Part shown: positions 1 through 64,000 of the stretch, piece by piece | Layout: each line of letters opens with the position of its first letter | Numbering within the stretch: the first letter of the stretch is position 1 | Origin: a virus | Reading direction: 5' to 3' (one strand) | Virus record (IMG/VR): IMGVR_UViG_3300042306_000227 | Coordinates: 1-64,000 of that record | DNA length: 64,000 bases | Notes under the pieces: model-generated | Database searches by the model: none | Told to the model about the DNA's origin: nothing | What the model saw: only the letters and a program-made list of their open reading frames with translations | Position numbers and translations under genes: made by a program

Positions 1-327
1 TGAATTGGGGTTAGATGCCATGTAACTAATTGATTGACAGCTCACTCCTAAATAGTTAGCCAAATGGGAAACTTTTATGGCGTACCTATTTATAAGTATA
101 AAAACTATCATCTTTTTTGCTTGCTTGGCATCTGATGATTTTCTCCATGAAATGATTTCTTCCACAGAAACATTATAAATTTCAGTAATACGATTGACAA
201 CATATTGAATAATTTTTTGATGAATGTCATCATCCCCAATTTTCTTGAGGATGACAACACATCTTTTATTATCCTTTAGGCATTCTTGCTTTAGCTCATC
301 AATAAGCCTTTGGATTTTGTCTGACAT
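1..327 (-). CDS. DnaA domain IV-like helix-turn-helix protein (3' end outside window)
   Basis: An ATG at 327 opens a frame that stays open through base 1, giving 109 residues without a stop, so the C-terminus lies outside the window. Residues around 45-105 read as a DnaA C-terminal DNA-binding domain: a segment 'RITEIYNVSVEEI', then 'SDAKQAKKM', a hydrophobic helix, and a turn 'NYLGVSCQSISYM' typical of the HTH. The DHTT signature expected afterwards would lie at or past the window edge. The ATG overlaps the stop of the upstream gene (TAATG), so the two are translationally coupled. Known for the family: this domain binds DnaA boxes and also occurs alone in phage proteins. Inference: a replication or regulatory DNA-binding protein. 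A second DnaA-IV-like protein lies at the other end of the window. Confidence 0.65.
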   Translation of the reverse strand, partial: MSDKIQRLIDELKQECLKDNKRCVVILKKIGDDDIHQKIIQYVVNRITEIYNVSVEEIISWRKSSDAKQAKKMIVFILINRYAIKVSHLANYLGVSCQSISYMASNPNS

Positions 328-620
328 TAGATTGTTATTTTGATACATTTAACTACAGACTTGGTTTTCTTTGGCTCTCTTTCTAGGATATTAGCTGATA
401 GCCTGTTACCCCATTTTTTAACCACCACAAACCTTTCATTGCTCACAGGTTCCTCAAACATCAGGTCAAACTTGCTCCTATGCTTGTTGTGGTGCTGTTT
501 GCCATCAGACTTGTTCCATGCTAGGAATGATTTTTGTCCTGCTACTAAACCTAAAATTAGGTCTTTTGTCTCTCCGATTTGGTTAACTTGTAAACCATTT
601 TTTGTTCTTAGATTTTTCAT
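327..620 (-). CDS. hypothetical protein, basic, 97 aa
   Basis: A lysine-rich soluble protein that I do not recognise. It has a His/Lys patch 'KQHHNKHRSK' around residues 41-50 and a C-terminal run of basic residues, so nucleic acid contact is possible but not shown. The stop shares a base with the start of the next gene (TAATG). The ATG at 620 is preceded at 14 nt by AACCA, an element that recurs before several early genes. There is no transmembrane segment. Confidence 0.6.
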   Translation of the reverse strand: MKNLRTKNGLQVNQIGETKDLILGLVAGQKSFLAWNKSDGKQHHNKHRSKFDLMFEEPVSNERFVVVKKWGNRLSANILEREPKKTKSVVKCIKITI

Positions 621-647
621 TTGTTTTTATTTTTTGGTTAATGAAAA

Positions 648-782
648 TTATTGTTTTAAGAAATAGTACATCAATCCGAATATGAAATACATGGGTATCA
701 TCATCCATATATTATCAGATGCGCTTATGTCTTTGTCCCATAGAAACGCACCAATACCCAATGCTATTGCGACCTCAATCAC
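648..782 (-). CDS. small membrane protein, 44 aa, GTG start
   Basis: The frame starts at GTG 782, overlapping the stop of the preceding gene (GTGATTGA), and ends at TAA 648-650. The product has two short hydrophobic stretches (residues 1-15 and about 26-43) separated by an acidic 'DKDISASDN' loop, so it may be a two-helix hairpin in the inner membrane. An A-rich tract stands just upstream of the GTG. Function unknown. It is called a gene because it fills the only gap in an otherwise tightly packed operon and keeps a coherent membrane-protein composition. Confidence 0.5.
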   Translation of the reverse strand: MIEVAIALGIGAFLWDKDISASDNIWMMIPMYFIFGLMYYFLKQ

Positions 783-1065
783 CTTTTTTATTTTCTTCAT
801 CCTTGAATATGTTTTTTAAAATTTCCTCACCTTCCATCTCTCGTTCAAATTGCCTGTAGCCATCGTTCATAGATAGTGTCATTGCTTTGCTTAATACTAG
901 CAAATCAATTACGCTCTTACCTGATAAATCGCTACATGCTTTGATTAGATGCGATGCTTGTAAACATCTTACCTTTTTAAACTGCTCGTCTTTTGACATA
1001 ACTGCTTCTAGTGTTAGCTGTGATGCTATGCTGACAATTAGTTCAACGCCTTTCAAATTCTCCAT
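775..1065 (-). CDS. hypothetical protein, 96 aa
   Basis: A mostly helical, acidic soluble protein. Its N-terminal half ('SIASQLTLEAVMSKDEQF', 'ASHLIKACSDLSGKSVIDLL') looks like packed amphipathic helices, and the C-terminus is Glu/Lys-rich. Its first 23 bases overlap the 3' end of the DnaJ-type zinc protein gene, as expected for a compact early operon. No recognised family. Confidence 0.6.
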   Translation of the reverse strand: MENLKGVELIVSIASQLTLEAVMSKDEQFKKVRCLQASHLIKACSDLSGKSVIDLLVLSKAMTLSMNDGYRQFEREMEGEEILKNIFKDEENKKGD

Positions 1066-1231
1066 TGTTGTATGTTGTGTTATTAATTAATCCTGTTCCT
1101 TTGCAATCTTTACATTCGTATGCTTTTTCATAATCTAAACCTTGCTCCTCACTTCCTGCATAGTCTAAATAGAATCCATCACCCTTGCATGTGGGACATG
1201 TGATTGTGATTTGTACATGCGCTTGTTTCAT
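1043..1231 (-). CDS. small DnaJ-type zinc-finger protein, 62 aa
   Basis: Two CxxCxGxG knuckles are visible: CPTCKGDG near residues 12-19 and CKDCKGTG near 40-47. Together they supply four cysteines for one zinc ion, as in the DnaJ cysteine-rich domain and the small DnaJ-like zinc proteins of many phages. There is no J domain, so it cannot be an Hsp40 on its own. Known for the family: the knuckles bind unfolded protein or act as small adaptors. Inference: an early phage accessory protein. It overlaps both neighbours. Confidence 0.7.
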   Translation of the reverse strand: MKQAHVQITITCPTCKGDGFYLDYAGSEEQGLDYEKAYECKDCKGTGLINNTTYNNGEFERR

Positions 1232-1425
1232 GATGTTTCGTTTATTTCGTTTAAGAATGCTTTTTCTTTGATAGGGTCACTCACCCATAGGTTATATAAC
1301 TCCTCTAGTTGTTTATATCTATCTTCTGAATACCACGCATTGTGATACAATTCTGCGATAAATATTTGTCTTTCTCTAGGTGTCAAATCTGTGAATGTTG
1401 ATACCTGTTGTTTTAATATGCTCAT
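1228..1425 (-). CDS. hypothetical protein, 65 aa
   Basis: A short helical protein with a clear 'LTPRERQIFIAELYHNAWYS' segment and an acidic C-terminal half. The TGA overlaps the ATG of the next gene by 4 nt (ATGA). No family recognised. The packing and coupling support it as a real gene in the early operon. Confidence 0.6.
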   Translation of the reverse strand: MSILKQQVSTFTDLTPRERQIFIAELYHNAWYSEDRYKQLEELYNLWVSDPIKEKAFLNEINETS

Positions 1426-1432
1426 TGTTTTT

Positions 1433-1735
1433 TTAATTTAAATTGTCAAATGCCCTGTTAATTATATCGTTTATTGCTTGGATGTTAGGCTTATGTTCAT
1501 CCTCATCAAAATCAATTGTATTGATTAACTCTTTAGCACGATGATTGATGATAGTTATGGCTGTCTGTATCTCTGCATCATCCCATAGTTGTTCTATCTT
1601 AGTGACATACAGGATGGATGTTATTACAGCATCCATGAAATCATTGTAGTCATCATCGTTCTGAATAGCTACATCTACTACTATCTTAGTTAATATATTT
1701 ATCAGGACTTCCTGACCTGTCATGCTCATGCTCAT
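1433..1735 (-). CDS. hypothetical protein, acidic, 100 aa
   Basis: An acidic, Ile/Asp/Asn-rich helical protein. Three in-frame ATGs lie at the start (residues 1, 3 and 5), so the exact start is uncertain by a few residues. It overlaps the end of the upstream gene by 4 nt. No motif that I can assign to a family. Confidence 0.55.
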   Translation of the reverse strand: MSMSMTGQEVLINILTKIVVDVAIQNDDDYNDFMDAVITSILYVTKIEQLWDDAEIQTAITIINHRAKELINTIDFDEDEHKPNIQAINDIINRAFDNLN

Positions 1736-1947
1736 ACGATATGATTTATTTTTTTATACTTGTTGTTACATAAATTCACTACAGAAAAATACAATACATC
1801 ATTCTCATGAACTCCCATGTCACTAAACACCCACCACTTGTCATGTCCCTGATTATTGTATTCATGTGTAGCATAATACTTGTTCTCATCCATTGATACT
1901 TCAAAATGTTCTTTGGTATCAATCTTAATTAAATTTACTTTGTCCAT
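1732..1947 (-). CDS. hypothetical protein, 71 aa
   Basis: The start was placed at ATG 1947 (MDKVNLIK..) because it follows the leader AACCAATTAAC, almost identical to the leader before the gene at 6041. A longer upstream reading would run back into the neighbouring gene. The protein is rich in aromatic residues ('KYYATHEYNNQGHDKWWVF') and may form a small beta domain. Function unknown. Confidence 0.55.
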   Translation of the reverse strand: MDKVNLIKIDTKEHFEVSMDENKYYATHEYNNQGHDKWWVFSDMGVHENDVLYFSVVNLCNNKYKKINHIV

Positions 1948-1948
1948 G

Positions 1949-2152
1949 TTAATTGGTTTTTGTTGCGATGAATAAAATATGTACATAAGGTGAATCATAA
2001 GGTACATTCAATTGGTCACATACTTGGTTCCATGACTCAATGTCTTGTACAAAATCTTCAGGATATAGTGTAAGATACTTTGGTGTGGGAGCTATGTCCC
2101 ACTTGCCAATAGTTAATACTTTCTGCTGTTGCTCTGTTAAAAATTTTTCCAT
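1949..2152 (-). CDS. hypothetical protein, 67 aa
   Basis: A small soluble protein with a central 'TPKYLTLYPEDFVQDIESW' segment. It follows the glutamine amidotransferase gene with only 2 nt between, so it is very likely cotranscribed from the promoter at 3186-3216. No family recognised. Confidence 0.6.
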   Translation of the reverse strand: MEKFLTEQQQKVLTIGKWDIAPTPKYLTLYPEDFVQDIESWNQVCDQLNVPYDSPYVHILFIATKTN

Positions 2153-2154
2153 GT

Positions 2155-3162
2155 TTATATGTTTTCATAGTTATCAAATGAATTGTTATATTCCTCTATC
2201 TCTGAGTAGATAGGCTTAGCACCTATGTACATCTTCTCACATTCACTGCATAGATGGAATCCATCGTATCTGTGTGATGCCACATTTACATTACATTCAT
2301 CGCAATGGTACAATCCTTCAACTTCTTTTTCAAATTGTCCTGTCTCTGTACCCATCAATGTAAGGTATCCGTAATCCTTAGCACATGATGTGCAACAATC
2401 AAACTTCTTCTCGTATGATGTCTTGTATACCCAATCATCACAATCTAGGCAATGGATGTAGTCACCTGCCTGATGTTTAATTTCTGCTGAGTCTCTGTCA
2501 ATATGAAAGTCTAACTTGCTTTGTGTAGCACCTTTGTCCCAATCATAGTTGTACTTGTTAGTCTTCTTGCTGTCATACTTGTGAATCTTAGTGCCACCAT
2601 AATCTAACCATTCGCTAGGCTTGTAGTTGCTGTTGCTGAACAATACACCTGTCTCTGTATCTGTAACGCATGCATGCTCGTTAACGATATATACCTTGTT
2701 GTCAATAGTCAGGAATGCAAACTTGCTACCTACAATGTCTCTGCCTATCAAATCCATGATAGCCTTCTGTTTGTAAAAGTCTCTAGGTAACTTGCGTAAT
2801 ACCTGCTCCATGTATTGGTATGTGTCACTGCGCTTGGCTGTTGATGGGAATTGTCTGATGATACCATTGTGAACGAATACCAAACCTTTGTTGATAAGAA
2901 ATGGATGTGTATTCTCATAGTCTACATTACTGCCTGTGGCAATCCTGCCATGACCTATGAAATGTGATTGAGGATATTTAGCAACAGCATCCTGATACTT
3001 ATTCCATAATTGCTTTGCATCAGGCTTTGCTGACTTAACGATGACTAGCCTGTCACCTGTGGTGTATACGAATCCGAATCCTTGAGGATTGTTTTCTATG
3101 ATGGTGTTGAAATGGTCTTGCTTTAAGACTTGCTTAGGTTTTTTTACAAAGAATGTACACAT
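2155..3162 (-). CDS. class II glutamine amidotransferase-like Ntn hydrolase with C-terminal zinc ribbons
   Basis: The N-terminal domain reads as a class II glutamine amidotransferase. Cys2 follows Met1 and is the expected nucleophile after Met removal. Then come GHGRIATGS (about 70-78), the loop HPF (86-88) and FVHNGI (96-101), which are the usual glutamine-site motifs. Such domains release ammonia from glutamine for a partner enzyme. After a linker, two Cys4 ribbons follow: C238/C241 with C257/C260, and C287/C290 with C305/C308. I know no standard amidotransferase with this tail. The next gene upstream in the operon carries an amidoligase domain, so the obvious inference is that one supplies ammonia or remodels the substrate for the other. 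A canonical promoter lies 24 nt upstream of the ATG. Confidence 0.8.
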   Translation of the reverse strand: MCTFFVKKPKQVLKQDHFNTIIENNPQGFGFVYTTGDRLVIVKSAKPDAKQLWNKYQDAVAKYPQSHFIGHGRIATGSNVDYENTHPFLINKGLVFVHNGIIRQFPSTAKRSDTYQYMEQVLRKLPRDFYKQKAIMDLIGRDIVGSKFAFLTIDNKVYIVNEHACVTDTETGVLFSNSNYKPSEWLDYGGTKIHKYDSKKTNKYNYDWDKGATQSKLDFHIDRDSAEIKHQAGDYIHCLDCDDWVYKTSYEKKFDCCTSCAKDYGYLTLMGTETGQFEKEVEGLYHCDECNVNVASHRYDGFHLCSECEKMYIGAKPIYSEIEEYNNSFDNYENI

Positions 3163-3185
3163 AGTTTTGATTATTTGATTGTTTA

Positions 3186-3216
3186 CAAAGTTAGTTATAA
3201 TATTTTGTTTGACAAA
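3186..3216 (-). promoter_or_regulatory. Bacteroidota-type promoter TTTG-N19-TAACTTTG for the amidotransferase gene
   Basis: On the minus strand, TTTG (3213-3216) is followed after exactly 19 nt by TAACTTTG (3186-3193). These match the -33 TTTG and -7 TAnnTTTG elements known from Bacteroides and Flavobacterium. The ATG is 23 nt downstream. Confidence 0.75.
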
Positions 3217-3218
3217 AT

Positions 3219-3272
3219 TTGTAGGGGATTAAATTAATCTAGGAATAGATATGTCGCTTCCCCTACAGCCAT
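3219..3272. other. inverted repeat between amidoligase and amidotransferase genes
   Basis: TGTAGGGG at about 3219-3226 faces CCCCTACA near 3264-3271, an 8 bp stem closing a loop of about 38 nt that itself contains GATTA/TAATC. It lies just beyond the stop of the upstream amidoligase gene and ahead of the promoter at 3186-3216. It could end upstream transcription (though there is no U-tract) or bind a regulator. Confidence 0.4.
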
Positions 3273-3278
3273 GAAAAA

Positions 3279-5432
3279 TTAAAAAGGATTTTGAGATGAA
3301 TCAGTTAATAAGTTTAGACTCAATTCATGTTCATTGAATATATACACGAATCTATTACCATCTAGTCTCTTAGCTAGAGCGCATATATATGTGCCATCCT
3401 CGTGTCTGATAAAGTTCATGTAGTACCTTTCAGATGACAAAGTAGATAGCTTAAATTCAGCCCTGAAACACATGTTTGTTGTATCTGTGAATCTAGATGT
3501 GGTAATTAGCATTGCAAATATTCTGTTGAAAAATGACATCTCGCTCTGAGAATATGTTTGACATACTTGCATATCATTGTCTCTGCATGAATCAAATAAT
3601 CTTTCTGTCTGTGAATTAATAACCGATACAGGCAATGTCTCATAGTTTAATACAGAGCTAATCACACCACCAATAGTATTCAATGCTTTTTTCACCATGA
3701 TACTAAAGTTACTGCTGTATTCACATGGTGTGCCTAATGATACCATGCTGTTTGGCGCAAAGAATTGACATAGCTGTTCATTTGTCGCTCTCAAATTGTT
3801 TACATAAATTTCATCTGAAAGGAATGCTGTATTCAATTCTGTTCTTGACCTTGATGATAGTTCTCTGTATCTTACTACATCCTGAGCGAATGATGGTTCT
3901 TCTGTCACATCTGTAGAACGCTCCTGTCTGTATGAATCATCCACATTATTTGCGCTGTATGTACCTAATGTAGGCAAATCATCTGAGAATCTACTAGCAT
4001 CAAAACTTCCACCTGTCACCTGTGTATCAGGTAAGTCTACATGGAATACTCTTTCTCTAGGTGCTTCTGTAGGTACTTCTGTAGTCTCTGTAGGAGTAAT
4101 GATACTCATGCTCATCATCTGCTCAACTTTCTTAATCGTGTTAATTGTAACGATACCACATTTGTACTTAGCTGATAATGTGATGAATGTCTTGAACTTG
4201 TTCTTGAACTTATCCATGTCACCATTGCACACTACATTAAGCATAAAATTATATAGCTTAGAATTCTTTTTAGCCATCTCAAGGATAACCTTGTTATGTG
4301 TCTTACCATACAGGTCATTTAATACTATGCGCATCAAATCAATTCTGTTCTTAAGGATGGTGTTGCTCTTAATTGCAGGGAATATTCTGAATTCAAGAAT
4401 CTCATTGTTCTTCACATAGAATGATTGGTATTTTCTAGGTGAGCGAAGGTATGTACCAAACTGCTGTGCTTGGCAATAGCTGTTGTTTAAACGCTTCTCA
4501 TAGATTGAATAGAATATTGGTAAACTTCCTTTCACTTTCTTAAGGATGTCCTTAGATTGTACACCATTGATTGATACATTGATGTGACCGCCACATCTGT
4601 CGCTAGTTTCCGCATCCAATATGTCTCTAACAGGTGCAAGTACTTCATTGATGACTGCATCATTGTTCAATGGCAATACAGGAGAAATCAATTCAAATCC
4701 ACCATCACCTAAACTTCCATCTCTCTCTTTCTTAAATCCTGTCTCAAACGCTAGTTTAATAGCATTCTCTCTGTCCCTGAATGTATAGTCTTGCTTCTCT
4801 GCTTCAAAACCAAAGTTAACTGCACCTAGAGTCTTGTCCATGTACTTTGTGAAATTAGATGCAATCTTTGGATGCCATGCTGAATAATGATAACCTAGCA
4901 ATGTATCTGTTCCCCAAATTTGGCTGTCATCTGTAACCTTTACAAGTCTTCCAACTTCCACCAATGACTCTGTTAAATCAGGTGCAATCATATCATCACT
5001 GATAACAATAACTTTAATCTTGTATCCGTTATGCTCTCTGTTTTCATCAATGTAATACTTCATACCGAATTCATTTACTAGCAAATCAAATAGTGAACTG
5101 CTGATATGAATTTCTGTATCATTTAGCTTTAATCTTATTCTGCTTCCACCTGAATGTGTTGAATACAATTGTGGTACGATTATTCTTCCGCTGTTCATTT
5201 TAGCTAGTCTGAACATGTTAGCATATCTGCTTTCACTATTCGTTCCTGATGAGTAAACGCTCTCGTAATCATAGACTGCATCACTTGTCATTGAACTTGA
5301 TGTCATGACTACAAACTTTTGGATGTACTTGTTAGAGAATGCATCCAATGGTAATAAAAATTTGTTTCTGCTTCTCTCATTTACAGGTGTCAATACAGAG
5401 AATTTTCTAGGTTGTTTTTTAACTTGATTCAT
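3279..5432 (-). CDS. large protein with a glutamine-synthetase-like amidoligase domain
   Basis: The start is placed at ATG 5432 (MNQVKKQ..). It gives 717 residues, avoids overlap with the upstream gene and follows an AACCA element. An alternative ATG is at 5489. Residues about 200-375 carry the amidoligase_2 pattern: GFEAE (about 208-212), DGSL followed by GFELISP (238-251), CGGHINVS (280-287) and LEFRIFP (346-352). These are the acidic metal/ATP ligands, the His-containing strand and the Arg of GS-fold amidoligases, which join an amine to a carboxylate using ATP. The flanking 200-residue N-terminal and 330-residue C-terminal parts are unknown, and the middle of the C-terminal part is Thr/Pro/Glu-rich. 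Inference: the pair with the amidotransferase modifies a peptide, wall or host target. The substrate cannot be told from sequence. Confidence 0.75.
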   Translation of the reverse strand: MNQVKKQPRKFSVLTPVNERSRNKFLLPLDAFSNKYIQKFVVMTSSSMTSDAVYDYESVYSSGTNSESRYANMFRLAKMNSGRIIVPQLYSTHSGGSRIRLKLNDTEIHISSSLFDLLVNEFGMKYYIDENREHNGYKIKVIVISDDMIAPDLTESLVEVGRLVKVTDDSQIWGTDTLLGYHYSAWHPKIASNFTKYMDKTLGAVNFGFEAEKQDYTFRDRENAIKLAFETGFKKERDGSLGDGGFELISPVLPLNNDAVINEVLAPVRDILDAETSDRCGGHINVSINGVQSKDILKKVKGSLPIFYSIYEKRLNNSYCQAQQFGTYLRSPRKYQSFYVKNNEILEFRIFPAIKSNTILKNRIDLMRIVLNDLYGKTHNKVILEMAKKNSKLYNFMLNVVCNGDMDKFKNKFKTFITLSAKYKCGIVTINTIKKVEQMMSMSIITPTETTEVPTEAPRERVFHVDLPDTQVTGGSFDASRFSDDLPTLGTYSANNVDDSYRQERSTDVTEEPSFAQDVVRYRELSSRSRTELNTAFLSDEIYVNNLRATNEQLCQFFAPNSMVSLGTPCEYSSNFSIMVKKALNTIGGVISSVLNYETLPVSVINSQTERLFDSCRDNDMQVCQTYSQSEMSFFNRIFAMLITTSRFTDTTNMCFRAEFKLSTLSSERYYMNFIRHEDGTYICALAKRLDGNRFVYIFNEHELSLNLLTDSSQNPF

Positions 5433-5460
5433 GGCTGTGAATTTTTGGTTATTGGTTAAA

Positions 5461-5652
5461 TTATTTGATTGATTTTTGAGCATTGTCATAGTACATGTAA
5501 CTTCCTAATGCACCTGTCGTAAACACAAAGCATATGATTGCTAGATTGACAGCTGTTGGTTCCATTGTCATGAAACCTAATACAGGAATGAACATTGTCA
5601 CGATTGACAATAAAACTGCTAATACCATGTTGATTTTGTAATAATTACTCAT
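5461..5652 (-). CDS. small two-helix membrane protein, 63 aa
   Basis: Two hydrophobic segments (about 8-28 and 35-53) flank a short 'TMEPTAVN' loop. The termini are polar and the C-terminus is basic, so it is probably an inner-membrane hairpin. The ATG follows a leader (AATCTTAATCAA) repeated before the gene at 5857. Function unknown. It precedes the amidoligase gene in the same operon. Confidence 0.6.
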   Translation of the reverse strand: MSNYYKINMVLAVLLSIVTMFIPVLGFMTMEPTAVNLAIICFVFTTGALGSYMYYDNAQKSIK

Positions 5653-5683
5653 TTGATTAAGATTTACTGATTGATTAAATTGT
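5648..5683 (-). repeat. leader repeat copy 1
   Basis: On the minus strand this leader ends AAATCTTAATCAAATGAG. The same 19 bases plus a diverged flank occur at 5853-5887, each time spanning the start codon of a small gene. It is either a duplicated translation-initiation region or a binding site for a regulator. Confidence 0.5.
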
Positions 5684-5857
5684 TATAAATACAGGTTCTT
5701 TTTTGCTGTCACTTTCGTATACATAAAAAAAGTAATTAGGGAAATAGCTTTGCAACCTTTCTACTTCTTTCTCTGCCTCATGTTTAGTTTTATAATAGCC
5801 ATGTGAACCAATGTTTCCATAGCCTGAATCCTCAATGACATGATAATACTTCCTCAT
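5675..5857 (-). CDS. hypothetical protein, 60 aa
   Basis: The start is placed at ATG 5857 (MRKYYHVIEDSG..) because of the repeated leader there and because the upstream reading overlaps the 5862-6041 gene. It is a compact alpha/beta-looking domain ('YYKTKHEAEKEVERLQSYFPNY'), rich in Tyr and Glu. It resembles the many small phage proteins that present a strand, a helix and a strand. Function unknown. Confidence 0.55.
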   Translation of the reverse strand: MRKYYHVIEDSGYGNIGSHGYYKTKHEAEKEVERLQSYFPNYFFYVYESDSKKEPVFITI

Positions 5858-5887
5858 TTGATTAAGATTTATGATTGATAAAATTGT
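5853..5887 (-). repeat. leader repeat copy 2
   Basis: This is the second copy of the leader at 5648-5683. The first 19 bases are identical, with a one-base deletion and a few substitutions beyond. Confidence 0.5.
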
Positions 5888-6041
5888 GAACGATGGTGAA
5901 TAAAGATGGCGCAAAGTTTCCCTGTAATTCATGCAGTACAATTGTTCCATCTGTGTTGATAGCTTCTACCTGATACACATCAAATTCATGTGTGTAATCA
6001 TCTGTGAACGATACATAATCGTATACTTTAAATTGTCCCAT
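5862..6041 (-). CDS. hypothetical protein, first gene of the leftward operon, 59 aa
   Basis: ATG 6041 follows AACCATTTAAC, the same initiation context as the gene at 1947. The product (MGQFKVYDYVSF..) looks like a small beta-rich domain: 'KVYDYVSFTDDYTHEFDVYQVEAINTDGTIVLHEL' has alternating hydrophobic residues, as in SH3/KOW-type barrels. It ends just before the next gene. As the gene closest to the divergent control region it should be expressed first. Confidence 0.55.
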   Translation of the reverse strand: MGQFKVYDYVSFTDDYTHEFDVYQVEAINTDGTIVLHELQGNFAPSLFTIVHNFINHKS

Positions 6042-6152
6042 GTTAAATGGTTTTTTAATTACTATTTCATCCTTTCGGAATCATCAGCACACATAACACA
6101 TGTGTGTATAGCATCGCAATCCCTAGTATGCTCATCTGTATGCTCTATGTCT

Positions 6153-6203
6153 GTTCCTGTACTTAGATAACGATTTACATCGTGATGGGTACATTATCTG
6201 TAG
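6153..6203. repeat. imperfect direct repeat copy 1
   Basis: GTTCCTGTACTTA is followed 33 nt later (start to start) by TGGGTACATTATCTGTAG. The same two blocks, at 34 nt, recur at 6320-6371. The intervening bases are not conserved, so these are two spaced motifs of one element, possibly an early promoter or protein site read leftward. Confidence 0.55.
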
Positions 6204-6319
6204 CTACATGCAGTCTATTGTATAAAAGTTCATGCTTTCAAGCTAACTACTAGCATGATGTGTATGCATTCAATCATGGCGTAGTGTACTTGGTGTGTCT
6301 CTGTAGCCTGTCTACTTTT

Positions 6320-6371
6320 GTTCCTGTACTTATAGTGTGCTTGTCAGCAGTTTTGGGTACATTGTCCGTAG
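6320..6371. repeat. imperfect direct repeat copy 2
   Basis: This is the second copy of the spaced element at 6153-6203: GTTCCTGTACTTA, then TGGGTACATTGTCCGTAG. It differs from copy 1 by two bases in the second block. Confidence 0.55.
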
Positions 6372-6615
6372 ATGTCGTTGATTGTCAATCAGTTATGTAT
6401 TGGATATACATGTAACGCATTGATTATCAATAACTTAGGCGTAAACTTCAAAGAACTTGTCGTGCATTGACATCACAATACTACATCATGTATGTATACA
6501 AACATCAATTGCACCCAAATATTTTTCAAGATATTTTTTTAGACACAGATAACACAATGTGAATCAATCAGATGCAACAGAAAAAAAATTTTAAAAAAAG
6601 TTATCAGGACAGCAA

Positions 6616-6932
6616 ACAGGGATAATTGCAAACGTTTGCGGTAATTTTTGCATAGTTTTCTGGAAAACATTGAAGGTGCATAAAAGGACACAGATACAGG
6701 ATGTGATTGTTAACAGACAACAGAAGGAAACAGGACACAATGTATACAGGAGAAAACACAGGAGAGAATAGTTATAACTAAGAACTTAGTCACATACAGG
6801 TGTGACACAGGAAGACAGGCAAAGGTTATTTCGGATTATTACACAGGGACAAAATACACAGGAGATAGGTAAGCATGACAGATACACAGGAGACAAAGCA
6901 TATAGGTGTATGGGCAATGTTACGCATACAGG
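6616..6932 (+). repeat. cluster of twelve ACAGG motifs
   Basis: ACAGG starts at 6616, 6696, 6730, 6746, 6758, 6796, 6807, 6815, 6843, 6858, 6886 and 6928, all on the plus strand. Several are embedded in ACACAGGAG. Chance at this base composition would give well under one. Spacing is irregular, unlike classical iterons. The motifs could bind a replication protein or act in an RNA leader. Confidence 0.6.
6628..6639. promoter_or_regulatory. 12 bp perfect palindrome
   Basis: GCAAACGTTTGC is self-complementary over its full length and sits beside an AT-rich stretch and at the edge of the ACAGG cluster. It is a likely site for a dimeric protein. Confidence 0.45.
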
Positions 6933-7210
6933 CTTACATAGGCATCTGATAACACTATAACACATTGATTGATAATGAATTAGGTTACTAACCTACATTA
7001 GGATTGACCTACCCACTCAGGCAAAGCAGTTTCCCACAGGTTAGGCATGGCCTGTCATTAATACTGGAACCCTACGCTATCAGATTGATGCCCTTATTCT
7101 TAATAGGCTGGAATGGGCAAATGTGTGTGCAGATTGCAAGGTGCAGAAAGACCTACCCATGTGCTGAAAGCATATGTACCCAGTCTGCAGAACGTTAAGT
7201 TGCTGGGCCA

Positions 7211-7243
7211 GGGTCGGCCGCCCCCTATTAGGGCGGGCCGCCC
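7211..7243. other. GC-rich hairpin
   Basis: CGGCCGCCC (7215-7223) pairs with GGGC-GGCCG (7231-7240) over 9 bp with one bulged G and a 7 nt AT-containing loop. Two more G-C pairs lie outside a mismatch. There is no T-tract, so it is not an ordinary terminator. Its base composition stands out sharply from the AT-rich surroundings. Confidence 0.6.
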
Positions 7244-7267
7244 AACACTGCACTTTTGCACGTGTAA

Positions 7268-7321
7268 ATCGTAATACTACGATACGTATATATTCGTAAT
7301 TATACGAATTGATATACGAAT
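7268..7321. promoter_or_regulatory. two operator-like dyads and a half site (TCGTA-N4-TACGA)
   Basis: Dyad 1, ATCGTA-ATAC-TACGAT, occupies 7268-7283. Dyad 2, ATTCGTA-ATTA-TACGAAT, occupies 7292-7309. A half site, TATACGAAT, follows at 7313-7321. The dyad centres are 25 bp apart, so both lie on nearly the same face of the helix. This is the pattern expected for a cooperative repressor or for replication-protein binding upstream of the rightward operon. Confidence 0.6.
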
Positions 7322-7360
7322 GTCCAGTTATTGCTTTACTAAACTGGACTTAAGTAAAGC
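7322..7360. promoter_or_regulatory. interleaved inverted repeats
   Basis: GTCCAGTT (7322-7329) pairs with AACTGGAC (7342-7349), and GCTTTACT (7333-7340) pairs with AGTAAAGC (7353-7360). The arms interleave, so in RNA they form either two exclusive hairpins or a pseudoknot. The 1-3 nt connecting loops make simultaneous pairing doubtful. Confidence 0.5.
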
Positions 7361-7468
7361 TATTGCTATACTATGAGAAATACTATGTAATATATATAAG
7401 AAGGAAACCTCATAACTCTCTGACAATCAATACCTGTTTCTCAATTTTTTTAAAAATAAAAAGGAAAA

Positions 7469-7500
7469 TTTGGTTTATGAGGGTATAATAACTAGATTTG
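7469..7500 (+). promoter_or_regulatory. Bacteroidota-type promoter TTTG-N20-TAGATTTG, first rightward operon
   Basis: TTTG (7469-7472) and TAGATTTG (7493-7500) are separated by 20 nt, and the first in-frame ATG of the following gene is 23 nt downstream. This decides the gene start at 7524 rather than the TTG codon at 7470. Confidence 0.7.
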
Positions 7501-7523
7501 TTACTCAATCTAAGCACAAATAT

Positions 7524-7982
7524 ATGGAAGAATATAATTTCAAAAAAGCTTTATTAAAGTCTCAGGAAGCAGTGGTTTTTATGGGGGATTTTTTTAAAAG
7601 CAAAGGATATGAGGTAGATATACCTGAACTAGTTATAGCTCCATATAATGTGGGGGCATTTTCAGAATATGCAGACCAAGGAGATATGTTCTTAAGAAAG
7701 GATGGGGAAGAGATTAAACTAGAAATAAAGAATATAAATACACCATTTACTACAACATGGCCTTATAAGGATGTAATAGTAAACTCATACCCTGGCTATC
7801 AATCAAAAATAGTTAAACCAGATGTGCATATAATACTAAATAAAGATAAGACACACTACATATCAATAAGAAATGAAACATTTGACAAATGGGAGCTTAG
7901 GAGAACCTTTGATAGGGTAAAGCAAAAAGATTTACTATTCTATTACGTAGACAAGAAGTATATTAATTTTTTTAAAATATAA
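7524..7982 (+). CDS. probable PD-(D/E)XK-fold nuclease, 152 aa
   Basis: The start at ATG 7524 is set by the promoter just upstream. The core pattern is a helix, then D54 in 'DQGDMFL', a hairpin, and E67-x-K69 in 'IKLEIKN', which fits the acidic residues and Lys of PD-(D/E)XK nucleases. The C-terminal half has strands ('DVHIILN', 'LLFYYVDK') that would complete the fold. The domain is small, as in resolvase-like or restriction-like phage nucleases. It stands alone as the first gene of the rightward block, next to the candidate origin. Possible roles are host DNA breakdown or processing of replication intermediates. The fold is an inference from motif spacing, with no family name recognised. 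Confidence 0.55.
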   Translation: MEEYNFKKALLKSQEAVVFMGDFFKSKGYEVDIPELVIAPYNVGAFSEYADQGDMFLRKDGEEIKLEIKNINTPFTTTWPYKDVIVNSYPGYQSKIVKPDVHIILNKDKTHYISIRNETFDKWELRRTFDRVKQKDLLFYYVDKKYINFFKI

Positions 7983-7984
7983 GT

Positions 7985-8443
7985 ATGAGAAACCATGAAG
8001 CCTACCTAGACTCACCATTTAAGGTGCTAGGTCTAGAAGAACGCCATTTCGTAACAAAAGAAAGTGAGGAGATATTACAACTAACAGATGGGGATGACCT
8101 GTACGCAGTCAGGAGGATACCTAAGAATAAGATGCAGCTACACGACTCAATGACTTACACTAAGTTATTCCAAGACAGCTTTAAGGCATTCATGAACCTT
8201 AGCCCAGCATCTCTAAAGATTGTACTTTACTCTATGTGTCACATAAGGCCATTAGCTAAGGTGACTATACTTAACCCACCTGACTTAATGGAACACTGCG
8301 GAATCAAGTCTGAGTCTACGATAAAAACAGCAATCACAGAGCTGGTAGCTGAGAAGATATTAGCACGTAAGTTAGGTTCTACTATAGAGTTCTGGGTGAA
8401 CCCTAATGTTTATTTTAATGGGAATAGGCTGAGACTATTATAA
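7985..8443 (+). CDS. RepL-like winged-helix protein
   Basis: The C-terminal 80 residues read as a winged helix: 'SLKIVLYSMCHI', 'LNPPDLMEHCGIKSESTIKTAITELVAEKIL', and the wing 'STIEFWVNPNVYFNGNRL'. The ending W-x-NPNVxFNGxR is characteristic of RepL-type plasmid and phage replication proteins and of related transcription regulators. The N-terminal 60 residues are unassigned. It starts 2 nt after the nuclease stop, and a hairpin-rich candidate origin lies about 500 bp upstream. Inference: it binds that region for replication initiation or autoregulation. Confidence 0.65.
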   Translation: MRNHEAYLDSPFKVLGLEERHFVTKESEEILQLTDGDDLYAVRRIPKNKMQLHDSMTYTKLFQDSFKAFMNLSPASLKIVLYSMCHIRPLAKVTILNPPDLMEHCGIKSESTIKTAITELVAEKILARKLGSTIEFWVNPNVYFNGNRLRLL

Positions 8444-8449
8444 ATTCAT

Positions 8450-8457
8450 TATTTTTG
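8450..8457 (+). promoter_or_regulatory. TATTTTTG promoter box
   Basis: TAnnTTTG match in the 42 nt gap before the gene at 8486. No TTTG at the expected upstream distance was found. Confidence 0.45.
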
Positions 8458-8485
8458 TATAATACAATCATAAATAAGTATTAGC

Positions 8486-8848
8486 ATGGCAGTAAATTTA
8501 AAAAAAATCAAAGAGGCAATAGATTCAAAGAAGTCTGCTGGAATGAGTAAGTCAAAAACTGAGATGGATGAAAAAACTGTTGATGGCAAGAAAACAACTA
8601 GCACACTAACAGAAGCTGTAGAAGATGAAGATTTAGATGCATCTTACTATTCTAAAACAAAAGAAAAGAATGGTGAGCAAAAGGTTAAAACATTTACTAA
8701 GATTGAAACTGAAGATGGGCCAGAGTACTCAATGAAAAAGAACTTCAAGCCATTACTTGGTGTAAAATATAAAGAGGTAGACAAGGAAATATCTCCAAGA
8801 AGAGGTGAGAGAAAGATGGCTGAAATGAAAAAATTTATGAATAAATAG
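8486..8848 (+). CDS. lysine-rich hypothetical protein, 120 aa
   Basis: A very charged protein (Lys, Glu, Asp) with no hydrophobic core in its first 60 residues, so it is probably disordered. The C-terminal half has 'KNFKPLLGVKYKEVDKEISPRRGERKM', which may be a binding peptide. It opens a run of small basic proteins that ends at 9549. It may be a nucleoid-like or head-packaged protein. That is only an inference from its charge and position. Confidence 0.55.
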   Translation: MAVNLKKIKEAIDSKKSAGMSKSKTEMDEKTVDGKKTTSTLTEAVEDEDLDASYYSKTKEKNGEQKVKTFTKIETEDGPEYSMKKNFKPLLGVKYKEVDKEISPRRGERKMAEMKKFMNK

Positions 8849-8850
8849 AA

Positions 8851-8979
8851 ATGGCAAAGGTAAAAGGAACAACATCTCAGAAAATAACATTTGGTAAACG
8901 AAAAACAGGTTATGCTAAAAAAACTTATAACAAACATTCTCCTAAGCCTAAAGATTATAAAGGCCAAGGAAGAGGTTAA
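8851..8979 (+). CDS. small basic protein, 42 aa
   Basis: ATG 8851 lies 2 nt after the upstream stop. The frame ends at TAA 8977-8979. It contains 'FGKRKTGYAKKTYNKH' and ends 'YKGQGRG', a composition of Lys, Gly and aromatic residues that I recognise from short proteins of other Bacteroidota phages (recalled, not searched). It probably binds nucleic acid or the virion interior. It overlaps the next small gene in a different frame. Confidence 0.55.
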   Translation: MAKVKGTTSQKITFGKRKTGYAKKTYNKHSPKPKDYKGQGRG

Positions 8980-9127
8980 GATTGAAGAACCAGCTCCTAT
9001 TGAGGAGAAAGGTGAATGGACTGAATTCAAACCAGTAAAGAAGCCTAAAGCTAAAAAGGTAGAAAAGGTTAAGCCTAATATTAAAAAACAAAAGAATGAA
9101 AGTAAACAAGCTAGGAGTAAAAAATAG
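8912..9127 (+). CDS. small Lys/Glu/Pro-rich protein, 71 aa
   Basis: ATG 8912 opens a frame +1 relative to the 42 aa gene and overlaps it by 68 nt. The overlapping N-terminus is hydrophobic ('LITNILLSLKIIK'), while the unique part is a charged tail ('VKKPKAKKVEKVKP'). Either it starts inside its neighbour, or a frameshift joins it to the 42 aa frame. The sequence does not settle which. Confidence 0.45.
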   Translation: MLKKLITNILLSLKIIKAKEEVKIEEPAPIEEKGEWTEFKPVKKPKAKKVEKVKPNIKKQKNESKQARSKK

Positions 9128-9236
9128 TTTAGTTAATAACATTAACGCTAAGAAAAAGGCAGGTACATCTAAGCCTAAATCTAAGTCTACAGTAAGTAAG
9201 GCTGATTATAGTAAGTTGAAAACAGGTAAATGGTAA
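9096..9236 (+). CDS. small basic protein, 46 aa
   Basis: ATG 9096 opens a third frame, again +1 to the preceding one, overlapping it by 32 nt and ending at TAA 9234-9236. The product is Lys/Ser-rich and ends 'DYSKLKTGKW'. It sits 4 nt before the next ATG. Continuous packing supports it as a gene. Function unknown. Confidence 0.45.
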   Translation: MKVNKLGVKNSLVNNINAKKKAGTSKPKSKSTVSKADYSKLKTGKW

Positions 9237-9240
9237 TAGC

Positions 9241-9549
9241 ATGATACCAGGCGTAACAAGAGTTAATGGAGGAATCATGTATAGAGGGGAGAGGTTCCCT
9301 GGCTTTAATAAGCCAAAGAATGCGCCTGCTGGTAGCCCAAAGAAAAAGGTGGTACTTGCTAAGAAAGGCAATAAGGTTAAAAAGATTGGATTTGGATACA
9401 GAGGCATGAGTGATTTCACTAAGCACAAGAACGAAAAAAGAAGAAGAAACTACTTAGCTCGTTCTGGTGGTATTAGAAACAAGTCAGGCGCCTTGACAAG
9501 AAATGATATATTCTCCGCCAACTATTGGGCTAGGAGAGTTCTATGGTAG
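9241..9549 (+). CDS. conserved small basic phage protein, 102 aa
   Basis: The C-terminal half, 'DFTKHKNEKRRRNYLARSG' then 'KSGALTRNDIFSANYWARRVLW', is a pattern I recognise from small basic proteins of large DNA phages and some giant viruses (DUF5754-like). These are abundant, conserved and of unknown function. The first 50 residues are Gly/Lys-rich. It is the last gene before a strong terminator at 9584-9611. The recognition is from memory. Confidence 0.6.
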   Translation: MIPGVTRVNGGIMYRGERFPGFNKPKNAPAGSPKKKVVLAKKGNKVKKIGFGYRGMSDFTKHKNEKRRRNYLARSGGIRNKSGALTRNDIFSANYWARRVLW

Positions 9550-9583
9550 ATTTTTCTGGTTTTCATATTGATTTTTGGTTAGG

Positions 9584-9611
9584 CCCCTCCACCGCAAAGG
9601 AGGGGTTTTTT
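9584..9611 (+). terminator. rho-independent terminator after the small basic genes
   Basis: CCCCTCC and GGAGGGG form a 7 bp stem around an 8 nt loop, followed by six T. Confidence 0.85.
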
Positions 9612-9659
9612 AATTGCATTCTTGCAATCCTCTAGTGAAATGAAATGCATGCAATTTTG

Positions 9660-9667
9660 TAGCTTTG
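9660..9667 (+). promoter_or_regulatory. TAGCTTTG box 4 nt before the acetyltransferase ATG
   Basis: TAnnTTTG match ending at 9667, with the ATG at 9672. With the start site normally a few bases past this box, the mRNA could begin at or near the ATG. Confidence 0.6.
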
Positions 9668-9671
9668 CGCC

Positions 9672-10106
9672 ATGCACCTATTTAAGATTTTTAGTTTCGG
9701 TAAAGTAATTTACAAAGGCCTCTACGACTCCTTGCAGGTGCTAGATAAGACTACGCCTAGCTTTAAAGGATGTGGTAATGAATTCCATGAAAATAGGGAA
9801 TGGTGGGTGTCTGTAAACAATAAAAATGAGATTATTGCATACTGTGGTTCTATATATACAGAAGGCATCTGTATATTCAACAGAGCATGGGTGTCACCTA
9901 AGTTAAGAGGAAGGGGTATGCAAAAGAGAATGATAAGATTAAGACTTAAGAGAGCTAGAGAGATATCTAGAATCGTAATCACATATACTACACCAGATAA
10001 CTACAATAGTGTAAACAATCTAATATCATGTGGGTTTAAGTTATACGGCCCAGAGTATGCATATGGTGGGAGACAAATGTTATACTTCATGCACAACTTA
10101 GGATAA
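9672..10106 (+). CDS. GNAT-family N-acetyltransferase
   Basis: The acetyl-CoA site is visible as the strand 'ICIFNRAWVSPKLRGRGMQKRMI' (about 75-97), containing the R/Q-x-x-G-x-G/A motif as RGRGMQ. A helix follows, then 'YTTPDNYNSVNNLISCGFKLY', the motif B region with the Asn and the Gly-Phe typical of the fold. The length of 144 residues is normal for a single GNAT domain. The donor is acetyl-CoA, and the acceptor (protein, peptide or small molecule) cannot be told. It has its own promoter box and a terminator just upstream, so it is expressed as a separate unit from the basic-protein operon. Confidence 0.8.
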   Translation: MHLFKIFSFGKVIYKGLYDSLQVLDKTTPSFKGCGNEFHENREWWVSVNNKNEIIAYCGSIYTEGICIFNRAWVSPKLRGRGMQKRMIRLRLKRAREISRIVITYTTPDNYNSVNNLISCGFKLYGPEYAYGGRQMLYFMHNLG

Positions 10107-10113
10107 AGTTCGC

Positions 10114-10121
10114 TAACTTTG
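10114..10121 (+). promoter_or_regulatory. TAACTTTG promoter box
   Basis: TAnnTTTG match 18 nt before the ATG at 10140. A longer reading of the gene would start at the TTG inside this box, which is unlikely. Confidence 0.55.
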
Positions 10122-10139
10122 CTTTTAAACAAAGGGATA

Positions 10140-10712
10140 ATGAACATACTACACGGCAAGGCATTGGTGTTGGTAGACCCAGAGGCAAAGGCTAAAAAGA
10201 AGATAAGCACACCTTTTGGGGATATTGAATTACACCTAGCTACTGACTTTTCTTGGGATAGTAAAGTCAAAGAGTCTACCAATGGAATTTTATTAGAAAG
10301 CTTTCAGGGCGTACCAAAAGGTACCGAAGTTATTTTTAACCATCGTGCTACTACTCAGGACAATGAGATAGACGATAAAATATTTTTAATAGATGGGCCT
10401 TTCATATACTTCTACATGGACAATGGTGAACCTGTCCCATTTGACAATCACTATCTCATCAAAAGAATCAATAAGCCAAGAATTGAGTCAAAGTTTATGC
10501 ATATACCAGATAACGTGCCCACAGAGGTTTATGACAACATCTTTGAGATTGTCAAGACCCCTAAAGGTTGCGATAAGTTCAAAGCAGGACAAAGAGTAAT
10601 TGCATACAAATACAGCGACTACGCAATACCTTATGCTGTTGATGGAGTACACGGAACGGCAATTAGATTAAAAGAAGAAGACATATTAGCATTATATCAT
10701 GAGCAAATATAA
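10140..10712 (+). CDS. possible GroES-like beta-barrel protein, 190 aa
   Basis: The start at ATG 10140 follows the promoter box. The C-terminus 'FKAGQRVIAYKYSDYAIPYAVDGVHGTAIRLKEEDILALY' has the layout of the end of a GroES (Cpn10) chain: a 'GD.V.....Y' strand, a turn, then 'R.EDILA'. The N-terminus 'MNILHGKALVLVDP' also fits a Cpn10 first strand, and a second '.VPKGTEVIFNH' strand lies in the middle. At 190 residues it is twice the normal length and could be a duplicated or expanded barrel. Phage co-chaperonins such as T4 gp31 assist capsid folding, and this gene lies just before the packaging genes. The resemblance is weak. Confidence 0.4.
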   Translation: MNILHGKALVLVDPEAKAKKKISTPFGDIELHLATDFSWDSKVKESTNGILLESFQGVPKGTEVIFNHRATTQDNEIDDKIFLIDGPFIYFYMDNGEPVPFDNHYLIKRINKPRIESKFMHIPDNVPTEVYDNIFEIVKTPKGCDKFKAGQRVIAYKYSDYAIPYAVDGVHGTAIRLKEEDILALYHEQI

Positions 10713-11004
10713 TTTAGAAGAAGAGATTAGTCTCTACAGACAAGATGGTATCGTAGGCATGTACTACGCATTAAACAAGAAACTCAATGAGCTTACTAAA
10801 GCTATTGATGGTGCAGACATTAACTTCTCAGATAAAGACGACAAATCTTTTGATAGGTTGATGAAGGCAATGGTTGAGTGTAAATACATTGCTGAGAATA
10901 TGAAATGGCTTCGCACAGAGTTTGCACTTACTGGAGATGAAGCTAAGGATAAGTCACATGCTTCTAGAAAACCATTAATTGAAACACTTACAAGGAATGC
11001 TTAG
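10699..11004 (+). CDS. hypothetical helical protein, 101 aa
   Basis: The ATG overlaps the end of the preceding gene by 14 nt, and its own end overlaps the next gene by 8 nt. The sequence is mainly amphipathic helices ('NLEEEISLYRQDGIVGMYYALNKKLNELTKAI', 'FDRLMKAMVECKYIAENMKWL'), suggesting a helical bundle. It sits directly before the candidate small terminase, so it could be a packaging accessory. No family recognised. Confidence 0.55.
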   Translation: MSKYNLEEEISLYRQDGIVGMYYALNKKLNELTKAIDGADINFSDKDDKSFDRLMKAMVECKYIAENMKWLRTEFALTGDEAKDKSHASRKPLIETLTRNA

Positions 11005-11578
11005 TCTTATACAACTAACCAGAACTGAATTAATAGAGATTGTAAGAGATTTAAAAAAACAGCTATATGCACTTGAGGCAAAGCGTAAAAGAAATATAGA
11101 TGTATTAGAGAGAAGAGTTGTTAGGAAGAACGATAAGATAAGAAAGCAAAGTGGAATCATATTTATACTAGAGAAAAGACTTTATGGGCAAAAGCTAAAA
11201 ACAAGCAAGGTAAAGACACAAGCTAAGAATGAGGCGTATGAAGAGGCTACAAATAATATTGTAAACAAAGAAAAGTCTCTGATTGATATTAGCAAGTACC
11301 ACATGTCTATACTTGAGTTGTCAGAAGTATTTGGTGAGTCGCCAGCTACAATTGTAGTACTTTTATGGGCAGGGAGATATGAATACTATTCTAAGAAAGA
11401 GTTTAACATCAACTTCCCAGACTCCCCAATAAACTTTGTTAAGTATAATACTACACTGAATAAAAGAGGGTTATGTAATAAGTGGGATAATAAAAGGTAC
11501 TACTATTACATATCAGCATCTGGCAAGGATATGATTGCAAGAATTAACAAGTACATAGAAAAACGAATGAATGGTTGA
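10997..11578 (+). CDS. candidate small terminase subunit (coiled coil plus HTH)
   Basis: The start at ATG 10997 overlaps the previous stop (ATGCTTAG). A longer reading would need a TTG codon. Residues 5-75 form a long charged coiled coil ('IVRDLKKQLYALEAKRKRNIDVLERRVVRKNDKIRKQ'). Residues about 105-190 look like a winged-helix domain ('MSILELSEVFGESPATIVVLLWAG', then a basic tail). It overlaps the large terminase start by 8 nt, the usual place for TerS. Known small terminases pair an HTH with oligomerising helices, though in a different order. The call rests mainly on position. Confidence 0.5.
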   Translation: MLSLIQLTRTELIEIVRDLKKQLYALEAKRKRNIDVLERRVVRKNDKIRKQSGIIFILEKRLYGQKLKTSKVKTQAKNEAYEEATNNIVNKEKSLIDISKYHMSILELSEVFGESPATIVVLLWAGRYEYYSKKEFNINFPDSPINFVKYNTTLNKRGLCNKWDNKRYYYYISASGKDMIARINKYIEKRMNG

Positions 11579-13595
11579 GACAGTAGAAATATACGGAATC
11601 AAGATTAAGCTACCTGAACGATTTAAAGTTCACAAGCGCTCAGAATACAAACGAGACCAAAAGTTTGAAAGGATTACATTCCCAGATAGCTTTTACTCAA
11701 TTGAATTTGCTGAAGACGGAGTTGCGCTGTATAGCGAAGAGCAAGTGCAATACATTACGGATGAGTACGAAAAGATGAAGCATGGCTATTGGTTTTATAA
11801 CAATGGCGTGCCAACATATATCACAGGCCTCCACTACTTCTATTTAAACTACTGGACACTAGAGGATGGCTCTAGGCCAGATTACAGAGATGCAGATAGA
11901 AGATGGTTTATTTACAGAGAGCATTGTGAATCATTGCCATACTGCTTTGGAGTTATACGTATTAAGAAGCGTCGTGAGGGAGCTACATCACAAGAGGCAT
12001 GTGCGCTTGTTTACAAAGCGATTATGAAGCCTAAGTCTAACTGCGGAATAGTAAGTAAGACAGGTAATCCAGATGCTAGAGATGTGTTCCAGAAAATGGT
12101 TGTGTGGGGATACAAGAACCTACCAGTATTCTTAAAGCCATCTGTGGAAGATGAGACATCTAAAACAAGTTTAGTATTCTCTCCTCCAAAAAGAAAAACA
12201 AAAAGTAATACAAGAACTAAGGGTCAAGTATTTGATGATGACATGGGATTAGAGTCTGTGATTGATTACAGAAGCACTGCACTAAACTCATATGACTCTG
12301 GTCGTGTTACAGCAATACTTATTGACGAGGGTGGTAAGTGGCCAAAGGATGTGCCTATTAACAAGTACTGGCCTATTGTAAGAAAGACCCTAACGAAGGG
12401 TATGATTAAAGTAGGTTTTGCTGTTATACCATCTACTGTGAATGACTCTGATAATGGAGGTAATGAGTTTAAAGAATTATTTGATGGTAGCTATGCTAGC
12501 GAAACAAGCAAGTTTACGGCTACAGGATTGTACCAATACTTCTGCCCAGCATACGATGGGTATGAAGGTTTTATAGATGAGTATGGGATGTCTATTATTG
12601 ATAAGCCCACGAAAGAACAACAGCAATACATTAAAGAAAAGTTTGGTATTGATATAGAGGTTGGAGCAAAGGACTTCTTGATGCAACAAAGAACACTTAT
12701 CAAAGACCCTACTGCCTTATCTGAAGAGGTTAGAATGAACCCATTCTCAGTAGAGGAGGCATTTAAGATTGATGCCAAGAAATGTTATTTTGATAGCGAG
12801 ATGATATACGAGCAGTTGAATATACTTTCAGTAGAGCCTGTCAGAAAAAGAAGAGGTAGATTCTTATGGAAGGATGGGGTAAAAGGTGGAGATGTTGTAT
12901 TCAGCGATGCTACAGATGGGGAATGGAGTGTAATAGAACTACCAGATGTTTCCAACTTATCACAGCACGGAGATAGGGGTAGAGTCCCAGGAAACACACC
13001 TGTCTATGTGATGGGGGTTGACCCATTCAGAAACTCTATCGTAAACTCAAAGTATGGCTCTATGGGTTCAGCATGGATGATGAAAAAATTCAATGCCGCA
13101 GACCCAGAAAACACAGGATTGCCAGTTGCCCATTACTATGGAAGACCAAGATTAAAGACATTGTTTGATGAGGAAATGTTAAAGGCTGCTATCTACTATG
13201 GTTGCAAGATAGTATATGAGATGGATGCCAGTGATGATATTGTAAGAACTGCAATGGAGCTTAAGCTATTAAACTACTTAAGTAAAACTCCAGATTCTGC
13301 TATCAAGCCAGGCAAGGAAGGACAGAAAAATAAAGAGTGGGGAGTTAAGAGTTCTGACCCATACGCAATGGGACAACAGCTTGAATTAGCAATCCAGTAC
13401 ACAAATAGTCACATACACAAATTATATTATGAAGAGCTTTTAGAGGAAATGCTTGTTTACGACCATATGAATCGTACGGAATATGACCGTACAGTTAGTT
13501 TTATGATATCACTCCTTGGGATGATGGGTCATAGGACAAAACAGGAGTCTATGGTTAAAACATTGCCAATTCAAACCTTTAAGCTTAAATTGTAA
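11571..13595 (+). CDS. terL: terminase large subunit
   Basis: The ATPase-nuclease motor that drives DNA into the prohead. A basic P-loop-like segment 'KKRREGATS' lies at about residues 132-140, a Walker B 'ILIDEGGK' has D252/E253, and a C-terminal RNase H-type nuclease starts at 'VMGVDPFR' with D484. The length of 674 residues is normal for Bacteroidota podovirus terminases. It follows the candidate small subunit and is separated from the portal gene by a promoter box only. The P-loop lacks the standard GKT/S ending, which is common in the variant Walker A of phage terminases. Confidence 0.9.
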   Translation: MVETVEIYGIKIKLPERFKVHKRSEYKRDQKFERITFPDSFYSIEFAEDGVALYSEEQVQYITDEYEKMKHGYWFYNNGVPTYITGLHYFYLNYWTLEDGSRPDYRDADRRWFIYREHCESLPYCFGVIRIKKRREGATSQEACALVYKAIMKPKSNCGIVSKTGNPDARDVFQKMVVWGYKNLPVFLKPSVEDETSKTSLVFSPPKRKTKSNTRTKGQVFDDDMGLESVIDYRSTALNSYDSGRVTAILIDEGGKWPKDVPINKYWPIVRKTLTKGMIKVGFAVIPSTVNDSDNGGNEFKELFDGSYASETSKFTATGLYQYFCPAYDGYEGFIDEYGMSIIDKPTKEQQQYIKEKFGIDIEVGAKDFLMQQRTLIKDPTALSEEVRMNPFSVEEAFKIDAKKCYFDSEMIYEQLNILSVEPVRKRRGRFLWKDGVKGGDVVFSDATDGEWSVIELPDVSNLSQHGDRGRVPGNTPVYVMGVDPFRNSIVNSKYGSMGSAWMMKKFNAADPENTGLPVAHYYGRPRLKTLFDEEMLKAAIYYGCKIVYEMDASDDIVRTAMELKLLNYLSKTPDSAIKPGKEGQKNKEWGVKSSDPYAMGQQLELAIQYTNSHIHKLYYEELLEEMLVYDHMNRTEYDRTVSFMISLLGMMGHRTKQESMVKTLPIQTFKLKL

Positions 13596-13603
13596 TATCT
13601 TTG
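13596..13603 (+). promoter_or_regulatory. TATCTTTG promoter box before portal gene
   Basis: TAnnTTTG match directly after the terminase stop, 17 nt before the portal ATG. Confidence 0.6.
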
Positions 13604-13620
13604 TAAAATAAAGAGTTGTA

Positions 13621-15918
13621 ATGTCTAATAACAGTAATGCATTATTGAATTTCCATTCCGCTTCTCCTGAAAAGAAGAGGACTATGGAATTTGGGTTGAA
13701 AATAGCCCAACATATTGAAAAACATTGGAAAAGTGAGTACTACACTGATAGAAACAAGAGAATTGAAAAAAATATCAAGTTTGCTACAGGAAAACAACCA
13801 ATGCAAGAATACCTATCTCAAATGAGCTTGGATGGTAAGGATGTATATATTAACATAGATACAACACCTCCTCCTATCGCTCCTAAGTTTGTAGAGGTAA
13901 TCATAGGCAGCTTGATGAAAAGAGAGGAGAAGCCTAGAGTATCAGCTGTAGACCCAGTATCATTACAACAGAAGTTTAACGACAAGTCTGACTCTAAGTT
14001 CTTAATGGAGAACATGGATTTTGTAAAGGAATTAGAAGGACAGCTAAATACCAAACTTGTAGATGAGAATCAGTTTATCCCAGAAGATAATGATGACTTA
14101 AATCTTTACTACGAGCTAGAGCATAGAATACCAGAAGAAATATTCTTTGAACAAGGTATTCAGTACGTATGGGACAGCAACTCAACTAATGTAATTAAAA
14201 GAAGAGTAATATTTGATGTAGTTACGGCTGGTTATGCTGGAACTAGAACTATAATGGATGAGCAAGGAAAGATTAAACTTAAGAGATGTATCCCTCAAAA
14301 TCTAATCTACTCATTCTCTGAGTATGATGACTTTAGAGATGCATCATTTATAGGCGAGGTTCAACCAATGAAGATTAGCGAAATTCGTGTACTATACCCA
14401 GATTTAGATGAGGAGAAGCTATTCCAAATATCTCAGAAGGCTAAGAACAGACAATCTATTAGCAGATGGGATGAGAGATGGAGAAGCGCTGAGACTAGAC
14501 CATATGACGAGTTAGCGGTAGACATTTTGATGTTTGAATTAAAGACAATTGATAATTTATTATATCAGGTTAAAAAGACTGCCAACGGCTCTGTAGCTGT
14601 TGACAAAAAGGAAAGAATGCCTGAAAGACTTGGAGAGAATAAAGAAATGATTGACAAATCAATCTTCGTAATCTATCAAGGTGCTTATGTTATTGATAGC
14701 AATATCATGATTGAATGGAAGAAGCAGAAGAACATGATTAAACCTTCTATGCCAGAAAGAATGGCTGAGGCTTATTTCAGTTATTCTCTTTATATGCCAG
14801 ACAACTACGAGTTAAAGAACTTACCAATGATTCAGCGTATGGAAACATCTATACGTCAAATGACATTGACACATCTTAAGATTCAACAATTAGTTGCTAA
14901 GATGAGACCTTCTGGTTTAATGATTGACATCAACAACCTTAGAAATATATCTTTAGGTGAAGGAAAGACAGTTGAGCCATTAGAGTTACAAAAGATTTAC
15001 GACCAGACTGGTAACATGTACTATAGTGGTCAAGATGAAGAGGGTAACAGACAAGGGCCTCCAATACAAGAGCTTACAAATAGCGGTTCTGTAGCTCAGT
15101 TACAAGAGCTTATTAATATATTCAACTACTACTTAAGTAGATTAAGAGAAGAAACTGGTATCAATGAATTAAGAGATGGTGCAGGCGTTAACCCAAGACT
15201 TGGTAACAAACAAATGCAGGCTGGTATAGCAGCGTCTAACAACGCTACTGACTTCATCTATGATTCTTATATCAATATCATTGAAAACACAATGATGAAG
15301 TGTGGTATTTTATTGACTGATGCTGTTAAGTATAAGGTTAAAGAATACTCTAATTTAATTAAGGTTCCTGTTGATAATAGATATTTTGACATCAAGGTTG
15401 AGATGATGCCTGATGATGATTACAGACAATTCTTAGAGCAAATGGTACAATCTGCCTTATCTGGTGGAGCTATTGACTTTGAGACAGCGTTTAATATTAG
15501 AAATATTAAGAATGTTAAGCTAGGAGAACTTTATCTAGCTAGAGCTACTAAGAAGAAGCAAAAAGAATCTCAACAACAGGCTCAGCAAAACGCACAAATG
15601 AATGCTCAGTCACAGCAAGAGTCATTGCAATTAAAGGCACAAGCTGATATGCAATTAGAGCAAATGCAGGGTGAGTATAAAGTAGGGGCTGTAAAGGTTG
15701 AGCAAGAAATGAGAGGTGATAATGATATGCAGACATTTGTTATGGGTATCTTACAGAAATCATTTGAAATGGATAAACCATTGACTCCAGAGCTTCAGAA
15801 TATAGTTAACATGTATTTTCAGAAAGAACAACAAAAACAACTAGCTTTGCAACAGCAGGCTGAACAGCAAGCCCAACAAGAGGCTATGGCTCAACAACAG
15901 GCACAACAACAGGGATAA
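13621..15918 (+). CDS. portal protein
   Basis: Twelve portal copies form the ring through which DNA enters and leaves the head. The gene follows terL, and the product is 765 residues. The N-terminal region contains 'IDTTPPPIAPKFVEVIIGSLMKREEKPRVSAVDP', which I recognise as the signature of crAss-like portals. The C-terminal 110 residues are a Gln/Ala-rich coiled tail ('QQQAQQNAQMNAQSQQ', ending in repeated QQQA), probably the barrel or an internal extension. Its own promoter lies just upstream and the scaffold-like gene follows. Confidence 0.85.
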   Translation: MSNNSNALLNFHSASPEKKRTMEFGLKIAQHIEKHWKSEYYTDRNKRIEKNIKFATGKQPMQEYLSQMSLDGKDVYINIDTTPPPIAPKFVEVIIGSLMKREEKPRVSAVDPVSLQQKFNDKSDSKFLMENMDFVKELEGQLNTKLVDENQFIPEDNDDLNLYYELEHRIPEEIFFEQGIQYVWDSNSTNVIKRRVIFDVVTAGYAGTRTIMDEQGKIKLKRCIPQNLIYSFSEYDDFRDASFIGEVQPMKISEIRVLYPDLDEEKLFQISQKAKNRQSISRWDERWRSAETRPYDELAVDILMFELKTIDNLLYQVKKTANGSVAVDKKERMPERLGENKEMIDKSIFVIYQGAYVIDSNIMIEWKKQKNMIKPSMPERMAEAYFSYSLYMPDNYELKNLPMIQRMETSIRQMTLTHLKIQQLVAKMRPSGLMIDINNLRNISLGEGKTVEPLELQKIYDQTGNMYYSGQDEEGNRQGPPIQELTNSGSVAQLQELINIFNYYLSRLREETGINELRDGAGVNPRLGNKQMQAGIAASNNATDFIYDSYINIIENTMMKCGILLTDAVKYKVKEYSNLIKVPVDNRYFDIKVEMMPDDDYRQFLEQMVQSALSGGAIDFETAFNIRNIKNVKLGELYLARATKKKQKESQQQAQQNAQMNAQSQQESLQLKAQADMQLEQMQGEYKVGAVKVEQEMRGDNDMQTFVMGILQKSFEMDKPLTPELQNIVNMYFQKEQQKQLALQQQAEQQAQQEAMAQQQAQQQG

Positions 15919-15936
15919 ACATAAAAACAAAAAACT

Positions 15937-17085
15937 ATGACTACAAATGAAGTAAATCCATTTGATACTGGTGCATGGAAAGACGATGAGTCTACCACTC
16001 CAGATACTAATGGAGAACAAACTACTACTGACGAAACAAAAGTAGACACACAAGACAAAACCACAGAAGATGGCGAAGCAAAACCAGACACAACCGCAGT
16101 GGATGACACCAAGAAGGATGATGGCGTTAACAACGAAGCAGTTGATAAGACGACTGATGAGGGCGAATCTGGAGATACTTCTACGCAGGCTGAACCTGAA
16201 CTAACATTCAAGAATGAGCTTTCTAAAAGAGTATTTGATGCTATCTTATCTGGCAATTATGCAGATGTTGCTCCTATTATCTACGAGCAGTCTGTGTTAT
16301 CAAACTTAGATAAACTAAGCCCTCAAGATGCCGTTAAGTTACAAATGCAGTATGAGAATCCTGACATGAGTAGCGAAGATATTGAGAAGGAGTTTAAGGA
16401 CAGATATGAGTTTGAAGAAGAAAAGGTAGATACAGAATTCATGACTGAAGAGGAAATTAAAGCCCATCAGAAAAGAGTTGAGAAAGAAAGAAAGTCTTTT
16501 GAAAAAGAGTTAAAGCGTGACGCTAGAGATGCTGTAAGGTTTCTATCTGAAAAAAGAGAAGATATTGATATTCCTAACATCAACGAGTACATTAACTCAA
16601 AAGCTCCACAAGCTCCAGACAATTCTAAAGAAATAGATGAGTACAATGCTTATATGGAGACTGAAAGAAAGAAGTATGAAGACTCTATTGAGCCTTCTTT
16701 AGAAAAAATTACTCCATTTGAGCTAGAGTTTAAGGATGACGAGGTTAACTTTAAAGTAAACTTTGTGCCTAACAAGGAAGACTTGGAAGGAATGAAGGAT
16801 AAGCTAAAAGCATTTACCTTAGAAGACTATTTTGGCCCAGAGTATTATAATCAAGAAAAAGGAGAGTATAACACAGCTAAATTAGCTGAAGATATATACT
16901 GGAGAGAAAACAGGGAGAAGATTGTTAAGTCAATCGTATCTCAGGCAGTAGCTTCGGCTAAAGCAGACATGCTAAAAAAGATTAAAGGCGTAAGCATTGG
17001 TGACGCCCCATCATCTTCATCATCTTCAAATACATCTAGTAGAAGTGAGTTAGATAACTTTGTAGATAAATTATATAGCATGTAA
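15937..17085 (+). CDS. acidic scaffold-like head protein, 382 aa
   Basis: The first ~90 residues are a Thr/Asp/Glu-rich disordered stretch. Residues 120-260 are charged coiled-coil helices ('EDIEKEFKDRYEFEEEKVD', 'QKRVEKERKSFEKELKRDARD'). A Ser-rich segment precedes a short C-terminal helix ('RSELDNFVDKLYSM'). Position between portal and capsid, acidity and coiled coil are all typical of phage scaffolding proteins, whose C-terminal helix docks on the capsid protein. No protease motif is seen. A terminator follows, so capsid expression is set separately. Confidence 0.65.
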   Translation: MTTNEVNPFDTGAWKDDESTTPDTNGEQTTTDETKVDTQDKTTEDGEAKPDTTAVDDTKKDDGVNNEAVDKTTDEGESGDTSTQAEPELTFKNELSKRVFDAILSGNYADVAPIIYEQSVLSNLDKLSPQDAVKLQMQYENPDMSSEDIEKEFKDRYEFEEEKVDTEFMTEEEIKAHQKRVEKERKSFEKELKRDARDAVRFLSEKREDIDIPNINEYINSKAPQAPDNSKEIDEYNAYMETERKKYEDSIEPSLEKITPFELEFKDDEVNFKVNFVPNKEDLEGMKDKLKAFTLEDYFGPEYYNQEKGEYNTAKLAEDIYWRENREKIVKSIVSQAVASAKADMLKKIKGVSIGDAPSSSSSSNTSSRSELDNFVDKLYSM

Positions 17086-17116
17086 TCCCCGCTATAGTCT
17101 CAGTATTATAGCCCTG

Positions 17117-17147
17117 ACCCCTACCTAAAAAGTAGGGGTTTTTGTTT
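17117..17147 (+). terminator. terminator after scaffold-like gene
   Basis: ACCCCTAC and GTAGGGGT form an 8 bp perfect stem with a 7 nt loop, followed by a T-rich run. Confidence 0.85.
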
Positions 17148-17173
17148 ATTGTAAACAATTAAAAAAATATATA

Positions 17174-17181
17174 TATCTTTG
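17174..17181 (+). promoter_or_regulatory. TATCTTTG promoter box for the capsid gene
   Basis: TAnnTTTG match after the terminator and 154 nt before the capsid ATG, implying a long 5' leader. Confidence 0.6.
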
Positions 17182-17196
17182 TGTTAGATTTTTTAT

Positions 17197-17303
17197 TTAG
17201 CAGTGCGCTAAGTTCTTATAGGCCAAGTGCGGTCAACAACATCATCACAACATTATTGGTATTTGTGCATTAGCACACCATGAGTTCAATTCTCAGGAAT
17301 GTT
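17197..17303 (+). other. structured 5' leader of the capsid gene
   Basis: Hairpin TTAGC-AGTGC-GCTAA (17197-17211) is followed by a possible three-way junction. The outer stem is AACATT (17249-17254) with AATGTT (17298-17303). The inner hairpins are TGTGC-ATTA-GCACA (17264-17277) and TGAG-TTCAATT-CTCA (17281-17295). The last loop matches the tRNA T-loop pattern TTCRAnY, but no acceptor or anticodon arm fits a tRNA. It may act on mRNA stability or translation. Confidence 0.45.
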
Positions 17304-17335
17304 CTATTTTTTTAAAACAAAAATGTCAAATAAAA

Positions 17336-18685
17336 ATGGCTATTAATCAACCAGCTGGTGTACAGCTAACAAATGGCGTAGGTCGCCAGTTTGTAAGTGA
17401 CTTGTCACTTTTGAAGCCTCAATATTTTGAAAAATTTGTTGAGAAGTATGGCAACCAAAACTACACTCAATTATTAGAGATGGTAGGTTTGAAAGCAGTA
17501 GTTCCTTCTCGTGAATTTTTCCACTTTGAGTCTTACGGTAAATTGCATTCTTCTGCAAAGATTACTGCATCTACCACTACTTCTGTTACTAACACAGGAG
17601 TAACTGTAACTTTAACTGCAGGTTCTCACTACAACAGTGGTGCTCAATCTCCTATTCGTGTAGGTGAGGTTGTTGAAGCTGCTAGCTCTGGAGTTCAGTA
17701 CAAAATTACAGCAGTAAACAAAGGTACTTCAGGTGCACACACTGCAACTATCGTTCCTTTAAAGAATGCAAGTTCTACTTTGGCTGCAGGTGAAGTTTTA
17801 TTGTTCCGTGGTGTTACAGAAGCTGGTGAAGCATCTGATGCTGCAGATACAATTGCAAACTTAACTGAGAAGAAGCTTTTCACAACAACTGAAATTCGTG
17901 AAGATTTCAAAATCACTGACCGTGCTAAGATTGAAGAAATTTACTTGGATTTCCCAGGTGGTTCTTTCTACACTTACAAAGGTTTAGATGAGGCTGTAAG
18001 ACGTTTCATGAATAACAAAGAGTTCAAGTTAATCTTCGGTTCTGATGCTAATAACATCGCAGGTACTGTAGGTTCTAAAGGTTTAATTCCTCAAATTGAA
18101 GCTGATGGCCAAACTTATCAATATGATACAGTTGGTAACACTGCAGGTTTCGGTATTGAAGATTTCCATAACTTAGTTCGTCAGATTGATTTCAATGGTG
18201 GTGCTCAAGAATACCATTTCTTAATGGATTCTTACTTGAGAACTGCAGTTGATGATTCTTTATTTGCTAAGTATACTAATGGTGCTATCCAATGGGCTTC
18301 TGTTGGTGGTTCTCAGGATGTAGCTATCAAATACGGTTTTGATTCAATCAAGATTGATGGTGTTACTTTCCACTTGAAGAAATACTTACCATTCAACGCA
18401 GAAGCTGTTTACGGACAAGCTTTAGCTAACAATGCTAACAAGTATGACTTCTTCGGTGCGTTAATTCCAATGAAAGATGGTCGTGATGCTCAAACTGGTG
18501 ACAAAATCCCTGCTTTACGTGTAGTATGCAATGAGGTTGAAGCTGGTAAAGAAATCAAGGTTTGGGAAACTGGTGCTTTGGCTAAGGTTCCTACATCTAG
18601 CAAAATGGAGTTAAATGTACACCACATGGGTTATTGCGGATTACAAATGTTCGCAGCTAACCAATTCTTAGTAGTTAAGAAGTAG
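17336..18685 (+). CDS. major capsid protein
   Basis: The main shell protein, expected in the HK97 fold: 449 residues, position after portal and scaffold, its own promoter and long leader, and a terminator after. The codon use is unusually regular (many GGT, GCT and ACT), as in highly expressed genes. The N-terminus 'NGVGRQFVSDLSLLKPQYFEKFVEKYGNQNY' and the 'GKLHSSAKI' segment that follows resemble crAss-like capsid proteins from memory. The Gly/Thr/Ser-rich region at about 75-150 could be an inserted surface domain. A seven-codon open frame at 17323 (MSNKNGY) overlaps the start. It is probably chance. Confidence 0.85.
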   Translation: MAINQPAGVQLTNGVGRQFVSDLSLLKPQYFEKFVEKYGNQNYTQLLEMVGLKAVVPSREFFHFESYGKLHSSAKITASTTTSVTNTGVTVTLTAGSHYNSGAQSPIRVGEVVEAASSGVQYKITAVNKGTSGAHTATIVPLKNASSTLAAGEVLLFRGVTEAGEASDAADTIANLTEKKLFTTTEIREDFKITDRAKIEEIYLDFPGGSFYTYKGLDEAVRRFMNNKEFKLIFGSDANNIAGTVGSKGLIPQIEADGQTYQYDTVGNTAGFGIEDFHNLVRQIDFNGGAQEYHFLMDSYLRTAVDDSLFAKYTNGAIQWASVGGSQDVAIKYGFDSIKIDGVTFHLKKYLPFNAEAVYGQALANNANKYDFFGALIPMKDGRDAQTGDKIPALRVVCNEVEAGKEIKVWETGALAKVPTSSKMELNVHHMGYCGLQMFAANQFLVVKK

Positions 18686-18713
18686 TAGTGTTATAGTTTT
18701 AAATCCCAATGTA

Positions 18714-18744
18714 AGGCCCTCCAGTTCTCTGGGGGGCTTTTTTT
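18714..18744 (+). terminator. terminator after the capsid gene
   Basis: GCCCTCCAG and CTGGGGGGC form a 9 bp stem (one G-T pair) around TTCT, followed by seven T. Confidence 0.85.
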
Positions 18745-18815
18745 ATTTGGTAGATTGATTACTGGGGGTTATTTTTGTTATGCTTAGGTTTTCACTTTCA
18801 TTTAAATTGTCCACG

Positions 18816-18842
18816 AGCCCTGTTTCTACAGGGCTTTTTTAA
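18816..18842 (+). terminator. second terminator, identical to the one at 50100
   Basis: AGCCCTG and CAGGGCT flank TTTCTA, followed by six T. The whole hairpin and the bases on either side recur exactly at 50100, again just before a promoter box. Confidence 0.85.
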
Positions 18843-18852
18843 TTAAAATACC

Positions 18853-18860
18853 TATCTTTG
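18853..18860 (+). promoter_or_regulatory. TATCTTTG promoter box
   Basis: TAnnTTTG match 16 nt before the ATG at 18877, directly downstream of the terminator. Confidence 0.6.
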
Positions 18861-18876
18861 CCTAAAAGGATAAAAC

Positions 18877-19803
18877 ATGGCACTATCAAAAACCAAAAAG
18901 GTTTTGGATGAGAATGGCGATATTATTGACCAATCTGAACCAACAACCGAACAGGCTTTATCTGCAGTCGCAGTAGAAGAAGCCCCAATCGTAAAGAAAA
19001 AAGAAGTAAAAAAGGAAGAACCTAAGACTTATGTTTTTAGGTTAATTACAAACGCCTCTCCAAGTGACAAGCGTCAATTTCCTCCTCGTTTCATGGTAGC
19101 AAACACAGATATTGTGTACGACAGTGAAACTGGTATGAAAAGAGCTGTAAGATACTTGCCTGGCGTAAACACATTATGGGCTGATGAGCAAGACTCTTTG
19201 CCTGAGAATGTTGTAAACAAAAGGCCTAATATCGGATTTATGGATGGATACATGTATGTACCATCTTCTGATACTATGCTTGTTAAGTTCTTGACTATTA
19301 GCAATAGATGCATTAATAACGAGAACAGAGACGAAAATGTTCAACCAACTTACGAGTTGATGAACTTTGAGGCTATGAGCAAGAAGAAAATAGAATCAGT
19401 TAAAACTAAGCATGAGGCTATGAAAGTAGCGCTTTCTGCATCTGATGAAACAATGATGGAGCATGCTGAATACTTAGGTATTACAAGTATTAATGCTCAG
19501 GGTATTGAAAAGGATGAAGATGAGATTCGTGTAGAATACGTAGCTGTAGCTGAAAATAAGCCAGATGTATTTTTGAAATCATACAATAATCCTACAACAA
19601 AAGCGTTTGCATTGATTAAGAGAGCTTTTGCTATCGGTAAAATCACAGAGTCTATTGTTTTAGGTCAGGTTCATTGGGCTGAGACTCGTTCTCTAATAGC
19701 TACAATACCTTCTGGAATTAGCACAATTGACCATTTGGTTAAGTTCTGTTTCAAGGAAGGGGATGGACAAAGATTCTACGATAGACTAAAGTCTGAAAAA
19801 TAG
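18877..19803 (+). CDS. hypothetical virion-region protein, 308 aa
   Basis: The N-terminus (residues 1-50) is charged and likely disordered, with a Lys/Glu run 'KKKEVKKEEPK'. The rest looks globular, with a beta-rich part ('TYVFRLITNASPSDKRQFPPRFMVANTDIVYD') and a helical C-terminal half. It forms its own unit, between a promoter and a terminator, right after the capsid gene. A head decoration, cargo or minor capsid role fits the position. I do not recognise the family. Confidence 0.55.
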   Translation: MALSKTKKVLDENGDIIDQSEPTTEQALSAVAVEEAPIVKKKEVKKEEPKTYVFRLITNASPSDKRQFPPRFMVANTDIVYDSETGMKRAVRYLPGVNTLWADEQDSLPENVVNKRPNIGFMDGYMYVPSSDTMLVKFLTISNRCINNENRDENVQPTYELMNFEAMSKKKIESVKTKHEAMKVALSASDETMMEHAEYLGITSINAQGIEKDEDEIRVEYVAVAENKPDVFLKSYNNPTTKAFALIKRAFAIGKITESIVLGQVHWAETRSLIATIPSGISTIDHLVKFCFKEGDGQRFYDRLKSEK

Positions 19804-19832
19804 TTTCTTAGGTTTTGTTAGTAAATATTAAG

Positions 19833-19858
19833 GAGGTGCTGTAATTAGCACCTCTTTT
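19833..19858 (+). terminator. terminator
   Basis: GAGGTGCT and AGCACCTC form an 8 bp perfect stem with a 6 nt loop, followed by TTTT. Confidence 0.85.
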
Positions 19859-19870
19859 ATTTAAAATGCG

Positions 19871-19878
19871 TAATTTTG
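19871..19878 (+). promoter_or_regulatory. TAATTTTG promoter box
   Basis: TAnnTTTG match ending 6 nt before the ATG at 19885, so the leader would be very short. It should drive the connector and tail operon. Confidence 0.55.
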
Positions 19879-19884
19879 TAACAA

Positions 19885-20520
19885 ATGGCTACAACTCAAC
19901 AATTATACGACAGCGCCCAGTTCTTGATTAACAAGTACGATGGGTCATTCATGGACAATCAGGAGTTCTTACAGGCATACAATATGGCTGCTTTAGACTA
20001 CTACAATTTCCTAACAGATAAGGCATTTGCTCAAATGAGTCAGATGGGTATCTACAATACTCCTACGAACTCTGATTATTATATAACTGAAGCCTTGTCT
20101 CCATTTGTGATTGACGAACTATCTTTAGCTTCTCCTTATGCTAAACCAGCAAATTTTGGGAGAATAATATACTTAAGAGTTGCTTATAGTTCTGGAACTC
20201 AAGCAGCTTCAGTATTTGCGCAAAGAATTGATTTAACTGAGCTTGATAGCAAGTTAAACTCATCTATAGACACGCCTATTGTAACAGAACCTATCTTTAC
20301 AGAGACAACTAATAACTTTAAGATATACCCAGCAGGGCAAACTGGTGTTTGGTTAAGCTATTACAAGAGACCAGCTGTTTATACTACGGTTGACTCTACA
20401 GCAGTAGAGTGGAACGATACAGAAGTAAATCAAGTATTATTTAGAACTATAGGATACTTAGGAATTAATTTAAAAGACCCTAGTATCATACAATTCGGAA
20501 ACATTAAAAAGAATGATTAA
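19885..20520 (+). CDS. head-tail connector candidate, 211 aa
   Basis: First of three small genes between head and stabilisation protein, the place of ring or adaptor proteins in podoviruses. The N-terminus 'TTQQLYDSAQFLINKYDGSFMDNQEFLQAYNMAALDYYNF' is helical, as in gp4/gp6-type adaptors. The rest is beta-rich with regular prolines. The stop overlaps the next ATG (TAATG). The call is by position and helix pattern, with no firm family. Confidence 0.5.
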   Translation: MATTQQLYDSAQFLINKYDGSFMDNQEFLQAYNMAALDYYNFLTDKAFAQMSQMGIYNTPTNSDYYITEALSPFVIDELSLASPYAKPANFGRIIYLRVAYSSGTQAASVFAQRIDLTELDSKLNSSIDTPIVTEPIFTETTNNFKIYPAGQTGVWLSYYKRPAVYTTVDSTAVEWNDTEVNQVLFRTIGYLGINLKDPSIIQFGNIKKND

Positions 20521-21110
20521 TGACAAGGAATCAGGCGATAGAGTTAATTAAAAGAACGCACTACGGTGGGCTTGTTCCTGTTGACGCATCTCACTCAGAC
20601 AGAGAAGTTAATCTTATGTTAAACATTGGTATTTCTGTGGCTGCTATTCGTAACTACAGAGAAAGCGTAAATGTAAGCAATGAAGAGTTTATTGGAGATG
20701 CATTTTATGTTACATTAAGCAATTTAGCTATTGATTCTAATAACGAAGTTGAAACAAGCTATACTCCAATTGGATTAAGCGTTGGTATGGTTATCTCTGG
20801 TTTATCTGTATCTGGTTTAGAAAAACAGCCTATACCAATTGAAGGAAAAGATGTGTTCTTATGGGATGAACTTCCTATGGAGAAAGGTAGAGCTGGGTAT
20901 CACATTAACGGAAGTAAGATTAAGTTCTTGTCAAAAATACCACTAACATCAAAAACTGTTAGCGTAAGAATGGCTGGTGTGCCAGATACAAATGATTTAA
21001 ACAGCGAGTTGAATATACCTTCAGACCAATTATCAGTTGCAATGGAGTATGTAATTAGCTTACTAGATAAAAGAAGACAAGAAGATATTGCATCAAGAAC
21101 AGCAAAATAA
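20520..21110 (+). CDS. head-tail connector candidate, 196 aa
   Basis: Coupled to the preceding gene by TAATG. A helical N-terminal 45 residues ('TRNQAIELIKRTHYGGLVP', 'REVNLMLNIGISVAAIRNY') is followed by a beta-rich domain and a C-terminal helix. Together with its neighbours it probably forms stacked rings below the portal. No family recognised. Confidence 0.5.
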   Translation: MTRNQAIELIKRTHYGGLVPVDASHSDREVNLMLNIGISVAAIRNYRESVNVSNEEFIGDAFYVTLSNLAIDSNNEVETSYTPIGLSVGMVISGLSVSGLEKQPIPIEGKDVFLWDELPMEKGRAGYHINGSKIKFLSKIPLTSKTVSVRMAGVPDTNDLNSELNIPSDQLSVAMEYVISLLDKRRQEDIASRTAK

Positions 21111-21116
21111 TAGAAA

Positions 21117-21851
21117 ATGAAATTATCTAAAATAATATACGAATACATAAACCAAGCTGGGCATACAAATGCTCACTACAGAAGGCTTTATAGTATCGGT
21201 GTTCGTGGAGTTAAAGAAGCTGAACTTGATGTGCTTGGTGATGCTAAAGTTACAAGAGTATCTGTATTGCCTAATAAAACAGCTAAGTTACCAGATGACT
21301 GTCTTAATGTGCTTAACATAGGCGTAGAGAATGGTCTTGGTCAATTAGCTGTTCTAAAGAAAGACCCAACAATGACTGGGTATAGAAAAGAAAGTGATTT
21401 AAGATTAGAACAAGACTTTGGTAAAGTAGCGGTTGATACGACTAGAATAAGAGACTTTGCATATATCAATGCAATGGAAGGTTCTGCATCTTATAAGGCT
21501 TTTGGCGCTTATGATAAAACTAGCTTTGTTGGTTCTTATAAAATAGAAGACGGATTTATTATATTGAATCCAGAGTTTGGATATGACTACTTATTAGTAG
21601 AAGGTATTATGTCTGTTGACGAAACAGATGTAGATGTAGAACCGATTGCAGAAGAGACTATTATTGCTTATCTTGCATGGAAGGATGCGCAATATATGCC
21701 TACAGGAAGAAAGATGAATTTATCAGAGAAGGCTATGAGAAAAACTGAGTTTTATAATCAAAAGAGATTATTAAAGGCTAGAGTTATGAAAGTATTGCCA
21801 TCTGATGCGAGAAGCGTTACATTTGACAGCGAAAAGCTTATAGTAAAATAA
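21117..21851 (+). CDS. head-tail ring protein candidate (tail tubular/gp4-like), 244 aa
   Basis: The N-terminal helices 'LSKIIYEYINQAGHTNAHYRRLYSIGVRGVKEAELDVLG' are followed by 'VSVLPNKTAKLPDDCLNVLNIGVENGLGQLAVL'. The 'LPDD...V..IGV.NG' step is a feature I associate with gp4-like or tail-tubular ring proteins of crAss-like and T7-like phages. A domain with long loops follows and the end is helical and basic. The gene sits 1 nt before the stabilisation protein gene. Confidence 0.6.
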   Translation: MKLSKIIYEYINQAGHTNAHYRRLYSIGVRGVKEAELDVLGDAKVTRVSVLPNKTAKLPDDCLNVLNIGVENGLGQLAVLKKDPTMTGYRKESDLRLEQDFGKVAVDTTRIRDFAYINAMEGSASYKAFGAYDKTSFVGSYKIEDGFIILNPEFGYDYLLVEGIMSVDETDVDVEPIAEETIIAYLAWKDAQYMPTGRKMNLSEKAMRKTEFYNQKRLLKARVMKVLPSDARSVTFDSEKLIVK

Positions 21852-21852
21852 T

Positions 21853-24800
21853 ATGGCTCAATTTCAACAGACTAAGGTTATAGAAGGAGGCTTGAACTCC
21901 GATTTAGATAAGGTAGAATTTTTACCGTCAGGTGATTTTATTGATGCTAAAAACATCACCACACATGGTGGAATAAATAATATTATTGGTAATAGTCAAA
22001 TCCAATTAAAGGATACAGATGGTACCACAAACTTTACCTTAACTACATCTCACACAATTGTAGGTTCTGTTCTTAACTCTTTAAGAGATTCTGTTCTATA
22101 CCTTATTGCACATGCTACAGGCAACCATTTATTGGTTGAGTACAAGCAACAGACCAATACGGCTAAGATATTAGTAAAATGTGGAACTGGTGGCAATGCT
22201 GAGTCTGGTGCACTTAACTTATCAGAATCAGTTCAAAGCCATAATGTTAGAATTATAAATAGAGCAGATACAGCCGAAGAGGGGGACTTATTATTCTGGT
22301 TGGATAAAGATTACATTCCAAGAAAGATAAACCTTAGAAAGGCTTCTAATGGAGGATATGGTGCAACTATACCTGCGGAATATACAACCGTTATTAAAAA
22401 AGCACCTTTATACGCTCCTTTGAGTGTAAATTTAATAAAGTCTACTACTGGAAGTCTAAATACTCAAAGTAAGATTTATCAGTTTGCATATAGATATATT
22501 TACGATGACTATGAAAAGTCTGTATTTTCTCCTATATCAAACGCACTGATTCCTTATTATATTTTTAATGAAACAAATATTATACCTACAGATAATGCAA
22601 CTGCATACAATTCTGTGTCTATGGTATTAAAGTCTGGAGCTGGAAATGTTAAAAATATTGAAATTATATACAGAGAATTTTCTGATGGCATATGGAGCAA
22701 CTTCTATAGTATAGACACTATAGCATCTAGCACAGGTGATATTACATACGTATTTACTGGAACTGGTCAAAAGATTCCATTAGATAATTCAGAGGCCCCA
22801 GATGTACTTCAATTTGACTATGTTCCAAATACTGCAAGAGCTCAAGAAATTGTAAATGGTAATGTTATAGCTTATGGAAACTTTACAGAAGGATATGATA
22901 AGACTGCTATTAATGGCACGGCTGCATTGTATTCGGATACTTACCTTGGTACAAACTCAATGTTTTCAACTGGGGTTGTATTAAACAAGGCTTCAAATAT
23001 GTTCTTAAGCCCAGGTGGCAAGTATAAAATTGGAGTTGTTTACATGGATGAATATGGTAGAAATGCTGGTGTATTTACAAAACCAGAGTTTATTGTAGAT
23101 GTGCCACACGAGCAATGGGATTTAGGGGCTGGTAATAATGTTAGAAAAACACATCTTCCATCTCTTGCAATTTCAACAGCTGCACCATCTTGGGCTAAGT
23201 TTTTTAGACTTGCTATTACAGATGATAATAACTACGAATCTGAAATAATAACAGATATAATTGATTTTAAGTACGCTTCAGTGTCTTCTACAGCTGGAGA
23301 GACTTGTTCTTTATCAAATATAACATTCCCTGCTGCTCCAAATAGCGGCCCAGATAGTTCTTTAATAACCTACTTACCTTATAGCGGAAGTAATACATTG
23401 AAATTAACTTACAATAATTGTGATACAAATGCTTCTACTACATTGTATTATCCAAATAGCAGTACATCATTTGTAGCAAGATATAGAAATAAATTAATCT
23501 CAGACCCTACTAGATTCTTGTTTGAATATAAAAAGATAGCTGCTGCTGTTCTAGGAACTCATTATACAGTAACAGTTAATTCAGCTGGGAGTGGTGGTGG
23601 AACGATACCAGCAACAGATTTTCAGTATGTAACCGCTTCTGGCCAAACTGCAACAATTAGATATGTAGGTACTACAGTTGTTTCTAATATTAGTTTTAAT
23701 ATAGCATTTAATACAGCATTTGGAAGAGTACCATCAACTGGGAATTTTACATACACAATAGCAGGCCCATTATCACAAAATGATACTTTTACAGTGACAA
23801 TGTATGCATCTAGTGCAACTGTAACTGGAGCATTTTTCTTTACTTCATCTTATGGTGCAACACAACCTAATATTACAATAACAAATAGTACAACATCTGA
23901 TTTATTTGCTTATGTAAATAGTACTAAATATACTATTGCTGGAAGCGGAACACTAACAACTGATGTGCCTTCAGGTTATACTGTAAGCGCATTTAGATAT
24001 AATACAGTAACTGGTTCTGCTACTAATGCAGACATTACAGTATCTGTTTCTGACTCAGGGATACTTCCTGGTTCTGGTGCAATTATACCAAAGCAATTAA
24101 TAGCTAGGGTGTCAAATATGGGTTATACTTTTGAAAATGGTGATTATGTATCTTTTGTATACGATTACTATAAGGATAAACAAACAAGTGGTCAATACTT
24201 AGGCAAAGGTGTAAACAACAGCGTGTTTAGAATTATAGACCAATTACTAGACCCAGATTTTATTGAATCTAATGGTACGACTTCTACATTAGAAGGCTCT
24301 TGGATACAATTAGAAGAAACAGCTAAATCGTTTTTAGATACAAGTGGTGATACATCTGGTACACCTCAAATTATAGGTTTAAAGGCTAGGATATTAAGAC
24401 AAAAGAAAACATCTTCAATAAGCGCAGGTGGTGATGTATTCTATGAAATACCATTAACTTACGCAACAGCTGCATACACATTGGATTCAGTTATACAAAT
24501 GGATTCAGCAGGGGATTGTGTATACAAGTCTGATTATGTTATATTAGAAGGGGAGGGAGCAGCTGGTTCTGCTACTGAAGTTGGAGGAAAGAATGATACC
24601 GTTCAAAGGGTATTCTATAGTTCAGTCCCTACTAAAAGTTATTTAATATCACAAGATAAGGGCTCGCCTTTATTCTTAGCTAAGATTAATAAACATGGAA
24701 GGCCATCTATAGAAGATAGACAAGCTAGACAAAGAACATTCCCTGGAACTATTAGATGGTCTCAGAACTTAGAATTTAATAGTAACATTAATGGTCTTAA

Positions 24801-25746
24801 TAGATTCTTATACTTAGACTTTAAAGATTTAGATGCTTCATTTGGTGCTATCAAAAGGTTATCTGTAAGAGACAGAATGCTGAGAGTGTACCAAGAAGAC
24901 AAAGTGGGTATGTTACCTGTGTATCAGTCAATCATAACTAATGCTAGTGGTGGTACAGACTTAACACTATCTACTGAGCTATTTAATAATGTTCAATACT
25001 ACTCTGGTAACTACTCAATAGGTAATGCCACAGGAAGCCTTATTTCAGACTCATATGCGGACTATTTCGTAGATGACATAAGAAAGGCTATCTGTAGACT
25101 TGGACAGGAAGGAATCACTCCTATTACGGTTACAAACAATATGAATAAGTGGGCTACATCAAATATTAAAGATGATGCAACTTATACTGCTGGTTATGAT
25201 GCTGAAAATAGATTAGCTATCTTCTCTTCTGTAAAAGGTGCTGATACATTTACAATAGCTTTCTCAGAAAGGAAAGACAGATTTGAATCATTCTATACAT
25301 ACTATCCAAAGTCAATCATATCTCTAAACAATAAGTTGATTACAACAAATGATAGAGGTGGATTCTGGATTCATTCTAGTGCTGTTCCAAGATGTAATTT
25401 CTATGGCACACAGCAAAACACAAGCATAAGAATTGTGTTGAATGAGAGTCCTATGACCAAAAAAATATTTATGACTATGACTCAGATAGGTAACTATCAT
25501 TGGAACGCTAGCTTAGTAAGAGGCTCTGCAAACACAGTTGACTCATCTATCCCATCGTCTTTCTTTAGAAAGCAGGAAGGATTTTATAACGCTCCTTTCT
25601 TAAGAGATGGAGGAATTGCAACACCAACAGTAGGCAGACCAATACGTGGTAATTCATGTGTAGTAGAATTAACTTCTCCGACACCTAGTAATTACGTAAC
25701 TTTGCTTATGTTAAAATACACATATAACGAATCTAAAATAAATTAA
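21853..25746 (+). CDS. tail stabilisation protein, P22 gp10-like, 1297 aa
   Basis: The opening 'VIEGGLNSDLDKVEFLPSGDFIDAKNITTHGG' is the typical start of crAss-like and P22 gp10-like stabilisation proteins, with a 'GLNSDLD...LPxGxFxDAxN' signature. These close the tail after DNA packaging and are mostly beta-propeller. The body is beta-rich with a Ser/Thr/Gly-rich central section (about 500-760) that looks like added Ig-like domains. The C-terminal part has a repeated 'SQNLEFN...GLNRF' style of strand pattern. The length exceeds P22 gp10 (472) greatly, as is usual in Bacteroidota podoviruses. Confidence 0.75.
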   Translation: MAQFQQTKVIEGGLNSDLDKVEFLPSGDFIDAKNITTHGGINNIIGNSQIQLKDTDGTTNFTLTTSHTIVGSVLNSLRDSVLYLIAHATGNHLLVEYKQQTNTAKILVKCGTGGNAESGALNLSESVQSHNVRIINRADTAEEGDLLFWLDKDYIPRKINLRKASNGGYGATIPAEYTTVIKKAPLYAPLSVNLIKSTTGSLNTQSKIYQFAYRYIYDDYEKSVFSPISNALIPYYIFNETNIIPTDNATAYNSVSMVLKSGAGNVKNIEIIYREFSDGIWSNFYSIDTIASSTGDITYVFTGTGQKIPLDNSEAPDVLQFDYVPNTARAQEIVNGNVIAYGNFTEGYDKTAINGTAALYSDTYLGTNSMFSTGVVLNKASNMFLSPGGKYKIGVVYMDEYGRNAGVFTKPEFIVDVPHEQWDLGAGNNVRKTHLPSLAISTAAPSWAKFFRLAITDDNNYESEIITDIIDFKYASVSSTAGETCSLSNITFPAAPNSGPDSSLITYLPYSGSNTLKLTYNNCDTNASTTLYYPNSSTSFVARYRNKLISDPTRFLFEYKKIAAAVLGTHYTVTVNSAGSGGGTIPATDFQYVTASGQTATIRYVGTTVVSNISFNIAFNTAFGRVPSTGNFTYTIAGPLSQNDTFTVTMYASSATVTGAFFFTSSYGATQPNITITNSTTSDLFAYVNSTKYTIAGSGTLTTDVPSGYTVSAFRYNTVTGSATNADITVSVSDSGILPGSGAIIPKQLIARVSNMGYTFENGDYVSFVYDYYKDKQTSGQYLGKGVNNSVFRIIDQLLDPDFIESNGTTSTLEGSWIQLEETAKSFLDTSGDTSGTPQIIGLKARILRQKKTSSISAGGDVFYEIPLTYATAAYTLDSVIQMDSAGDCVYKSDYVILEGEGAAGSATEVGGKNDTVQRVFYSSVPTKSYLISQDKGSPLFLAKINKHGRPSIEDRQARQRTFPGTIRWSQNLEFNSNINGLNRFLYLDFKDLDASFGAIKRLSVRDRMLRVYQEDKVGMLPVYQSIITNASGGTDLTLSTELFNNVQYYSGNYSIGNATGSLISDSYADYFVDDIRKAICRLGQEGITPITVTNNMNKWATSNIKDDATYTAGYDAENRLAIFSSVKGADTFTIAFSERKDRFESFYTYYPKSIISLNNKLITTNDRGGFWIHSSAVPRCNFYGTQQNTSIRIVLNESPMTKKIFMTMTQIGNYHWNASLVRGSANTVDSSIPSSFFRKQEGFYNAPFLRDGGIATPTVGRPIRGNSCVVELTSPTPSNYVTLLMLKYTYNESKIN

Positions 25747-25747
25747 C

Positions 25748-26728
25748 ATGATTGGTCAATTAATAGGTGCTGGCTTAAGCGCAATAGGTGGTATAGCTGG
25801 AGTAATAGGAGGCGGTAAAGCTGCTAAAAGAGCTAAGGCAGAAATGGATAGACTTGGGTCTATGGAGCCACAGGCTGAAACTGATGCGTTCTATGCCCAA
25901 AACGTAGCTGCTGCTGGACAAGCTGGACAAGAGCAAATGAAATATGCAAACCAATTGGCTGGTATGGGTACTGCTTTTTCTAAAGATATAGCAGCTCAAC
26001 AATCTCAATTTGGTCAACAATATCAAGCAGGTGCAGAAAAAGCTGCAAGAGGAACAGAAAGATTGGGCCAAATGGCATTCCAAAGAGGACTAGGGGCGGC
26101 TGGTGTAATGGGGATGGATGCGCTTGCGCAAACAGGTGCTACAGCAATGAGAAGTGCTTCTGATAGAAGAATGGGAGCTGGCATGGCAGGAGCATTAGCA
26201 AGAAATCAAATGCAAGGAATTAATCAATTAGTTGGTCAAGGATATCAAGCTCAAACTCAAGGATTAGGAGCTTTAATGAGTTCTCAGCAAGCGGCAGCTA
26301 ATATGAGACAACAAGCACTTGGAACTGTTTATCAAACAGGACTTCAAGCTAAGCAATTAGGATTTGGAGCAGAAACTGCTGGTGTTCAAGGTCAACAACA
26401 AGCTGGTCTTACTGGATTCCAATTAGGCTCTCAAGCTGGATTGCAAATGGCTGGAGCAAACGAAAGAACAAACCAAGCAAAATGGGAATCATGGGCTAAT
26501 AAATACCAAGGAGCAAGAGGAGACTTAGCAGCAGCAAACGCACAAAAATCTGCTGGGTGGGGAGCAATAGCAGGTGCAGCTGGTTCTGCATTAGGAAGTG
26601 GGATATTAGGTGGGTTAGGAGGAGCTGCAAAATCGGCTTCATCTGCTGCATCTGGATTAAACTTAAATAGCTTTGCAAGCGGACAGAATCCTGCTGCATT
26701 CGGTACTAACTTTATGAAATTCAAATAA
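25748..26728 (+). CDS. Ala/Gly/Gln-rich internal virion protein candidate, 326 aa
   Basis: The N-terminus has a glycine-zipper hydrophobic helix ('LIGAGLSAIGGIAGVIGGGKAA'), and a second one lies near the C-terminus ('WGAIAGAAGSALGSGILGGLGGAA'). The middle is a Gln/Ala-rich helical repeat with almost no bulky residues. This composition matches ejected proteins that form a channel through the envelope during infection, such as P22 gp7 or T7 gp14. It sits just before two more large candidate ejection proteins. Function inferred. Confidence 0.6.
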   Translation: MIGQLIGAGLSAIGGIAGVIGGGKAAKRAKAEMDRLGSMEPQAETDAFYAQNVAAAGQAGQEQMKYANQLAGMGTAFSKDIAAQQSQFGQQYQAGAEKAARGTERLGQMAFQRGLGAAGVMGMDALAQTGATAMRSASDRRMGAGMAGALARNQMQGINQLVGQGYQAQTQGLGALMSSQQAAANMRQQALGTVYQTGLQAKQLGFGAETAGVQGQQQAGLTGFQLGSQAGLQMAGANERTNQAKWESWANKYQGARGDLAAANAQKSAGWGAIAGAAGSALGSGILGGLGGAAKSASSAASGLNLNSFASGQNPAAFGTNFMKFK

Positions 26729-26729
26729 T

Positions 26730-28013
26730 ATGAGTAGAAGACTTGAAAATATACAAACTGGTTTTGTTGACTATGGCAAAGCAGCAGAAAATCTTAACCA
26801 AAACTTTTTGCAGGCTACTAAAATACGATTTGAAGAAGATGATAGGCAAAGACGTATTCAGCAAGAAGAAGACGCTAGATTAGCTTCTGGTGCACAGTTG
26901 TATGCAGGATGGATGGATGAGGTTGATAAGATGGAAAATGGGCTAGATGAAACTTCTAGACTAAAGCTTGTAGAAAGATTTAATGAAGTAAAGTCAGGAT
27001 ATAGAGGTTTGCAAGAGGCTATTAGCAAAGGAGTTAAGGTTGGTACTCCTCAATACTATGAATTATATAATCAGATTAATACAAAGAAAAAATCAGTACT
27101 AGAACAAATAGGCGTTATTAAGCAAATAAATGAATCTATTGATTCTGTTGTAAAAAATAGAGCTGCTGGATTAATAACAAGACCAGAGGTAGAATCTAGA
27201 ATAAAGACACTAAAGGATTCAGTATTAAATGGAGAATGGAAACCTTCTATGGGCTTGATTACCCCACAGGAGGTAGCAATGAGTTCATATAAGCCAGCTC
27301 AATCTTTATTTAATTCTATATCTAATTCTATTAAACCTAGAGAAATACAAGATGCAGACTATGACTCTAGCGGTAAAAAAATAAAAACAACTACTAGACT
27401 TGTACCAGGTTTAAGTGAGACACTATCTTCTGTTCAAAGCGTATTAGATAATTCAGCTCAAAGAGATATTTTAGATGTGCCTGTTCAGTTAAATGAATGG
27501 AAGTCTAAAAATCCAGAAGAATCAGAAAGATATAAGATATACTTAACTTATATGAATAGTGATGTTGCAAAAACTGACGAGAGGTACAACGATATTGGTA
27601 TAAAAACTCCAGAAGAATTTAATGAGTATGATTACACTTTTATGGAGGTAATAGCTAAAAAGTATAGACCAAATGCAAAAGAAATAGAGCGTATGGCTCC
27701 AAAAGGTTCAGGAAAAGGAAGTATCTCAAAAGAGACTCAAATGAAACTTGATACCATGTTTGATAATATATGGTCTGGAGATGCACAAAAAAGATTAGCA
27801 GAAATACAGAGAGTTACTGGAGCATTACAGACAGTAGGATGGAAGGTGACAATGAATGGTAATGTTATGACAGCAACTAAAGGAGGAAATAAATTAAGTC
27901 CATTTGCTAAGACTGTAACATACAATATAGATTTTTCTCAAAAGAATCCTCAGAATGTATCAGCTACTCAGGCAATGCTAAAAGATTATGGGGCTCAAGT
28001 GCAGGGATTTTAA
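26730..28013 (+). CDS. candidate internal virion protein, 427 aa
   Basis: Soluble, long helical N-terminal half ('DDRQRRIQQEEDARLASGAQLYAGWMDEV' and following), then a mixed region. It starts 1 nt after the preceding gene. No family recognised. By its place between the glycine-zipper protein and the giant protein it is probably part of the ejected inner-virion set. Confidence 0.5.
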   Translation: MSRRLENIQTGFVDYGKAAENLNQNFLQATKIRFEEDDRQRRIQQEEDARLASGAQLYAGWMDEVDKMENGLDETSRLKLVERFNEVKSGYRGLQEAISKGVKVGTPQYYELYNQINTKKKSVLEQIGVIKQINESIDSVVKNRAAGLITRPEVESRIKTLKDSVLNGEWKPSMGLITPQEVAMSSYKPAQSLFNSISNSIKPREIQDADYDSSGKKIKTTTRLVPGLSETLSSVQSVLDNSAQRDILDVPVQLNEWKSKNPEESERYKIYLTYMNSDVAKTDERYNDIGIKTPEEFNEYDYTFMEVIAKKYRPNAKEIERMAPKGSGKGSISKETQMKLDTMFDNIWSGDAQKRLAEIQRVTGALQTVGWKVTMNGNVMTATKGGNKLSPFAKTVTYNIDFSQKNPQNVSATQAMLKDYGAQVQGF

Positions 28014-28032
28014 AATCATCAAAATAAAAACA

Positions 28033-28040
28033 TAACTTTG
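28033..28040 (+). promoter_or_regulatory. TAACTTTG promoter box before the giant gene
   Basis: TAnnTTTG match 16 nt before the ATG at 28057. Confidence 0.6.
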
Positions 28041-28056
28041 CTTATATACCAAGGTT

Positions 28057-31000
28057 ATGAATTTTGAACAAAATTTTAGTCCATTAGACCCCAACAGTGA
28101 AGAGTATCAATCAGTAGATAATTTTGGACAAGAGTTAGACCCTCTTGCGCCTAAAAAACCAAAAACAATACCAGGTACAAATGTTCCAATAGGGGGCACT
28201 GGTATACCTGTTACAAAGGTAGATAAGCCATTTACTCAAATTGAGAATTCTATTAAGTCTGTTAAGACAGCTAATACAGAATACCAAAACTTACTTGCCA
28301 AAAAAGGTGGTGCAAGCTCTGTTTATGGAGAAGCCCCTGGCGATGAAATAGAGAGAAATAAGCAATTTACATCTGCGTTAAAATCACAATCTGACGAGTT
28401 ATTAAAAAAATATTCTAATGATATTAATAAACCTATAGACCAGGTTATTTCTTCTGGTAAATGGGAGGAATATATAACTGAATCTGGAGGGTTTAATTAC
28501 GACAAAGCAAGAGGTTACTTTGACTATGTAGTAAAGCAAAATGGTGGTGGAACATACGTAAGAGACTTAATGATATCTAAGTTTCAAAATGCAGTAGTTG
28601 CCAAGAAAAATGAAAAAGATGTAAAGCCATTCTTAAAAGAAGAGATTGCTAAGACTGGATTAAATCTAGATAAAGATGGCAATGTAGACTTTGCAAGTAT
28701 TATAGGTACTGAAAACTTAAAAGCTGGCCAAGAGGCTAAATTAAAGTCTATTGCACCTGCTCAATTTAACAAATTACAGTTAATAGAAAGCGATTCTGAA
28801 AAGCAGGTTAATCAATTACTTAATGCATCAAAAGATGTGTTTAAGCAGGAAGAACTTAAGTTTAATACATTAAAACAGCAGGTTCAGGCTCAGTTAACAG
28901 CTGGTCAAATAACACAAGAAGAGGCACAGAATACAATTAATGATGCACTATCTGGTATTAATCAAATGTCAGAGTCATTAAATAATGATTTTCAGAAAGC
29001 TGTTAGAGATATCAGAGTAAAGACTTCTTCTAAGTATGCAAGAATATCTAAAGAGATTGGAGCTATTGGCTCTGGTATGTCATTAGATGATATTATATCT
29101 GGTTTACCAAAAGATAAGCAAAAAGAAGTAAGAGATAGAGTTGAAGCTGCTAAGGCGAAGGTAAATATTGCATATGAAAATGCTTACTCAAAATTATCTT
29201 CTACAAAAAATGAAGGCAAGAAAGCACAAGAATCTATGATAGGACTTGGTGGACTTGCTGGAAAATCATTCTTAAGTGGGTGGAATAATGGCTTAGCTTC
29301 ATTAGGAGGTTATCTTAACATGAACGGAATTGATAACAGTTTTGCAGATTGGTTAAGAGCTCATTCTACAACAGGAGAAGAATTAGCTCCAGCACAATAC
29401 GAGTGGAGTGGTAAAGAATGGTATAAAAGAGGTATCTCTTCTGCTATGCAATCAACAGGTATGAGTCTACCTACAATGGCACCTACATTAGCTATTACAG
29501 CAGCTGGAACAGCAGCTGGAGTACCTGCGGTAGGTCTTGCTGTTATAAATGGTGTATTAGGATATTTAGGAGAAAGAAACCAAAACTCATTTGAAGTATA
29601 CGATAAAGAGATTAAGAAAGGTAGTAATCCAAATGATGCTTTAATTAAAGCGGAAACATTTGAAAGAATGTCTGTTTCTGAATTGCCATTCCATTTATTA
29701 GGAGGTTTAGCTGACGTTAAATTATTCCAACTTGGAGCAAGTGCTACAAAGAGTGCAGGCAAGGGAGTTAAGTCTATTGTTACAGAATATGGGAAAAGCT
29801 TTGGAGGGGAATTATTAGAAGAGTATCCAACTGAGTTATTACAAAACTATAATCAAGCAAAACTTGATGGGTATAAAGGTAGCTTATTTGAATATGGAGC
29901 ATCTAACCCAGAATTATTTTTAGATACATTAGTATCTACATTAGGTCAAGGCAGTGTGTTTGCTGGTGCTGGTAAAGTATTTGGGGCATTCACAAGCGCA
30001 GCCCCAGAATCAAGAATTCAGTTTTATACTGACATGATTCAAAAGAATGGGATTGAATATGCTAAGACGGTTGCGAAGAAGTATTATGATTCAGGTATAT
30101 TAGATGGTGCAACTGCAACTTCTGTGTCAGCTGAAATTGATGATGCTTCTAAAATATATTCAGACTTATTAGAGTCTGGTTTAGATGACAATGCTGCTAA
30201 ATTGTATGTAGCAATGCATTATCAGTCTAAGAGCTTATCTTCAAAAGCGGATAATAAAAAAGAATCTGTAATGGGTTCTCTTGCTAAGTTACAGCTTGCT
30301 AATACACAATCTCAAATGAAGGAATTAGCTAATGGAACACTCCCATATGTTGTTATGGAGATACCAGGAGGCGAAAACTCTTCAAGAGTAATATCATTAC
30401 AAGACTTTAACACACTTACTCCTGCTCAAAAAACAAATGTAATACAAGCATCTAACTCAATCAGTGTAATAAATGATGAAGACGCTAACACGTCATTACA
30501 AGAGCAAAAGAAGCAGTTAGGCAATACACCTAATGCTCCTGTTGGTCTATTTACCAATAACATTAAAACAACTCAAGATGCCACTCAAGAAAGCACAAGG
30601 GAAGAGCAAATCAGCACTGAACAAGGCGGTATCAGCCAATATCAGGGAACTCAACCAATCCAAGAACAAGCGACCAATGAAACAAAAGATAGCAATCGCC
30701 CTATCAGCGGCACGAAGAAAGTAATAACGCTTCAGAATATAAATGAGATTGAACAGATTGAAGGCAATAATACTCAGAAAAAAGTATTAGGCGATGTAAA
30801 AAATGTTACGTCATCAATAGCTGGATTTGTTCAGCAAGATACAGGCAGCGAATTAAAGGTTAATATACACGACCAAAACTCATTTACACAGGCTGTATTA
30901 GAAGCTGGTGGAACACAACAAGATGCAAAGTCAAAAGGGTTCTATATGTCTTCAGATGGAAACATACATTTAAACATGGACAATGTTTCAGAGGACACAA

Positions 31001-34000
31001 TGTTACACGAAGGATTCCATCCTGTGTTAGACTATATAGAAAAAAATAGTCCAGACACAATGAATAGCCTTTTTGAGCAATTAAAGTCTATACCTCAAGC
31101 TCAAGATTTTGTTCAGAAAGCTGAGGCTGCTTACAATGAGAATGGTAGTATTACTGTTAAAAAAGAAGCAATTACAGACTTTATAGCTAACGTAGCTAAT
31201 GGTAACGTTAAGGTTGATGCTACTAATTTAGAGACATTAAAGAATTATATAATAGGGTTGTTAAATAAGTTAGGGTTAAATCTTAAGCAGAATAGAATTT
31301 TAAATTTAGAAACTGCAGAAGACTTAAAGAATCTAGCTACATTTATAACAGAAAAGTTTACCTCTGGAAGTGAAATAACACAATCAGAACTTGGAAAATT
31401 TGTAGAAACCAAACCTACTGCTGAAAATCCAATTGCAAAATCTGGACAACTTCAATTTAGTAAAACAATATATGGTGAGTCTGGTATAGAAAAATCTCCA
31501 GCACTGGATAGTGACGAGTTTGTTCAAGCTGTTCAAGATGGTAGAATATCTGTATCTAACCCATATCAATCTTTGATGGGTAAGTTTTTTGGGATTACAT
31601 TCCCAGATGATTTATTTACTGGAGAACTAAAAGTAAATGGAGAAACTGTAGGTTTTGGGTTCGGTGGAGTTTTTTATGTTGCAAAATTTGGAGCTAAAGG
31701 ATTAGCTTGGGCATCAGTTGGCAAGCAGTCAGCAAGCAACTTTACTATACAAGCTAATGCAAGCTTAAAAAAGAATAACGGAGAAGGTATTATTGTTTTA
31801 TCAAAAGGAGATGATATTAAGCATGCTACATCTCTTCAAGCAAAGGTTGCATTTATTAATACATTATTGAAGTACGCTGAAAACAATAATCAAGGAGAGT
31901 CTTTGGTTAAGTCTATAAGAAAAATATATAATATTGGTAACGCAAAGAGTCCTAGTAAAATTATTGAGTACTTTAATAATTACCTAGCTTCTGGAAGAAT
32001 GGAATCTGGTCAAACAATGTTTGATGCTAAGGGTTCATTTGACAACTTAATGACTTCTATAATAAAAGAAGCGCAGCCTGTTATTACAAAAATGTTTCAA
32101 GATATGGGGCTTGAAGGAGATACATATTTTGATAAAACTCAATTAAGAAAGGATAATAAAATAGCTACTACAAAGGGTTTAAAGTCTTTGTATGCAGACA
32201 TGCTTCAAGAAGACTTTTTAAAAGGAGCTCCTAAAGGTGGCATATATGCAGCTATTAAATTTAGTAGCGAGTTAGAATATGTAGTTGATAAATCACATCC
32301 TTCTTATCCATATGTAATAAAAACTAAAGATGGCTCTCCTGTTAAATTAGAAGTTTTTAGTAAAACATTTAATGCATATGGTAAAGATGTTGCAGTAAAA
32401 GGTGTTGAAAGAAATACACAAAATGCATTTGGAGTAGTAACAACAACAAAGCCTAATTTCCAAATTAATGAGGAAATGGAAGGCAATAAATCAGAGCATA
32501 TTTTATCTAATAAGTTAGATGCTTATGAAGCAATATCAAAAGGTAAATCTGCTCCACAATTCCAAAAAGATATAGTACCTACAGGTGGTGTCCCATCTGT
32601 GCCAGGAGAAACAGGAGTTGGAGAAGCAAATCAACCATCAGGATTGCCAGAAAAGAAAAAGTATTCTTGGGAGAAGGGTACATCTGGTAAGCCAGAGCCA
32701 GGAGAGACTATGATTAAGACATCTACTGGAAGATATGTCGCTATTGAGACTATGGCTGGTCAAATGATGGATAGAGATAAGGTTATTAATGAAATAAAGA
32801 AAGCAGAACCTTCATTCTTTTCAAAGCACATTAGAGATATAAGAACTAAATGGCGTGACAATCAATATAATGTATTAAAATCTCTTTCTGAAATAGGCAA
32901 AAGCGGGATGCTTGTAAAGCATTATTTACTTACAAGAAATAGCGCATCTGCAACTGCAACTGCAGCAGTAGAATCTGCTATTAAAGAAATATATGGGAAG
33001 ATATCAAAGAAGAAAACCTTTAATATCAATGGAGCTAAGGTCACAGAATATGTTTTGTTTAATCAAATGATTAATTATCAAAGGGTTATATCAATACAAG
33101 AACAAATGAACGATGCTTATAAGACTATGATAAGCTCTGAGCCTGGTTCACAAGAATATAACAAAGCAAAAAAGAAATTGCTTGATAACAATATGATTGA
33201 TGTGAATGGTGATTATGTAGGAGAAAGTTTAGATACTGAATTCGCAATGGGTAATGTCACTGCAACTCAATCAAAAGCTTTGCTTTATGAGATAAGAGAA
33301 TCAATAGGAGAAGAGTCTTTTGATAAGTTAATGAATGCTTCTGAGAAATATAGCAACCATTTTAATAAGATGATGAAAGAAAGATATGAGGCTGGTTTAA
33401 TATCAGAAGACACATACAAATATCTTTCAAAGTTCTACTATGCTCCAGGCAGATACGTTAGTGATGTTTTAATTGACCCTATACTATCTATTGCAAAAAC
33501 AACTCCAACATATCAAAGTACTTCTATATTGAAAATGAGGAGTCTTGCTGGAGGTACAGAAAGATTAAATCTAAATGATTACGAAGGATTATTAAGAGCT
33601 GTAACATATGCGTCTGAATATTCAATAGCAGAGAATAGGGCAACAAATAGATTCTATGACTTAATATCAGAAAATAAAACACAGTTCAATAGTAGTGGTA
33701 TTAGACTTGGTACAAAATTAGTTCCTATTGAAGCAGAAGGCCCAGTTAAGTTTGATATTATTGATGAAAAGGTAATAGCTATACAAGAAGGTAAAGCAAA
33801 GTCTGCATTAGAATTACCTAGTGGACAAAAGCAATTGCCTTATAAAGGTATTCAAAAGCCATCAGATATGCCAGTCGGTAAGTATATTCAACCAATTGAT
33901 ATTGTACTAGATGAAGATGGAAATAAGTTTAGAGTAGTATACGAAACTCCTAAAGTAGGTGAAGATATTATTAAAACATATTATAATGGTCAACAATATG

Positions 34001-36012
34001 ATATTATAGTTCCAGCTTGGTTTGCTGATGCATGGTATAACAGGAATATGGCTACAGGAGATACGTCTTCCTTAATAGCTAAAATAACTGGAGCAAATGT
34101 TTTAAGGCTAGTAGCTACTGGTATTAACCCTGTATTCGGTATTGCTCAAATTGTACCAGATACAATATCAGCATATGCATCCACACTAGAAGAAAGAAAA
34201 CTTCCTTTGCTTATAGACTACCCTAGGTTCTTTATAAAGACATTAGCTGCTTCAAGGGATATTATGAAAAAAACAGATGATTTTAAAGAAGCGACTAAAT
34301 ATGGAGCTACTACAAATTTCTACAACGGAGGTTCTGTTTCTTTTGAAAGAGGATTGATGGGTCTAGAGGATAAGTCTTTAGAGAAGGTTGTAGAAGAGTG
34401 GAATGTGCCTGTGTTAAAACAGTATGTTATGGGGTCTAAAAGAATCACAGAGACTACAGAACAAATGACAAAAGTTGCTATATATAAAGAGATAAGAGAC
34501 AGAAAAATAAAAGAATTTAAGCAGGAGAATAATAGAGAGCCAAACTCGCAAGAACTAGAAGACATAAAAATAGAGTCTGGGTCTATGGCAAGAGGTACTG
34601 CTGATTTCCATAGAAAGGGTTCTAGCGCATCTAATGTGAATAAGGTTATACCATACTTAAATGCAGCTATACAAATTAACAGAGCTGTATTAAGGTCTAT
34701 TAAAAAGAATCCAATGAAAGCTGTATACTACTCTATGGAGTATATGGGTCATGCTGCTGTATTTAGTTTAATGGCTATGGGAGCTGGTGATGATGATGAA
34801 TTAAAAGAAAAGAAAAGAAGGGCATACTTAGGTCTTAGTGAATTTGAGAGGGATAATAACTTTTTAATGTACTTTAATGAGTCAGAAGGAAAGTTTGTAG
34901 CTCAAAAACTACCTTCATTCTTAGTCCCATTTAATGCATTTTCAAGAAGGCTTACAGAAAGAATATACCTTGAGAAAAAAGAGATTACACCAAAAGACAT
35001 TCGTGAAATTGCGTCTAGTGTAGCAGATATGTTCCCTTTATTGCAAATATTAAATGTTGAAAAAACTTTATCTAGAAACCCAGCATATAGCTTTGCAGCA
35101 AAACTATTCTTCAATAGAGACCCTTATAGACAAGAAGCGGTAGCTAAATACGATGAGTCTACAAAAAACTACCTAGAAGGAGCTATGATAGGGAAAGAGC
35201 AATCTTCTGCATTTTCAAGAAAAATAGGTGAGTTAACAAAAAATGGAGTGCCATTATTCCCAGAAGGTATTTCTCCAAAAAGACTTGATGCGGCACTTGG
35301 CTCTATACCATTCCAATCTAACCCAATATCAGCATTCCCATTATTTGCGGCAGATGCAACAAGTATAACAATGGAAGAATTTGAAGAAAAGTACGGCAAG
35401 AATGCTGCTAGTATCATTCTGTCTGCAAGTGGAATCTCAAAAAGATACTTTAAGGGCGGAAGTAGAATAAATCAAAATTTAGCTGGATTATCACTTGAGA
35501 ATATAAAAGACAGAGGCGAAATGAAAAACAAGATAGCTGAAATGATTCTGCCAAAGTTTGAAGAATTTACAAAGAATATGACTAGAGAAGATGCATTTGT
35601 AAAGGCAACTGAAGATTTTATATCAAATGAGTTTGATAAGTTAACGGTTGAGCAAAAGATAATAGCTCAAGGATATATAACTGGCGACCTTAGAGGTAGA
35701 ATATTTAATGTTACAAAAGACAAGCAAGTATCTCAAATATTAAATATGGAAGACCCTAATGCTAAGATAGATGCTATATTGTACACAATGAAGAATGTTA
35801 GAACCACAGATAGCTCAAGAGATGCATTTATAAACGAGCTTGTTCAAAATGGGATAACAGCTAACGAGTCTTTTGGTAGAATGTTAGCAGTAAGAGGTGA
35901 ACAAGAACTTCCAAACCCAGAGACTGGTGTAATGGAGAAGAATAACAGGTATGAAAAAGAGGTAGGAGAGCTGTTGAAGAAACTGACAATAATCTTTGAA
36001 AAGTCTCAATAA
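28057..36012 (+). CDS. giant polyvalent ejection protein, 2651 aa, with a metallopeptidase-like motif
   Basis: The largest gene of the window. Residues about 1-440 are helical. A hydrophobic Ala/Gly-rich stretch near 465-520 may cross a membrane. 'LHEGFHPVL' gives HEGFH at 984-988, an HExxH zinc-protease motif, and the third ligand is not obvious. Residues about 1130-1500 form an unassigned mixed domain. Residues about 1590-2280, starting 'FFSKHIRDIRTKWRDNQYN', resemble the large polyvalent protein-associated domain LPD38, which ends here with 'INRAVLRSIKKNPM' and a hydrophobic helix. Polyvalent proteins of this type travel in the virion and enter the cell with the DNA. Inference: it opens the envelope or disarms early host functions. 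Confidence 0.7.
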   Translation: MNFEQNFSPLDPNSEEYQSVDNFGQELDPLAPKKPKTIPGTNVPIGGTGIPVTKVDKPFTQIENSIKSVKTANTEYQNLLAKKGGASSVYGEAPGDEIERNKQFTSALKSQSDELLKKYSNDINKPIDQVISSGKWEEYITESGGFNYDKARGYFDYVVKQNGGGTYVRDLMISKFQNAVVAKKNEKDVKPFLKEEIAKTGLNLDKDGNVDFASIIGTENLKAGQEAKLKSIAPAQFNKLQLIESDSEKQVNQLLNASKDVFKQEELKFNTLKQQVQAQLTAGQITQEEAQNTINDALSGINQMSESLNNDFQKAVRDIRVKTSSKYARISKEIGAIGSGMSLDDIISGLPKDKQKEVRDRVEAAKAKVNIAYENAYSKLSSTKNEGKKAQESMIGLGGLAGKSFLSGWNNGLASLGGYLNMNGIDNSFADWLRAHSTTGEELAPAQYEWSGKEWYKRGISSAMQSTGMSLPTMAPTLAITAAGTAAGVPAVGLAVINGVLGYLGERNQNSFEVYDKEIKKGSNPNDALIKAETFERMSVSELPFHLLGGLADVKLFQLGASATKSAGKGVKSIVTEYGKSFGGELLEEYPTELLQNYNQAKLDGYKGSLFEYGASNPELFLDTLVSTLGQGSVFAGAGKVFGAFTSAAPESRIQFYTDMIQKNGIEYAKTVAKKYYDSGILDGATATSVSAEIDDASKIYSDLLESGLDDNAAKLYVAMHYQSKSLSSKADNKKESVMGSLAKLQLANTQSQMKELANGTLPYVVMEIPGGENSSRVISLQDFNTLTPAQKTNVIQASNSISVINDEDANTSLQEQKKQLGNTPNAPVGLFTNNIKTTQDATQESTREEQISTEQGGISQYQGTQPIQEQATNETKDSNRPISGTKKVITLQNINEIEQIEGNNTQKKVLGDVKNVTSSIAGFVQQDTGSELKVNIHDQNSFTQAVLEAGGTQQDAKSKGFYMSSDGNIHLNMDNVSEDTMLHEGFHPVLDYIEKNSPDTMNSLFEQLKSIPQAQDFVQKAEAAYNENGSITVKKEAITDFIANVANGNVKVDATNLETLKNYIIGLLNKLGLNLKQNRILNLETAEDLKNLATFITEKFTSGSEITQSELGKFVETKPTAENPIAKSGQLQFSKTIYGESGIEKSPALDSDEFVQAVQDGRISVSNPYQSLMGKFFGITFPDDLFTGELKVNGETVGFGFGGVFYVAKFGAKGLAWASVGKQSASNFTIQANASLKKNNGEGIIVLSKGDDIKHATSLQAKVAFINTLLKYAENNNQGESLVKSIRKIYNIGNAKSPSKIIEYFNNYLASGRMESGQTMFDAKGSFDNLMTSIIKEAQPVITKMFQDMGLEGDTYFDKTQLRKDNKIATTKGLKSLYADMLQEDFLKGAPKGGIYAAIKFSSELEYVVDKSHPSYPYVIKTKDGSPVKLEVFSKTFNAYGKDVAVKGVERNTQNAFGVVTTTKPNFQINEEMEGNKSEHILSNKLDAYEAISKGKSAPQFQKDIVPTGGVPSVPGETGVGEANQPSGLPEKKKYSWEKGTSGKPEPGETMIKTSTGRYVAIETMAGQMMDRDKVINEIKKAEPSFFSKHIRDIRTKWRDNQYNVLKSLSEIGKSGMLVKHYLLTRNSASATATAAVESAIKEIYGKISKKKTFNINGAKVTEYVLFNQMINYQRVISIQEQMNDAYKTMISSEPGSQEYNKAKKKLLDNNMIDVNGDYVGESLDTEFAMGNVTATQSKALLYEIRESIGEESFDKLMNASEKYSNHFNKMMKERYEAGLISEDTYKYLSKFYYAPGRYVSDVLIDPILSIAKTTPTYQSTSILKMRSLAGGTERLNLNDYEGLLRAVTYASEYSIAENRATNRFYDLISENKTQFNSSGIRLGTKLVPIEAEGPVKFDIIDEKVIAIQEGKAKSALELPSGQKQLPYKGIQKPSDMPVGKYIQPIDIVLDEDGNKFRVVYETPKVGEDIIKTYYNGQQYDIIVPAWFADAWYNRNMATGDTSSLIAKITGANVLRLVATGINPVFGIAQIVPDTISAYASTLEERKLPLLIDYPRFFIKTLAASRDIMKKTDDFKEATKYGATTNFYNGGSVSFERGLMGLEDKSLEKVVEEWNVPVLKQYVMGSKRITETTEQMTKVAIYKEIRDRKIKEFKQENNREPNSQELEDIKIESGSMARGTADFHRKGSSASNVNKVIPYLNAAIQINRAVLRSIKKNPMKAVYYSMEYMGHAAVFSLMAMGAGDDDELKEKKRRAYLGLSEFERDNNFLMYFNESEGKFVAQKLPSFLVPFNAFSRRLTERIYLEKKEITPKDIREIASSVADMFPLLQILNVEKTLSRNPAYSFAAKLFFNRDPYRQEAVAKYDESTKNYLEGAMIGKEQSSAFSRKIGELTKNGVPLFPEGISPKRLDAALGSIPFQSNPISAFPLFAADATSITMEEFEEKYGKNAASIILSASGISKRYFKGGSRINQNLAGLSLENIKDRGEMKNKIAEMILPKFEEFTKNMTREDAFVKATEDFISNEFDKLTVEQKIIAQGYITGDLRGRIFNVTKDKQVSQILNMEDPNAKIDAILYTMKNVRTTDSSRDAFINELVQNGITANESFGRMLAVRGEQELPNPETGVMEKNNRYEKEVGELLKKLTIIFEKSQ

Positions 36013-36030
36013 TCAAACTAAAGTATTAAG

Positions 36031-36038
36031 TATCTTTG
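36031..36038 (+). promoter_or_regulatory. TATCTTTG promoter box before tail genes
   Basis: TAnnTTTG match 14 nt before the ATG at 36053. Confidence 0.6.
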
Positions 36039-36052
36039 TAAAAATATAGAAA

Positions 36053-36598
36053 ATGGCAATATTTCAAGCAGATTTAAAGGTAGACGTAGCATACGATGCT
36101 ACTAGCGTCACCTTTACCGATAATAGCAACTATGGTGGCACAGAAACCTCTGGAGGAGGGGCTGCTATAAACACATCTAATGTGACAGCTAAAGTGGTAA
36201 GAGTTTACCGTACAACAGACACGGTGACTCCATTCAAGACATTCACATTTACCAATAGTGCAACTATGACTTTCGTAGCTAGTGGGAATAATAACCTACC
36301 TAGCGGAGCTTATAGATTTGAGTTTGAGCTTACAACTACTGGCGTGACACTTACAGCTGCCCAAAAGCAGGATTATGGTGTATACCCAATTAATGTGGTT
36401 GAGAAGTCAAAGTACCTAAAGGCTGTGTTAAATATGAAGAATAGTCAGACTTTGAGAGATGATAAGGTGTACATGAAGAACTTGACGCTATTTGCGGCTG
36501 AGTTAGACCTGTCTGATTACATGGCTGAGCTAGGAGACATCCAGTCTAGCCAAGATGCAATAGACAGAATTAATAACTATGTAGTAAAATTATTCTAA
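36053..36598 (+). CDS. tail-associated beta-rich protein, 181 aa
   Basis: The N-terminal 100 residues are a Thr/Val-rich beta sandwich-like domain ('KVDVAYDATSVTFTDNSNY', 'SGAYRFEFELTTTG'). The C-terminal third is helical ('EKSKYLKAVLNMKNSQTLRDDKVYMKNLTLFAAELDL'). It opens the tail fibre region. A head-proximal fibre adaptor is plausible. The stop shares its last base with the next ATG. Confidence 0.5.
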   Translation: MAIFQADLKVDVAYDATSVTFTDNSNYGGTETSGGGAAINTSNVTAKVVRVYRTTDTVTPFKTFTFTNSATMTFVASGNNNLPSGAYRFEFELTTTGVTLTAAQKQDYGVYPINVVEKSKYLKAVLNMKNSQTLRDDKVYMKNLTLFAAELDLSDYMAELGDIQSSQDAIDRINNYVVKLF

Positions 36599-36861
36599 TG
36601 TATACAAGTACAGAGTTAAACAACATAAGAAATTCTGGCATTAGATTATGGTCAGCATGGGCTAAAGAGGGTTATTCTCAAATGACTAATACTCTTAACC
36701 CTGACACATATGACCGTCAGGTAATGTTTTATTTAGTAAATGTAGCTTTAAAGTTCGCAATAGACACAGACCAGACAGACGAGGCTGTTCAACTAGTAAA
36801 TCTACTTGTTGCAATGGATTCATTTGCTGATGGAACTAAACTTGCGTTCCCAATCATATAG
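36598..36861 (+). CDS. hypothetical tail-region protein, 87 aa
   Basis: An all-helical small protein ('SGIRLWSAWAKEGYSQM', 'DRQVMFYLVNVALKFAIDTDQTDEAVQLVNLLVAMDSF'). It sits between a beta-rich tail protein and the first fibre gene, so an adaptor or assembly helper is possible. No family recognised. Confidence 0.5.
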   Translation: MYTSTELNNIRNSGIRLWSAWAKEGYSQMTNTLNPDTYDRQVMFYLVNVALKFAIDTDQTDEAVQLVNLLVAMDSFADGTKLAFPII

Positions 36862-36862
36862 T

Positions 36863-38068
36863 ATGCCATCATTAAATATAAATAGCTTAAACATAACAGA
36901 GGAAGGCAACTCAGTCTCTGGTGAGGGTAATGTAGGGGTAATAACTCCTACCTTATTCAGCACAGAAGACCAGCCTGTTCTATCAACTGGTTTTGCTATT
37001 AATGCATTAAGCACTGAGGAAGAGGCTAGCTCAATTACAGGGCACTCTAACAGCAGTGGGCTTGTGCCAGAAAGAATTGACCTTAGTGGGATAGATTTAG
37101 GAGGCCCAGGAGGTATTGTACCAAAGGTTGTGATAGATAATATCTACAACTCAAATAAGATTCAGCAGTGGGAATATGCTTATAATAAGAGCGTAAAAGC
37201 TGTGTCTCTTACCAATAACGGAAGGATTTACACAATCAGAATAACCTTCTTAGATGATAGTTTTGTAGAAGACGATGTTGAGATTAATGTGTCTGTAATG
37301 GACTTATTAGGCCAATGGAACGCATCTACTAACACACCTACTTTGACTAATGGTATTGGTAACAGAGGAGATATTTACAAGTGTAATTTCGCAGGTACAG
37401 CTAACTTCGGTGGAGTACCTATTGTGTTCAATGCTGGCGACTTAGTGATGTATGACGGAAGTGTTTGGGATAAGGTATCTTCTGGTATTGGAACAGGAAT
37501 CTTTGCTAGAAATGTGTACTCTTTTACAGCAACCGCTGGACAGACTACCTACACATTCCCATACATACCAAATCAGGTAGATGTATTCTATAACGGTTCT
37601 AGGCTACCAGCAGCTAATTTTACTGCAACAAGTGGTGCAAGTGTTACATTGTTATTTAGTCCTATCGCTGGTGATTTGTTAACATTCAATGCATATGTGA
37701 GTGTTACTACAGCTTTGGCTGGTGGAGGTACTGCTGGCTCTATTGCAAAATGGAGTGCTACAAGTGAATTAACTAACGCTGTACCTGGGACAGATTATCA
37801 ACAACCAATCACATTAACAACTAACGGAAGCGGAGGAAATGCTACCTTTGTTGGCAATGTATTGAACATTCCTAGAGAGAATTATGTGCATGACCAGCAG
37901 ACTGCTTCGGTGTCTTGGGTTATAACACATAATATGAATAAGTATCCAGCTGTAAACATAGTAGATACTGCGAATGACGAGGTGATAGGAGATGTAAAAT
38001 ATAATTCATTAAATCAAATAACAATAACCTTTACTGCTGCGTTTAGTGGAAAGGCTTACTTAAATTAA
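36863..38068 (+). CDS. tail/fibre protein with shared carbohydrate-binding-like modules, 401 aa
   Basis: The start at ATG 36863 follows the previous stop directly. A longer reading would overlap it. It contains a module 'LLGQWNASTNTPTLTNG...GDIYKCNFAG...FNAGDLVMYDGSVWDKV' (about 145-205) that recurs in the fibre proteins at 38076 and 45772. It also has a 'NQVDVFYNGSRL..ANFTATSGASVTLLF' module shared with the 39054 fibre. The 'W...A.P....GD...dG..W' pattern is that of small host-surface-binding domains on fibres. It probably forms a short fibre or an adhesin tip. Confidence 0.6.
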   Translation: MPSLNINSLNITEEGNSVSGEGNVGVITPTLFSTEDQPVLSTGFAINALSTEEEASSITGHSNSSGLVPERIDLSGIDLGGPGGIVPKVVIDNIYNSNKIQQWEYAYNKSVKAVSLTNNGRIYTIRITFLDDSFVEDDVEINVSVMDLLGQWNASTNTPTLTNGIGNRGDIYKCNFAGTANFGGVPIVFNAGDLVMYDGSVWDKVSSGIGTGIFARNVYSFTATAGQTTYTFPYIPNQVDVFYNGSRLPAANFTATSGASVTLLFSPIAGDLLTFNAYVSVTTALAGGGTAGSIAKWSATSELTNAVPGTDYQQPITLTTNGSGGNATFVGNVLNIPRENYVHDQQTASVSWVITHNMNKYPAVNIVDTANDEVIGDVKYNSLNQITITFTAAFSGKAYLN

Positions 38069-38075
38069 AAACAAA

Positions 38076-39050
38076 ATGGCAAAGAAGTTTTTGGTCAATT
38101 TAGACCTAGCGAAAAACCAGATTCTGAACGCAGCGATTCAGAACTTATCATCAGCACCTAGCTCTCCAGTTCAGGGTCAGGTGTATTACAATACTGGAGA
38201 TAACAGAATTTACTTCTGGGATGGCACAGCTTGGATAGACATGTCAGGAGATATTCGTGACGTAATCGGAGGTGCTGGGTTAGCTGCAGCTACTTCTAAT
38301 GGTATTATTACCTTAGATGTGAATGTAGATAATTCTACAGTAGAGATTGCAACAGATACAATTAGAGTAAAGGATGGTGGAATTACAACTGCAAAACTTG
38401 CGAATGTATCTACCGATTTGACTACAAATAGTGGTTCTACAGCAGTACCTACAGCAGCAGCTGTTAAGTCTTATGTAGACGCAAATATAGGTGGATTAGG
38501 AAATCTAGAAGGTGCATGGGATGCTTCTAGTGGCTCTTTCCCAGTTGGTTCTGCTCCAACAGCAGGTACTAAGTCTGGAGATTATTGGTACGTATCTGTA
38601 GCAGGTACTACAGGTGGTGTAGCGTTTAATGTAGGAGATGTGATTATTGCAAAAATCAATAGCGCATCTACTTCAAGTGCTGCTGACTGGATTCAATTAG
38701 AAGTAAACAGAGACCAAGCTACAGAAAGTACTTTAGGTCTTGTAAGAATTGCAGACCAAACAGCTGTTAACGCAGGTACTGATGATACAGAAGCAATTAC
38801 TCCTCTTAAATTAAAGACTTACCTAGATGCAAATGTAGGAGGATATACTACATTAATAGGCAATGGGACTAATACTTCTTTTAATGTAATTCATGGTCTT
38901 AATACTGCAGCTTTAATTATTGCTGTATACGATAATGCGACAGGCGAAGAAGTAATGGTAGATATTGTTAATGTTGACTCAATTCAAGTTATAGTATCTT
39001 TCGCAGTAGCTCCTTCAACAAATGCATATCGTGTAGTAATTAAAAAATAA
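38076..39050 (+). CDS. tail fibre protein, 324 aa
   Basis: The N-terminus 'FLVNLDLAKNQILNAAIQNLSSAPSSPVQGQVYYNTGDNRIYFWDGTAWIDM' is the collar domain seen in many phage fibres (strand, SSAPS..P..G...YNT...Y.WdG..W). It is followed by 'VPTAAAVKSYVDANI', the coiled linker found in fibres, and a 'GAWDAS....GDYWYVSVAG....GDVII' module shared with the proteins at 36863 and 45772. It lies upstream of three longer fibres and is probably a partner or anchor for them. Confidence 0.65.
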   Translation: MAKKFLVNLDLAKNQILNAAIQNLSSAPSSPVQGQVYYNTGDNRIYFWDGTAWIDMSGDIRDVIGGAGLAAATSNGIITLDVNVDNSTVEIATDTIRVKDGGITTAKLANVSTDLTTNSGSTAVPTAAAVKSYVDANIGGLGNLEGAWDASSGSFPVGSAPTAGTKSGDYWYVSVAGTTGGVAFNVGDVIIAKINSASTSSAADWIQLEVNRDQATESTLGLVRIADQTAVNAGTDDTEAITPLKLKTYLDANVGGYTTLIGNGTNTSFNVIHGLNTAALIIAVYDNATGEEVMVDIVNVDSIQVIVSFAVAPSTNAYRVVIKK

Positions 39051-39053
39051 TAG

Positions 39054-42000
39054 ATGTCTAAAAGATTCTTAAGTGGAATAAATGTAACTGGTTCAGCTGC
39101 CCTTAATACGGTGGCTGATGCAGGTTCTAATACAGACAAGTTTCTCGTATTAGACTCAAGTAATGTGGTGTCATATAGAACTGCTGCTGAATTATATGCT
39201 GACTTAGGAATAGGTTCTTTACCTTCTGGATATACTTCTACTTTAAAACATGAAGTAAAGGCTGGACAGACAATAAGCAAAGGACAAGCTGTTTATGTAT
39301 CATCTTCGGATGGTACTAATATGATTATATCAAAAGCATCAAATGTGTCAGAAGCAACTTCTTCTAAGACAATGGGATTGCTTGAAACTAGCTTGTCTAC
39401 TAATGGTAAAGGAAATGTAATTACAGAAGGTTTACTTGCAGGATTGAATACAAATGGAGCTACTGCTGGAGACCCAGTATGGTTAGGGGTAGATGGAGCT
39501 TTAATCTTTGGATTAGCCAACAAGCCTTACGCTCCTGCTCACTTGGTATTTATAGGTATCGTAACTAGAGCTAACGCTAATAACGGAGAAATCTTTGTTA
39601 AAGTGCAGAATGGGTTTGAGCTTAAAGAAATTCATGATATTGATTTAATTACAACTACTCCTATTGATGGTCATATATTAGGATACAACGGAACATTATG
39701 GGTAAATAAAACAATCGCAGGATGGTTGGGATATACTCCAGCAAATGATGCTTCAGTAGTTAAACTATCTGGCGCACAGACAGTTGGTGGTTTAAAAACA
39801 TTCAGTGCAAGTATTATTGCAAATATTGGTGTTTTATTAAAAAATGGTGCTGTATCAGCTTTAAATGGTTATACAGCAATAGGTGGTTCTTCAAGTAATG
39901 GGATTGAAATTGTTTTTAGTCCAGGTGGTTCTACTCAAAGTTTGTTATTTCAAACTTCTGCTGCTTATTCTTATACATTCCCTACTGCTACAGGTACTAT
40001 AGCATTAACAAGTGATTTAAATTCTTATGTTCCTAATACAAGAACACTTACGATTAACGGAACCACTTACGATTTAAGTGCAAATAGGTCTTGGACTATA
40101 TCTGCAAATCAGAATGCAAGAACAGAATACGAGTTTACTACGAATGGCTCTACAGCTACATATACGGCTACTTATTCTGTAGGGCAGGTTGATGTCTTTT
40201 ATAATGGTTCTAAATTATCATCTGCAGAGTTTACAGCTACAAATGGAACTAGCGTTACTTTAGCATTTACTCCTCCAAGTGGACAGGTTGTTGAAGTAGT
40301 AGCTTGGGAGACTGGTGGAGGTATTTCTAATAGCAGAACACTTACAATAAATGGTACTGCTTATGATTTATCTGCTAATAGAAGCTGGACAATTGATAAT
40401 GCAAGTTTAGGAGCACAGCCTCAGCTAAATGGTACTGGTTTTGTAAAAGTATCAGGAACAACTGTTTCTTATGACAATAGTACATACTTAACAACAAGTT
40501 CTGCTCTTAGTACTTACATGCCTTTATCTGGTGGTATTTTTACAGGAACTACAAGGATGGATGGAAGCGGTGGAACTACTCCATCAATTACAATGATTTT
40601 TAATTCAGGCATTAATAGACTATTAGCGCCTCTTTTAAGATTGTATGGAGCAACAAATGAAACTTCAAACTATGTTGAATTGTTTGGCTCTCTTGCAACA
40701 CAAAATAGAACAATACAATTACCTGATGCGAGTGGGACAATTGCACTAACATCAAACCTATCATCTTACTTACCATTATCTGGTGGTACGCTTACTGGTG
40801 CATTGAGCGGAACAAGTGCTACATTTTCAAGTACTGTAACTGGCTCTAGATTCAATTCAGGAGGTGCAGGATATAGAATAACAGCGTTTGGCACATTAAG
40901 TCAAACGGTATCAGGCGAAATGACTATTTTAGGTCATAATGTTGTAGCTGACCAATCTGCTGCAAACACCGTAACTGTGTTGAATGGTGGGTGGTATTCA
41001 TCTATGATTAAAATGTATTACAATGAAGGTATAACTTTCCATACAAGCGAAACAGTATTTTCTGCAAATGCTATCTATCCTATGGCATCTACCGAAAGAA
41101 TAAGGATAACAAACGGTGGGACTTTAGGCATTGCAACTTCAAGCCCTATCGGTGGTGTATTCAAATTACAAGTAGGTGATGGTAGCGCTGATACAAGAGC
41201 AATTATTGTTTCAAATCAAGTTTATCAATTAGGATTTAGAAATGGTGCTGGAAGTCCAGTGTTTTATGAGGGCAGTGATACAAGTGGTAATAAAATATTC
41301 TCAAATAATGCTGGAAGCGAGTTAATGAGAATTACAACTAATGGCCATTTTTGTATTGGTACGATAAGCCCTGTTAGCTTAGGTGGAAGTTTAGGTCTTA
41401 CAATGGGTACTACAACTTCAGGTAGGAATATAGTTTTATATTCATCTAGTAATGGGAACAATGGATTAATTCAATTTATAGATTTAAATGGCAATGATGG
41501 TTTGCAAATAGGTTCTAGCACAGTTGATAGTTATTTTTATAGCTATCGTGATAAACCAATGGAATTTTTTACTAATGGAACTAAAAGAGTAACAATACAA
41601 GGTGATGGCCAAACAAGATTTCAAAGTTCAATTATTCTTACAAATGGACAAATAAACTCTTTAGGTACAGGAGGTGGCGGACAGCCTATGTATTTAAACT
41701 TTGCTGGTAACGGAGCAGTATATGCAGGTAGCTCTTACGCAGTATTGTATGCTGGTTCTGATAGAAGAATTAAATCAAATATTGAAAACGCTGAACCTAC
41801 TCTTAACAAAATATTAGGCTTAACGCCAAGAACTTTTAAGTATAAGGAAAGACCAGAGTTTACTAACTACGGATTCATTGCTCAAGAGCTAGAGGAGATT
41901 ATGCCTGAATTAGTTAAAACTTCTGAAGGTATTACAATTTGTAATGGGGAAGAAATAGTAAATCAAAAAAGTATTGAAAGTTATGGTTTAGCTTGGGCAT

Positions 42001-42083
42001 CAATTTTAGTAAAGGCGATGCAAGAACAACAAGACCTAATAACTGAACTAACAGAAAAAGTAAACGCATTAGAGAATAAATAA
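39054..42083 (+). CDS. long tail fibre with C-terminal S74 intramolecular chaperone, 1009 aa
   Basis: Residues about 900-1009 carry an endosialidase-type intramolecular chaperone (peptidase S74): 'DRRIKSNIENAEPTLNKILGLTPRTFKYKE', then 'YGFIAQELEEIMPELV' and a C-terminal coiled coil. Such domains fold the trimeric fibre and cleave themselves off. The body has two copies of the TINGxxYDLSANRSW motif (near 40044 and 40335) and a 'VDVFYNGSKL' module shared with the protein at 36863. The N-terminus shows no recognised anchor. It is the first of three S74 fibres. Confidence 0.75.
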   Translation: MSKRFLSGINVTGSAALNTVADAGSNTDKFLVLDSSNVVSYRTAAELYADLGIGSLPSGYTSTLKHEVKAGQTISKGQAVYVSSSDGTNMIISKASNVSEATSSKTMGLLETSLSTNGKGNVITEGLLAGLNTNGATAGDPVWLGVDGALIFGLANKPYAPAHLVFIGIVTRANANNGEIFVKVQNGFELKEIHDIDLITTTPIDGHILGYNGTLWVNKTIAGWLGYTPANDASVVKLSGAQTVGGLKTFSASIIANIGVLLKNGAVSALNGYTAIGGSSSNGIEIVFSPGGSTQSLLFQTSAAYSYTFPTATGTIALTSDLNSYVPNTRTLTINGTTYDLSANRSWTISANQNARTEYEFTTNGSTATYTATYSVGQVDVFYNGSKLSSAEFTATNGTSVTLAFTPPSGQVVEVVAWETGGGISNSRTLTINGTAYDLSANRSWTIDNASLGAQPQLNGTGFVKVSGTTVSYDNSTYLTTSSALSTYMPLSGGIFTGTTRMDGSGGTTPSITMIFNSGINRLLAPLLRLYGATNETSNYVELFGSLATQNRTIQLPDASGTIALTSNLSSYLPLSGGTLTGALSGTSATFSSTVTGSRFNSGGAGYRITAFGTLSQTVSGEMTILGHNVVADQSAANTVTVLNGGWYSSMIKMYYNEGITFHTSETVFSANAIYPMASTERIRITNGGTLGIATSSPIGGVFKLQVGDGSADTRAIIVSNQVYQLGFRNGAGSPVFYEGSDTSGNKIFSNNAGSELMRITTNGHFCIGTISPVSLGGSLGLTMGTTTSGRNIVLYSSSNGNNGLIQFIDLNGNDGLQIGSSTVDSYFYSYRDKPMEFFTNGTKRVTIQGDGQTRFQSSIILTNGQINSLGTGGGGQPMYLNFAGNGAVYAGSSYAVLYAGSDRRIKSNIENAEPTLNKILGLTPRTFKYKERPEFTNYGFIAQELEEIMPELVKTSEGITICNGEEIVNQKSIESYGLAWASILVKAMQEQQDLITELTEKVNALENK

Positions 42084-42086
42084 TAA

Positions 42087-42094
42087 TAACTTTG
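42087..42094 (+). promoter_or_regulatory. TAACTTTG box 4 nt before the second fibre ATG
   Basis: TAnnTTTG match ending at 42094, with the ATG at 42099, so the transcript may start at or very near the start codon. Confidence 0.6.
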
Positions 42095-42098
42095 TATA

Positions 42099-44768
42099 AT
42101 GGGTAAGACAAAAGATTTAGGACACTTAGCACACATAGTAGTATACGATGCAGAAAACCATATAACAGTTCCTGCTGGAATTACTATGCATACAAATCAG
42201 CTAGTAGCATCCCAAGCATGGGTAACTACAGCTTTGGGTTCTTATGCATTGTCATCTGCTCTAGGTTCATATGTGCCTACATCTAGGACTATAACAATAA
42301 ATGGTACAACATTTGATTTAAGCGCTAATAGAAGCTGGGATATAACTTCAATGATATATCCTGCTGCTGGTATTGCTTTGTCTACAGGTACAGGATGGGG
42401 TACTTCTATAACCAATAACTCAGGTAACTGGAATACAGCTTTTGGATGGGGTAATCACGCTTCAGCGGGGTACTTGACAGGAATAACTTCTACTCAAGTA
42501 ACGACAGCTTTAGGGTTTACTCCTGTAACAAATGCTAGAACTATTACAATTAATGGGACGGCATATGATTTGAGTACAGACAGGAGTTGGACTGTAAGTG
42601 GAACAGATAGTACTAAACTCCCCTTAGCTGGTGGCACAATGACTGGAAGTATTGAAATGGCTACTTCTGGAACTAGTTATATTAGAATGGGTAGATTTCC
42701 TAATTCAACATCAAATGGCGGTGAGGCTTGGATAGGTAGAGCTTCTGACAGAAGTGCTGGTACTATGACTGTTCAATTAGGTTCTGCAAATAGTTCATTT
42801 TTTGAAGTAGTTGATTATGGTTGGACTACAGTTACTTTAAAAGTAGGAATGAATGATTTTTCTTATAAGGGGAATGCTGTAATTCACGCTGGTAATATTG
42901 GTTCTCAATCAGTATCAACTGCAAGTGCTGCATCTAGTGCAACCTTTTTAACACAAGCTAATGCTACATGGGGAGCTAGACTACAAATAGGGGGTAATGG
43001 TGACCCAGGAGCTATTGCTAATATAGCTGTTGTTCAAGCTACAGATGGTAATTTACACATGGATAGCGGTACTGGCAAATCCATGTATTTAAATTATTAT
43101 CGTAATGGAGTAATATATTTAAATGGAGCTACTTATTATATTAGTTCTAATGGAGCTAATTATAATGGAACAGCTGCGAATGCAGGTAATGCTGATACAC
43201 TGGATGGATATCATGGTTCAAATTATCCTGGTAAAAATGGCAATACTTATTATCAAGTAGAAACATGGCTTCAATTAACAGGAGTTCATGGATTATACTG
43301 CCCTTCTGTAAATAATGCTCACTTATACCCAAATGATGCTTCTTATGGAGCTTGGAGAATATCAGGAACTAGAAATGGATGGAATGGTATTCATTTTGGA
43401 GGTGGTAATGGCATGACTCTAATGATGAATGAAACAGAGTTTGGATTTCATAGAGAAGGTATTGGATGGTCAGCTAGATTTACAAGCGGTACTGGTCATT
43501 TTAATATATCAGGTAGTGCAGCAAGTGCTAGTAGCGCTAGCTCAGCTACTTCTGCGGAATATTTCCCAACAGCATATGTTGGAGGTCAGCAAACTAATCC
43601 TCAAGTTTATTTTAATAATGGAATTGGCTTAAAGGCTGCAATGACAGGTGCTTGGTCTGTATGGTCTGATACATTATGGGTTAATGGATATTCTGGTGGT
43701 GATGTCCCTTGGATGTGCGCACTTCACTTTTTAAGAAATAGTGAACCAAGATTTGCTATTAGTGCGCAACAAAGGCAAAGTACAAGTTATGGCTCTTTTT
43801 ATGAAGTAATTACATCTTATAATATTGCATCTCAAACAGTTGCTAATTTATCAGGATTTAATAAGAGTGAACCAACATTTGCAAATGTGTATAATACTGG
43901 ATGGTTTAGAAACTATGCGGATAGTGGATTATATAACCAAGACTATGGATGTCATTTGGTTAGAAACGGTCAATCATCTCATGGTGCTTGGTCTATTTTT
44001 GGATATACTAAAGCTGGGTATATTGGTATGAACTTAAGAGACCCTCAGACTTACAATAATAACCTGATGTACGAGAATGGCAACGGAGGCATGTATACAG
44101 AAAATGCAAACGGTTGGCAATGGTATTATAACAGAGGTTCAAACTGTTTAGGTCTTGGAGGCTCTACTACATACAACTGGGTTAGAGCTGTTGTAAATGG
44201 TAAACTTAAAATTGAATCTGATTCTATCCATACAGGATGGGCATATTTTGATAGCAATCTTCAACTTGCTGGTGGTGGTAATATTCTTTACAACGAATAT
44301 AATCTTTGGTATGTATGGAGAAACTGGGGGGGATGGGGTGGAGAATGGATTAATCGTAATGGTGGTGATATGATTATGAACCTATATGCTGTTTATGCAG
44401 TGACAGGTAGCGTATCGGATATTAGGTACAAAAAAGATATTACACCTTTATCGTATGGATTGAATGAAATCATGCAAATGAATCCGATTAAGTATCATTA
44501 CAACTTACCTAAAGAATCAATGTTAGCTAACGACCCTGATTACTTCTTAGGATTTTCTGCACAAGAAATGCAAAATATTATTCCAGAAGCTGTTCACGAA
44601 AAGATGGGAGATTCATCAGAGACTATGACTGGCATGCTTGCAATCACTATGGATGAGATAATACCTGTATTAGTGAATGGCATAAAAGAGCAACAAGTAA
44701 TGATACGCAACCAAAATAATAAAATCAATAAACTAGAAGCACTAGTAAACCAACTATTAAATAATTAA
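42099..44768 (+). CDS. long tail fibre with C-terminal S74 intramolecular chaperone, 889 aa
   Basis: The S74 domain begins near residue 774 ('DIRYKKDITPLSYGLNEIMQMNP', 'YFLGFSAQEMQNIIPEAV'). The N-terminal 60 residues resemble those of the third fibre ('L..IVVYDAENHITVPAGI'), probably the virion-attachment part. Two TINGxxxDLS motifs (near 42286 and 42538) and the segment 'GTGWGTSITNNSGNWNTAF' are shared with the 45772 fibre. Between these lies a unique glycine/aromatic-rich receptor-binding region. Confidence 0.75.
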   Translation: MGKTKDLGHLAHIVVYDAENHITVPAGITMHTNQLVASQAWVTTALGSYALSSALGSYVPTSRTITINGTTFDLSANRSWDITSMIYPAAGIALSTGTGWGTSITNNSGNWNTAFGWGNHASAGYLTGITSTQVTTALGFTPVTNARTITINGTAYDLSTDRSWTVSGTDSTKLPLAGGTMTGSIEMATSGTSYIRMGRFPNSTSNGGEAWIGRASDRSAGTMTVQLGSANSSFFEVVDYGWTTVTLKVGMNDFSYKGNAVIHAGNIGSQSVSTASAASSATFLTQANATWGARLQIGGNGDPGAIANIAVVQATDGNLHMDSGTGKSMYLNYYRNGVIYLNGATYYISSNGANYNGTAANAGNADTLDGYHGSNYPGKNGNTYYQVETWLQLTGVHGLYCPSVNNAHLYPNDASYGAWRISGTRNGWNGIHFGGGNGMTLMMNETEFGFHREGIGWSARFTSGTGHFNISGSAASASSASSATSAEYFPTAYVGGQQTNPQVYFNNGIGLKAAMTGAWSVWSDTLWVNGYSGGDVPWMCALHFLRNSEPRFAISAQQRQSTSYGSFYEVITSYNIASQTVANLSGFNKSEPTFANVYNTGWFRNYADSGLYNQDYGCHLVRNGQSSHGAWSIFGYTKAGYIGMNLRDPQTYNNNLMYENGNGGMYTENANGWQWYYNRGSNCLGLGGSTTYNWVRAVVNGKLKIESDSIHTGWAYFDSNLQLAGGGNILYNEYNLWYVWRNWGGWGGEWINRNGGDMIMNLYAVYAVTGSVSDIRYKKDITPLSYGLNEIMQMNPIKYHYNLPKESMLANDPDYFLGFSAQEMQNIIPEAVHEKMGDSSETMTGMLAITMDEIIPVLVNGIKEQQVMIRNQNNKINKLEALVNQLLNN

Positions 44769-44770
44769 TT

Positions 44771-45244
44771 ATGGCATACAAAATAAACAAAGAAATAGTA
44801 ACATCTAAGGGTGTTACATCTGAGGCTTACGTAAGAATATCTAAGTATGAAATTGATAAAGCTGGTGATGCTAGCTTTAAGATTGAAGTATTTTTAAATC
44901 AAGAATCTTCTACAACAGTAGATGGTGGATTGTTTAATCCTGCTTCTGCAACAATTGCAGATATAGGCCCTTATGTTGTAGTACCTCTTAAAAAAACTAT
45001 ACAAGTAGCTGTGCCAAATAAAAGAACAGAAGTGGTAGATGTCCCAGAAGAACTAGACGAGGAGGGTAATGTAATTAAGATGGCTACAAAACAATACGTT
45101 GAATTTGAAGGGGAAGATTTGGTTGATAGAACTGTACCTGATTTAACTCCTGTAGAAAATGGAACTGTTTTTGAGTTTGGTTATGCTAAATTAAGAGATG
45201 TATTAGTATCTTTGTACGGAGAGGAAAATATTGAAATTGTATAA
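44771..45244 (+). CDS. small fibre-associated protein, paralogue of next gene, 157 aa
   Basis: Shares its layout with the 45263 gene: 'K.VTSEAYVRISKYEIDKAGDASFKIEVF' against 'KGITSEAYVRIADYQVSKYGSASFRIELF', and a common ending 'VPDLTP.E...FEFGYAKLRDVL'. It is a beta-rich domain. It sits between two S74 fibres, so it is probably a fibre partner, cap or chaperone. Family unknown. Confidence 0.6.
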   Translation: MAYKINKEIVTSKGVTSEAYVRISKYEIDKAGDASFKIEVFLNQESSTTVDGGLFNPASATIADIGPYVVVPLKKTIQVAVPNKRTEVVDVPEELDEEGNVIKMATKQYVEFEGEDLVDRTVPDLTPVENGTVFEFGYAKLRDVLVSLYGEENIEIV

Positions 45245-45262
45245 TATTTAAATAAACAAATA

Positions 45263-45748
45263 ATGGCATTAAAAATCACAACACAGATTGGTACAGACAA
45301 AGGTATCACATCTGAGGCTTACGTAAGAATCGCAGACTATCAAGTATCTAAGTACGGTAGTGCTAGCTTTAGAATTGAATTATTCCAAACTCAGGCTGAC
45401 TCAGTAGTTACTAATGGTATGATGTATCCGACCCCTTCTACTGGCGGCCAGGCTCGTAACCAACAAGTAGGTGATAACCTATGGGTTGCTATGACTAAAG
45501 AAGTAGAAGCTACAAGAACAGTACAAAGAAATGTAGAAGTAGTAACAGACGCTGTTTTAGATTCAGAGGGAGAGGTTATAACTCCTGCAAGTTCTACTTG
45601 GGAAATGCAAGATGTGGAAGAAACATACACAGCTACAGTTCCTGACTTGACTCCTTTAGAAGACGAGACTATCTTTGAATTCGGCTATGCTAAGCTTAAA
45701 GATAAATTAGTAGGATTATTTGGAGCTGAGAACGTAGTAGATTGTTAG
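45263..45748 (+). CDS. small fibre-associated protein, paralogue of previous gene, 161 aa
   Basis: A tandem duplicate of the 44771 gene. The first ~30 residues and the last 35 align clearly, and the middle ('TNGMMYPTPSTGGQARNQQVG') differs. It ends directly before a promoter box that starts the third fibre. The two copies may each serve one neighbouring fibre. Confidence 0.6.
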   Translation: MALKITTQIGTDKGITSEAYVRIADYQVSKYGSASFRIELFQTQADSVVTNGMMYPTPSTGGQARNQQVGDNLWVAMTKEVEATRTVQRNVEVVTDAVLDSEGEVITPASSTWEMQDVEETYTATVPDLTPLEDETIFEFGYAKLKDKLVGLFGAENVVDC

Positions 45749-45756
45749 TATCTTTG
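45749..45756 (+). promoter_or_regulatory. TATCTTTG promoter box before the third fibre
   Basis: TAnnTTTG match 15 nt before the ATG at 45772. It overlaps the last base of the preceding stop codon. Confidence 0.6.
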
Positions 45757-45771
45757 CTTAAATAGTAAGCA

Positions 45772-48486
45772 ATGAGTTTAAAAGCAATAGATACTGGTTT
45801 TCTCAGGAATTTAGTTTCATACGATAATATAGGTAACATTTCGTTACCTGCTAGTTTGTCTATTTTTGTCAATAAAGAAGTAGCTACAAAAGAATACGTA
45901 GACGCTCAGAATAGTGGTCAGGTTCTACAATCTAGAACTTTGACTATTAATGGGGTTACTTACGACCTTTCAGCAAATAGAAGTTGGACTATAGATTCTA
46001 TGGTATATCCGTCAGCAGGTATCGCTTTATCAAGTGGTACTGGCTGGGGAGCTTCTATTACAAATAATTCAGCAAATTGGAATACTGCGTTTGGATGGGG
46101 TAATCATGCTTTAGCTGGATACCTTACATCATTTACAGAGACAGACCCCACAGTCCCATCTCATGTAAAGGCTATTACTACAACTAAGATAAGCGATTGG
46201 GATGCTGCATTTGGATGGGGGAACCATGCATCTGCAGGTTATGAAATTGCGTCTAACAAATCAAATAATGCTGCTTTAGGAAACTCTAGTACGTTATATC
46301 CAACGCAAGCAGCAGTAAAATCTTATGTTGATTCTGCTGTGACTGGTGGAGTAAACATACAAGGTGATTGGAATGCAAATACCAATACTCCTAATATATC
46401 AGGCACTACTACTACTGGATTTACATGGAGGGTTTCCGTAGCTGGTTCAACTAATTTAGGTGGAATTACTACTTGGAATGTTAATGACTTAGCTGTTAAA
46501 ACAGCAGCTGGTTGGATTAAAATTGATAATAGTTCATCTGTTATTTCTGTATATGGTAGACAAGGTGTTGTTGTAGCTAATGCTGGGGATTATAATACAT
46601 CTCAAGTTACCGAAGCTGTTGGTAGTTTATACTTTACTACAGCTAGAGCTAGAGCGTCATTTAGCGCAGGCACAAATGTATCAATAGATGCAAATGGTGT
46701 AATTAGCTCAGTAAATACAACTTATAATAATTTTACCAGAACGGTTGCAGGCTTAGTGCCAAACCCAGGAGGCTCTTCAACTACTCGTTATTTAAGAGAG
46801 GATGGTACATGGGTAATACCACCTGATACAATTGTAACATCATTAGCATGGACTAGCATTACTAGTAGACCAACTAAATTATCTGACTTTACAAATGACT
46901 TAGGAAACTATGGTTCATTTTTAACAGCATACACTGACACATTAGCTACTGTTACAAATAGAGGAAATTCTACAGCACAAAATATAGTTTTTAGTAATGG
47001 AAGGAAGGGGCTTGTAGGTGTTTATGATGCTGCACAGACTCAAGCAATATTTGCTATGGGTGCTGCTTATGTTTTAGCAGATGGAGGTGCTTCAAATAAT
47101 ATAGGAAATCTTTACGGACTAGCTTGGTCATATAATCCAGACTACGGAGGCGCAGGTAATAATCCGCAATCAAAAGCAGGGTTAAATCATCAGTTATTGT
47201 TGATGCAAGCAGGTGTTACTACCGCAGCAATAGGTTCTGGTATATGGACAAGTGGAAATATATCTGCAGCTAATTTTAGTGGTTCACATAGTGGTACTTC
47301 TTCAGGAACAAATACAGGAGACCAAGTAAATATTAGTGGTAATGCTGCGACAGCGACGTCAGCTACATCAGCTACAATATCAACTTTTTTGTCATCTCCT
47401 GATGGAGATAGATTAGCAGGCAGTAAATTACCTAATGGTACTGTAAGAGCAATTAGGTTTGATTTTGCAAATGCAAACTCTATTACAGGTGCAACAGGAA
47501 ATTATGCAGGTGTAATGACTTATTCTCCTTGGGATGGTACTGTAGCTTCTACTGGAGACTCTTCATATCAATTAGCATTTATTAATGAAACAGGTGTTAA
47601 CGCAAGTGGAGCCCCTGGCCTTAGATTTAGAAATGGTATTGACTCAACTTGGAATGGTTGGACATCAATAATAACATCTTCTAATATAGGTTCTTATACA
47701 GCAGGTGGTGTTGCTTGGGGTAATGTGTCTGGAAGACCAACGGCATTAAGTCAATTTACAAATGATTTAGGGAACTATGGAGGCTGGGTTGTTAGAAGTG
47801 GCGACAGCATGAGTGGTAGACTTACTATTAATAGTGGGGGGAATAATTTGCCATTGCATGTTCTTTCTGTAGAACCTTATATACAACTTCAGGCAACAGG
47901 AGAAACGAATTCTACATCTTTTAGAATGTATCCTACAGGTGGTTTTAATGCTTCAATAGGTAATTACGCTACAGGGGAATTGTGCCTTGTTGCCGCAAAC
48001 AGCGAGGCTGTCTTTATTAACAGCAATAGCATACGTGTAAATAAATATAGATTTAATGGGAATGGCACATTATCTGGTAATGGATTAGTTGAAATTGTTG
48101 ATATGGCTAATGTTGGAATGGCAACACAAGCAAATTCATATAGATGGTATAGTGCTAATGCTGCTAATATATTAATGTCATTAAATACATCAGGACATCT
48201 TACTGCTAACGCATTCTTTGAAGCATCAGATATTAGATACAAAAATGTAACCGAGACTAATCCAGATATTAGTGGGCTTGGTATTGATGTGATTAAATTT
48301 ACTAGACACGGAAGTGATATAGTAAGATATGGTTATTCTGCACAGCAAGTGCAATCAGTTATACCAGATGCTGTAGAAGGTAAAGATGTACTAACTGTAA
48401 ACTATATGGATGTTCATACTTTAAAGATTGCATCTTTAGAAAGAAGAGTTAAAGAATTAGAAGAAAGACTAAAAAGCACATTATAA
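45772..48486 (+). CDS. long tail fibre with C-terminal S74 intramolecular chaperone, 904 aa
   Basis: The S74 domain starts near residue 820 ('DIRYKNVTETNPDISGLGIDVIKFTRH', 'YGYSAQQVQSVIPDAV') and ends in a coiled coil. Contents in order: an N-terminal segment like the second fibre, a TINGVTYDLSANRSW motif, 'SGTGWGASITNNSANWNTAFGWGNHA', a 'FGWGNHASAGY' repeat, a 'AVKSYVDSAV' linker, a 'GDWNANTNTPNISG' module, then unique sequence. It is thus a mosaic of modules found in its neighbours. Confidence 0.75.
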   Translation: MSLKAIDTGFLRNLVSYDNIGNISLPASLSIFVNKEVATKEYVDAQNSGQVLQSRTLTINGVTYDLSANRSWTIDSMVYPSAGIALSSGTGWGASITNNSANWNTAFGWGNHALAGYLTSFTETDPTVPSHVKAITTTKISDWDAAFGWGNHASAGYEIASNKSNNAALGNSSTLYPTQAAVKSYVDSAVTGGVNIQGDWNANTNTPNISGTTTTGFTWRVSVAGSTNLGGITTWNVNDLAVKTAAGWIKIDNSSSVISVYGRQGVVVANAGDYNTSQVTEAVGSLYFTTARARASFSAGTNVSIDANGVISSVNTTYNNFTRTVAGLVPNPGGSSTTRYLREDGTWVIPPDTIVTSLAWTSITSRPTKLSDFTNDLGNYGSFLTAYTDTLATVTNRGNSTAQNIVFSNGRKGLVGVYDAAQTQAIFAMGAAYVLADGGASNNIGNLYGLAWSYNPDYGGAGNNPQSKAGLNHQLLLMQAGVTTAAIGSGIWTSGNISAANFSGSHSGTSSGTNTGDQVNISGNAATATSATSATISTFLSSPDGDRLAGSKLPNGTVRAIRFDFANANSITGATGNYAGVMTYSPWDGTVASTGDSSYQLAFINETGVNASGAPGLRFRNGIDSTWNGWTSIITSSNIGSYTAGGVAWGNVSGRPTALSQFTNDLGNYGGWVVRSGDSMSGRLTINSGGNNLPLHVLSVEPYIQLQATGETNSTSFRMYPTGGFNASIGNYATGELCLVAANSEAVFINSNSIRVNKYRFNGNGTLSGNGLVEIVDMANVGMATQANSYRWYSANAANILMSLNTSGHLTANAFFEASDIRYKNVTETNPDISGLGIDVIKFTRHGSDIVRYGYSAQQVQSVIPDAVEGKDVLTVNYMDVHTLKIASLERRVKELEERLKSTL

Positions 48487-49391
48487 TGGGTACAGCAGCT
48501 ACAATGAGAGGATTAAATGCTTTGGGTTTACAAAGAAAATCTTCAACAATACCAGCAAGCACTAATAAATTAGTCACAAAAGAAGAGTTGAATACATATT
48601 ATTATGTAGACAATGAAAGTGCAGGGATAAGTTCGTACCCAAATAATAGAATTATAACATATGAAAATATAAGAGATGGTATATTCTCTAAACCAAGACC
48701 TCAGTATTATCAATATGATGTAACAAGAAGTAGTATCCCTGGGGCAACTGGTGCATATTTTAATTATATAGGAACAGATGGAGGAACATATACTGTTCTT
48801 CAAAATTCCTATGGATATGTAGGAAGGTTTTGTATGCAAGAAAATACATACACAAATAACCAATTTCAAGTTTATTCTATATCTCAAGTTGGACTTTGTT
48901 ATCCAACTCCAAATGCATCATATCCGCAACCATATATTTCTGATGGGTATTTGTTTTTTAATAACTTAGGTTCATACCAAGTTGAAGACATTAAAATTCA
49001 TCAAATAGTAGACGTTAAAAGGCTTTCTGATGAAACAAGAGATAATGTTATTATTGGAGAGGCTATTGTTGGTACAGGAACAGGACTTTATTTAGTAGCA
49101 GATGCAGATAGTGAAGAGGAAGTTGACCGTGGTATTTGGGATTTTATAATAACTTTTTTAGTAATAGCTGCTACGTGGTTTATTGGTGGTACAAAAAAAT
49201 CTACATCTCAATTAAGATATGAAAGTCAAGGTGTTTATATAAACGGCTCTCTTTCAATGGCTAGTATTAAAAACGCAACAGGCTCAAACCAGTTTTATGT
49301 ATCTTTTAAAGTAAACAGTGGTTTTGGAGTTTATGTAGCAATATTTGGATATGAAACAAATCAATTAAATCCTCCTGTAGTATTATTTTAA
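48486..49391 (+). CDS. tail-region protein with one membrane segment, 301 aa
   Basis: The ATG overlaps the stop of the third fibre. The N-terminal 200 residues are aromatic and beta-rich. The segment 'WDFIITFLVIAATWFIGG' (about 218-235) is a clear hydrophobic helix. The C-terminal part is beta-rich again. A fibre cap or an attachment protein whose helix serves in membrane contact is possible. Family unknown. Confidence 0.5.
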   Translation: MGTAATMRGLNALGLQRKSSTIPASTNKLVTKEELNTYYYVDNESAGISSYPNNRIITYENIRDGIFSKPRPQYYQYDVTRSSIPGATGAYFNYIGTDGGTYTVLQNSYGYVGRFCMQENTYTNNQFQVYSISQVGLCYPTPNASYPQPYISDGYLFFNNLGSYQVEDIKIHQIVDVKRLSDETRDNVIIGEAIVGTGTGLYLVADADSEEEVDRGIWDFIITFLVIAATWFIGGTKKSTSQLRYESQGVYINGSLSMASIKNATGSNQFYVSFKVNSGFGVYVAIFGYETNQLNPPVVLF

Positions 49392-49392
49392 T

Positions 49393-49557
49393 ATGAAAGA
49401 TATAGTAGAATTAGCTCAAGAAAGGCTTGAAATATGTTTAAAATGTGAGCATAATATTGACACATCTCATGGGATGATTTGCGAAAAATGCGGTTGTCCA
49501 ATCATGAAAATTATATATAGCCTAGATGGGCATGGGTGTAATGAAAAAAAGTGGTAA
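49393..49557 (+). CDS. small zinc-ribbon protein, 54 aa
   Basis: ATG 49393 lies 1 nt after the preceding stop. Cysteines 15, 18, 30, 33 and 35 ('CLKC', 'CEKCGC') and C49 form one or two zinc knuckles, with 'AQERLEICLKCEHN' as the leading helix. This matches small zinc-finger proteins found in many phages, whose function is unknown. Confidence 0.6.
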   Translation: MKDIVELAQERLEICLKCEHNIDTSHGMICEKCGCPIMKIIYSLDGHGCNEKKW

Positions 49558-49560
49558 AAA

Positions 49561-49592
49561 TTTGGTACAATCTTTGTAGTACTATAACTTTG
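49561..49592 (+). promoter_or_regulatory. Bacteroidota-type promoter TTTG-N20-TAACTTTG
   Basis: TTTG at 49561-49564 and TAACTTTG at 49585-49592 are 20 nt apart. The ATG of the next gene is 19 nt downstream. It is one of the best-formed promoters of the window. Confidence 0.7.
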
Positions 49593-49611
49593 TAAACAAA
49601 TATATATTTCT

Positions 49612-50070
49612 ATGAAACTAACGTTAGGTCAAATTGTAACACTATTTGAAGAATTAAATGGCCGTCTACTTAACAGAGAGACTGGCGAAAGAAGCAAAGG
49701 TGTGTTATCTCACAAGCTAAGCATCAGAGCTAAGTACTTGTTAAACACTGAGTTAAACAAGGCTGTAGCTGAAGAAGTTAAGTCTTATGAAGAAGCACGT
49801 CTTGAAATCTTTAAAGAATTAGGTAATCAAGAAGGTGAATCTTATGTAGTGGCTCCTGAAAATCAGGAAGAACTTATTAAGAGAATCCAAGAATTGGAGT
49901 CTATTGAAAAAACAATAGCTGTACCTAAATTAAAGGTTGAGGAGTTATTTAGCATTGAAACTGATGACTATTTCCCAATCTTACTTGAGGTATTATTAGG
50001 CAAGAAGGAAGAAGCTAAGGCTGAACCTACTGCAGCAGTTGAAGAAGCAACTGTTGTCCCTATGAACTAG
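49612..50070 (+). CDS. hypothetical protein, 152 aa
   Basis: A soluble, helical, acidic protein ('TLGQIVTLFEELNGRLLNRETGERSKGVLSHKLSIRAKYLLN', 'ELIKRIQELESIEKTI'). It has its own strong promoter and a terminator right after, so it is a single-gene unit. This setting suggests an abundant protein or one with independent timing. No family recognised. Confidence 0.55.
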   Translation: MKLTLGQIVTLFEELNGRLLNRETGERSKGVLSHKLSIRAKYLLNTELNKAVAEEVKSYEEARLEIFKELGNQEGESYVVAPENQEELIKRIQELESIEKTIAVPKLKVEELFSIETDDYFPILLEVLLGKKEEAKAEPTAAVEEATVVPMN

Positions 50071-50099
50071 TACGACTGACATACATATGGTTATTTCCG

Positions 50100-50125
50100 A
50101 GCCCTGTTTCTACAGGGCTTTTTTA
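50100..50125 (+). terminator. terminator, identical to the one at 18816
   Basis: AGCCCTG and CAGGGCT flank TTTCTA and are followed by six T. The hairpin is the same, base for base, as 18816-18842. Confidence 0.85.
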
Positions 50126-50131
50126 TTTTAG

Positions 50132-50139
50132 TACCTTTG
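50132..50139 (+). promoter_or_regulatory. TACCTTTG box 4 nt before the first exported-protein ATG
   Basis: TAnnTTTG match ending at 50139, with the ATG at 50144. It starts the exported-protein cassette and may give a leaderless transcript. Confidence 0.6.
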
Positions 50140-50143
50140 CATT

Positions 50144-50608
50144 ATGAAGTACTTATTATATTTATTGTTAATATTGAGCACATCTAGTATGGCTCAAGAT
50201 GTGACTATATCTGTCCAAAACAGCATTAAATTAGGTGATTTGGCAGGTAATAGAAAAATAGAGTTTGGTGTAGCTAATATCATTGAAGAGATAATCCAAG
50301 AGAAAGGATACTCAATTAACCCAAAATCTAAAAATATTATCTTTGCCGAGTTGATTTATATGGATGTAGTGAAGACTAAAAGCAATCTATCAGTATTCCA
50401 TAAAGACAATACAGATGTCGTGATAAGAATCAAGGGGTATATTTCCAAAGACGGAAGTAAAAGCAAGCCAATCTTGGTAGAAGGTAGCGCATCCGAGGTG
50501 TCAACATCAACAATACTTGTCGGAACAGACGGCAAGTTCAATCAACAAAATTTAACAACTGCAATAAAAAAGGCTTGCTATGAACTTATTGAGAAAATTA
50601 ATCCTTAG
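50144..50608 (+). CDS. secreted protein with a CsgG-like fold pattern, 154 aa
   Basis: A signal peptide is visible: 'MKYLLYLLLILSTSSMAQ', cut after Ala-Gln in Bacteroidota style. The mature part has 'FGVANIIEEIIQEKGYSI', then 'VVIRIKGYISKDGSKSKP' and a closing 'KFNQQNLTTAIKKACYELIEKI'. The 53667 product has 'LGVANISMEYLENLNRF' and 'KFNQSTIGTATKKALDIA' in the same places, so the two are probably paralogues with the alpha/beta layout of CsgG. CsgG is the curli secretion channel of the outer membrane. This one is short, so it may be a partial or accessory form. First gene of the cassette. Confidence 0.55.
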   Translation: MKYLLYLLLILSTSSMAQDVTISVQNSIKLGDLAGNRKIEFGVANIIEEIIQEKGYSINPKSKNIIFAELIYMDVVKTKSNLSVFHKDNTDVVIRIKGYISKDGSKSKPILVEGSASEVSTSTILVGTDGKFNQQNLTTAIKKACYELIEKINP

Positions 50609-52226
50609 TCTTGTCACTATTTTTGGAATATTTGTGACAAATGCGCAGATTCCTACAATATATTTAGAAAAGTCTAATATAACTAAGAACATAAAGGACA
50701 CGTCTATCTTAAAGGGAGACACTGTTGATATGGTGGTTATGTATAAGGAGGAACTATCTTCTACCAGAACGCTATACTTTGACTTTCAGTATAACTATAG
50801 AACATTTACTATATTAGGTGTAACTAGTTTTAGTGGAGATAGTAGTGCTATGCCTGCAAATGCTACAATGAGTATTCAGAATAGCTTCCATCCAGGATTT
50901 ACCTATCAAAGAACAGCTCAAAATACAACAACAAATGGTTCACAGAACTATAACTATGCTAACTATACGTATTCACCAAGCAGCAATAATGCTATCCAAA
51001 GAATCTATACTACAGTTACTTCAAATAGTAATCTACGTAATGGGAAATATATCAGGATACGTATTAAGGTAAACGCAACTACAGCTGGAACAGCTTATGA
51101 TAGTTTGTATATGAACTTTGTATCTGGCTGGAAATCAGATGGTACTTATATTGATACGTATATGCCTCTACCTAAAAGCACATTCATAACACTAGACGCT
51201 AATGCTAATACTTTGGTTACTGGTAATATATATAAAAGTCCTTCTGTTCAGACTAATATCAAGTTTACCGACTCCGCTTCAGGAATATCTACTTTATTAT
51301 ATCCTGATGTAAATGGTGTTTTTAAAGCTTCTACGGAGCTTGCATCAAATAGAACATACAAAGTATCAGTTGGTATAGATAGTATCGCTAGTGTAGCTAA
51401 AAATGCTATTACGGTATCAGATGCTACAGCCGCCTTAAATGAGTTTGGTTCTGTTAACCTAAATGGCACTTTTAATAAGACTAACCTAAAGACAGGTGCT
51501 GCTTGGCTAGCTGCTGATGCTAACTATAATGGTTCTTTTGATGCTGCCGACCCATACTTGATATTGGCTCATGTGGCCAATACGCTGACAATGGTTCCTA
51601 ATATATACACATATAAAAGAGCTGATTTTAGTAAAGATACTTTACCAGTTCAGAATTTTATCTATTTCCGTACTACTACTGCCAATCAAGCATTAGATTT
51701 AAACTATCTAATTGCAGGTGATATTAATAGAAGCCATAGCTCACAGGTTGTAGCCACAGATGGAACAATCCAATCATTTTCATTGGTTAATACTCCAATA
51801 GTAAAAAAAGCTGTTTTAGTAAGCCTAGAAAATGCTGTGATTGAGTCTGATAATATATCTATACCTATGAATATCAATTCAGACGGATTAAGCTTATGCG
51901 GATTGCAGTTTGAGTTTGCATATGATGCAACTAAAATTCAGTTGCAAGAAATAAAGGCCAATACAAACGCATCTTGGCTAAACTTCTATACAAACGAGAA
52001 TGGGTATGTTAAGTTTGGTGGTATAGATAAGACTTTAAAAGAGCCTATATCTGGAACAACGATTCCATTTACAATTAAATTCAAGGCATTAACGCCTGGT
52101 GTTGATATAAATACTAATGTATGGGTAACAGATAATATGGATGCGTCTGATAACAGAGGTAATCAAGTTGGTATTAAGTTAAACACTGCACAGATTCGTT
52201 TAATCGGTATAAATAATTTTAAATAA
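50580..52226 (+). CDS. secreted dockerin- and cohesin-like protein, 548 aa
   Basis: The ATG overlaps the previous gene by 29 nt. A signal peptide occupies residues 1-22 (ending 'FVTNAQ'). The body is beta-rich. At 313-324 the loop D-A-N-Y-N-G-S-F-D-A-A-D fits a dockerin calcium loop (D, N, N, hydrophobic, D), and 'AGDINRSHSS' downstream looks like a second, weaker copy. The C-terminal ~110 residues ('LSLCGLQFEFAYDATKIQLQEIKAN', 'IPFTIKFKAL') resemble a cohesin-type sandwich. Known for the families: dockerins bind cohesins in surface complexes. Having both in a phage protein is unexpected. Inference: a protein displayed or exported by the infected cell. Confidence 0.55.
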   Translation: MNLLRKLILSLVTIFGIFVTNAQIPTIYLEKSNITKNIKDTSILKGDTVDMVVMYKEELSSTRTLYFDFQYNYRTFTILGVTSFSGDSSAMPANATMSIQNSFHPGFTYQRTAQNTTTNGSQNYNYANYTYSPSSNNAIQRIYTTVTSNSNLRNGKYIRIRIKVNATTAGTAYDSLYMNFVSGWKSDGTYIDTYMPLPKSTFITLDANANTLVTGNIYKSPSVQTNIKFTDSASGISTLLYPDVNGVFKASTELASNRTYKVSVGIDSIASVAKNAITVSDATAALNEFGSVNLNGTFNKTNLKTGAAWLAADANYNGSFDAADPYLILAHVANTLTMVPNIYTYKRADFSKDTLPVQNFIYFRTTTANQALDLNYLIAGDINRSHSSQVVATDGTIQSFSLVNTPIVKKAVLVSLENAVIESDNISIPMNINSDGLSLCGLQFEFAYDATKIQLQEIKANTNASWLNFYTNENGYVKFGGIDKTLKEPISGTTIPFTIKFKALTPGVDINTNVWVTDNMDASDNRGNQVGIKLNTAQIRLIGINNFK

Positions 52227-52579
52227 TGAAAAGAATCAGTATCATCACATGCTTAGTATTGCTTGTAGTATCATGCAAAAAAATACAATATTATCCAGAG
52301 CAACAAGCTAAAACACCTGAAAAACAGGGGTATGTTAATGTGTCTCCTGTACCTACATTAGGTCAAATCACAATGAGTTTTAACCTACAACCATCTATCA
52401 AGTATAATGTTACAATCAAGGATATGAGCGGTAAAGTTTACAAATCTTATGGGGTAAGCTCAATAGATGGCTTATTGGTAAAGCAGGATAACCTAACTGG
52501 ATTAGCAAGTGGAACATATGACTTAATTTTGATGAATATAAATGGCTCAGAAACTAGAACCCCAATAATTATAAAATAA
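52226..52579 (+). CDS. lipoprotein resembling a type IX secretion C-terminal sorting domain, 117 aa
   Basis: The lipobox 'LVVSC' sets Cys17 as the lipidated residue. The remaining 80 residues read as a T9SS type A sorting domain: a 'VSPVPTLGQITMSF' opening where the family has 'PNPxxGxxxI', 'YNVTIKDMSGKVYKSYG', then 'DNLTGLASGTYDLILMN' and a closing 'TPIIIK'. In that secretion system this domain directs cargo to the outer surface and is then removed. Here it stands almost alone behind a lipid anchor, which is unusual. Its ATG overlaps the stop of the preceding gene (TAATG). Confidence 0.6.
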   Translation: MKRISIITCLVLLVVSCKKIQYYPEQQAKTPEKQGYVNVSPVPTLGQITMSFNLQPSIKYNVTIKDMSGKVYKSYGVSSIDGLLVKQDNLTGLASGTYDLILMNINGSETRTPIIIK

Positions 52580-52585
52580 AATACA

Positions 52586-52885
52586 ATGGCAGAAGAACAA
52601 GAAAGCACAGGTAGTTCTATGAAAAATGTTATCATAGGATTCATTAGCACAATCACTCTAGGAGTAGGTGGTTGGATTACAACAAAATTAACAGGAGGAG
52701 ATGAGAAAGAAACCCCAACACAAACAGCGGCTCCAGTCATTAATATCAATCAAACGCAACAACAAGCTGCAGGAGGTGGTAAGACTGTTATCATTAAAGA
52801 AAAGGCGTCAGAACCTGCAAAGCCAGCTGCAACTCCTAAGAAAAAAGAGGGCGATGATTTTAAGGAAGAGGCTCCTAAATGGTAA
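52586..52885 (+). CDS. single-span membrane protein with Lys/Ala/Pro tail, 99 aa
   Basis: One helix 'NVIIGFISTITLGVGGWIT' (about 14-32), then a Gln/Thr-rich and Lys/Pro/Ala-rich tail. The N-terminus is short and acidic. A tail of this kind reaches across the periplasm or lines a pore. The gene could be a holin- or spanin-type element, but the order in the operon suggests an envelope protein. No family is firmly recognised. Confidence 0.5.
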   Translation: MAEEQESTGSSMKNVIIGFISTITLGVGGWITTKLTGGDEKETPTQTAAPVININQTQQQAAGGGKTVIIKEKASEPAKPAATPKKKEGDDFKEEAPKW

Positions 52886-52888
52886 TAT

Positions 52889-53032
52889 ATGGCAAAGAAG
52901 ACGTCAAAGCCTAAAGCGAAACGAAGTATTCGCTCAGGTGTTAAAAAGAGTAAATTAGTAAAACAAAATCAAGAAGTAATATATAACGTATGGACAACGC
53001 TAAACAGCCAACAGGTTTTAAAGAACTTTTAA
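52889..53032 (+). CDS. small basic protein, 47 aa
   Basis: ATG 52889 lies 3 nt after the previous stop and the frame ends at 53032, overlapping the next gene by 43 nt in another frame. The Lys/Arg-rich N-terminus 'MAKKTSKPKAKRSIRSGVKK' is followed by a neutral end. It would be a short cationic peptide. The overlap makes it uncertain whether it is expressed. Confidence 0.35.
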   Translation: MAKKTSKPKAKRSIRSGVKKSKLVKQNQEVIYNVWTTLNSQQVLKNF

Positions 53033-53553
53033 ACGCAATGATGGAACGCAGATGGTATATTACCGCTGCTGTTCTTGGTGGGTTTATTTTAATTATCGCA
53101 GGGATATTTGTAGCAGTATCTAACAATGCTTCTATGGCAGGGGAATGGAAAGAGTTATTAATGTTATTATTGGGTGCCTTTATTGGTAGCTATGGTAAGA
53201 TTATAGACTACTGGTTCTCTGATACAGACAAGGATAAAATGTTAGTACAGAAGATGGATGAAGAAGATGGTGTTTCTATGTCTCACACAAATGACATGAA
53301 AGAAACTAACAAGCCATTTGGCCCTACCATTCCTGATGCATTTGTTCAAGGAGCTGCTGCAGCTAGAGATTTAGCTGTTACAGAAAACAGACAAAACTTT
53401 GAACTTAAAAGAGACCAACAAGAACACGAACAAGAGATGGAGAAGTTAGAGTTTGAATACCAAGCACACAGACAATGTGAGCATGAGTGGGGAGATTCTG
53501 ACGGAGACGGAGAACTTGAGTGTCAAAAGTGTGGATTATTGAAAGATAAATAA
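52990..53553 (+). CDS. membrane protein with two helices and a C-terminal zinc ribbon, 187 aa
   Basis: Two hydrophobic segments (about 23-44 and 55-71, 'WKELLMLLLGAFIGSYGKII') are followed by a long charged helix and a zinc ribbon 'CEHEWGDSDGDGELECQKCG' (about 163-182). The 'DSDGDGE' between the cysteines also resembles an acidic calcium loop. I know no standard holin with such a tail, and it may be an unrecognised phage membrane protein. It lies before a pair of hairpins that ends this sub-operon. Confidence 0.5.
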   Translation: MDNAKQPTGFKELLNAMMERRWYITAAVLGGFILIIAGIFVAVSNNASMAGEWKELLMLLLGAFIGSYGKIIDYWFSDTDKDKMLVQKMDEEDGVSMSHTNDMKETNKPFGPTIPDAFVQGAAAARDLAVTENRQNFELKRDQQEHEQEMEKLEFEYQAHRQCEHEWGDSDGDGELECQKCGLLKDK

Positions 53554-53560
53554 AAACATA

Positions 53561-53584
53561 AGTCAGAAACCGCAAAATCTGACT
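53561..53584 (+). repeat. hairpin AGTCAGA/TCTGACT
   Basis: A 7 bp perfect stem with a 10 nt loop between the membrane protein and the following terminator. There is no T-tract. It may be an RNA stability element. Confidence 0.5.
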
Positions 53585-53601
53585 CATATATCAATCAATC
53601 T

Positions 53602-53635
53602 TGAGCCGTTTATCAATCGTATTCGGCTCATTTTT
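53602..53635 (+). terminator. terminator before the CsgG-like gene
   Basis: TGAGCCG and CGGCTCA form a 7 bp stem with a long loop, followed by five T. It would end the first part of the cassette, so the CsgG-like gene needs its own promoter or read-through. Confidence 0.7.
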
Positions 53636-53666
53636 GAGCGATAAGTATAATTTAAATGAGCGATAT

Positions 53667-54389
53667 ATGAAAATTATAAAATCTTGTTGTACCATAATTA
53701 TAATCCTTTGCTTTATTAATGGTCAAGCTCAGGTAGCGACAACTAAGACAGAGAACTATAAAGCTAGTTTTGAGACTAAGATTGACATCAGTCAGTACAT
53801 GGACTATGATGGGCCGACTATACCAATTCAAATACTTAAATGCGGAATAAATGACGAAATGTATGAAATGTATCCAGAACTTAAGGAAAAGAGGGTTGGT
53901 TTGGGCGTGGCAAACATCTCTATGGAGTACCTGGAAAACCTCAATCGCTTCACTTTCACGGAGGACAAGACTGAGATTAAGAATAGAATGGTTAAACAAT
54001 TCCAGGCCTCTCAAGCAGGAATTTCTCAAGATAAGTTGGATGGAAGAGGAAAGATTAGACTAGCACATTACTTTGTTGAGATTGAGTGCTATGATTATTC
54101 TGTTTCAGAAGATGAAGAGATTAGGGTAAAAGATGGCATTAAGGAGACTGTTGTCACAAGAATAGGATTACAGGTAAGATTTACGGATGCGCAGACAGGT
54201 GAAATCATAGCTGCATCTGGATTGGGAGAAGCTAAAACTACACGAGAAGCAAGCCTATTGAATGACGAGAATCTTAGTGAAGTTAAATTTAATCAGTCAA
54301 CGATAGGAACTGCAACAAAGAAAGCACTAGATATTGCGTGTGCTCGCATCCTATCAAGAATGATTAAAAAGAATGTATTCCCTAAATAA
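53667..54389 (+). CDS. CsgG-like outer-membrane secretion protein, 240 aa
   Basis: The start at ATG 53667 gives a clean signal peptide (MKIIKSCCTIIIILCFINGQAQ), and a longer reading would begin inside the terminator. The mature part shows 'RVGLGVANISMEYLENLNRFTFTED', the entry strand and helix of CsgG, then 'TRIGLQVRFTDAQTGEIIAASGLGEAKT' (the pore-side strands) and a closing 'FNQSTIGTATKKALDIA'. In bacteria CsgG forms a ring-shaped channel for curli subunits and is lipidated. Here the cleavage site looks like signal peptidase I and no lipobox is seen, which is odd. Pelagiphages are reported to carry curli-type csgG, so phages can hold this family. Confidence 0.65.
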   Translation: MKIIKSCCTIIIILCFINGQAQVATTKTENYKASFETKIDISQYMDYDGPTIPIQILKCGINDEMYEMYPELKEKRVGLGVANISMEYLENLNRFTFTEDKTEIKNRMVKQFQASQAGISQDKLDGRGKIRLAHYFVEIECYDYSVSEDEEIRVKDGIKETVVTRIGLQVRFTDAQTGEIIAASGLGEAKTTREASLLNDENLSEVKFNQSTIGTATKKALDIACARILSRMIKKNVFPK

Positions 54390-55611
54390 AACACTTTTTC
54401 GTACGATATTCTGTACACTTTTGACACTTTCATTGACGAGTGCAAAAGCGCAGATACTTACAAGTACATTTATAGACCCATGTAGCAAGAAGGTCACAGT
54501 CTTTGTAGTGCCAATTCAAGGTACTACAATTGTGTTTATGGGTAAGTCTAAATACATAACAGCTCAGGATGTAAAGTCAGGTGCTTTAATGACTTGGGTA
54601 AATCAAGTATACGCAGAGTATTCAGCGCCATGCCCTGTTACACAACTTACTCAACAATTAACACAGCAAACGGTAACAAATTCAGTTTCAGCAGCAGTAA
54701 GTTCAGCAGCATCAAGTGCCGCTGCGAGTGCTGCTAGCAGTGTAAGTGTTCCAACTCCTGCTCCTGCTCCTGCGCCATCTTCTGCACCTTCTAGCCAACC
54801 AACTTCCTCTCAGAGTGATGGTAGCTCTAGCTCTAGCTCGTCTCAGAATGATGGTAGTTCTAGCGAAAGCAGTTCTGAGTCCTCTGAAAGTAAATCTGAG
54901 AGTAAATCCGAGGATAAAAAAGAAGAAAAGAAAGAAGAGAAGAAAGAGGAAAAGAAAAAGTCTTCCGCAAAGGCAGGACAAACCCCATTGATTTTTTCGT
55001 CTGATTTGAGTGCGGTTCAGCAGTTTCAAGGTGACTTTAATTTAATGGCAAATTTAGGCGTTTCTAGAGCATCTATGGCAGGAGACGTGTCTTACGGCTC
55101 TACATTGACAATCTTCTCAAATTTAAGACAATTTGCCCTATCTACAAGGTATTCTAAGATGGATATTCAGAATGGGACTTTATGTGGCGTAGGGACAACT
55201 TCTTACACAATGGCATATAATGATGGAGGCATCATACATATACTAGGTAAATCATATGTAATGTCCCATAAGTCATACATTTATGGCTATGCCTTGACTA
55301 TTATTAATACATCTATCCCATTTGAGGCTGTAAAACAACAATTCTGGACTTCTTCTATAGTGTTATTTGGCATGAAGCCATACGTTTACAGCAAAAGATT
55401 GACTATAACACCAGAGGTTTTTTTAATGTCTAACCCACTGAGTTATACAAGTAAATCAAAGGATTTGACATCTATGAGTCAATTAAGCTACATATTAGGC
55501 TCATCATTTGACATAGCATTGTCTAAGAGATTTAGACTTGCAACTAATATTAAATACATGGGGCCGCTTCATACAATTGGATTGCAGTTAGGAACAAAGT
55601 TTAACCTATAG
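54373..55611 (+). CDS. secreted outer-membrane-barrel-like protein with low-complexity insert, 412 aa
   Basis: The ATG overlaps the end of the CsgG-like gene by 17 nt. A signal peptide ends 'SAKAQ'. Residues about 28-90 are a compact Cys-containing domain ('FIDPCSKKVTVFVVPIQGTTIVF', 'YAEYSAPCP'). Residues about 95-200 are low complexity: first Ala/Ser, then Pro/Ser, Ser/Glu, and Lys/Glu repeats 'EKKEEKKEEKK'. Residues about 210-412 are alternating strands ending 'GLQLGTKFNL', the kind of end outer-membrane barrels have. It resembles an anchor with a long exposed or periplasmic linker. Cotranslation with CsgG-like suggests that the two act together. Confidence 0.55.
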   Translation: MYSLNKTLFRTIFCTLLTLSLTSAKAQILTSTFIDPCSKKVTVFVVPIQGTTIVFMGKSKYITAQDVKSGALMTWVNQVYAEYSAPCPVTQLTQQLTQQTVTNSVSAAVSSAASSAAASAASSVSVPTPAPAPAPSSAPSSQPTSSQSDGSSSSSSSQNDGSSSESSSESSESKSESKSEDKKEEKKEEKKEEKKKSSAKAGQTPLIFSSDLSAVQQFQGDFNLMANLGVSRASMAGDVSYGSTLTIFSNLRQFALSTRYSKMDIQNGTLCGVGTTSYTMAYNDGGIIHILGKSYVMSHKSYIYGYALTIINTSIPFEAVKQQFWTSSIVLFGMKPYVYSKRLTITPEVFLMSNPLSYTSKSKDLTSMSQLSYILGSSFDIALSKRFRLATNIKYMGPLHTIGLQLGTKFNL

Positions 55612-55768
55612 TTGCATGAATTTTTCTGATTTTTCATGCACTGAATTAGAAATATATATCTAAAATGTAATTTATTTGTACCTATTTTATATTCTATTGC
55701 GTATAATTAGAAGTATATTTCCAATTTTATATGCGAAAGGGTATAATGTGTCATAAAAAGCACTTTTT

Positions 55769-55793
55769 GACTTATATATGTCCCATATAAGTC
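55769..55793. promoter_or_regulatory. operator-like dyad before the lysis genes
   Basis: GACTTATAT and ATATAAGTC are separated by 7 nt, 46 bp upstream of the lysis promoter box. A further GACTTA occurs at 55799. It suggests a repressor or activator site timing lysis. Confidence 0.5.
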
Positions 55794-55839
55794 ACATTGA
55801 CTTACAAGCTCATGCAAATACACTATAAGTTTTATTCAT

Positions 55840-55847
55840 TAAATTTG
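55840..55847 (+). promoter_or_regulatory. TAAATTTG box 4 nt before the spanin-like ATG
   Basis: TAnnTTTG match ending at 55847, with the ATG at 55852. Confidence 0.55.
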
Positions 55848-55851
55848 CAAT

Positions 55852-56454
55852 ATGAAAAAGATATTACAGGGTGCTGTATTGGTGATAGTTGTCGGTCTTA
55901 TATTCTCAAAGATGACAGGGGTTAAAAACCCATTCTCGCCTAAGATAAAATATATTGCAGGTAAACCTTACGAGGTTATTAAGCATGAGATAGATACTGT
56001 TGACATTATTAAGACTAAGGTGATTACCAAACAAGGTAAGGACATCTACCACGATACGACAATCTTCGTGCAAGTCCCAATGAATGTAGACACATTAGAA
56101 ATTATTAAAATGTATTTCGCCAAGAATGTATACAAGGATACCTTACGTTTACCTGACAGCTTAGGATATGTTGTACTATTGGACACCATTAGTAAGAATA
56201 CGATTGAGTCTAGGATGTTCACAGCTAATGTGAAGCAAAGAACTATTAAAGAGACTACCATTGTTAAAGAGCTACCTAAGACCAAGTTATTTTGGGGTGT
56301 AGGAGCGTCATTTGACAAGGTAAACTTTGTAAACAACGTACAGGTAAATCTACTTTTAAATACAAAGTGTGATAAGCTATACAATGTAGGAGCAGGAATT
56401 GACATCAATAAGACACCGTTTGTTAACGCATCTATTTACTGGAAAATAAAATAA
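55852..56454 (+). CDS. membrane-anchored lysis-region protein (spanin-like candidate), 200 aa
   Basis: An N-terminal helix 'ILQGAVLVIVVGLIFSKMTG' anchors it. The long middle ('IKTKVITKQGKDIYHDTTIFVQVPMNVDTLEIIKMYF', 'LRLPDSLGYVVLLDTISK') is extended and repeats the T-I-x-V pattern, a layout I recall from lysis regions of other Bacteroidota phages. The C-terminal ~50 residues are beta strands that might insert in the outer membrane. This would span the envelope, as a spanin does, but no classical coiled coil is seen. It lies directly before holin and endolysin genes. Confidence 0.5.
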   Translation: MKKILQGAVLVIVVGLIFSKMTGVKNPFSPKIKYIAGKPYEVIKHEIDTVDIIKTKVITKQGKDIYHDTTIFVQVPMNVDTLEIIKMYFAKNVYKDTLRLPDSLGYVVLLDTISKNTIESRMFTANVKQRTIKETTIVKELPKTKLFWGVGASFDKVNFVNNVQVNLLLNTKCDKLYNVGAGIDINKTPFVNASIYWKIK

Positions 56455-56456
56455 TT

Positions 56457-56702
56457 ATGAAAGATTTTTTACTTAGAATGTTCAGCGATAAGTCTGACAT
56501 AAATCAAAAGGCTGTGTTAGGATTTGTATCGTTTCTGTTAATGGCTATATATGCCCTAACAGATGTGGTTACAGGAGCAATAGGAATTACGTTTGTTATT
56601 GAGCCTATAGTATTTAACGGATTGATGTACACAGCTTTGACTATGTGTGGCATCACAGGTGTAGAGGCTGTATTTGGTAACAAGAACATAAAAGATAAAT
56701 AA
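56457..56702 (+). CDS. holin candidate, 81 aa
   Basis: Two hydrophobic helices (about 18-41 and 47-72) with polar ends and a basic C-terminus, directly before the endolysin gene and sharing a base with its ATG (TAATG). Small size, helix hairpin and position are the usual marks of a holin. The sequence itself is not a recognised holin family. Confidence 0.65.
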   Translation: MKDFLLRMFSDKSDINQKAVLGFVSFLLMAIYALTDVVTGAIGITFVIEPIVFNGLMYTALTMCGITGVEAVFGNKNIKDK

Positions 56703-57301
56703 TGAATCTAGATAGATTAAAAGGTCACATCCCAGACTCAGTAATAAATCAGATACCAGAAGTGTCTACTAAATTTGGTGTTAATACTCCACAGAGATTA
56801 GCTCATTTCTTAGCTCAAACAGGTCATGAAAGTGGTGGGTTCAGAGTAACAACAGAGAATTTAAACTATAGCGCAAAAGGTTTGTGTGGTATTTTTAAGA
56901 AATACTTTACACCAGAAAGCGCACAAGAATATCAACGTAAGCCAGAAAAGATTGCTAATATTGTGTACGCAAACAGAATGGGTAATGGTAATCAGGCTAG
57001 TGGAGATGGGTTTAAGTTTCGTGGTAGAGGTTATATCCAATTAACAGGTAAAACTAACTACCAAGCATTTGATAAAACAGTAGAAGATAACATTGAAGCA
57101 AACCCTGATTTGGTTGCTACAAAATATCCTTTATTATCAGCTGCATGGTTTTGGAGTAAGAACGGATTAAATGCAATAGCTGATACAGGTGCAGGAGAAG
57201 ATGTGGTAACTAAAATTACAAAAAGGGTTAACGGAGGCACTATCGGTCTTGCTGATAGAATAGCTCATTTTAAAGAATATTATAATCTATTAAAAGCTTA
57301 A
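56702..57301 (+). CDS. endolysin, glycoside hydrolase family 19
   Basis: A single GH19 (chitinase-like lysozyme) domain of 199 residues. Catalytic Glu43 stands in 'QTGHESGGF', a second Glu52 in 'TTENLNYS', and 'FRGRGYIQLTGKTNY' and 'AWFWSKNGLN' are further family motifs. It cleaves peptidoglycan glycan chains. It has no signal peptide, so it needs the holin to reach the wall. The neighbouring genes are small membrane proteins, completing a lysis cassette. Confidence 0.9.
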   Translation: MNLDRLKGHIPDSVINQIPEVSTKFGVNTPQRLAHFLAQTGHESGGFRVTTENLNYSAKGLCGIFKKYFTPESAQEYQRKPEKIANIVYANRMGNGNQASGDGFKFRGRGYIQLTGKTNYQAFDKTVEDNIEANPDLVATKYPLLSAAWFWSKNGLNAIADTGAGEDVVTKITKRVNGGTIGLADRIAHFKEYYNLLKA

Positions 57302-57303
57302 CA

Positions 57304-57489
57304 ATGAGTCAAGGAGTATCAGAAGCATCAGGAATGGTAGGTGTGCCAGCAACCATATTAACATGGCTTAATTACATGAACATAATGACTATGACCCCTG
57401 TGTTACAATTCTTAGTAACATTGTTATCCCTTGTGTGGCTAGTCATACAGATAGGAGGATGGGTTAGTAAAAAACTTAAAAAGAAGTAA
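57304..57489 (+). CDS. small membrane protein, second holin/antiholin candidate, 61 aa
   Basis: One or two hydrophobic segments (14-30 and 33-54, 'VLQFLVTLLSLVWLVIQIGG') and a basic tail 'KKLKKK'. It follows the endolysin with 2 nt between and overlaps the start of the next gene. It may be an antiholin or a second holin. Confidence 0.55.
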   Translation: MSQGVSEASGMVGVPATILTWLNYMNIMTMTPVLQFLVTLLSLVWLVIQIGGWVSKKLKKK

Positions 57490-57770
57490 TGTCTAAAAAT
57501 AAGTTAGCAGGTAAGCACCCAAGCTATAACGCTCTTAATTGGTCAAAGGAATCTATTGAACGTAAGAAAAAATACGACAAGAAATATCATGCAACCAAAG
57601 AAAGAAAGAAGTATAGAGCTGAGCTTAACAGAGCTAATAGAAAGGCAGGCACCTATGGTAATGGGGATGGGAAAGATATGTCTCACACTAAAGGAGGCGC
57701 ATTGACTAGAGAGAGTCAATCTAAGAATAGAGCAAGGAATGGCAGGAATGGACTTAGCTCTCGTAAGTAA
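57489..57770 (+). CDS. small basic protein, last late gene, 93 aa
   Basis: A Lys/Arg/Gly-rich protein: 'ERKKYRAELNRANRKAGTYGNGDGKDMSHTKGG...RESQSKNRARNGRNG'. The ending is one I have seen in many Bacteroidota phages. It might be an HNH-like remnant ('DMSHTKGG', with no clear full HNH) or a DNA-binding head protein. It ends 1 nt before the stop of the opposing minus-strand gene, so the late and early operons meet tail to tail here. Confidence 0.55.
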   Translation: MSKNKLAGKHPSYNALNWSKESIERKKKYDKKYHATKERKKYRAELNRANRKAGTYGNGDGKDMSHTKGGALTRESQSKNRARNGRNGLSSRK

Positions 57771-57771
57771 A

Positions 57772-58191
57772 CTACTTAATTAGTATCAAGTCTTTTATAG
57801 GTATAAGAATCATCTTAGATGTGTTGTTGTCTCCACCCATCACAATCTTATACTTATCCATATTTTCTTCTATAAAACGTTTCAACTTTTCTGTTGTAAT
57901 AACTAGTATCAAGTCTGCCGACACAATCTTATACACCCAATGACAAGCCTCTGTAGTATTGATTCCAGATTCTTTACCTCTGCTCATTAGCTCAATAGCT
58001 ATGTTGCCTGTTCTGTGTGCCATGTAGTCTGACTTAACCTCAAACTTGCTACCATTAAATACATCAGCCACCATCTGCTCTTGCTCTCTGCCTCTTTTAA
58101 GGTCAGTCCTGAAGTTGCCATACTTTTTCTTTGGAGCGGTATTCTTTATATCATATCCGCTGAACTTCACATCTGGTTCTTGTTGAATCAT
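57772..58191 (-). CDS. PD-(D/E)XK nuclease-like protein, 139 aa
   Basis: 'RGREQEQMVADVFNGSKFEVKSDYMAHRTGNIAIEL' gives the conserved helix Glu (37), the E51-x-K53 pair, and 'TGNIAIE' with a further acidic residue. This is the pattern of phage PD-(D/E)XK endonucleases whose active-site lysine follows ExK. The rest ('WVYKIVSADLILVITTEKL') supplies the fold. It sits with other recombination genes, so DNA repair or branch processing is likely. Confidence 0.65.
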   Translation of the reverse strand: MIQQEPDVKFSGYDIKNTAPKKKYGNFRTDLKRGREQEQMVADVFNGSKFEVKSDYMAHRTGNIAIELMSRGKESGINTTEACHWVYKIVSADLILVITTEKLKRFIEENMDKYKIVMGGDNNTSKMILIPIKDLILIK

Positions 58192-58418
58192 GTTGTTATG
58201 CCTTTTATCTCTTTGATTATATCTATTTTTAAGAGCCTAGCATCCTTCCACTTATCATATTTTGTCTTTGTCTTTCTCTCTATTCCTGCACAGGATAAAG
58301 CCCTGTTCCTTTGGTATTCCGTCAGTTCGTAGTCTATTAAAGACTTTTCTGTCACAACTATCTCAGACACTATCTTCTCCGATGGTATCCCCAATGTCAC
58401 CTTTGCTAGGTATATCAT
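58188..58418 (-). CDS. hypothetical protein, 76 aa
   Basis: Overlaps both neighbours (4 nt at the nuclease end, 56 nt at the resolvase end). A short mixed protein with a charged C-terminal helix ('KTKTKYDKWKDARLLKIDIIKEI'). No family recognised. A small overlapping gene inside a recombination operon. Confidence 0.45.
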   Translation of the reverse strand: MIYLAKVTLGIPSEKIVSEIVVTEKSLIDYELTEYQRNRALSCAGIERKTKTKYDKWKDARLLKIDIIKEIKGITT

Positions 58419-58812
58419 ATATTTCTATTTGAAGTATGTCTTCCTTTTCTTTATGGTAGTACGATTCATAAACAATAGAGCTTATGTGTTTTACATTATC
58501 ATCCTTTACAAGGCTAGAGCCTTTCGCATAATCTAAAAACACCTTGCTCCAAAAACCTAATCTATTCTCTATATCAAATGTAGTCTTATTTGATGAATAC
58601 GTATACTTGATTAGTAGCTTGTTCTTTGTCTTCTTATTAAATAACTTCCTGTCTATAAATAATGATAGAGCTTTCTTTGCCTTGTCAACAACACCTTTCC
58701 TTACACTCCAATGAGTATTAGAATAGAAAAGATTCATAGATGTGTATCTCTTCTTCCTGCTAACGATAAAGTAGCTAGGTATATTGTTTATTGTGACATT
58801 AAATTTTCTCAT
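58363..58812 (-). CDS. RusA-like Holliday junction resolvase, 149 aa
   Basis: The start at ATG 58812 (MRKFNVTINN..) begins just after a hairpin. A longer reading would cross it. The core 'FDIENRLGFWSKVFLDYAKGSSLVKDDNVKHI' corresponds to the RusA motif D-x-x-N...K...D...G...DD, with acidic residues that bind the metal ions. A basic N-terminal third matches the junction-binding part. RusA cleaves four-way junctions made during recombination or replication. Packed with nucleases, an ERF protein and an exonuclease, this is a full recombination set. Confidence 0.7.
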   Translation of the reverse strand: MRKFNVTINNIPSYFIVSRKKRYTSMNLFYSNTHWSVRKGVVDKAKKALSLFIDRKLFNKKTKNKLLIKYTYSSNKTTFDIENRLGFWSKVFLDYAKGSSLVKDDNVKHISSIVYESYYHKEKEDILQIEIYDIPSKGDIGDTIGEDSV

Positions 58813-58840
58813 AAAAAGAAGGGGATGCCAAAGCACCCCC
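58813..58840 (-). terminator. possible terminator upstream of the resolvase gene
   Basis: On the minus strand GGGG-TGC and GCA-CCCC pair with one mismatch around a 4 nt loop, followed by a T-rich run, just before the resolvase ATG. It may weaken expression of the downstream genes. Confidence 0.5.
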
Positions 58841-58904
58841 ATTACTTAAATTTTAGTTAATTGTAGTCTATCTATTAATTGTTGTATCAATGGATAGATT
58901 TTAA

Positions 58905-59156
58905 TTAGAACCCCAAGTCATCATTAACTACAGGCTGATAAGCAGGCTTAGCTGCAGCAGGTGCTTGCTTCTCTTCAGCTAACTCAACTAATCCACCTAA
59001 GAAGGCTGTACCTGTCTTAGATTGCTTTAGCCATAAAGCTGTTCTGTACTTTACTCCATTGATTTCTAAGCTTCCGCTGTAGTCAGGACTCTTTTCTGAT
59101 TTCTTGTCTGCGTTTTTAAAAATCGCAATTGTGTTTTGGTTTTTTACTTCTGCCAT
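58905..59156 (-). CDS. small OB-like/DUF736-like protein, 83 aa
   Basis: 'YSGSLEINGVKYRTALWLKQSKTGTAFLGGLVEL' is the short strand pattern of DUF736 and of small single-stranded DNA-binding phage proteins, followed by an Ala/Pro tail ('EEKQAPAAAKPAYQPVVNDDLGF') with an acidic end like that of SSB proteins. Inference: a single-strand DNA-binding factor for recombination. The fold was not verified. Confidence 0.5.
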   Translation of the reverse strand: MAEVKNQNTIAIFKNADKKSEKSPDYSGSLEINGVKYRTALWLKQSKTGTAFLGGLVELAEEKQAPAAAKPAYQPVVNDDLGF

Positions 59157-59180
59157 GTTGATTTTATTTTTGGTTTAAAA

Positions 59181-59411
59181 TTACTTTGCTGTTATCTTAA
59201 TAGAGTATCCTGATTTTTCTAGATAGTCTATTATAGATTGTAGTGATACCTTTCTTCTTTCCCCACTAGCTGTTGTGTATTCTCTAAAAAAATTCACATA
59301 TGTGTTGTAACATCCTTCAGGAGCTCTTTCACCCTTTGTTTCCATCATTGAATCATACAAGCTAGGGTAAGCTTTCTTTAATGAACCTTGTGTAAATCCT
59401 TCTTTTGCCAT
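59181..59411 (-). CDS. hypothetical protein, 76 aa
   Basis: A soluble mixed protein with 'FTQGSLKKAYPSLYDSMMETKGERAPEGCYNTYVNFFREY' and a helical end. Its ATG is coupled to the stop of the preceding gene (shared base). No family recognised. Confidence 0.55.
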   Translation of the reverse strand: MAKEGFTQGSLKKAYPSLYDSMMETKGERAPEGCYNTYVNFFREYTTASGERRKVSLQSIIDYLEKSGYSIKITAK

Positions 59412-59788
59412 TATAATTCTCTTTTAAAATTGAATATTTTTATTATCTTAATATCTGTTAATACTCCCTTTACGATACTCAACTTTATTTGGTAAAAATG
59501 TGTGCCTGGCATAGACGAACAAGATATAGTATCATCAAACAACTGCTTTATCTTGCTAGTTAAACGCATCTCCATGGTCTTACCAAATATAGAATGTGGC
59601 TTATCTACCAATTCTAATTCATAATCCTGCATGAACATTTGTTTTGACTTAGGATTGAATATGTATATATCATACTCGTTATTTAAATCCTTAGTCTGCC
59701 ATTCAGAAATGGTATCCCAAAATTCATCCTTTTTGATTATTTCAGGAAGCCATTCTGTAGGTATACTAATCGTGTCATATCTAGACAT
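59411..59788 (-). CDS. hypothetical protein, 125 aa
   Basis: Mixed alpha/beta soluble protein with no motif that I can place. It has a promoter-like box upstream and sits between a single-strand DNA-binding-like gene and the exonuclease. It probably belongs to the recombination set. Confidence 0.55.
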   Translation of the reverse strand: MSRYDTISIPTEWLPEIIKKDEFWDTISEWQTKDLNNEYDIYIFNPKSKQMFMQDYELELVDKPHSIFGKTMEMRLTSKIKQLFDDTISCSSMPGTHFYQIKLSIVKGVLTDIKIIKIFNFKREL

Positions 59789-59813
59789 TTTGTTTGCTGT
59801 GTTTGTTCTTTTA

Positions 59814-59821
59814 CAAAACTA
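59814..59821 (-). promoter_or_regulatory. TAGTTTTG promoter box (minus strand)
   Basis: TAnnTTTG match on the minus strand, 25 nt before the ATG at 59788. No TTTG at the expected upstream distance was seen. Confidence 0.4.
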
Positions 59822-59845
59822 CCCACAAACATTAACATTTTCTAC

Positions 59846-60637
59846 CTATTTTATCCACATTGGTAGCCCAAGTGTATGAATCTCTTCAACACCTGTCTTT
59901 GAGTATCCACTTACAGGATATCCTGCATCCATCCACATCTTAAATTCACCGAGCAATCGTGTTAGTTCTTGAATACCATAATCAACATAAGCCCTGTCTG
60001 CTTGAAAAACTGTTGTGATGTATGGGTAAACACTCTCTACTACTATGTACATAAATGGAGGATACTCATCTCTCTCTATTATTCCAAGTTCTCTAAGAGC
60101 TAGTGTATACACAGCCGCTTGGATGTAATATTTTTTATTAAAGAAATCTTTAGGCACCTCATTAGGGTCTGCTGTTTTAGATGTCTTCAACTCTACTATG
60201 TATGGATTATCTAACATGTACCCAATACCATCAATGAATCCTCGCATTGGCATAGTCATTATATTAATAATGAACTGCTTCTCTGTTTCTTTCATGTTAT
60301 CAAGAACAGACTTAGCTTTCTTATACGAATACACTGACTCTTGCATGTCCTTTGCTTGTTGCCAAACATCAGGGTCAATAACCTCTAATCCTTTGTTAGC
60401 TAATTCAAACTCCTCCTTTGCCTCCTTGTCTGCCTTCTTACGAAGGTCAAACTTAGGAGACACGATGTATTTAGAAGCCTCTTTTGGTTCCAATATGAGG
60501 GTATGGACAAGGCTACCTAACTGCATCTGAGGGGATGTTGTTTTAGGTTGGGTAATATACTTTATGTAGTGTAGTGGCGATATAGCAAAGTTTGATAACG
60601 AGCTAAACGACAATGGTCTTTCGTTAATATCAATCAT
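59846..60637 (-). CDS. RecB-like/RecE-type exonuclease, 263 aa
   Basis: 'MQLGSLVHTLILEP' gives the conserved helix. 'RGFIDGIGYMLDNPYIVELKTSK' supplies D136 and E149-x-K151, the PD-(D/E)XK core. 'YYIQAAVYTLAL' is the Q-x-x-x-Y motif typical of the RecB and phage exonuclease family. It makes 3' overhangs for single-strand annealing. The next gene upstream is an ERF annealing protein, and the two share a base at their junction, the classic two-component phage recombinase. Confidence 0.8.
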   Translation of the reverse strand: MIDINERPLSFSSLSNFAISPLHYIKYITQPKTTSPQMQLGSLVHTLILEPKEASKYIVSPKFDLRKKADKEAKEEFELANKGLEVIDPDVWQQAKDMQESVYSYKKAKSVLDNMKETEKQFIINIMTMPMRGFIDGIGYMLDNPYIVELKTSKTADPNEVPKDFFNKKYYIQAAVYTLALRELGIIERDEYPPFMYIVVESVYPYITTVFQADRAYVDYGIQELTRLLGEFKMWMDAGYPVSGYSKTGVEEIHTLGLPMWIK

Positions 60638-61050
60638 TAGAAAAAGTTTTGTGGTGTAGGTATAGTCTTACTAGAAGATGCCTGCTCTCCTGATGCGTCT
60701 GTGTCTTTATCAGTAACTAAGCCTAACATACTAGATAGGGCGTATCTTCTAAAGTAAGTTACACCTGAGCCATATGCTTGGTATTCATTCATGCCTCCTA
60801 ATAATTGTACATATGGTATTGGCGTAGATGACTCTAAGAATTCTTCTGATGGTACATGGTATAGAATTGTCTTAATCGTATTATCCTGTAATGGCTGAGA
60901 TACAACTAATCCATGCTTTTTTAGTAATGGGTTGATAACGCTGTAGATTTTAGGTAAATCTGCATATGTGTACTTGTGTCCTATAGTATCTTTATGGATA
61001 ACAGGGCATTCTTGTTGGAAATCTCCCAACGCTTTCATTAGGTTTTTCAT
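60637..61050 (-). CDS. ERF-family single-strand annealing protein, 137 aa
   Basis: The family marks are 'ALGDFQQECPVIHKDTIGHKYTYADLPKIYSVINPLLKKHGLVVSQPL', then 'YQAYGSGVTYFRRYALSSMLGLVTDKDTDA'. The GS.iTYaRRYaL and DKDtD sequences are the ERF signature. It anneals complementary single strands and works with the exonuclease. It lacks the long C-terminal tail of some ERF proteins, so it is compact at 137 residues. Confidence 0.85.
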   Translation of the reverse strand: MKNLMKALGDFQQECPVIHKDTIGHKYTYADLPKIYSVINPLLKKHGLVVSQPLQDNTIKTILYHVPSEEFLESSTPIPYVQLLGGMNEYQAYGSGVTYFRRYALSSMLGLVTDKDTDASGEQASSSKTIPTPQNFF

Positions 61051-61290
61051 TTACTTGGTTTTATATTCTTTCTCAATTAATAAATCAATATAGTGCTTTG
61101 CCTTCTCTAAATCCTGCAATCCATTCTTAGACTTGTGTCTGCATACATACTTGATAACATTAGCCTCCATGTATGGTATATTGTTCTCGTATATGAACTC
61201 AATAGGCTGAATCTTCATCTTATTGTAATGCGTTCCTCCTATTTGTACCTTTGTTGGTGTTATTTGTTCATTTTCATCAAAAAACATCAT
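61051..61290 (-). CDS. DUF3310 protein, 79 aa
   Basis: 'GGTHYNKMKIQPIEFIYENNIPYMEANVIKYVCRHKSKNGLQDLEKAKHYIDLLIE' is the DUF3310 pattern almost in full: GG.HY....iqP..fi......f..g.vIKY..R...K.g..Dl.KA..yl..l. It is common in phages, often near nucleotide and replication genes. Its function is not established. The annotated start uses the first of two ATGs. Confidence 0.85.
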   Translation of the reverse strand: MMFFDENEQITPTKVQIGGTHYNKMKIQPIEFIYENNIPYMEANVIKYVCRHKSKNGLQDLEKAKHYIDLLIEKEYKTK

Positions 61291-61309
61291 AGCTTTTGGT
61301 TTAGGTATA

Positions 61310-61341
61310 CAAATATAGTTACTTGATTGTAAACATCCAAA
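61310..61341 (-). promoter_or_regulatory. Bacteroidota-type promoter TTTG-N20-TATATTTG (minus strand)
   Basis: On the minus strand TTTG (61338-61341) is followed after 20 nt by TATATTTG (61310-61317). The DUF3310 ATG is 19 nt downstream. Confidence 0.65.
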
Positions 61342-61656
61342 TTAATCTATGTATTTTTTCAAAGATTCTAATATATCCTTGCAATCATCTTCTGTAACTA
61401 GACTCATCAATAAAACCACCTCTGATATGTAATGAACTCTATCGTCTTCCATATCTGATTCTATTAACGCCTTAGCCCCAGGATTCATAAACCTAATTGC
61501 GTTAGACAACTTATTATAATCCTTTATAATTGAGTAACATATGTTCTTGTACTCTGTAGCTATTGGATACTGCCTTACGCTTTCTGCATATAAAGCTGAC
61601 GCTTTCATTAACCTCATTAGAGATGCTATTTCTGCTCCTATTTTATTTACGTTCAT
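61342..61656 (-). CDS. hypothetical helical protein, 104 aa
   Basis: An all-helical protein ('GAEIASLMRLMKASALYAESVRQYPIATEYKNICYSIIKDYNKL'), ending in an acidic region. It overlaps the small membrane gene behind it by 14 nt. No family recognised. Confidence 0.55.
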   Translation of the reverse strand: MNVNKIGAEIASLMRLMKASALYAESVRQYPIATEYKNICYSIIKDYNKLSNAIRFMNPGAKALIESDMEDDRVHYISEVVLLMSLVTEDDCKDILESLKKYID

Positions 61657-61750
61657 TGCGAATTTCTTTTACTCTTATATAAACATAGATTCCCATAAAA
61701 ATCCAACATATTACTGCTAGTGTTATTTGTAGATACTTAAGCCATTCCAT
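61643..61750 (-). CDS. very small single-span membrane protein, 35 aa
   Basis: ATG 61750 opens 'MEWLKYLQITLAVICWIFMGIYVYIRVKEIRNERK'-like sequence: one hydrophobic helix and a basic end. The frame stops at 61643-61645, overlapping the next gene. It lies 2 nt after the preceding gene's stop. The composition is that of a real small membrane peptide. Confidence 0.45.
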   Translation of the reverse strand: MEWLKYLQITLAVICWIFMGIYVYIRVKEIRNERK

Positions 61751-61752
61751 AA

Positions 61753-62028
61753 TTATTCTGTTTTATTTAAAATGATTTCTAATATTTCAAGAGCCTCTCT
61801 TGGATGCTGTTCCTTGTACATGTCAATGCCAATCTCATATCTGCTAATTATCTGCCTGTTAACAAAATTCTCAGTGAATAGTGAATCGTTTACAGATATA
61901 AGCCTGTTATTTTCAGCCTCTAGCTCAGCTATTTTAGCTTCTAGCTTTTTGCTAGTCATCTCTGAGTAACAGCTTATCAAAAACACAATGCATATAATTA
62001 GCCAAAAATATTTTGAATTTATTTTCAT
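61753..62028 (-). CDS. lipoprotein with coiled coil, Rz-like candidate, 91 aa
   Basis: The N-terminus 'WLIICIVFLISC' is a signal peptide with lipobox 'LISC', so the mature protein is lipidated. Residues about 28-55 are a heptad-like coiled coil ('KKLEAKIAELEAENNRLISVND'). It might be an outer-membrane-anchored spanin-type subunit, but its place in the early block argues against a lysis role. The ATG overlaps the stop of the preceding gene (ATGA). Confidence 0.5.
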   Translation of the reverse strand: MKINSKYFWLIICIVFLISCYSEMTSKKLEAKIAELEAENNRLISVNDSLFTENFVNRQIISRYEIGIDMYKEQHPREALEILEIILNKTE

Positions 62029-62153
62029 ATAGACTTAATTATCCGCTTAACTTCAAAGATAACATGTGCTGTCAAATACAAAGTACAAGCCAATGGCACA
62101 GATACTAGAAGGAAAAATGATAGTTGTCCTGCTTTCTTTATAAGATGTTTCAT
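62025..62153 (-). CDS. very small membrane protein, 42 aa
   Basis: ATG 62153 to TGA 62025-62027. One hydrophobic helix ('LSFFLLVSVPLACTLYLTAHVIF') with basic ends. The stop overlaps the ATG of the lipoprotein gene (ATGA), a sign of translational coupling. Function unknown. Confidence 0.45.
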   Translation of the reverse strand: MKHLIKKAGQLSFFLLVSVPLACTLYLTAHVIFEVKRIIKSI

Positions 62154-62157
62154 AGTC

Positions 62158-62283
62158 TTAGATTTCAATTGTGAATACAAAACACCCAATCATAATATGC
62201 CAAGAATCCCAATATACTACATGGAATCCAAATCCTTTTACGATGTCAATGGCTACTTTCTTTGTGTTTAATAGGTTTTTCAT
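62158..62283 (-). CDS. very small hypothetical protein, 41 aa
   Basis: ATG 62283 to TAA 62158-62160. A short mixed sequence, moderately hydrophobic at its end ('WHIMIGCFVFTIEI'). It fills the space between the next small genes with 4-6 nt gaps. It could be a short membrane peptide. No family. Confidence 0.4.
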   Translation of the reverse strand: MKNLLNTKKVAIDIVKGFGFHVVYWDSWHIMIGCFVFTIEI

Positions 62284-62289
62284 TTGTGT

Positions 62290-62502
62290 TTATTTTATTA
62301 TTCTGAATATGAACTCTCTGTTTTCTTCAATGAACCTCTTTCGTTTTATTGGGTTTAATGAATTCTTAATAGTCTCATGGTTTATGCCTGTTCTTCTACT
62401 AGCATCACATATTGACTTGTAGCTCACTTCCTGCTTCGTGTCCAAGTATATTTTCCTCACAGGTATCCTGTTCTCCAATCCCTTTACTTCCATCATTTTC
62501 AT
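62290..62502 (-). CDS. small NUMOD1-like helix-turn-helix protein, 70 aa
   Basis: The start is uncertain. ATG 62502, 62496 and 62493 all lie inside the neighbouring gene, and a GTG at 62460 is possible. The stretch 'KIYLDTKQEVSYKSICDASRRTGINHETIKNSL' has the NUMOD1 pattern, a DNA-binding motif usually attached to homing endonucleases. Here no nuclease follows. It may be an accessory DNA-binding peptide or a remnant. Confidence 0.45.
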   Translation of the reverse strand: MKMMEVKGLENRIPVRKIYLDTKQEVSYKSICDASRRTGINHETIKNSLNPIKRKRFIEENREFIFRIIK

Positions 62503-62998
62503 TTTCTTTTTCGTATATTTTTCTAATGTTATCAATCACGTGCTGATATCTAAGTGCAAATGGTTGACTAGTTGACAATAGGTCATCAAAAGTTTTTATC
62601 CCATGAATAACAGTTGTATGGTCATATCCTTTATAGAATTTTGATTGCAACTCTGAACCTATTTCTTTAAGGTTATAGCCCATTAATCTTGCTATTTTAA
62701 AGTAGATAAATCTATACTCAGTAGCATCTCTACTTCTTAATATAGATGTTATTCTAATTAGCTTCCTGTTTATCTTTCTATCTCCAAACTCACGCTCCAT
62801 TATATCATTGATTACATTTACCAATTCATATAATTTTATTCTAGGCAAATAACTCCTGTCATCATATAGAGTAATAACATGGGGCGTGTATCCTATCTTT
62901 TCATGGAACTCTTTTTTAAACCTGCTAATTAACCTGTCTTCTAGTGTTTTTTTGTACAGCTTAGTAACTTCTTCTAAGTACTCATTTTCACTAATCAT
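62405..62998 (-). CDS. DnaA domain IV-like DNA-binding protein, 197 aa
   Basis: The C-terminal half reads 'YFKIARLMGYNLKEIGSELQSKFYKGYDHTTVIHGIKTFDDLL'. The DHTTVIHG at 126-133 is the DnaA signature for DnaA-box recognition, preceded by its helix and turn. There is no AAA+ ATPase domain, so it cannot load helicase as DnaA does. The N-terminal 90 residues are mostly helical and unassigned. Its promoter is a textbook TTTG-N19-TAATTTTG. It follows the helicase gene and lies at the other end of the window from another DnaA-IV-like protein. Confidence 0.75.
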   Translation of the reverse strand: MISENEYLEEVTKLYKKTLEDRLISRFKKEFHEKIGYTPHVITLYDDRSYLPRIKLYELVNVINDIMEREFGDRKINRKLIRITSILRSRDATEYRFIYFKIARLMGYNLKEIGSELQSKFYKGYDHTTVIHGIKTFDDLLSTSQPFALRYQHVIDNIRKIYEKENENDGSKGIGEQDTCEENILGHEAGSELQVNM

Positions 62999-63009
62999 CG
63001 CTTTTTTTT

Positions 63010-63040
63010 CAAAATTAAGTAAATGTTGTATACAAACAAA
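63010..63040 (-). promoter_or_regulatory. Bacteroidota-type promoter TTTG-N19-TAATTTTG (minus strand)
   Basis: TTTG (63037-63040) and TAATTTTG (63010-63017) are separated by exactly 19 nt, with the ATG of the DnaA-like gene 11 nt downstream. Confidence 0.75.
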
Positions 63041-63046
63041 ATATAT

Positions 63047-64000
63047 CTAGAAATTTATTTCTGATTGTATATTGTTATGCGATGCTAATGGGAATAATCC
63101 ATATTGGTCAATGAATCCAACACGAGTATACCTGAACTCAATAGGCTCTTTGTATTTACCTTTTACTAATCCATACAATTGGTCTCTATCAGTCTTGGCT
63201 ACATAAACAGAGCATCCGTTATTTTTTATACCACCATCCACATCATCATAGCTGTGTCTGTGTACGCATATGAATTGGTCTGCCTTGTTGTATAGCATTG
63301 AACCCATCTCTGCATGTGCAGGTGTAGGCATCCTGTCCTCTCTCTGAGACTCGGTATTCGTATGTGCTGTTAACCAAAGGTTTATACCTGTTTTCAATGA
63401 GTAGTTCCTGAACTGAGTGTACGCATCAATCACAGCGTTATATCTTTCCTTACCTGCTAGCTTAAGATAATTGAATGGGTCAATCAACGCACCATCAATT
63501 GAATGCACCTGTCTAACCTTATCAATTAAATCAAGCACCTGATACGGCTCAAGTAAATCCTCATTCTTCAGGATGATGAATCTATTGCTTACCCACTTAT
63601 TAGATTTAATAATCTCCTCCTCCTTGCTATCTTCAATTCTCTTTCCTAGATAGTATTGATTAAGAATCAATCTAACGCTCTCAACAGAATTCTCACCACA
63701 ATAAACAGCCCATTTCCAATTGTGTAGTCTAGCGGCTAAGTTCAAAAACCATAACGCAAAAGAAGTCTTACCGCTATGCCCATGACCTAAAACTACCGTC
63801 AACGCCTTCTTTATAAACTTAAAGTGTGGGTCTAACTCTTGATAACCACAATCTAATCCTTTATCAAACTCACCTCTCTTGTACTTTAGAAGAAAGTCTA
63901 AGCCTTCCTGTTCTGTCTGTATGAACTTATATAAATCCTCCTCTCTCATAGACTCTTGAAGGGACATCTTTATAAACTCATCTTGTATCTCTACCAAGGG
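63047..64000 (-). CDS. DnaB-like replicative helicase (5' end outside window)
   Basis: Open to the right edge. The codon at 63997 is TTG, so the true start lies beyond 64000. The Walker A 'GHGHSGKTS' (about residue 71 of the visible part), 'GALIDPFNYL' as Walker B, and 'LTAHTNTESQR' form the RecA-type core of DnaB and T7 gp4 helicases. The visible part is about 317 residues, and a primase or linker domain could lie upstream. It unwinds DNA ahead of the replication fork. It is the first gene of this visible group and lies next to a DnaA-like protein. Confidence 0.75.
   Translation of the reverse strand, partial: PLVEIQDEFIKMSLQESMREEDLYKFIQTEQEGLDFLLKYKRGEFDKGLDCGYQELDPHFKFIKKALTVVLGHGHSGKTSFALWFLNLAARLHNWKWAVYCGENSVESVRLILNQYYLGKRIEDSKEEEIIKSNKWVSNRFIILKNEDLLEPYQVLDLIDKVRQVHSIDGALIDPFNYLKLAGKERYNAVIDAYTQFRNYSLKTGINLWLTAHTNTESQREDRMPTPAHAEMGSMLYNKADQFICVHRHSYDDVDGGIKNNGCSVYVAKTDRDQLYGLVKGKYKEPIEFRYTRVGFIDQYGLFPLASHNNIQSEINF

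Follow-up and report, generated by a model that had tools for sequence, protein, structure and literature searches.

Curli (type VIII) clusters have been described in pelagiphages and in the methylophage Melnitz, where aggregation or sibling capture has been proposed (PMC7029224, PMC9599517, PMC9004378); in the available portions of these papers, such clusters contain a recognisable CsgG together with CsgF and, in one of the studies, also curlin repeats. Similarly, a marine T4-like Bacteroidetes virus carries csgA/G/F, described as curli biosynthesis genes, and aggregation has also been proposed for it (PMC7198788). As far as the accessible text of both sources goes, type A sorting domains of the type IX secretion system (T9SS) occur on phage proteins in Cryophage (PMC7468147) and near the BACON genes of crAss-like phages (PMC6949934), the former also encoding a PA14 protein, as do some relatives of the locus described here.

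The cassette at 50144-55611 of the window (the whole stretch of 64,000 nucleotides analysed) consists of seven genes in a row on the + strand, flanked by fibre and lysis genes; five of the seven products are exported and the other two, tm99 and tm187, have membrane segments (Table 1). Like the pelagiphage and Melnitz curli, it joins an exported protein of CsgG fold with secreted partners in an aquatic phage, but differs in its divergent pair of CsgG-fold paralogues without a CsgG family match, its putative barrel, its cohesin and dockerin-like regions and its T9SS domain. The Bacteroidetes virus of PMC7198788 resembles it in adhesion genes and host phylum, a comparison made by description only. 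Neither Cryophage nor the crAss-like phages show, in the available text, a CsgG-fold pair, a cohesin or a barrel cassette beside their T9SS cargo (cohesin, curli and CsgG are mentioned 0 times in that part of PMC7468147, and cohesin 0 times in that of PMC6949934). Curli genes and T9SS cargo are each already known from phages, and the present combination was not found in the literature searched.

Table 1. Features of the cassette and of its upstream border, in window positions.
Feature	Position	Strand	Description
Hairpin and T run	50099..50120	+	intrinsic-terminator-like; directly 5' of the cassette
TACCTTTG	50132..50139	+	-7-type motif, 12 nt 5' of the p1 ATG
p1	50144..50608	+	exported, 154 aa; predicted CsgG/LptE/PelC/TraT fold; csg paralogue
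coh	50580..52226	+	exported, 548 aa; N-terminal domain, dockerin-like region (~240-385), cohesin (424-525)
por	52226..52579	+	lipoprotein, 117 aa; T9SS type A sorting domain (39-117)
tm99	52586..52885	+	short membrane segment at the N-terminus; tail polar, rich in Pro/Lys
tm187	52990..53553	+	membrane-segment protein; C-terminal Cys/His zinc-ribbon-like end
csg	53667..54389	+	exported, predicted CsgG fold; listed ORF start 53601
b412	54373..55611	+	exported; Ala/Ser- and Lys/Glu-rich linker; C-terminal putative outer-membrane barrel

Organization and conservation of the cassette

A long fibre-like gene (45772-48486) lies upstream of the cassette and a lysis-type block downstream, its endolysin being supported by PHROGs (4.3e-72), while the PHROGs search of the cassette genes themselves gave nothing informative. 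Terminator-like sites number 6 in the region against 4.6 expected by shuffling, so that the hairpin preceding p1 is weak evidence on its own. The motif at p1 fits the Bacteroidota -7 consensus, TAnnTTTG, and also precedes the gene at 55852 with identical spacing; since it is found at just 6/46 first genes of relatives (and at 32/279 internal genes), it is no conserved feature.

Relatives were collected as 249 csg loci (some contigs counted twice) with 163 distinct csg DNAs, from which 143 loci with 7.5 kb on both sides were retained and reduced to 47 by removing csg at least 90% identical. The 455 ORFs matched by the p1 and csg profiles were assigned to csg when they had a BLAST match to it and otherwise to p1. 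All on one strand, csg, tm99 and b412 are each present in 47/47 loci and p1 in 46/47, being absent from the counted stretch in a single locus (L052); coh lies within 7.5 kb in 46 loci and within 9 kb in all 47, and tm187 is optional (30/47). The cassette is a real unit. Thus, relatives keep the linkage proposed in the preliminary description, that of a set of exported proteins which includes CsgG-like, cohesin and T9SS-sorting members, and of the two outcomes that it named as speaking against itself, unlinked genes or absent folds, neither was observed, linkage and folds both being found. Gene order is kept in part: one group of loci begins with p1 and the other has it close to the end, and tm187 changes place or is absent.

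The families of the flanking lysis block appear in 5, 13 and 28 of the 47 loci, the last count being that of an endolysin-family gene at most 7.5 kb away (on the cassette strand in 22). This proximity, the position of the cassette ahead of the lysis genes and the lysis role proposed for CsgG of phage Melnitz (in the available part of PMC9004378) might indicate a device that disrupts the outer membrane or assists lysis together with its neighbours. Such a function is nevertheless very improbable, considering that the endolysin linkage is loose compared with that of the core, that the cassette sits elsewhere in phage immuto, and that cohesin and lectin parts would have no place in it. For a role in phage exit, also suggested initially, there is no specific support.

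Regarding sequence variation over the 47 loci, csg is conserved best (65% mean pairwise identity), followed by tm99 (51%), and lower values are obtained for p1 (34.5%), the b412 C-terminus (30.5%), the cohesin (34.6%) and dockerin-only proteins (36.2%). Since p1 and the b412 C-terminus vary like adhesin parts, a fixed machine and a variable adhesin do not separate cleanly.

Carriers and search for a cellular origin

Carriers of the cassette include podovirus-like, myovirus and very large contigs, as well as the isolate Flavobacterium phage immuto, in culture on Flavobacterium sp. LMO8 (LMO8 phages are treated in the abstract of PMC7077304, the available text of which does not use the name immuto). 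In immuto the cassette is placed among replication, nucleotide-metabolism and tRNA genes, outside the virion genes. This non-virion position, together with export signals in nearly all members, makes it the least probable of the readings considered that the exported proteins join the particle and decorate it with carbohydrate-binding surfaces, even though carbohydrate-binding domains do occur near phage tail genes, as the BACON repeats of crAss-like phages (available text of PMC6949934).

When 84,980 genomes, each representing one species, were scanned for a peptide pattern, two MAG contigs were confirmed, the first from a Flavobacterium and the second from an uncultured Bacteroidetes bin. The csg profile matched 3/395 genomes of the phylum at E<=0.01, strongly only in the Flavobacterium MAG, the other two being marginal (0.0046 over 48 residues, and 0.0095), and the p1 profile matched 1/198 genomes, that same MAG. 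PF03783, the Pfam CsgG family, was found in 35/118 genomes of that bacterial group, indicating that CsgG is detectable in it. Searches by tblastn with coh and b412 retrieved no relative in the phage collection, and no csg relatives were found in plasmids.

Export signals and membrane-associated members

Signals read from the sequence end in ..AQ in p1, coh, csg and b412, and a lipobox is present in por, so five are seen where at least four signal peptides had been claimed. A 19-residue scan detects hydrophobic segments in tm99 and tm187 and is silent on p1 and b412 because their signals are shorter. With a crude export rule, which also responds to transmembrane helices, 6/6 cassette ORFs of at least 100 aa (tm187 included) were positive versus 3/44 other ORFs of that size in the window, one of these three being the gene at 55852. 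In relatives, the same rule was positive for p1 in 43/46, coh in 87/91, csg in 47/47, b412 in 51/52 and por in 19/20, and for endolysins in 0/28.

The C-terminal Trp of tm99 is invariant (29/29), and the protein is proposed to act as an inner-membrane tether. In b412, two conserved Cys lie within the N-terminal domain. Its barrel-like end, pointed out in the preliminary description, shows alternating C-terminal strands, and the last residue is L, F or I in 43/47 loci, but Pfam gives no barrel family for it; an outer-membrane barrel is therefore kept as putative, consistent with the sequence. Pfam matches of b412 and tm99 (Tim54, DDHD, DUF2076 and similar) and the NCBIfam match of b412 to GltJ were dismissed as chance matches or the effect of low complexity.

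Sorting domain of por

The sorting domain of por scores 21.8 bits in Pfam, below the cut-off of 27, and 23.6 bits with NCBIfam TIGR04183, just over the cut-off of 23; the T9SS-like assignment thus narrowly stands with the second library and fails with the first. Among por proteins, 6/16 match Pfam Por_Secre_tail at E<=1, and relatives with a fused C-terminal sorting domain (CTD) exceed the Pfam cut-off (PF18962) where scanned singly. This domain closes the cohesin protein in 34/47 loci, while a por-family lipoprotein is found instead in 13/47, the window included; in these 13, the CTD profile itself responds in two (the window and L005) and the other 11 were recognised through the iterated por-family profile. 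Which of the two arrangements a locus has goes with its csg clade, so that the counts of 34 and 13 do not represent independent events. Unlike ordinary T9SS cargo, por is a lipoprotein, the lipobox Cys17 being invariant (16/16), and this feature of its sequence argues for a route or role other than host T9SS export.

Cohesin and dockerin-like modules

The coh protein aligns with its family over its whole length. Its cohesin exceeds the Pfam cut-off (31.2 versus 24.1 bits), in agreement with the cohesin-like member expected, while its dockerin-like region is assigned solely through homology to relatives, no Pfam Dockerin_1 or lectin match being obtained for the window protein. In the family, Dockerin_1 reaches a best E of 3.9e-4 and at best 21.0 bits, below the Pfam cut-off of 22.9 where inspected; of the dockerin/cohesin resemblance initially noted, Pfam supports the cohesin half, the dockerin half staying below cut-off in relatives. 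Within 29 diverse family members, matches at E<=1 comprise Cohesin (13), Por_Secre_tail (7), Dockerin_1 (7), Lectin_C (7), PA14 (3) and Laminin_G_3 (3).

When called by iterated family profile instead of Pfam, regions homologous to the dockerin-like and cohesin regions of coh are present in 47/47 loci. A second dockerin-like protein, cohesin-less and in some cases bearing lectin domains, is encoded in 33/47 loci, these being 33/34 of those with the fused CTD versus 0/13 of those with por. Modules are disposed as N-dockerin-cohesin-CTD in a single chain, as separate N-dockerin and cohesin-CTD proteins in immuto, or, in the window, as N-dockerin-cohesin (coh) plus the separate lipoprotein por. 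The lectin, PA14 and ConA-like domains of relatives favour a surface adhesin.

The set resembles a cellulosome in that its cohesin exceeds the Pfam cut-off and is accompanied by dockerin-like partners, with a sugar-binding module standing where the cargo would be in some relatives. It departs from it in that each protein has a single cohesin stretch or two, the Pfam matches include no catalytic domain, the dockerins are sub-cut-off and the anchoring is of T9SS type. No cohesin-dockerin-like system in viruses was found in the literature among the matches listed.

Predicted fold and paralogy of csg and p1

Predicted structures of csg (pLDDT 77.4, pTM 0.68) and p1 (pLDDT 76.5, pTM 0.68) are both of medium confidence. 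The best Foldseek match of csg is CsgG (9.0e-8) and its top 21 rows are all CsgG, with TM-scores below 0.5 in nearly all rows and rmsd of 9-18 A; a further fold search gave CsgG at Z 11.9 (158 residues, 3.5 A), the next non-CsgG row having Z 10.5. At this model confidence, csg is predicted to have the CsgG core fold. A viral structure library contained four csg matches at E<=0.001, the best an uncultured-phage CsgG (9.5e-8, TM-score 0.41); the other three are unnamed. The p1 model matches Cj1090c (Z 12.8), LptE (12.1), CsgG (11.7) and decameric TraT (10.4; 3.8 A over 123), as well as PelC. The two CsgG-like members proposed earlier are, by these models and searches, csg and p1. They are paralogues, according to profile-profile comparison with broad alignments (E 7.5e-10), an earlier comparison with shallow alignments having been weak (E 0.0014 over 31 columns) and a control of tm187 against CsgG giving nothing.

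Membership of csg in the CsgG family was discarded at the level of Pfam, PF03783 having no match at E<=1 in the window protein or in 28 relatives, nor at E<=10 anywhere on the 73 kb record, while 6/14 control genomes responded, 4 over cut-off. Against solved-structure sequences, csg and p1 profiles had only chance-level matches. Judged by sequence, the cassette is thus no known curli system.

A type VIII-like pore, in which csg would be a divergent CsgG and would export coh in unfolded or fibrous form, finds some basis in the CsgG fold, in an in-register but weak profile match to bacterial CsgG (E 0.0039, probability 8.6%, 154 columns) and in curli genes carried by pelagiphages (available portions of PMC7029224 and PMC9599517). 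A lipobox, as in CsgG, is indicated in 11/47 csg relatives by a crude rule, about 10 of which hold up on visual inspection; most relatives and the window csg have none, the signal of the latter ending ..QAQ|VATT with a Gln invariant in 28/28. Moreover, the stretch that takes the place of hairpin 1 in csg is shorter and more charged (mean 28 residues, 9 charged; 46/47 csg) than hairpin 1 of bacterial CsgG (33-35 residues, 3-6 charged; 12/15 delimited by motif search), the second transmembrane hairpin is not visible in the monomer model, and CsgE, CsgF and curlin have no Pfam match at E<=1 among the seven proteins, although remote forms could escape. Altogether we consider this pore quite unlikely. 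Of the secretion pore contemplated in the preliminary description, the CsgG-like fold survives, but the absence of a CsgG family match and of a lipobox in csg makes the pore itself weaker than first suggested.

TraT, PelC and LptE, outer-membrane accessory proteins, share the fold predicted for p1 and csg, both of which, unlike them, lack a lipobox in the window, csg also lacking a family match. Phages commonly modify the cell surface to exclude rivals, and a TraT-like ring of p1 and csg could block adsorption or DNA entry while adhesin parts cover receptors. In line with this superinfection exclusion, PF05818 (TraT) matches 4/32 p1 relatives at E<=1 (best 1.4e-4) and the p1 model fits decameric TraT. 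However, the window p1 has no TraT profile match, and TraT ranks below Cj1090c, LptE and CsgG for p1, so its match marks a shared fold; lectin-type subunits would be left unexplained unless they mask receptors. Exclusion as the main role is therefore held to be unlikely.

Proposed function

The reading we prefer, to which we give close to an even chance, is that of a mobile phage module remodelling the flavobacterial cell surface during infection through an adhesin system made of an outer-membrane platform and sugar-binding subunits. In it, p1 and csg would form rings, periplasmic or associated with the outer membrane, encircling the b412 barrel or lying beneath it (PelC-like, possibly a pore), and tm99 would tie this platform to the inner membrane. 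The cohesin protein would reach the surface via its sorting domain and the host T9SS, while in the window phage coh might instead be passed on to por, the lipoprotein. Subunits bearing a dockerin, in some cases together with lectin domains, would plug into the cohesins to yield a displayed adhesin, the dockerin-like region of coh itself possibly serving in place of a separate subunit in the window phage. The likely benefit would be cell aggregation near burst, or receptor masking against other phages.

More tentatively, the cassette may be a virus-encoded, cellulosome-like display, in which a phage-specific platform would assemble T9SS-signalled cohesin scaffolds, and exchangeable dockerin-lectins would capture neighbours or repel rivals. 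If true, the cassette would constitute a cohesin-dockerin-like system in viruses.

Phage curli pose the question of why a lytic phage builds anything on the outside of a cell that is about to die. The cassette, kept together in 47 loci differing by at least 10% in their best-conserved protein, would answer it a second time and with a different construction, in phages whose hosts belong to another bacterial phylum. As some relatives have recognisable sugar-binding domains in their adhesin parts and one carrier, immuto, is cultured, sibling capture and exclusion can be put to the test.

Genome Context and Layout of the Cassette

The virus record containing the window amounts to 73,267 bases, and the window's terminase and portal are recognized by PHROGs. 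The portal shows ~26% identity to portals of flavobacterial phages, 87 records being matched (68 from Flavobacterium, 15 from Cellulophaga, two from Tenacibaculum, one from Maribacter and one unclassified), with the best match corresponding to the elemo phages, whose names, by naming habit, we take to denote podoviruses. A long fibre-like gene and a lysis-type block flank seven genes on the + strand, namely p1 and csg (CsgG-type predicted folds), coh (a cohesin protein), por (a lipoprotein with a sorting domain), tm99 and tm187 (membrane-segment proteins) and b412 (an exported protein). The p1/coh and csg/b412 pairs overlap, coh/por and por/tm99 abut, and gaps of 104 and 113 bases separate, respectively, tm99 from tm187 and tm187 from csg. 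Together, the hairpin and the TAnnTTTG motif found before p1 suggest that transcription may start at the cassette, neither of them being alone beyond chance. This motif occurs 50 times on the + strand of the window against 37 (sd 7) expected, and its position ahead of several other start codons would fit transcripts whose leaders are very short.

Features of the window and of the isolate carrying the cassette
Feature	Sequence	Position	Strand	Remark
Possible amidotransferase-like gene	window	2155-3162	-	product matches the PHROG family named L-glutamine-D-fructose-6-phosphate aminotransferase (2.6e-6)
TAnnTTTG motifs, examples	window	9660, 42087, 55840	+	12 bases ahead of other start codons
Single ORF	window	28057-36012		2651 codons, ~1/9 of the 73 kb podovirus-like record
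Terminator-like hairpin	window	50099-50120		ahead of the cassette
TAnnTTTG motif	window	50132	+	12 bases upstream of p1
Cassette, p1 to b412	window	50144-55611	+	seven genes
tm187	window	52990-53553	+	membrane-segment protein
Holin-like gene	window	56457-56702		81 aa
Core set of Flavobacterium phage immuto	L171 (MW353176.1)	10527-16409		complete; genes labelled lectin C-type, cohesin domain-containing, hypothetical

Linkage, Conservation and Spread

IMG/VR was scanned with three csg queries, from the window, an uncultured Bacteroidetes metagenome-assembled genome (MAG) and the isolate immuto, which returned 462, 246 and 218 overlapping relatives; the best 80 of each were used, and a coh scan added seven more loci. 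In total, 249 loci encode csg, representing 163 distinct csg DNAs; 143 of them retain 7.5 kb on either side, and 47 were left at csg identities below 90%. When genes on the same strand and no more than 7.5 kb away were counted, all 47 loci had csg, tm99 and b412, 46 had p1, 46 coh, 30 tm187 and 14 por, loci having been selected mainly by csg similarity, so that an adhesin-bearing phage devoid of csg would be missed. Coh reached 47 of 47 once the distance was widened to 9 kb. The same procedure applied to flanking lysis-block families recovered sp200 in five loci, hol81 in 13 and lys in 28 (22 on the same strand). A relative of the holin-like gene of the window is placed inside the cassette in some relatives, between tm187 and csg and ~320-370 bases ahead of the latter (L030, L025, L043 and others), its family being near csg in 13 of the 47 loci.

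Contigs among the 47 reach 373,485 bases (L132), and another csg contig, L105, of 434,509 bases, ends near csg. In immuto, whose name denotes a myovirus, the cassette adjoins ribonucleotide reductase and endonuclease genes. Considering that csg loci occur both on such very large contigs and in this isolate, the cassette travels between dissimilar phages as a module. Its genes are also largely virus-bound, since (i) csg was strong in only one of 395 genomes of the phylum and p1 in one of 198, both in the same MAG, (ii) a peptide-pattern scan added a second csg-bearing MAG, (iii) csg had no relative in the plasmids searched, and (iv) the four immuto records were the sole matches in a collection of 50,697 phage records.

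Mean pairwise identities are uneven, with 65% for csg and 51% for tm99, against 34.5% for p1, 30.5% for the b412 C-terminus, 34.6% for the cohesin module and 36.2% for dockerin-only proteins. By these values the fixed core consists of csg and tm99; some of the supposed platform has diverged as rapidly as the adhesin.

Predicted Folds of csg and p1

No informative family match was obtained for csg in Pfam, PHROGs or NCBIfam, nor for its relatives in Pfam. Upon Foldseek comparison of its predicted structure (pLDDT 77.4), rows 1-21 were all CsgG (best 9.0e-8, TM-scores <0.5), and VIA-align superposed the model on CsgG with Z 11.9 and rmsd 3.5 over 158 residues, the best non-CsgG protein reaching 10.5. 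CsgG is, then, the first match of the csg model, ahead of all else. The p1 model (pLDDT 76.5), also submitted to Foldseek, matched Cj1090c, LptE, CsgG, PelC, FlgT and TraT, the Z values falling from 12.8 to 10.4. Profiles of p1 and csg aligned in hhalign with 96.5% probability (E 7.5e-10, 119 columns); the two are paralogues. Against the bacterial CsgG profile both gave E 0.003-0.004 at low probability, csg in register across 154 columns and p1 across 65, while a control protein gave no match.

That csg makes a CsgG-type pore is doubtful, considering (i) the missing family match, (ii) a charged stretch at the hairpin 1 position (mean of 28 residues, nine charged, in 46 csg) where bacterial CsgG has 33-35 residues with 3-6 charged (12 of 15 CsgG), (iii) a second hairpin not visible in the monomer model, and (iv) the csg of the window lacking a lipobox. 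On the other side, a crude lipobox rule was positive in 11 of 47 csg relatives, ~10 being convincing by eye. Plausible lipoboxes occur in L134, L137, L138, L147, L148, L156, L164, L165, L245 and others, the rest carrying a plain signal peptide; membrane anchoring seems to have been gained or lost within the family.

Putative Adhesin Modules and Membrane Proteins

The cohesin domain of coh exceeds the Pfam cut-off. The lipobox of por has an invariant cysteine (Cys17, 16 of 16), and its C-terminal sorting domain scores slightly over the NCBIfam cut-off and under that of Pfam. Dockerin-like and cohesin regions were present in all 47 loci with an iterated coh-family profile, the dockerin identity resting on sub-threshold matches and the family profiles having been iterated on the very loci counted, with drift possible. 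A profile of confirmed sorting domains matches the cohesin protein at its end in 34 loci, and a separate por-family lipoprotein is found instead in 13, including the window, both arrangements tracking csg lineages and reflecting few independent events. The sorting-domain profile matches por in two of these 13 (window and L005), the call in the other 11 coming only from the por-family profile; L179, among the 34, shows an additional por-like match of 66 residues. A second protein, with a dockerin-like region and no cohesin, accompanies 33 of the 34 fused loci versus none of the 13, and in immuto the long coh-type protein is split into two.

Among 29 diverse coh-family proteins (<50% identical), Pfam matches at E<=1 comprised Cohesin (13), Por_Secre_tail, Dockerin_1 and Lectin_C (seven each), and PA14 and Laminin_G_3 (three each). 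When proteins were inspected singly, lectin-type domains appeared in those with a dockerin-like region, mostly those without cohesin; a 764-residue protein of L030 joins all three. The window coh aligns full-length with the family profile and matches neither lectin nor Dockerin_1.

Two conserved cysteines mark the N-terminal domain of b412, which is followed by a long linker, Ala/Ser-rich and then Lys/Glu-rich, and by a C-terminal stretch whose alternation and ending resemble those of outer-membrane barrels, making it a putative barrel. tm99 has a single membrane segment and a polar tail with an invariant terminal Trp (29 of 29). In tm187, one segment is strongly hydrophobic, a further apolar stretch is conserved and the end is rich in Cys and His. 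Across the tm187 alignment a membrane-proximal segment, IGSYGKIIDYWFSDTDKDKMLVQK in the window, is very conserved; its combination with the zinc-ribbon-like C-terminus (CxH...CxxC) is not typical of small membrane proteins from phages.

Comparison with Known Systems and Proposed Mechanism

Curli clusters are published for pelagiphages and Melnitz (PMC7029224, PMC9599517, PMC9004378), as well as a curli set for a marine Bacteroidetes virus (PMC7198788), and T9SS cargo proteins for Cryophage (PMC7468147) and near BACON genes (PMC6949934). The curli sets share with the cassette the theme and one fold, and the T9SS cargo one signal. For phage cohesin systems, nothing relevant stood among the matches listed in the literature searched.

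Export signals, the common fold, linkage and module exchange are read from sequence or models. Beyond them, p1 and csg would form rings that, together with the b412 barrel, would make up an outer-membrane platform, which tm99 would tie to the inner membrane; the sorting domain would display the cohesin chain, and dockerin-like subunits might contribute sugar binding. The benefit, the least certain step, may be aggregation or exclusion. The immuto isolate provides a ready laboratory model of the cassette.

Follow-up and report, generated by a model that had tools for sequence, protein, structure and literature searches.

Cargo proteins of the type IX secretion system (T9SS) of Bacteroidota carry a Sec signal that is cut by signal peptidase I and a passenger in front of the sorting domain, their export depends on PorV and SprA, and they are cleaved by PorU. 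Type A sorting domains (TIGR04183/PF18962) are seven-strand Ig sandwiches at the extreme C-terminus of the protein. PorV and SprA bind them mainly by hydrophobic contacts, recognition being by shape and hydrophobic surface and not by fixed motifs, and a near-invariant, functionally important lysine lies close to their C-terminus (PMC10994853); efficient secretion requires the motif-E lysines (PMC10202324). We found one report of phage-encoded T9SS cargo, that of ‘Cryophage’, in which enzymes or a PA14 protein end in a fused type A domain and are presumed to use the host system (PMC7468147). Phage CsgG has been reported several times, and the curli-like CsgG/CsgF of pelagiphages and of Melnitz has been proposed as an outer-membrane pore tied to lysis (PMC9004378). 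Two further relatives in kind are DUF3244 of Bacteroides (PF11589; 3d33, 3sd2), small stand-alone Ig-like proteins that occur without a phage module, and gp015 of the cultured Flavobacterium phage immuto (NC_055915), a single fused 243-aa protein of cohesin and type A domain that has no lipid anchor.

The locus described here belongs to virus record IMGVR_UViG_3300042306_000227 (73,267 bases), the first 64,000 bases of which are the window, the whole stretch of DNA that was analysed. The major capsid protein of this virus shares about 24% identity with its counterpart in Cellulophaga phage phi38:1 (Pervagoviridae), which makes a Bacteroidota host likely. A domain with the profile, fold and C-terminal place of the type A family is encoded in the window, but it stands alone after a lipobox and lacks the motif-E lysine, whereas type A proteins have a Sec-I signal and a passenger; it is also a separate lipoprotein beside a cohesin protein, in contrast to the fused domains of Cryophage. 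A CsgG fold is encoded close by, as in the pelagiphages and Melnitz, but the window module adds the cohesin protein, the sorting-domain lipoprotein and further proteins of the envelope, CsgF was not recognised in it, and the host phylum differs. A stand-alone lipid-anchored sorting domain, its alternation between a fused and a separate state at a cohesin protein, and the pairing of cohesin with phage CsgG were not found in the open-licence literature; phage T9SS cargo and phage CsgG pores are each known, and the split, lipid-anchored arrangement is apparently undescribed.

The lipoprotein and its sorting-like domain

The gene at 52226–52579 (+ strand, ATG start) encodes a protein of 117 aa in which a lipoprotein signal peptide (52226–52276, lipobox LVVSC, Cys17 codon at 52274–52276) is followed by a linker of about 17 residues (18–34) and by a single domain that runs to the last residue (aa 34–117, 52325–52576; seven strands, aa 36–116). 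Signal peptide, lipobox and Cys+1 are those of a bacterial lipoprotein, and Cys17 is present in all 58 members of the aligned family, five of which match the LPAM_1 profile; lipidation and an outer-membrane location are predicted from the sequence. Paired acidic residues after the Cys are absent in 54 of the 58, so there is no clear surface-export signal. The protein has four viral relatives (71–100% identity), and a wider alignment-based scan returned the same four loci only; tblastn against 50,697 phage records gave no match, the PDB sequences no usable match and the PHROG profiles nothing of weight. Against loci L003–L005 the sorting-like domain has a dN/dS of about 0.11 and is under purifying selection.

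The original prediction had seen in this gene a lipoprotein built around a type A sorting domain, and had named beforehand a search with type A profiles, to be set against ordinary Ig-like or fibronectin-like domains; that search bears it out. TIGR04183 (NCBIfam, T9SS type A sorting domain) matches residues 39–117 over model positions 1–72 of 72, at 23.6 bits against a cut-off of 23 (E 3.7e-5), and so reaches residue 117 of 117, the extreme C-terminal position of sorting domains, while PF18962 scores 21.8 bits (E 2.3e-4), under its cut-off of 27, and no Ig-like or FN3 model in Pfam matches the protein at E ≤ 1. A control profile made only from the sorting domains of two bacterial genomes gives the window domain 19.1 bits, whereas none of its 2,000 shuffled versions exceeds 8.9, and over 3,411 ORFs of all loci its best 40 matches are all members of the lipoprotein family or C-termini of fused cohesins. 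Chance resemblance to a sorting domain was rejected on the shuffle control and the ORF search. The further claim that the whole chain after Cys17 follows the type A pattern is right for residues 39–117 but not for residues 18–34, which are linker, and the pattern, said to include the closing strand, is complete apart from the conserved lysine of that strand, where the protein has Thr112.

The AlphaFold2 model, built on the 58-member alignment (pLDDT 88.7 overall and about 96 over residues 36–117), is a seven-strand Ig-like beta sandwich. VIA-align matches it to the sorting domains of PorU (Z 10.8, 84 aligned, rmsd 2.0), mirolase (Z 10.2, 77 aligned, rmsd 1.9), NucA in the translocon (8glk; Z 10.0, 75 aligned, rmsd 2.2) and PorZ (Z 9.7), and to MG2 domains of complement C3 at Z up to 11.6. 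A PDB fold search alone was rejected as proof of a sorting domain, since MG2 and FN3-like domains score equally. Among viral models (BFVD), two of the top Foldseek matches, the second and the fourth, are phage proteins whose names refer to this sorting domain, and the top one, an unnamed protein of 243 aa, has the length of immuto gp015, from which we infer that it is gp015.

The lack of discrimination in the fold comparison, in which equally high scores (Z 11.6) go to the MG2 domains of C3 and alpha-2-macroglobulin, could be taken to mean that an ordinary Ig-like domain has come to resemble a sorting domain by convergence, and some relatives of the lipoprotein do match DUF3244 (14 of 58; fold Z 9.3), which the window protein itself does not, or FlgD_ig. 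The profile score of the window protein, however, lies over a curated cut-off and is backed by the shuffle control, and the fused homologues found at the same gene slot are unmistakable sorting domains; convergence is largely refuted and very improbable.

Many members of the family have nonetheless drifted from the T9SS signal. In a joint alignment Thr112 falls on the motif-E lysine position, probably that of the lysine described for type A domains (PMC10994853), with Arg111 adjacent, and the near-invariant lysine of TIGR04183 domains is thus missing; 25 of 32 bacterial sorting domains end in K-phi-phi (a lysine and then two hydrophobic residues), versus one of the 58 phage lipoproteins. At E ≤ 0.1, TIGR04183 matches 17 and PF18962 matches 16 of the 58, and many relatives have lost the sequence features of the sorting signal, the Cys and the length being kept. 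The layout differs from that of cargo as well, with a lipobox of invariant Cys and only the short linker in place of a signal peptidase I signal and passenger. A lost lysine and a drifting signal, together with an anchor that is never lost, are to be expected of a domain of sorting origin that has been retained for fold and anchor and not for export; Arg111, one residue off the lysine position, may still allow some T9SS recognition of the lipoprotein.

The cohesin gene and the slot behind it

Directly upstream lies the gene of a secreted cohesin protein of 548 aa with a Sec signal (50580–52226, + strand; PF00963 31.2 bits, cut-off 24.1), in which Pfam places a C-terminal cohesin domain at aa 424–525 (51849–52154, + strand). 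A pattern match tentatively marks a dockerin-like calcium-loop motif, DANYNGSFDAADPYLI, at aa 313–328 (51516–51563, + strand); the Pfam dockerin model does not reach its threshold on this protein. Dockerin-like motifs occur in 29 of 72 relatives of the cohesin protein versus one of 109 shuffled sequences, and self-association of the cohesin protein through cohesin and dockerin is conceivable.

The cohesin stop codon and the lipoprotein start share one base in the window (overlap −1), and across modules the two genes usually either overlap in this way or lie one base apart (+1). The copies in related phages that the original prediction proposed to look for do exist, the 58-member family recurring in Bacteroidota phage modules. 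The slot after the cohesin gene was surveyed in 60 sequence-distinct modules, taken mostly from the best 80 of at least 522 CsgG-like matches and not independent, several being near-identical: it holds one lipoprotein in 26, two in 27 and none in seven. In all seven lipoprotein-free modules, which represent about four lineages, the sorting domain is fused to the C-terminus of the cohesin protein, 3–12 bases before the gene of a transmembrane (TM) protein, so that across the 60 modules the domain is always present, either fused or separate. The end of the cohesin protein varies with the number of lipoproteins, an NNF-type C-terminus being found in 25 of the 26 single-lipoprotein modules and in none of the 27 double ones. 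The second tandem lipoprotein of the latter (loci L024–L087, e.g. L068:4329–4703) has a strongly conserved ending, ITDFNKL.

Immuto gp015 occupies the same module slot, and its cohesin and fused type A domain score 36.7 bits (Cohesin), 34.6 bits (PF18962) and 46.5 bits (TIGR04183); the fused cohesins of another group (L074) reach about 29 bits with TIGR04183. Ahead of the cohesin-sorting-domain gene, immuto also encodes a C-type lectin protein and another secreted protein, both with dockerin-like C-termini (L006:3737–4735 and L006:4808–5899), which suggests a displayed lectin complex.

The envelope module and its CsgG-fold protein

The gene order around the CsgG-like gene is recurrent. At the head of the module is a secreted 154-aa protein (50144–50608, + strand), conserved upstream of the cohesin gene, and after the cohesin gene and its one or two lipoproteins come a 99-aa single-TM protein (52586–52885, + strand), which is directly downstream of the lipoprotein, is found in 88 loci and is always next after the slot in the modules surveyed, and a 187-aa membrane protein with a zinc-ribbon-like C...CxxC at its C-terminus (52990–53553, + strand). 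These are followed by the CsgG-like protein and by a 412-aa secreted Ser/Lys-rich protein with a predicted beta-rich C-terminus (54373–55611, + strand), in which a PorV/PorP-like shuttle was sought and the C-terminal part gave no family match. The lysis genes close the series, with an 81-aa protein (56457–56702, + strand) that is holin-like in size and TM segment and an endolysin (56702–57301, + strand; phrog_181, E 4e-72). Before the holin-like gene, 55852–56454 encodes a 200-aa protein with an N-terminal TM segment and a beta-rich C-terminus, possibly a one-piece spanin. A search for defence families found none of weight. Elsewhere in the window, at 39054–48486, repeated TINGTTYDLSANRSWT blocks are common to three long tail-fibre-like proteins that also end alike at the C-terminus, a resemblance suggestive of duplication.

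CsgG is a nine-subunit outer-membrane pore. The secreted protein at 53667–54389 (+ strand) is, by its predicted fold, a member of the CsgG family: its AlphaFold2 model has a pLDDT of 77.9, and the best eight VIA rows are all CsgG (Z 10.7–11.5), in searches that used 53655–54389, four codons longer. It has no Pfam match, PF03783 not being reached, and is therefore probably unannotated in most phages, while an Ignavibacteriales relative 38% identical to it (L096) passes PF03783 at 28.6 versus 20.8 bits. At least 522 relatives are present in IMG/VR, and the CsgG-like protein that adjoins gp015 in immuto is 56% identical.

That the lipoprotein gene came from a host, which had also been suggested, is possible, with bacterial sorting domains as its close kin and a CsgG-like neighbour that has a bacterial relative, but among 199 genomes of the Flavobacterium family group a strong match to the lipoprotein came from one phage-like contig only. 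SprA and many sorting domains are present in two bacterial genomes that have CsgG-like relatives. On the Ignavibacteriales chromosome (L096:7935–15371) a CsgG lipoprotein, a second secreted protein, a transglutaminase-TPR protein and a 428-aa protein stand in a row, possibly a bacterial relative of the system that gave the phage its CsgG-like gene.

Anchor, cargo, decoy or lysis protein

We favour, at about even confidence, the view that the lipoprotein is a detached sorting domain with a new use, holding the cohesin protein at the outer membrane as an anchor or adaptor. The type A domain would once have stood at the C-terminus of the phage's secreted cohesin protein, as it still does in some relatives, and would then have passed into a separate gene with a lipoprotein signal, the direction (fission or fusion) being presumed. 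Sec would export the 117-aa protein, Cys17 would be lipidated and the Lol route would bring it to the outer membrane, where its Ig domain, on the linker of roughly 17 residues, would give the product of the overlapping upstream gene a fixed anchor or adaptor; anchor and cohesin protein may then sit in an envelope complex with the CsgG-fold protein, made beside the lysis genes. The slot rule, the gene overlap, the link between cohesin ending and lipoprotein number, the invariant Cys17 with purifying selection, the loss of the lysine, the drift from the signal in many members and the lack of a clear surface-export signal all argue for such an anchor. Physical binding of the two proteins is presumed from these features, and linked cohesin and lipoprotein genes can share ancestry without it. 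Of the two roles originally proposed, anchoring a partner is the better fit, with the upstream cohesin protein as that partner, whereas that of a decoy in the host secretion system does not hold up well. Candidate roles of the whole complex are outer-membrane opening at lysis, surface adhesion and exclusion of other phages; the first is reasonable but unproved, and is drawn from the position beside the holin-like and endolysin genes and from the lysis proposal for phage CsgG pores (PMC9004378).

Genuine use of the T9SS, with PorV and SprA recognising the domain and carrying the lipoprotein to the surface or delivering the cohesin protein in trans to the translocon, is unlikely. The TIGR04183 score over its cut-off, the ordinary cargo build of the fused relatives (Sec signal, passenger and sorting domain), the SprA and many sorting domains of the two bacterial genomes with CsgG-like relatives, and recognition by shape and hydrophobic surface (PMC10994853) are all consistent with it, but a lipobox without a passenger is unlike known cargo, the near-invariant lysine is absent, and only 16–17 of the 58 relatives match the profiles at E ≤ 0.1. 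We would give no better a chance to a T9SS cargo split in two genes, in which the lipid-anchored sorting domain would dock the cohesin/dockerin protein in trans to the host T9SS or to the phage CsgG-type pore, forming, late in infection, a phage-made protein layer or an outer-membrane opening. A free domain tethered beneath the outer membrane would also be near SprA, and the translocon-bound NucA domain (8glk) matches the model at Z 10.0, so a decoy or inhibitor could be imagined that plugs the T9SS translocon and stops, for example, the display of a receptor or gliding adhesin. Such a decoy should, however, retain the best-conserved contact, yet the motif-E lysine is not retained, in the fused relatives the domain rides on a passenger, quite the reverse of what a decoy does, and many modules encode a diverged pair with barely any profile match; we consider it improbable.

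In a two-component spanin an o-spanin lipoprotein is bound to a TM i-spanin across the periplasm. The lipoprotein might form a spanin-like pair with the 99-aa TM protein, of which it would be the outer-membrane half, or belong to an outer-membrane opener built on CsgG: the module directly precedes the holin-like and endolysin genes, the small lipoprotein with its proline-rich linker adjoins the TM protein, one family member bears a weak likeness to a spanin model (E 0.04), and a part in lysis has been proposed for phage CsgG pores (PMC9004378). The fused relatives, however, keep the TM gene without any lipoprotein, and 55852–56454 could fill the spanin role instead. The folded Ig domain does not resemble known o-spanins, which also counts against a lysis protein, and we regard this reading as quite unlikely.

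The window holds a recurrent, apparently undescribed envelope module of Bacteroidota phages that joins cohesin, a type A domain and a CsgG fold. Its fused-or-separate pattern is a natural experiment on the role of a sorting domain apart from its passenger, and the module hints at the ways in which Bacteroidota phages deal with the outer membrane, a poorly understood subject in this phylum.
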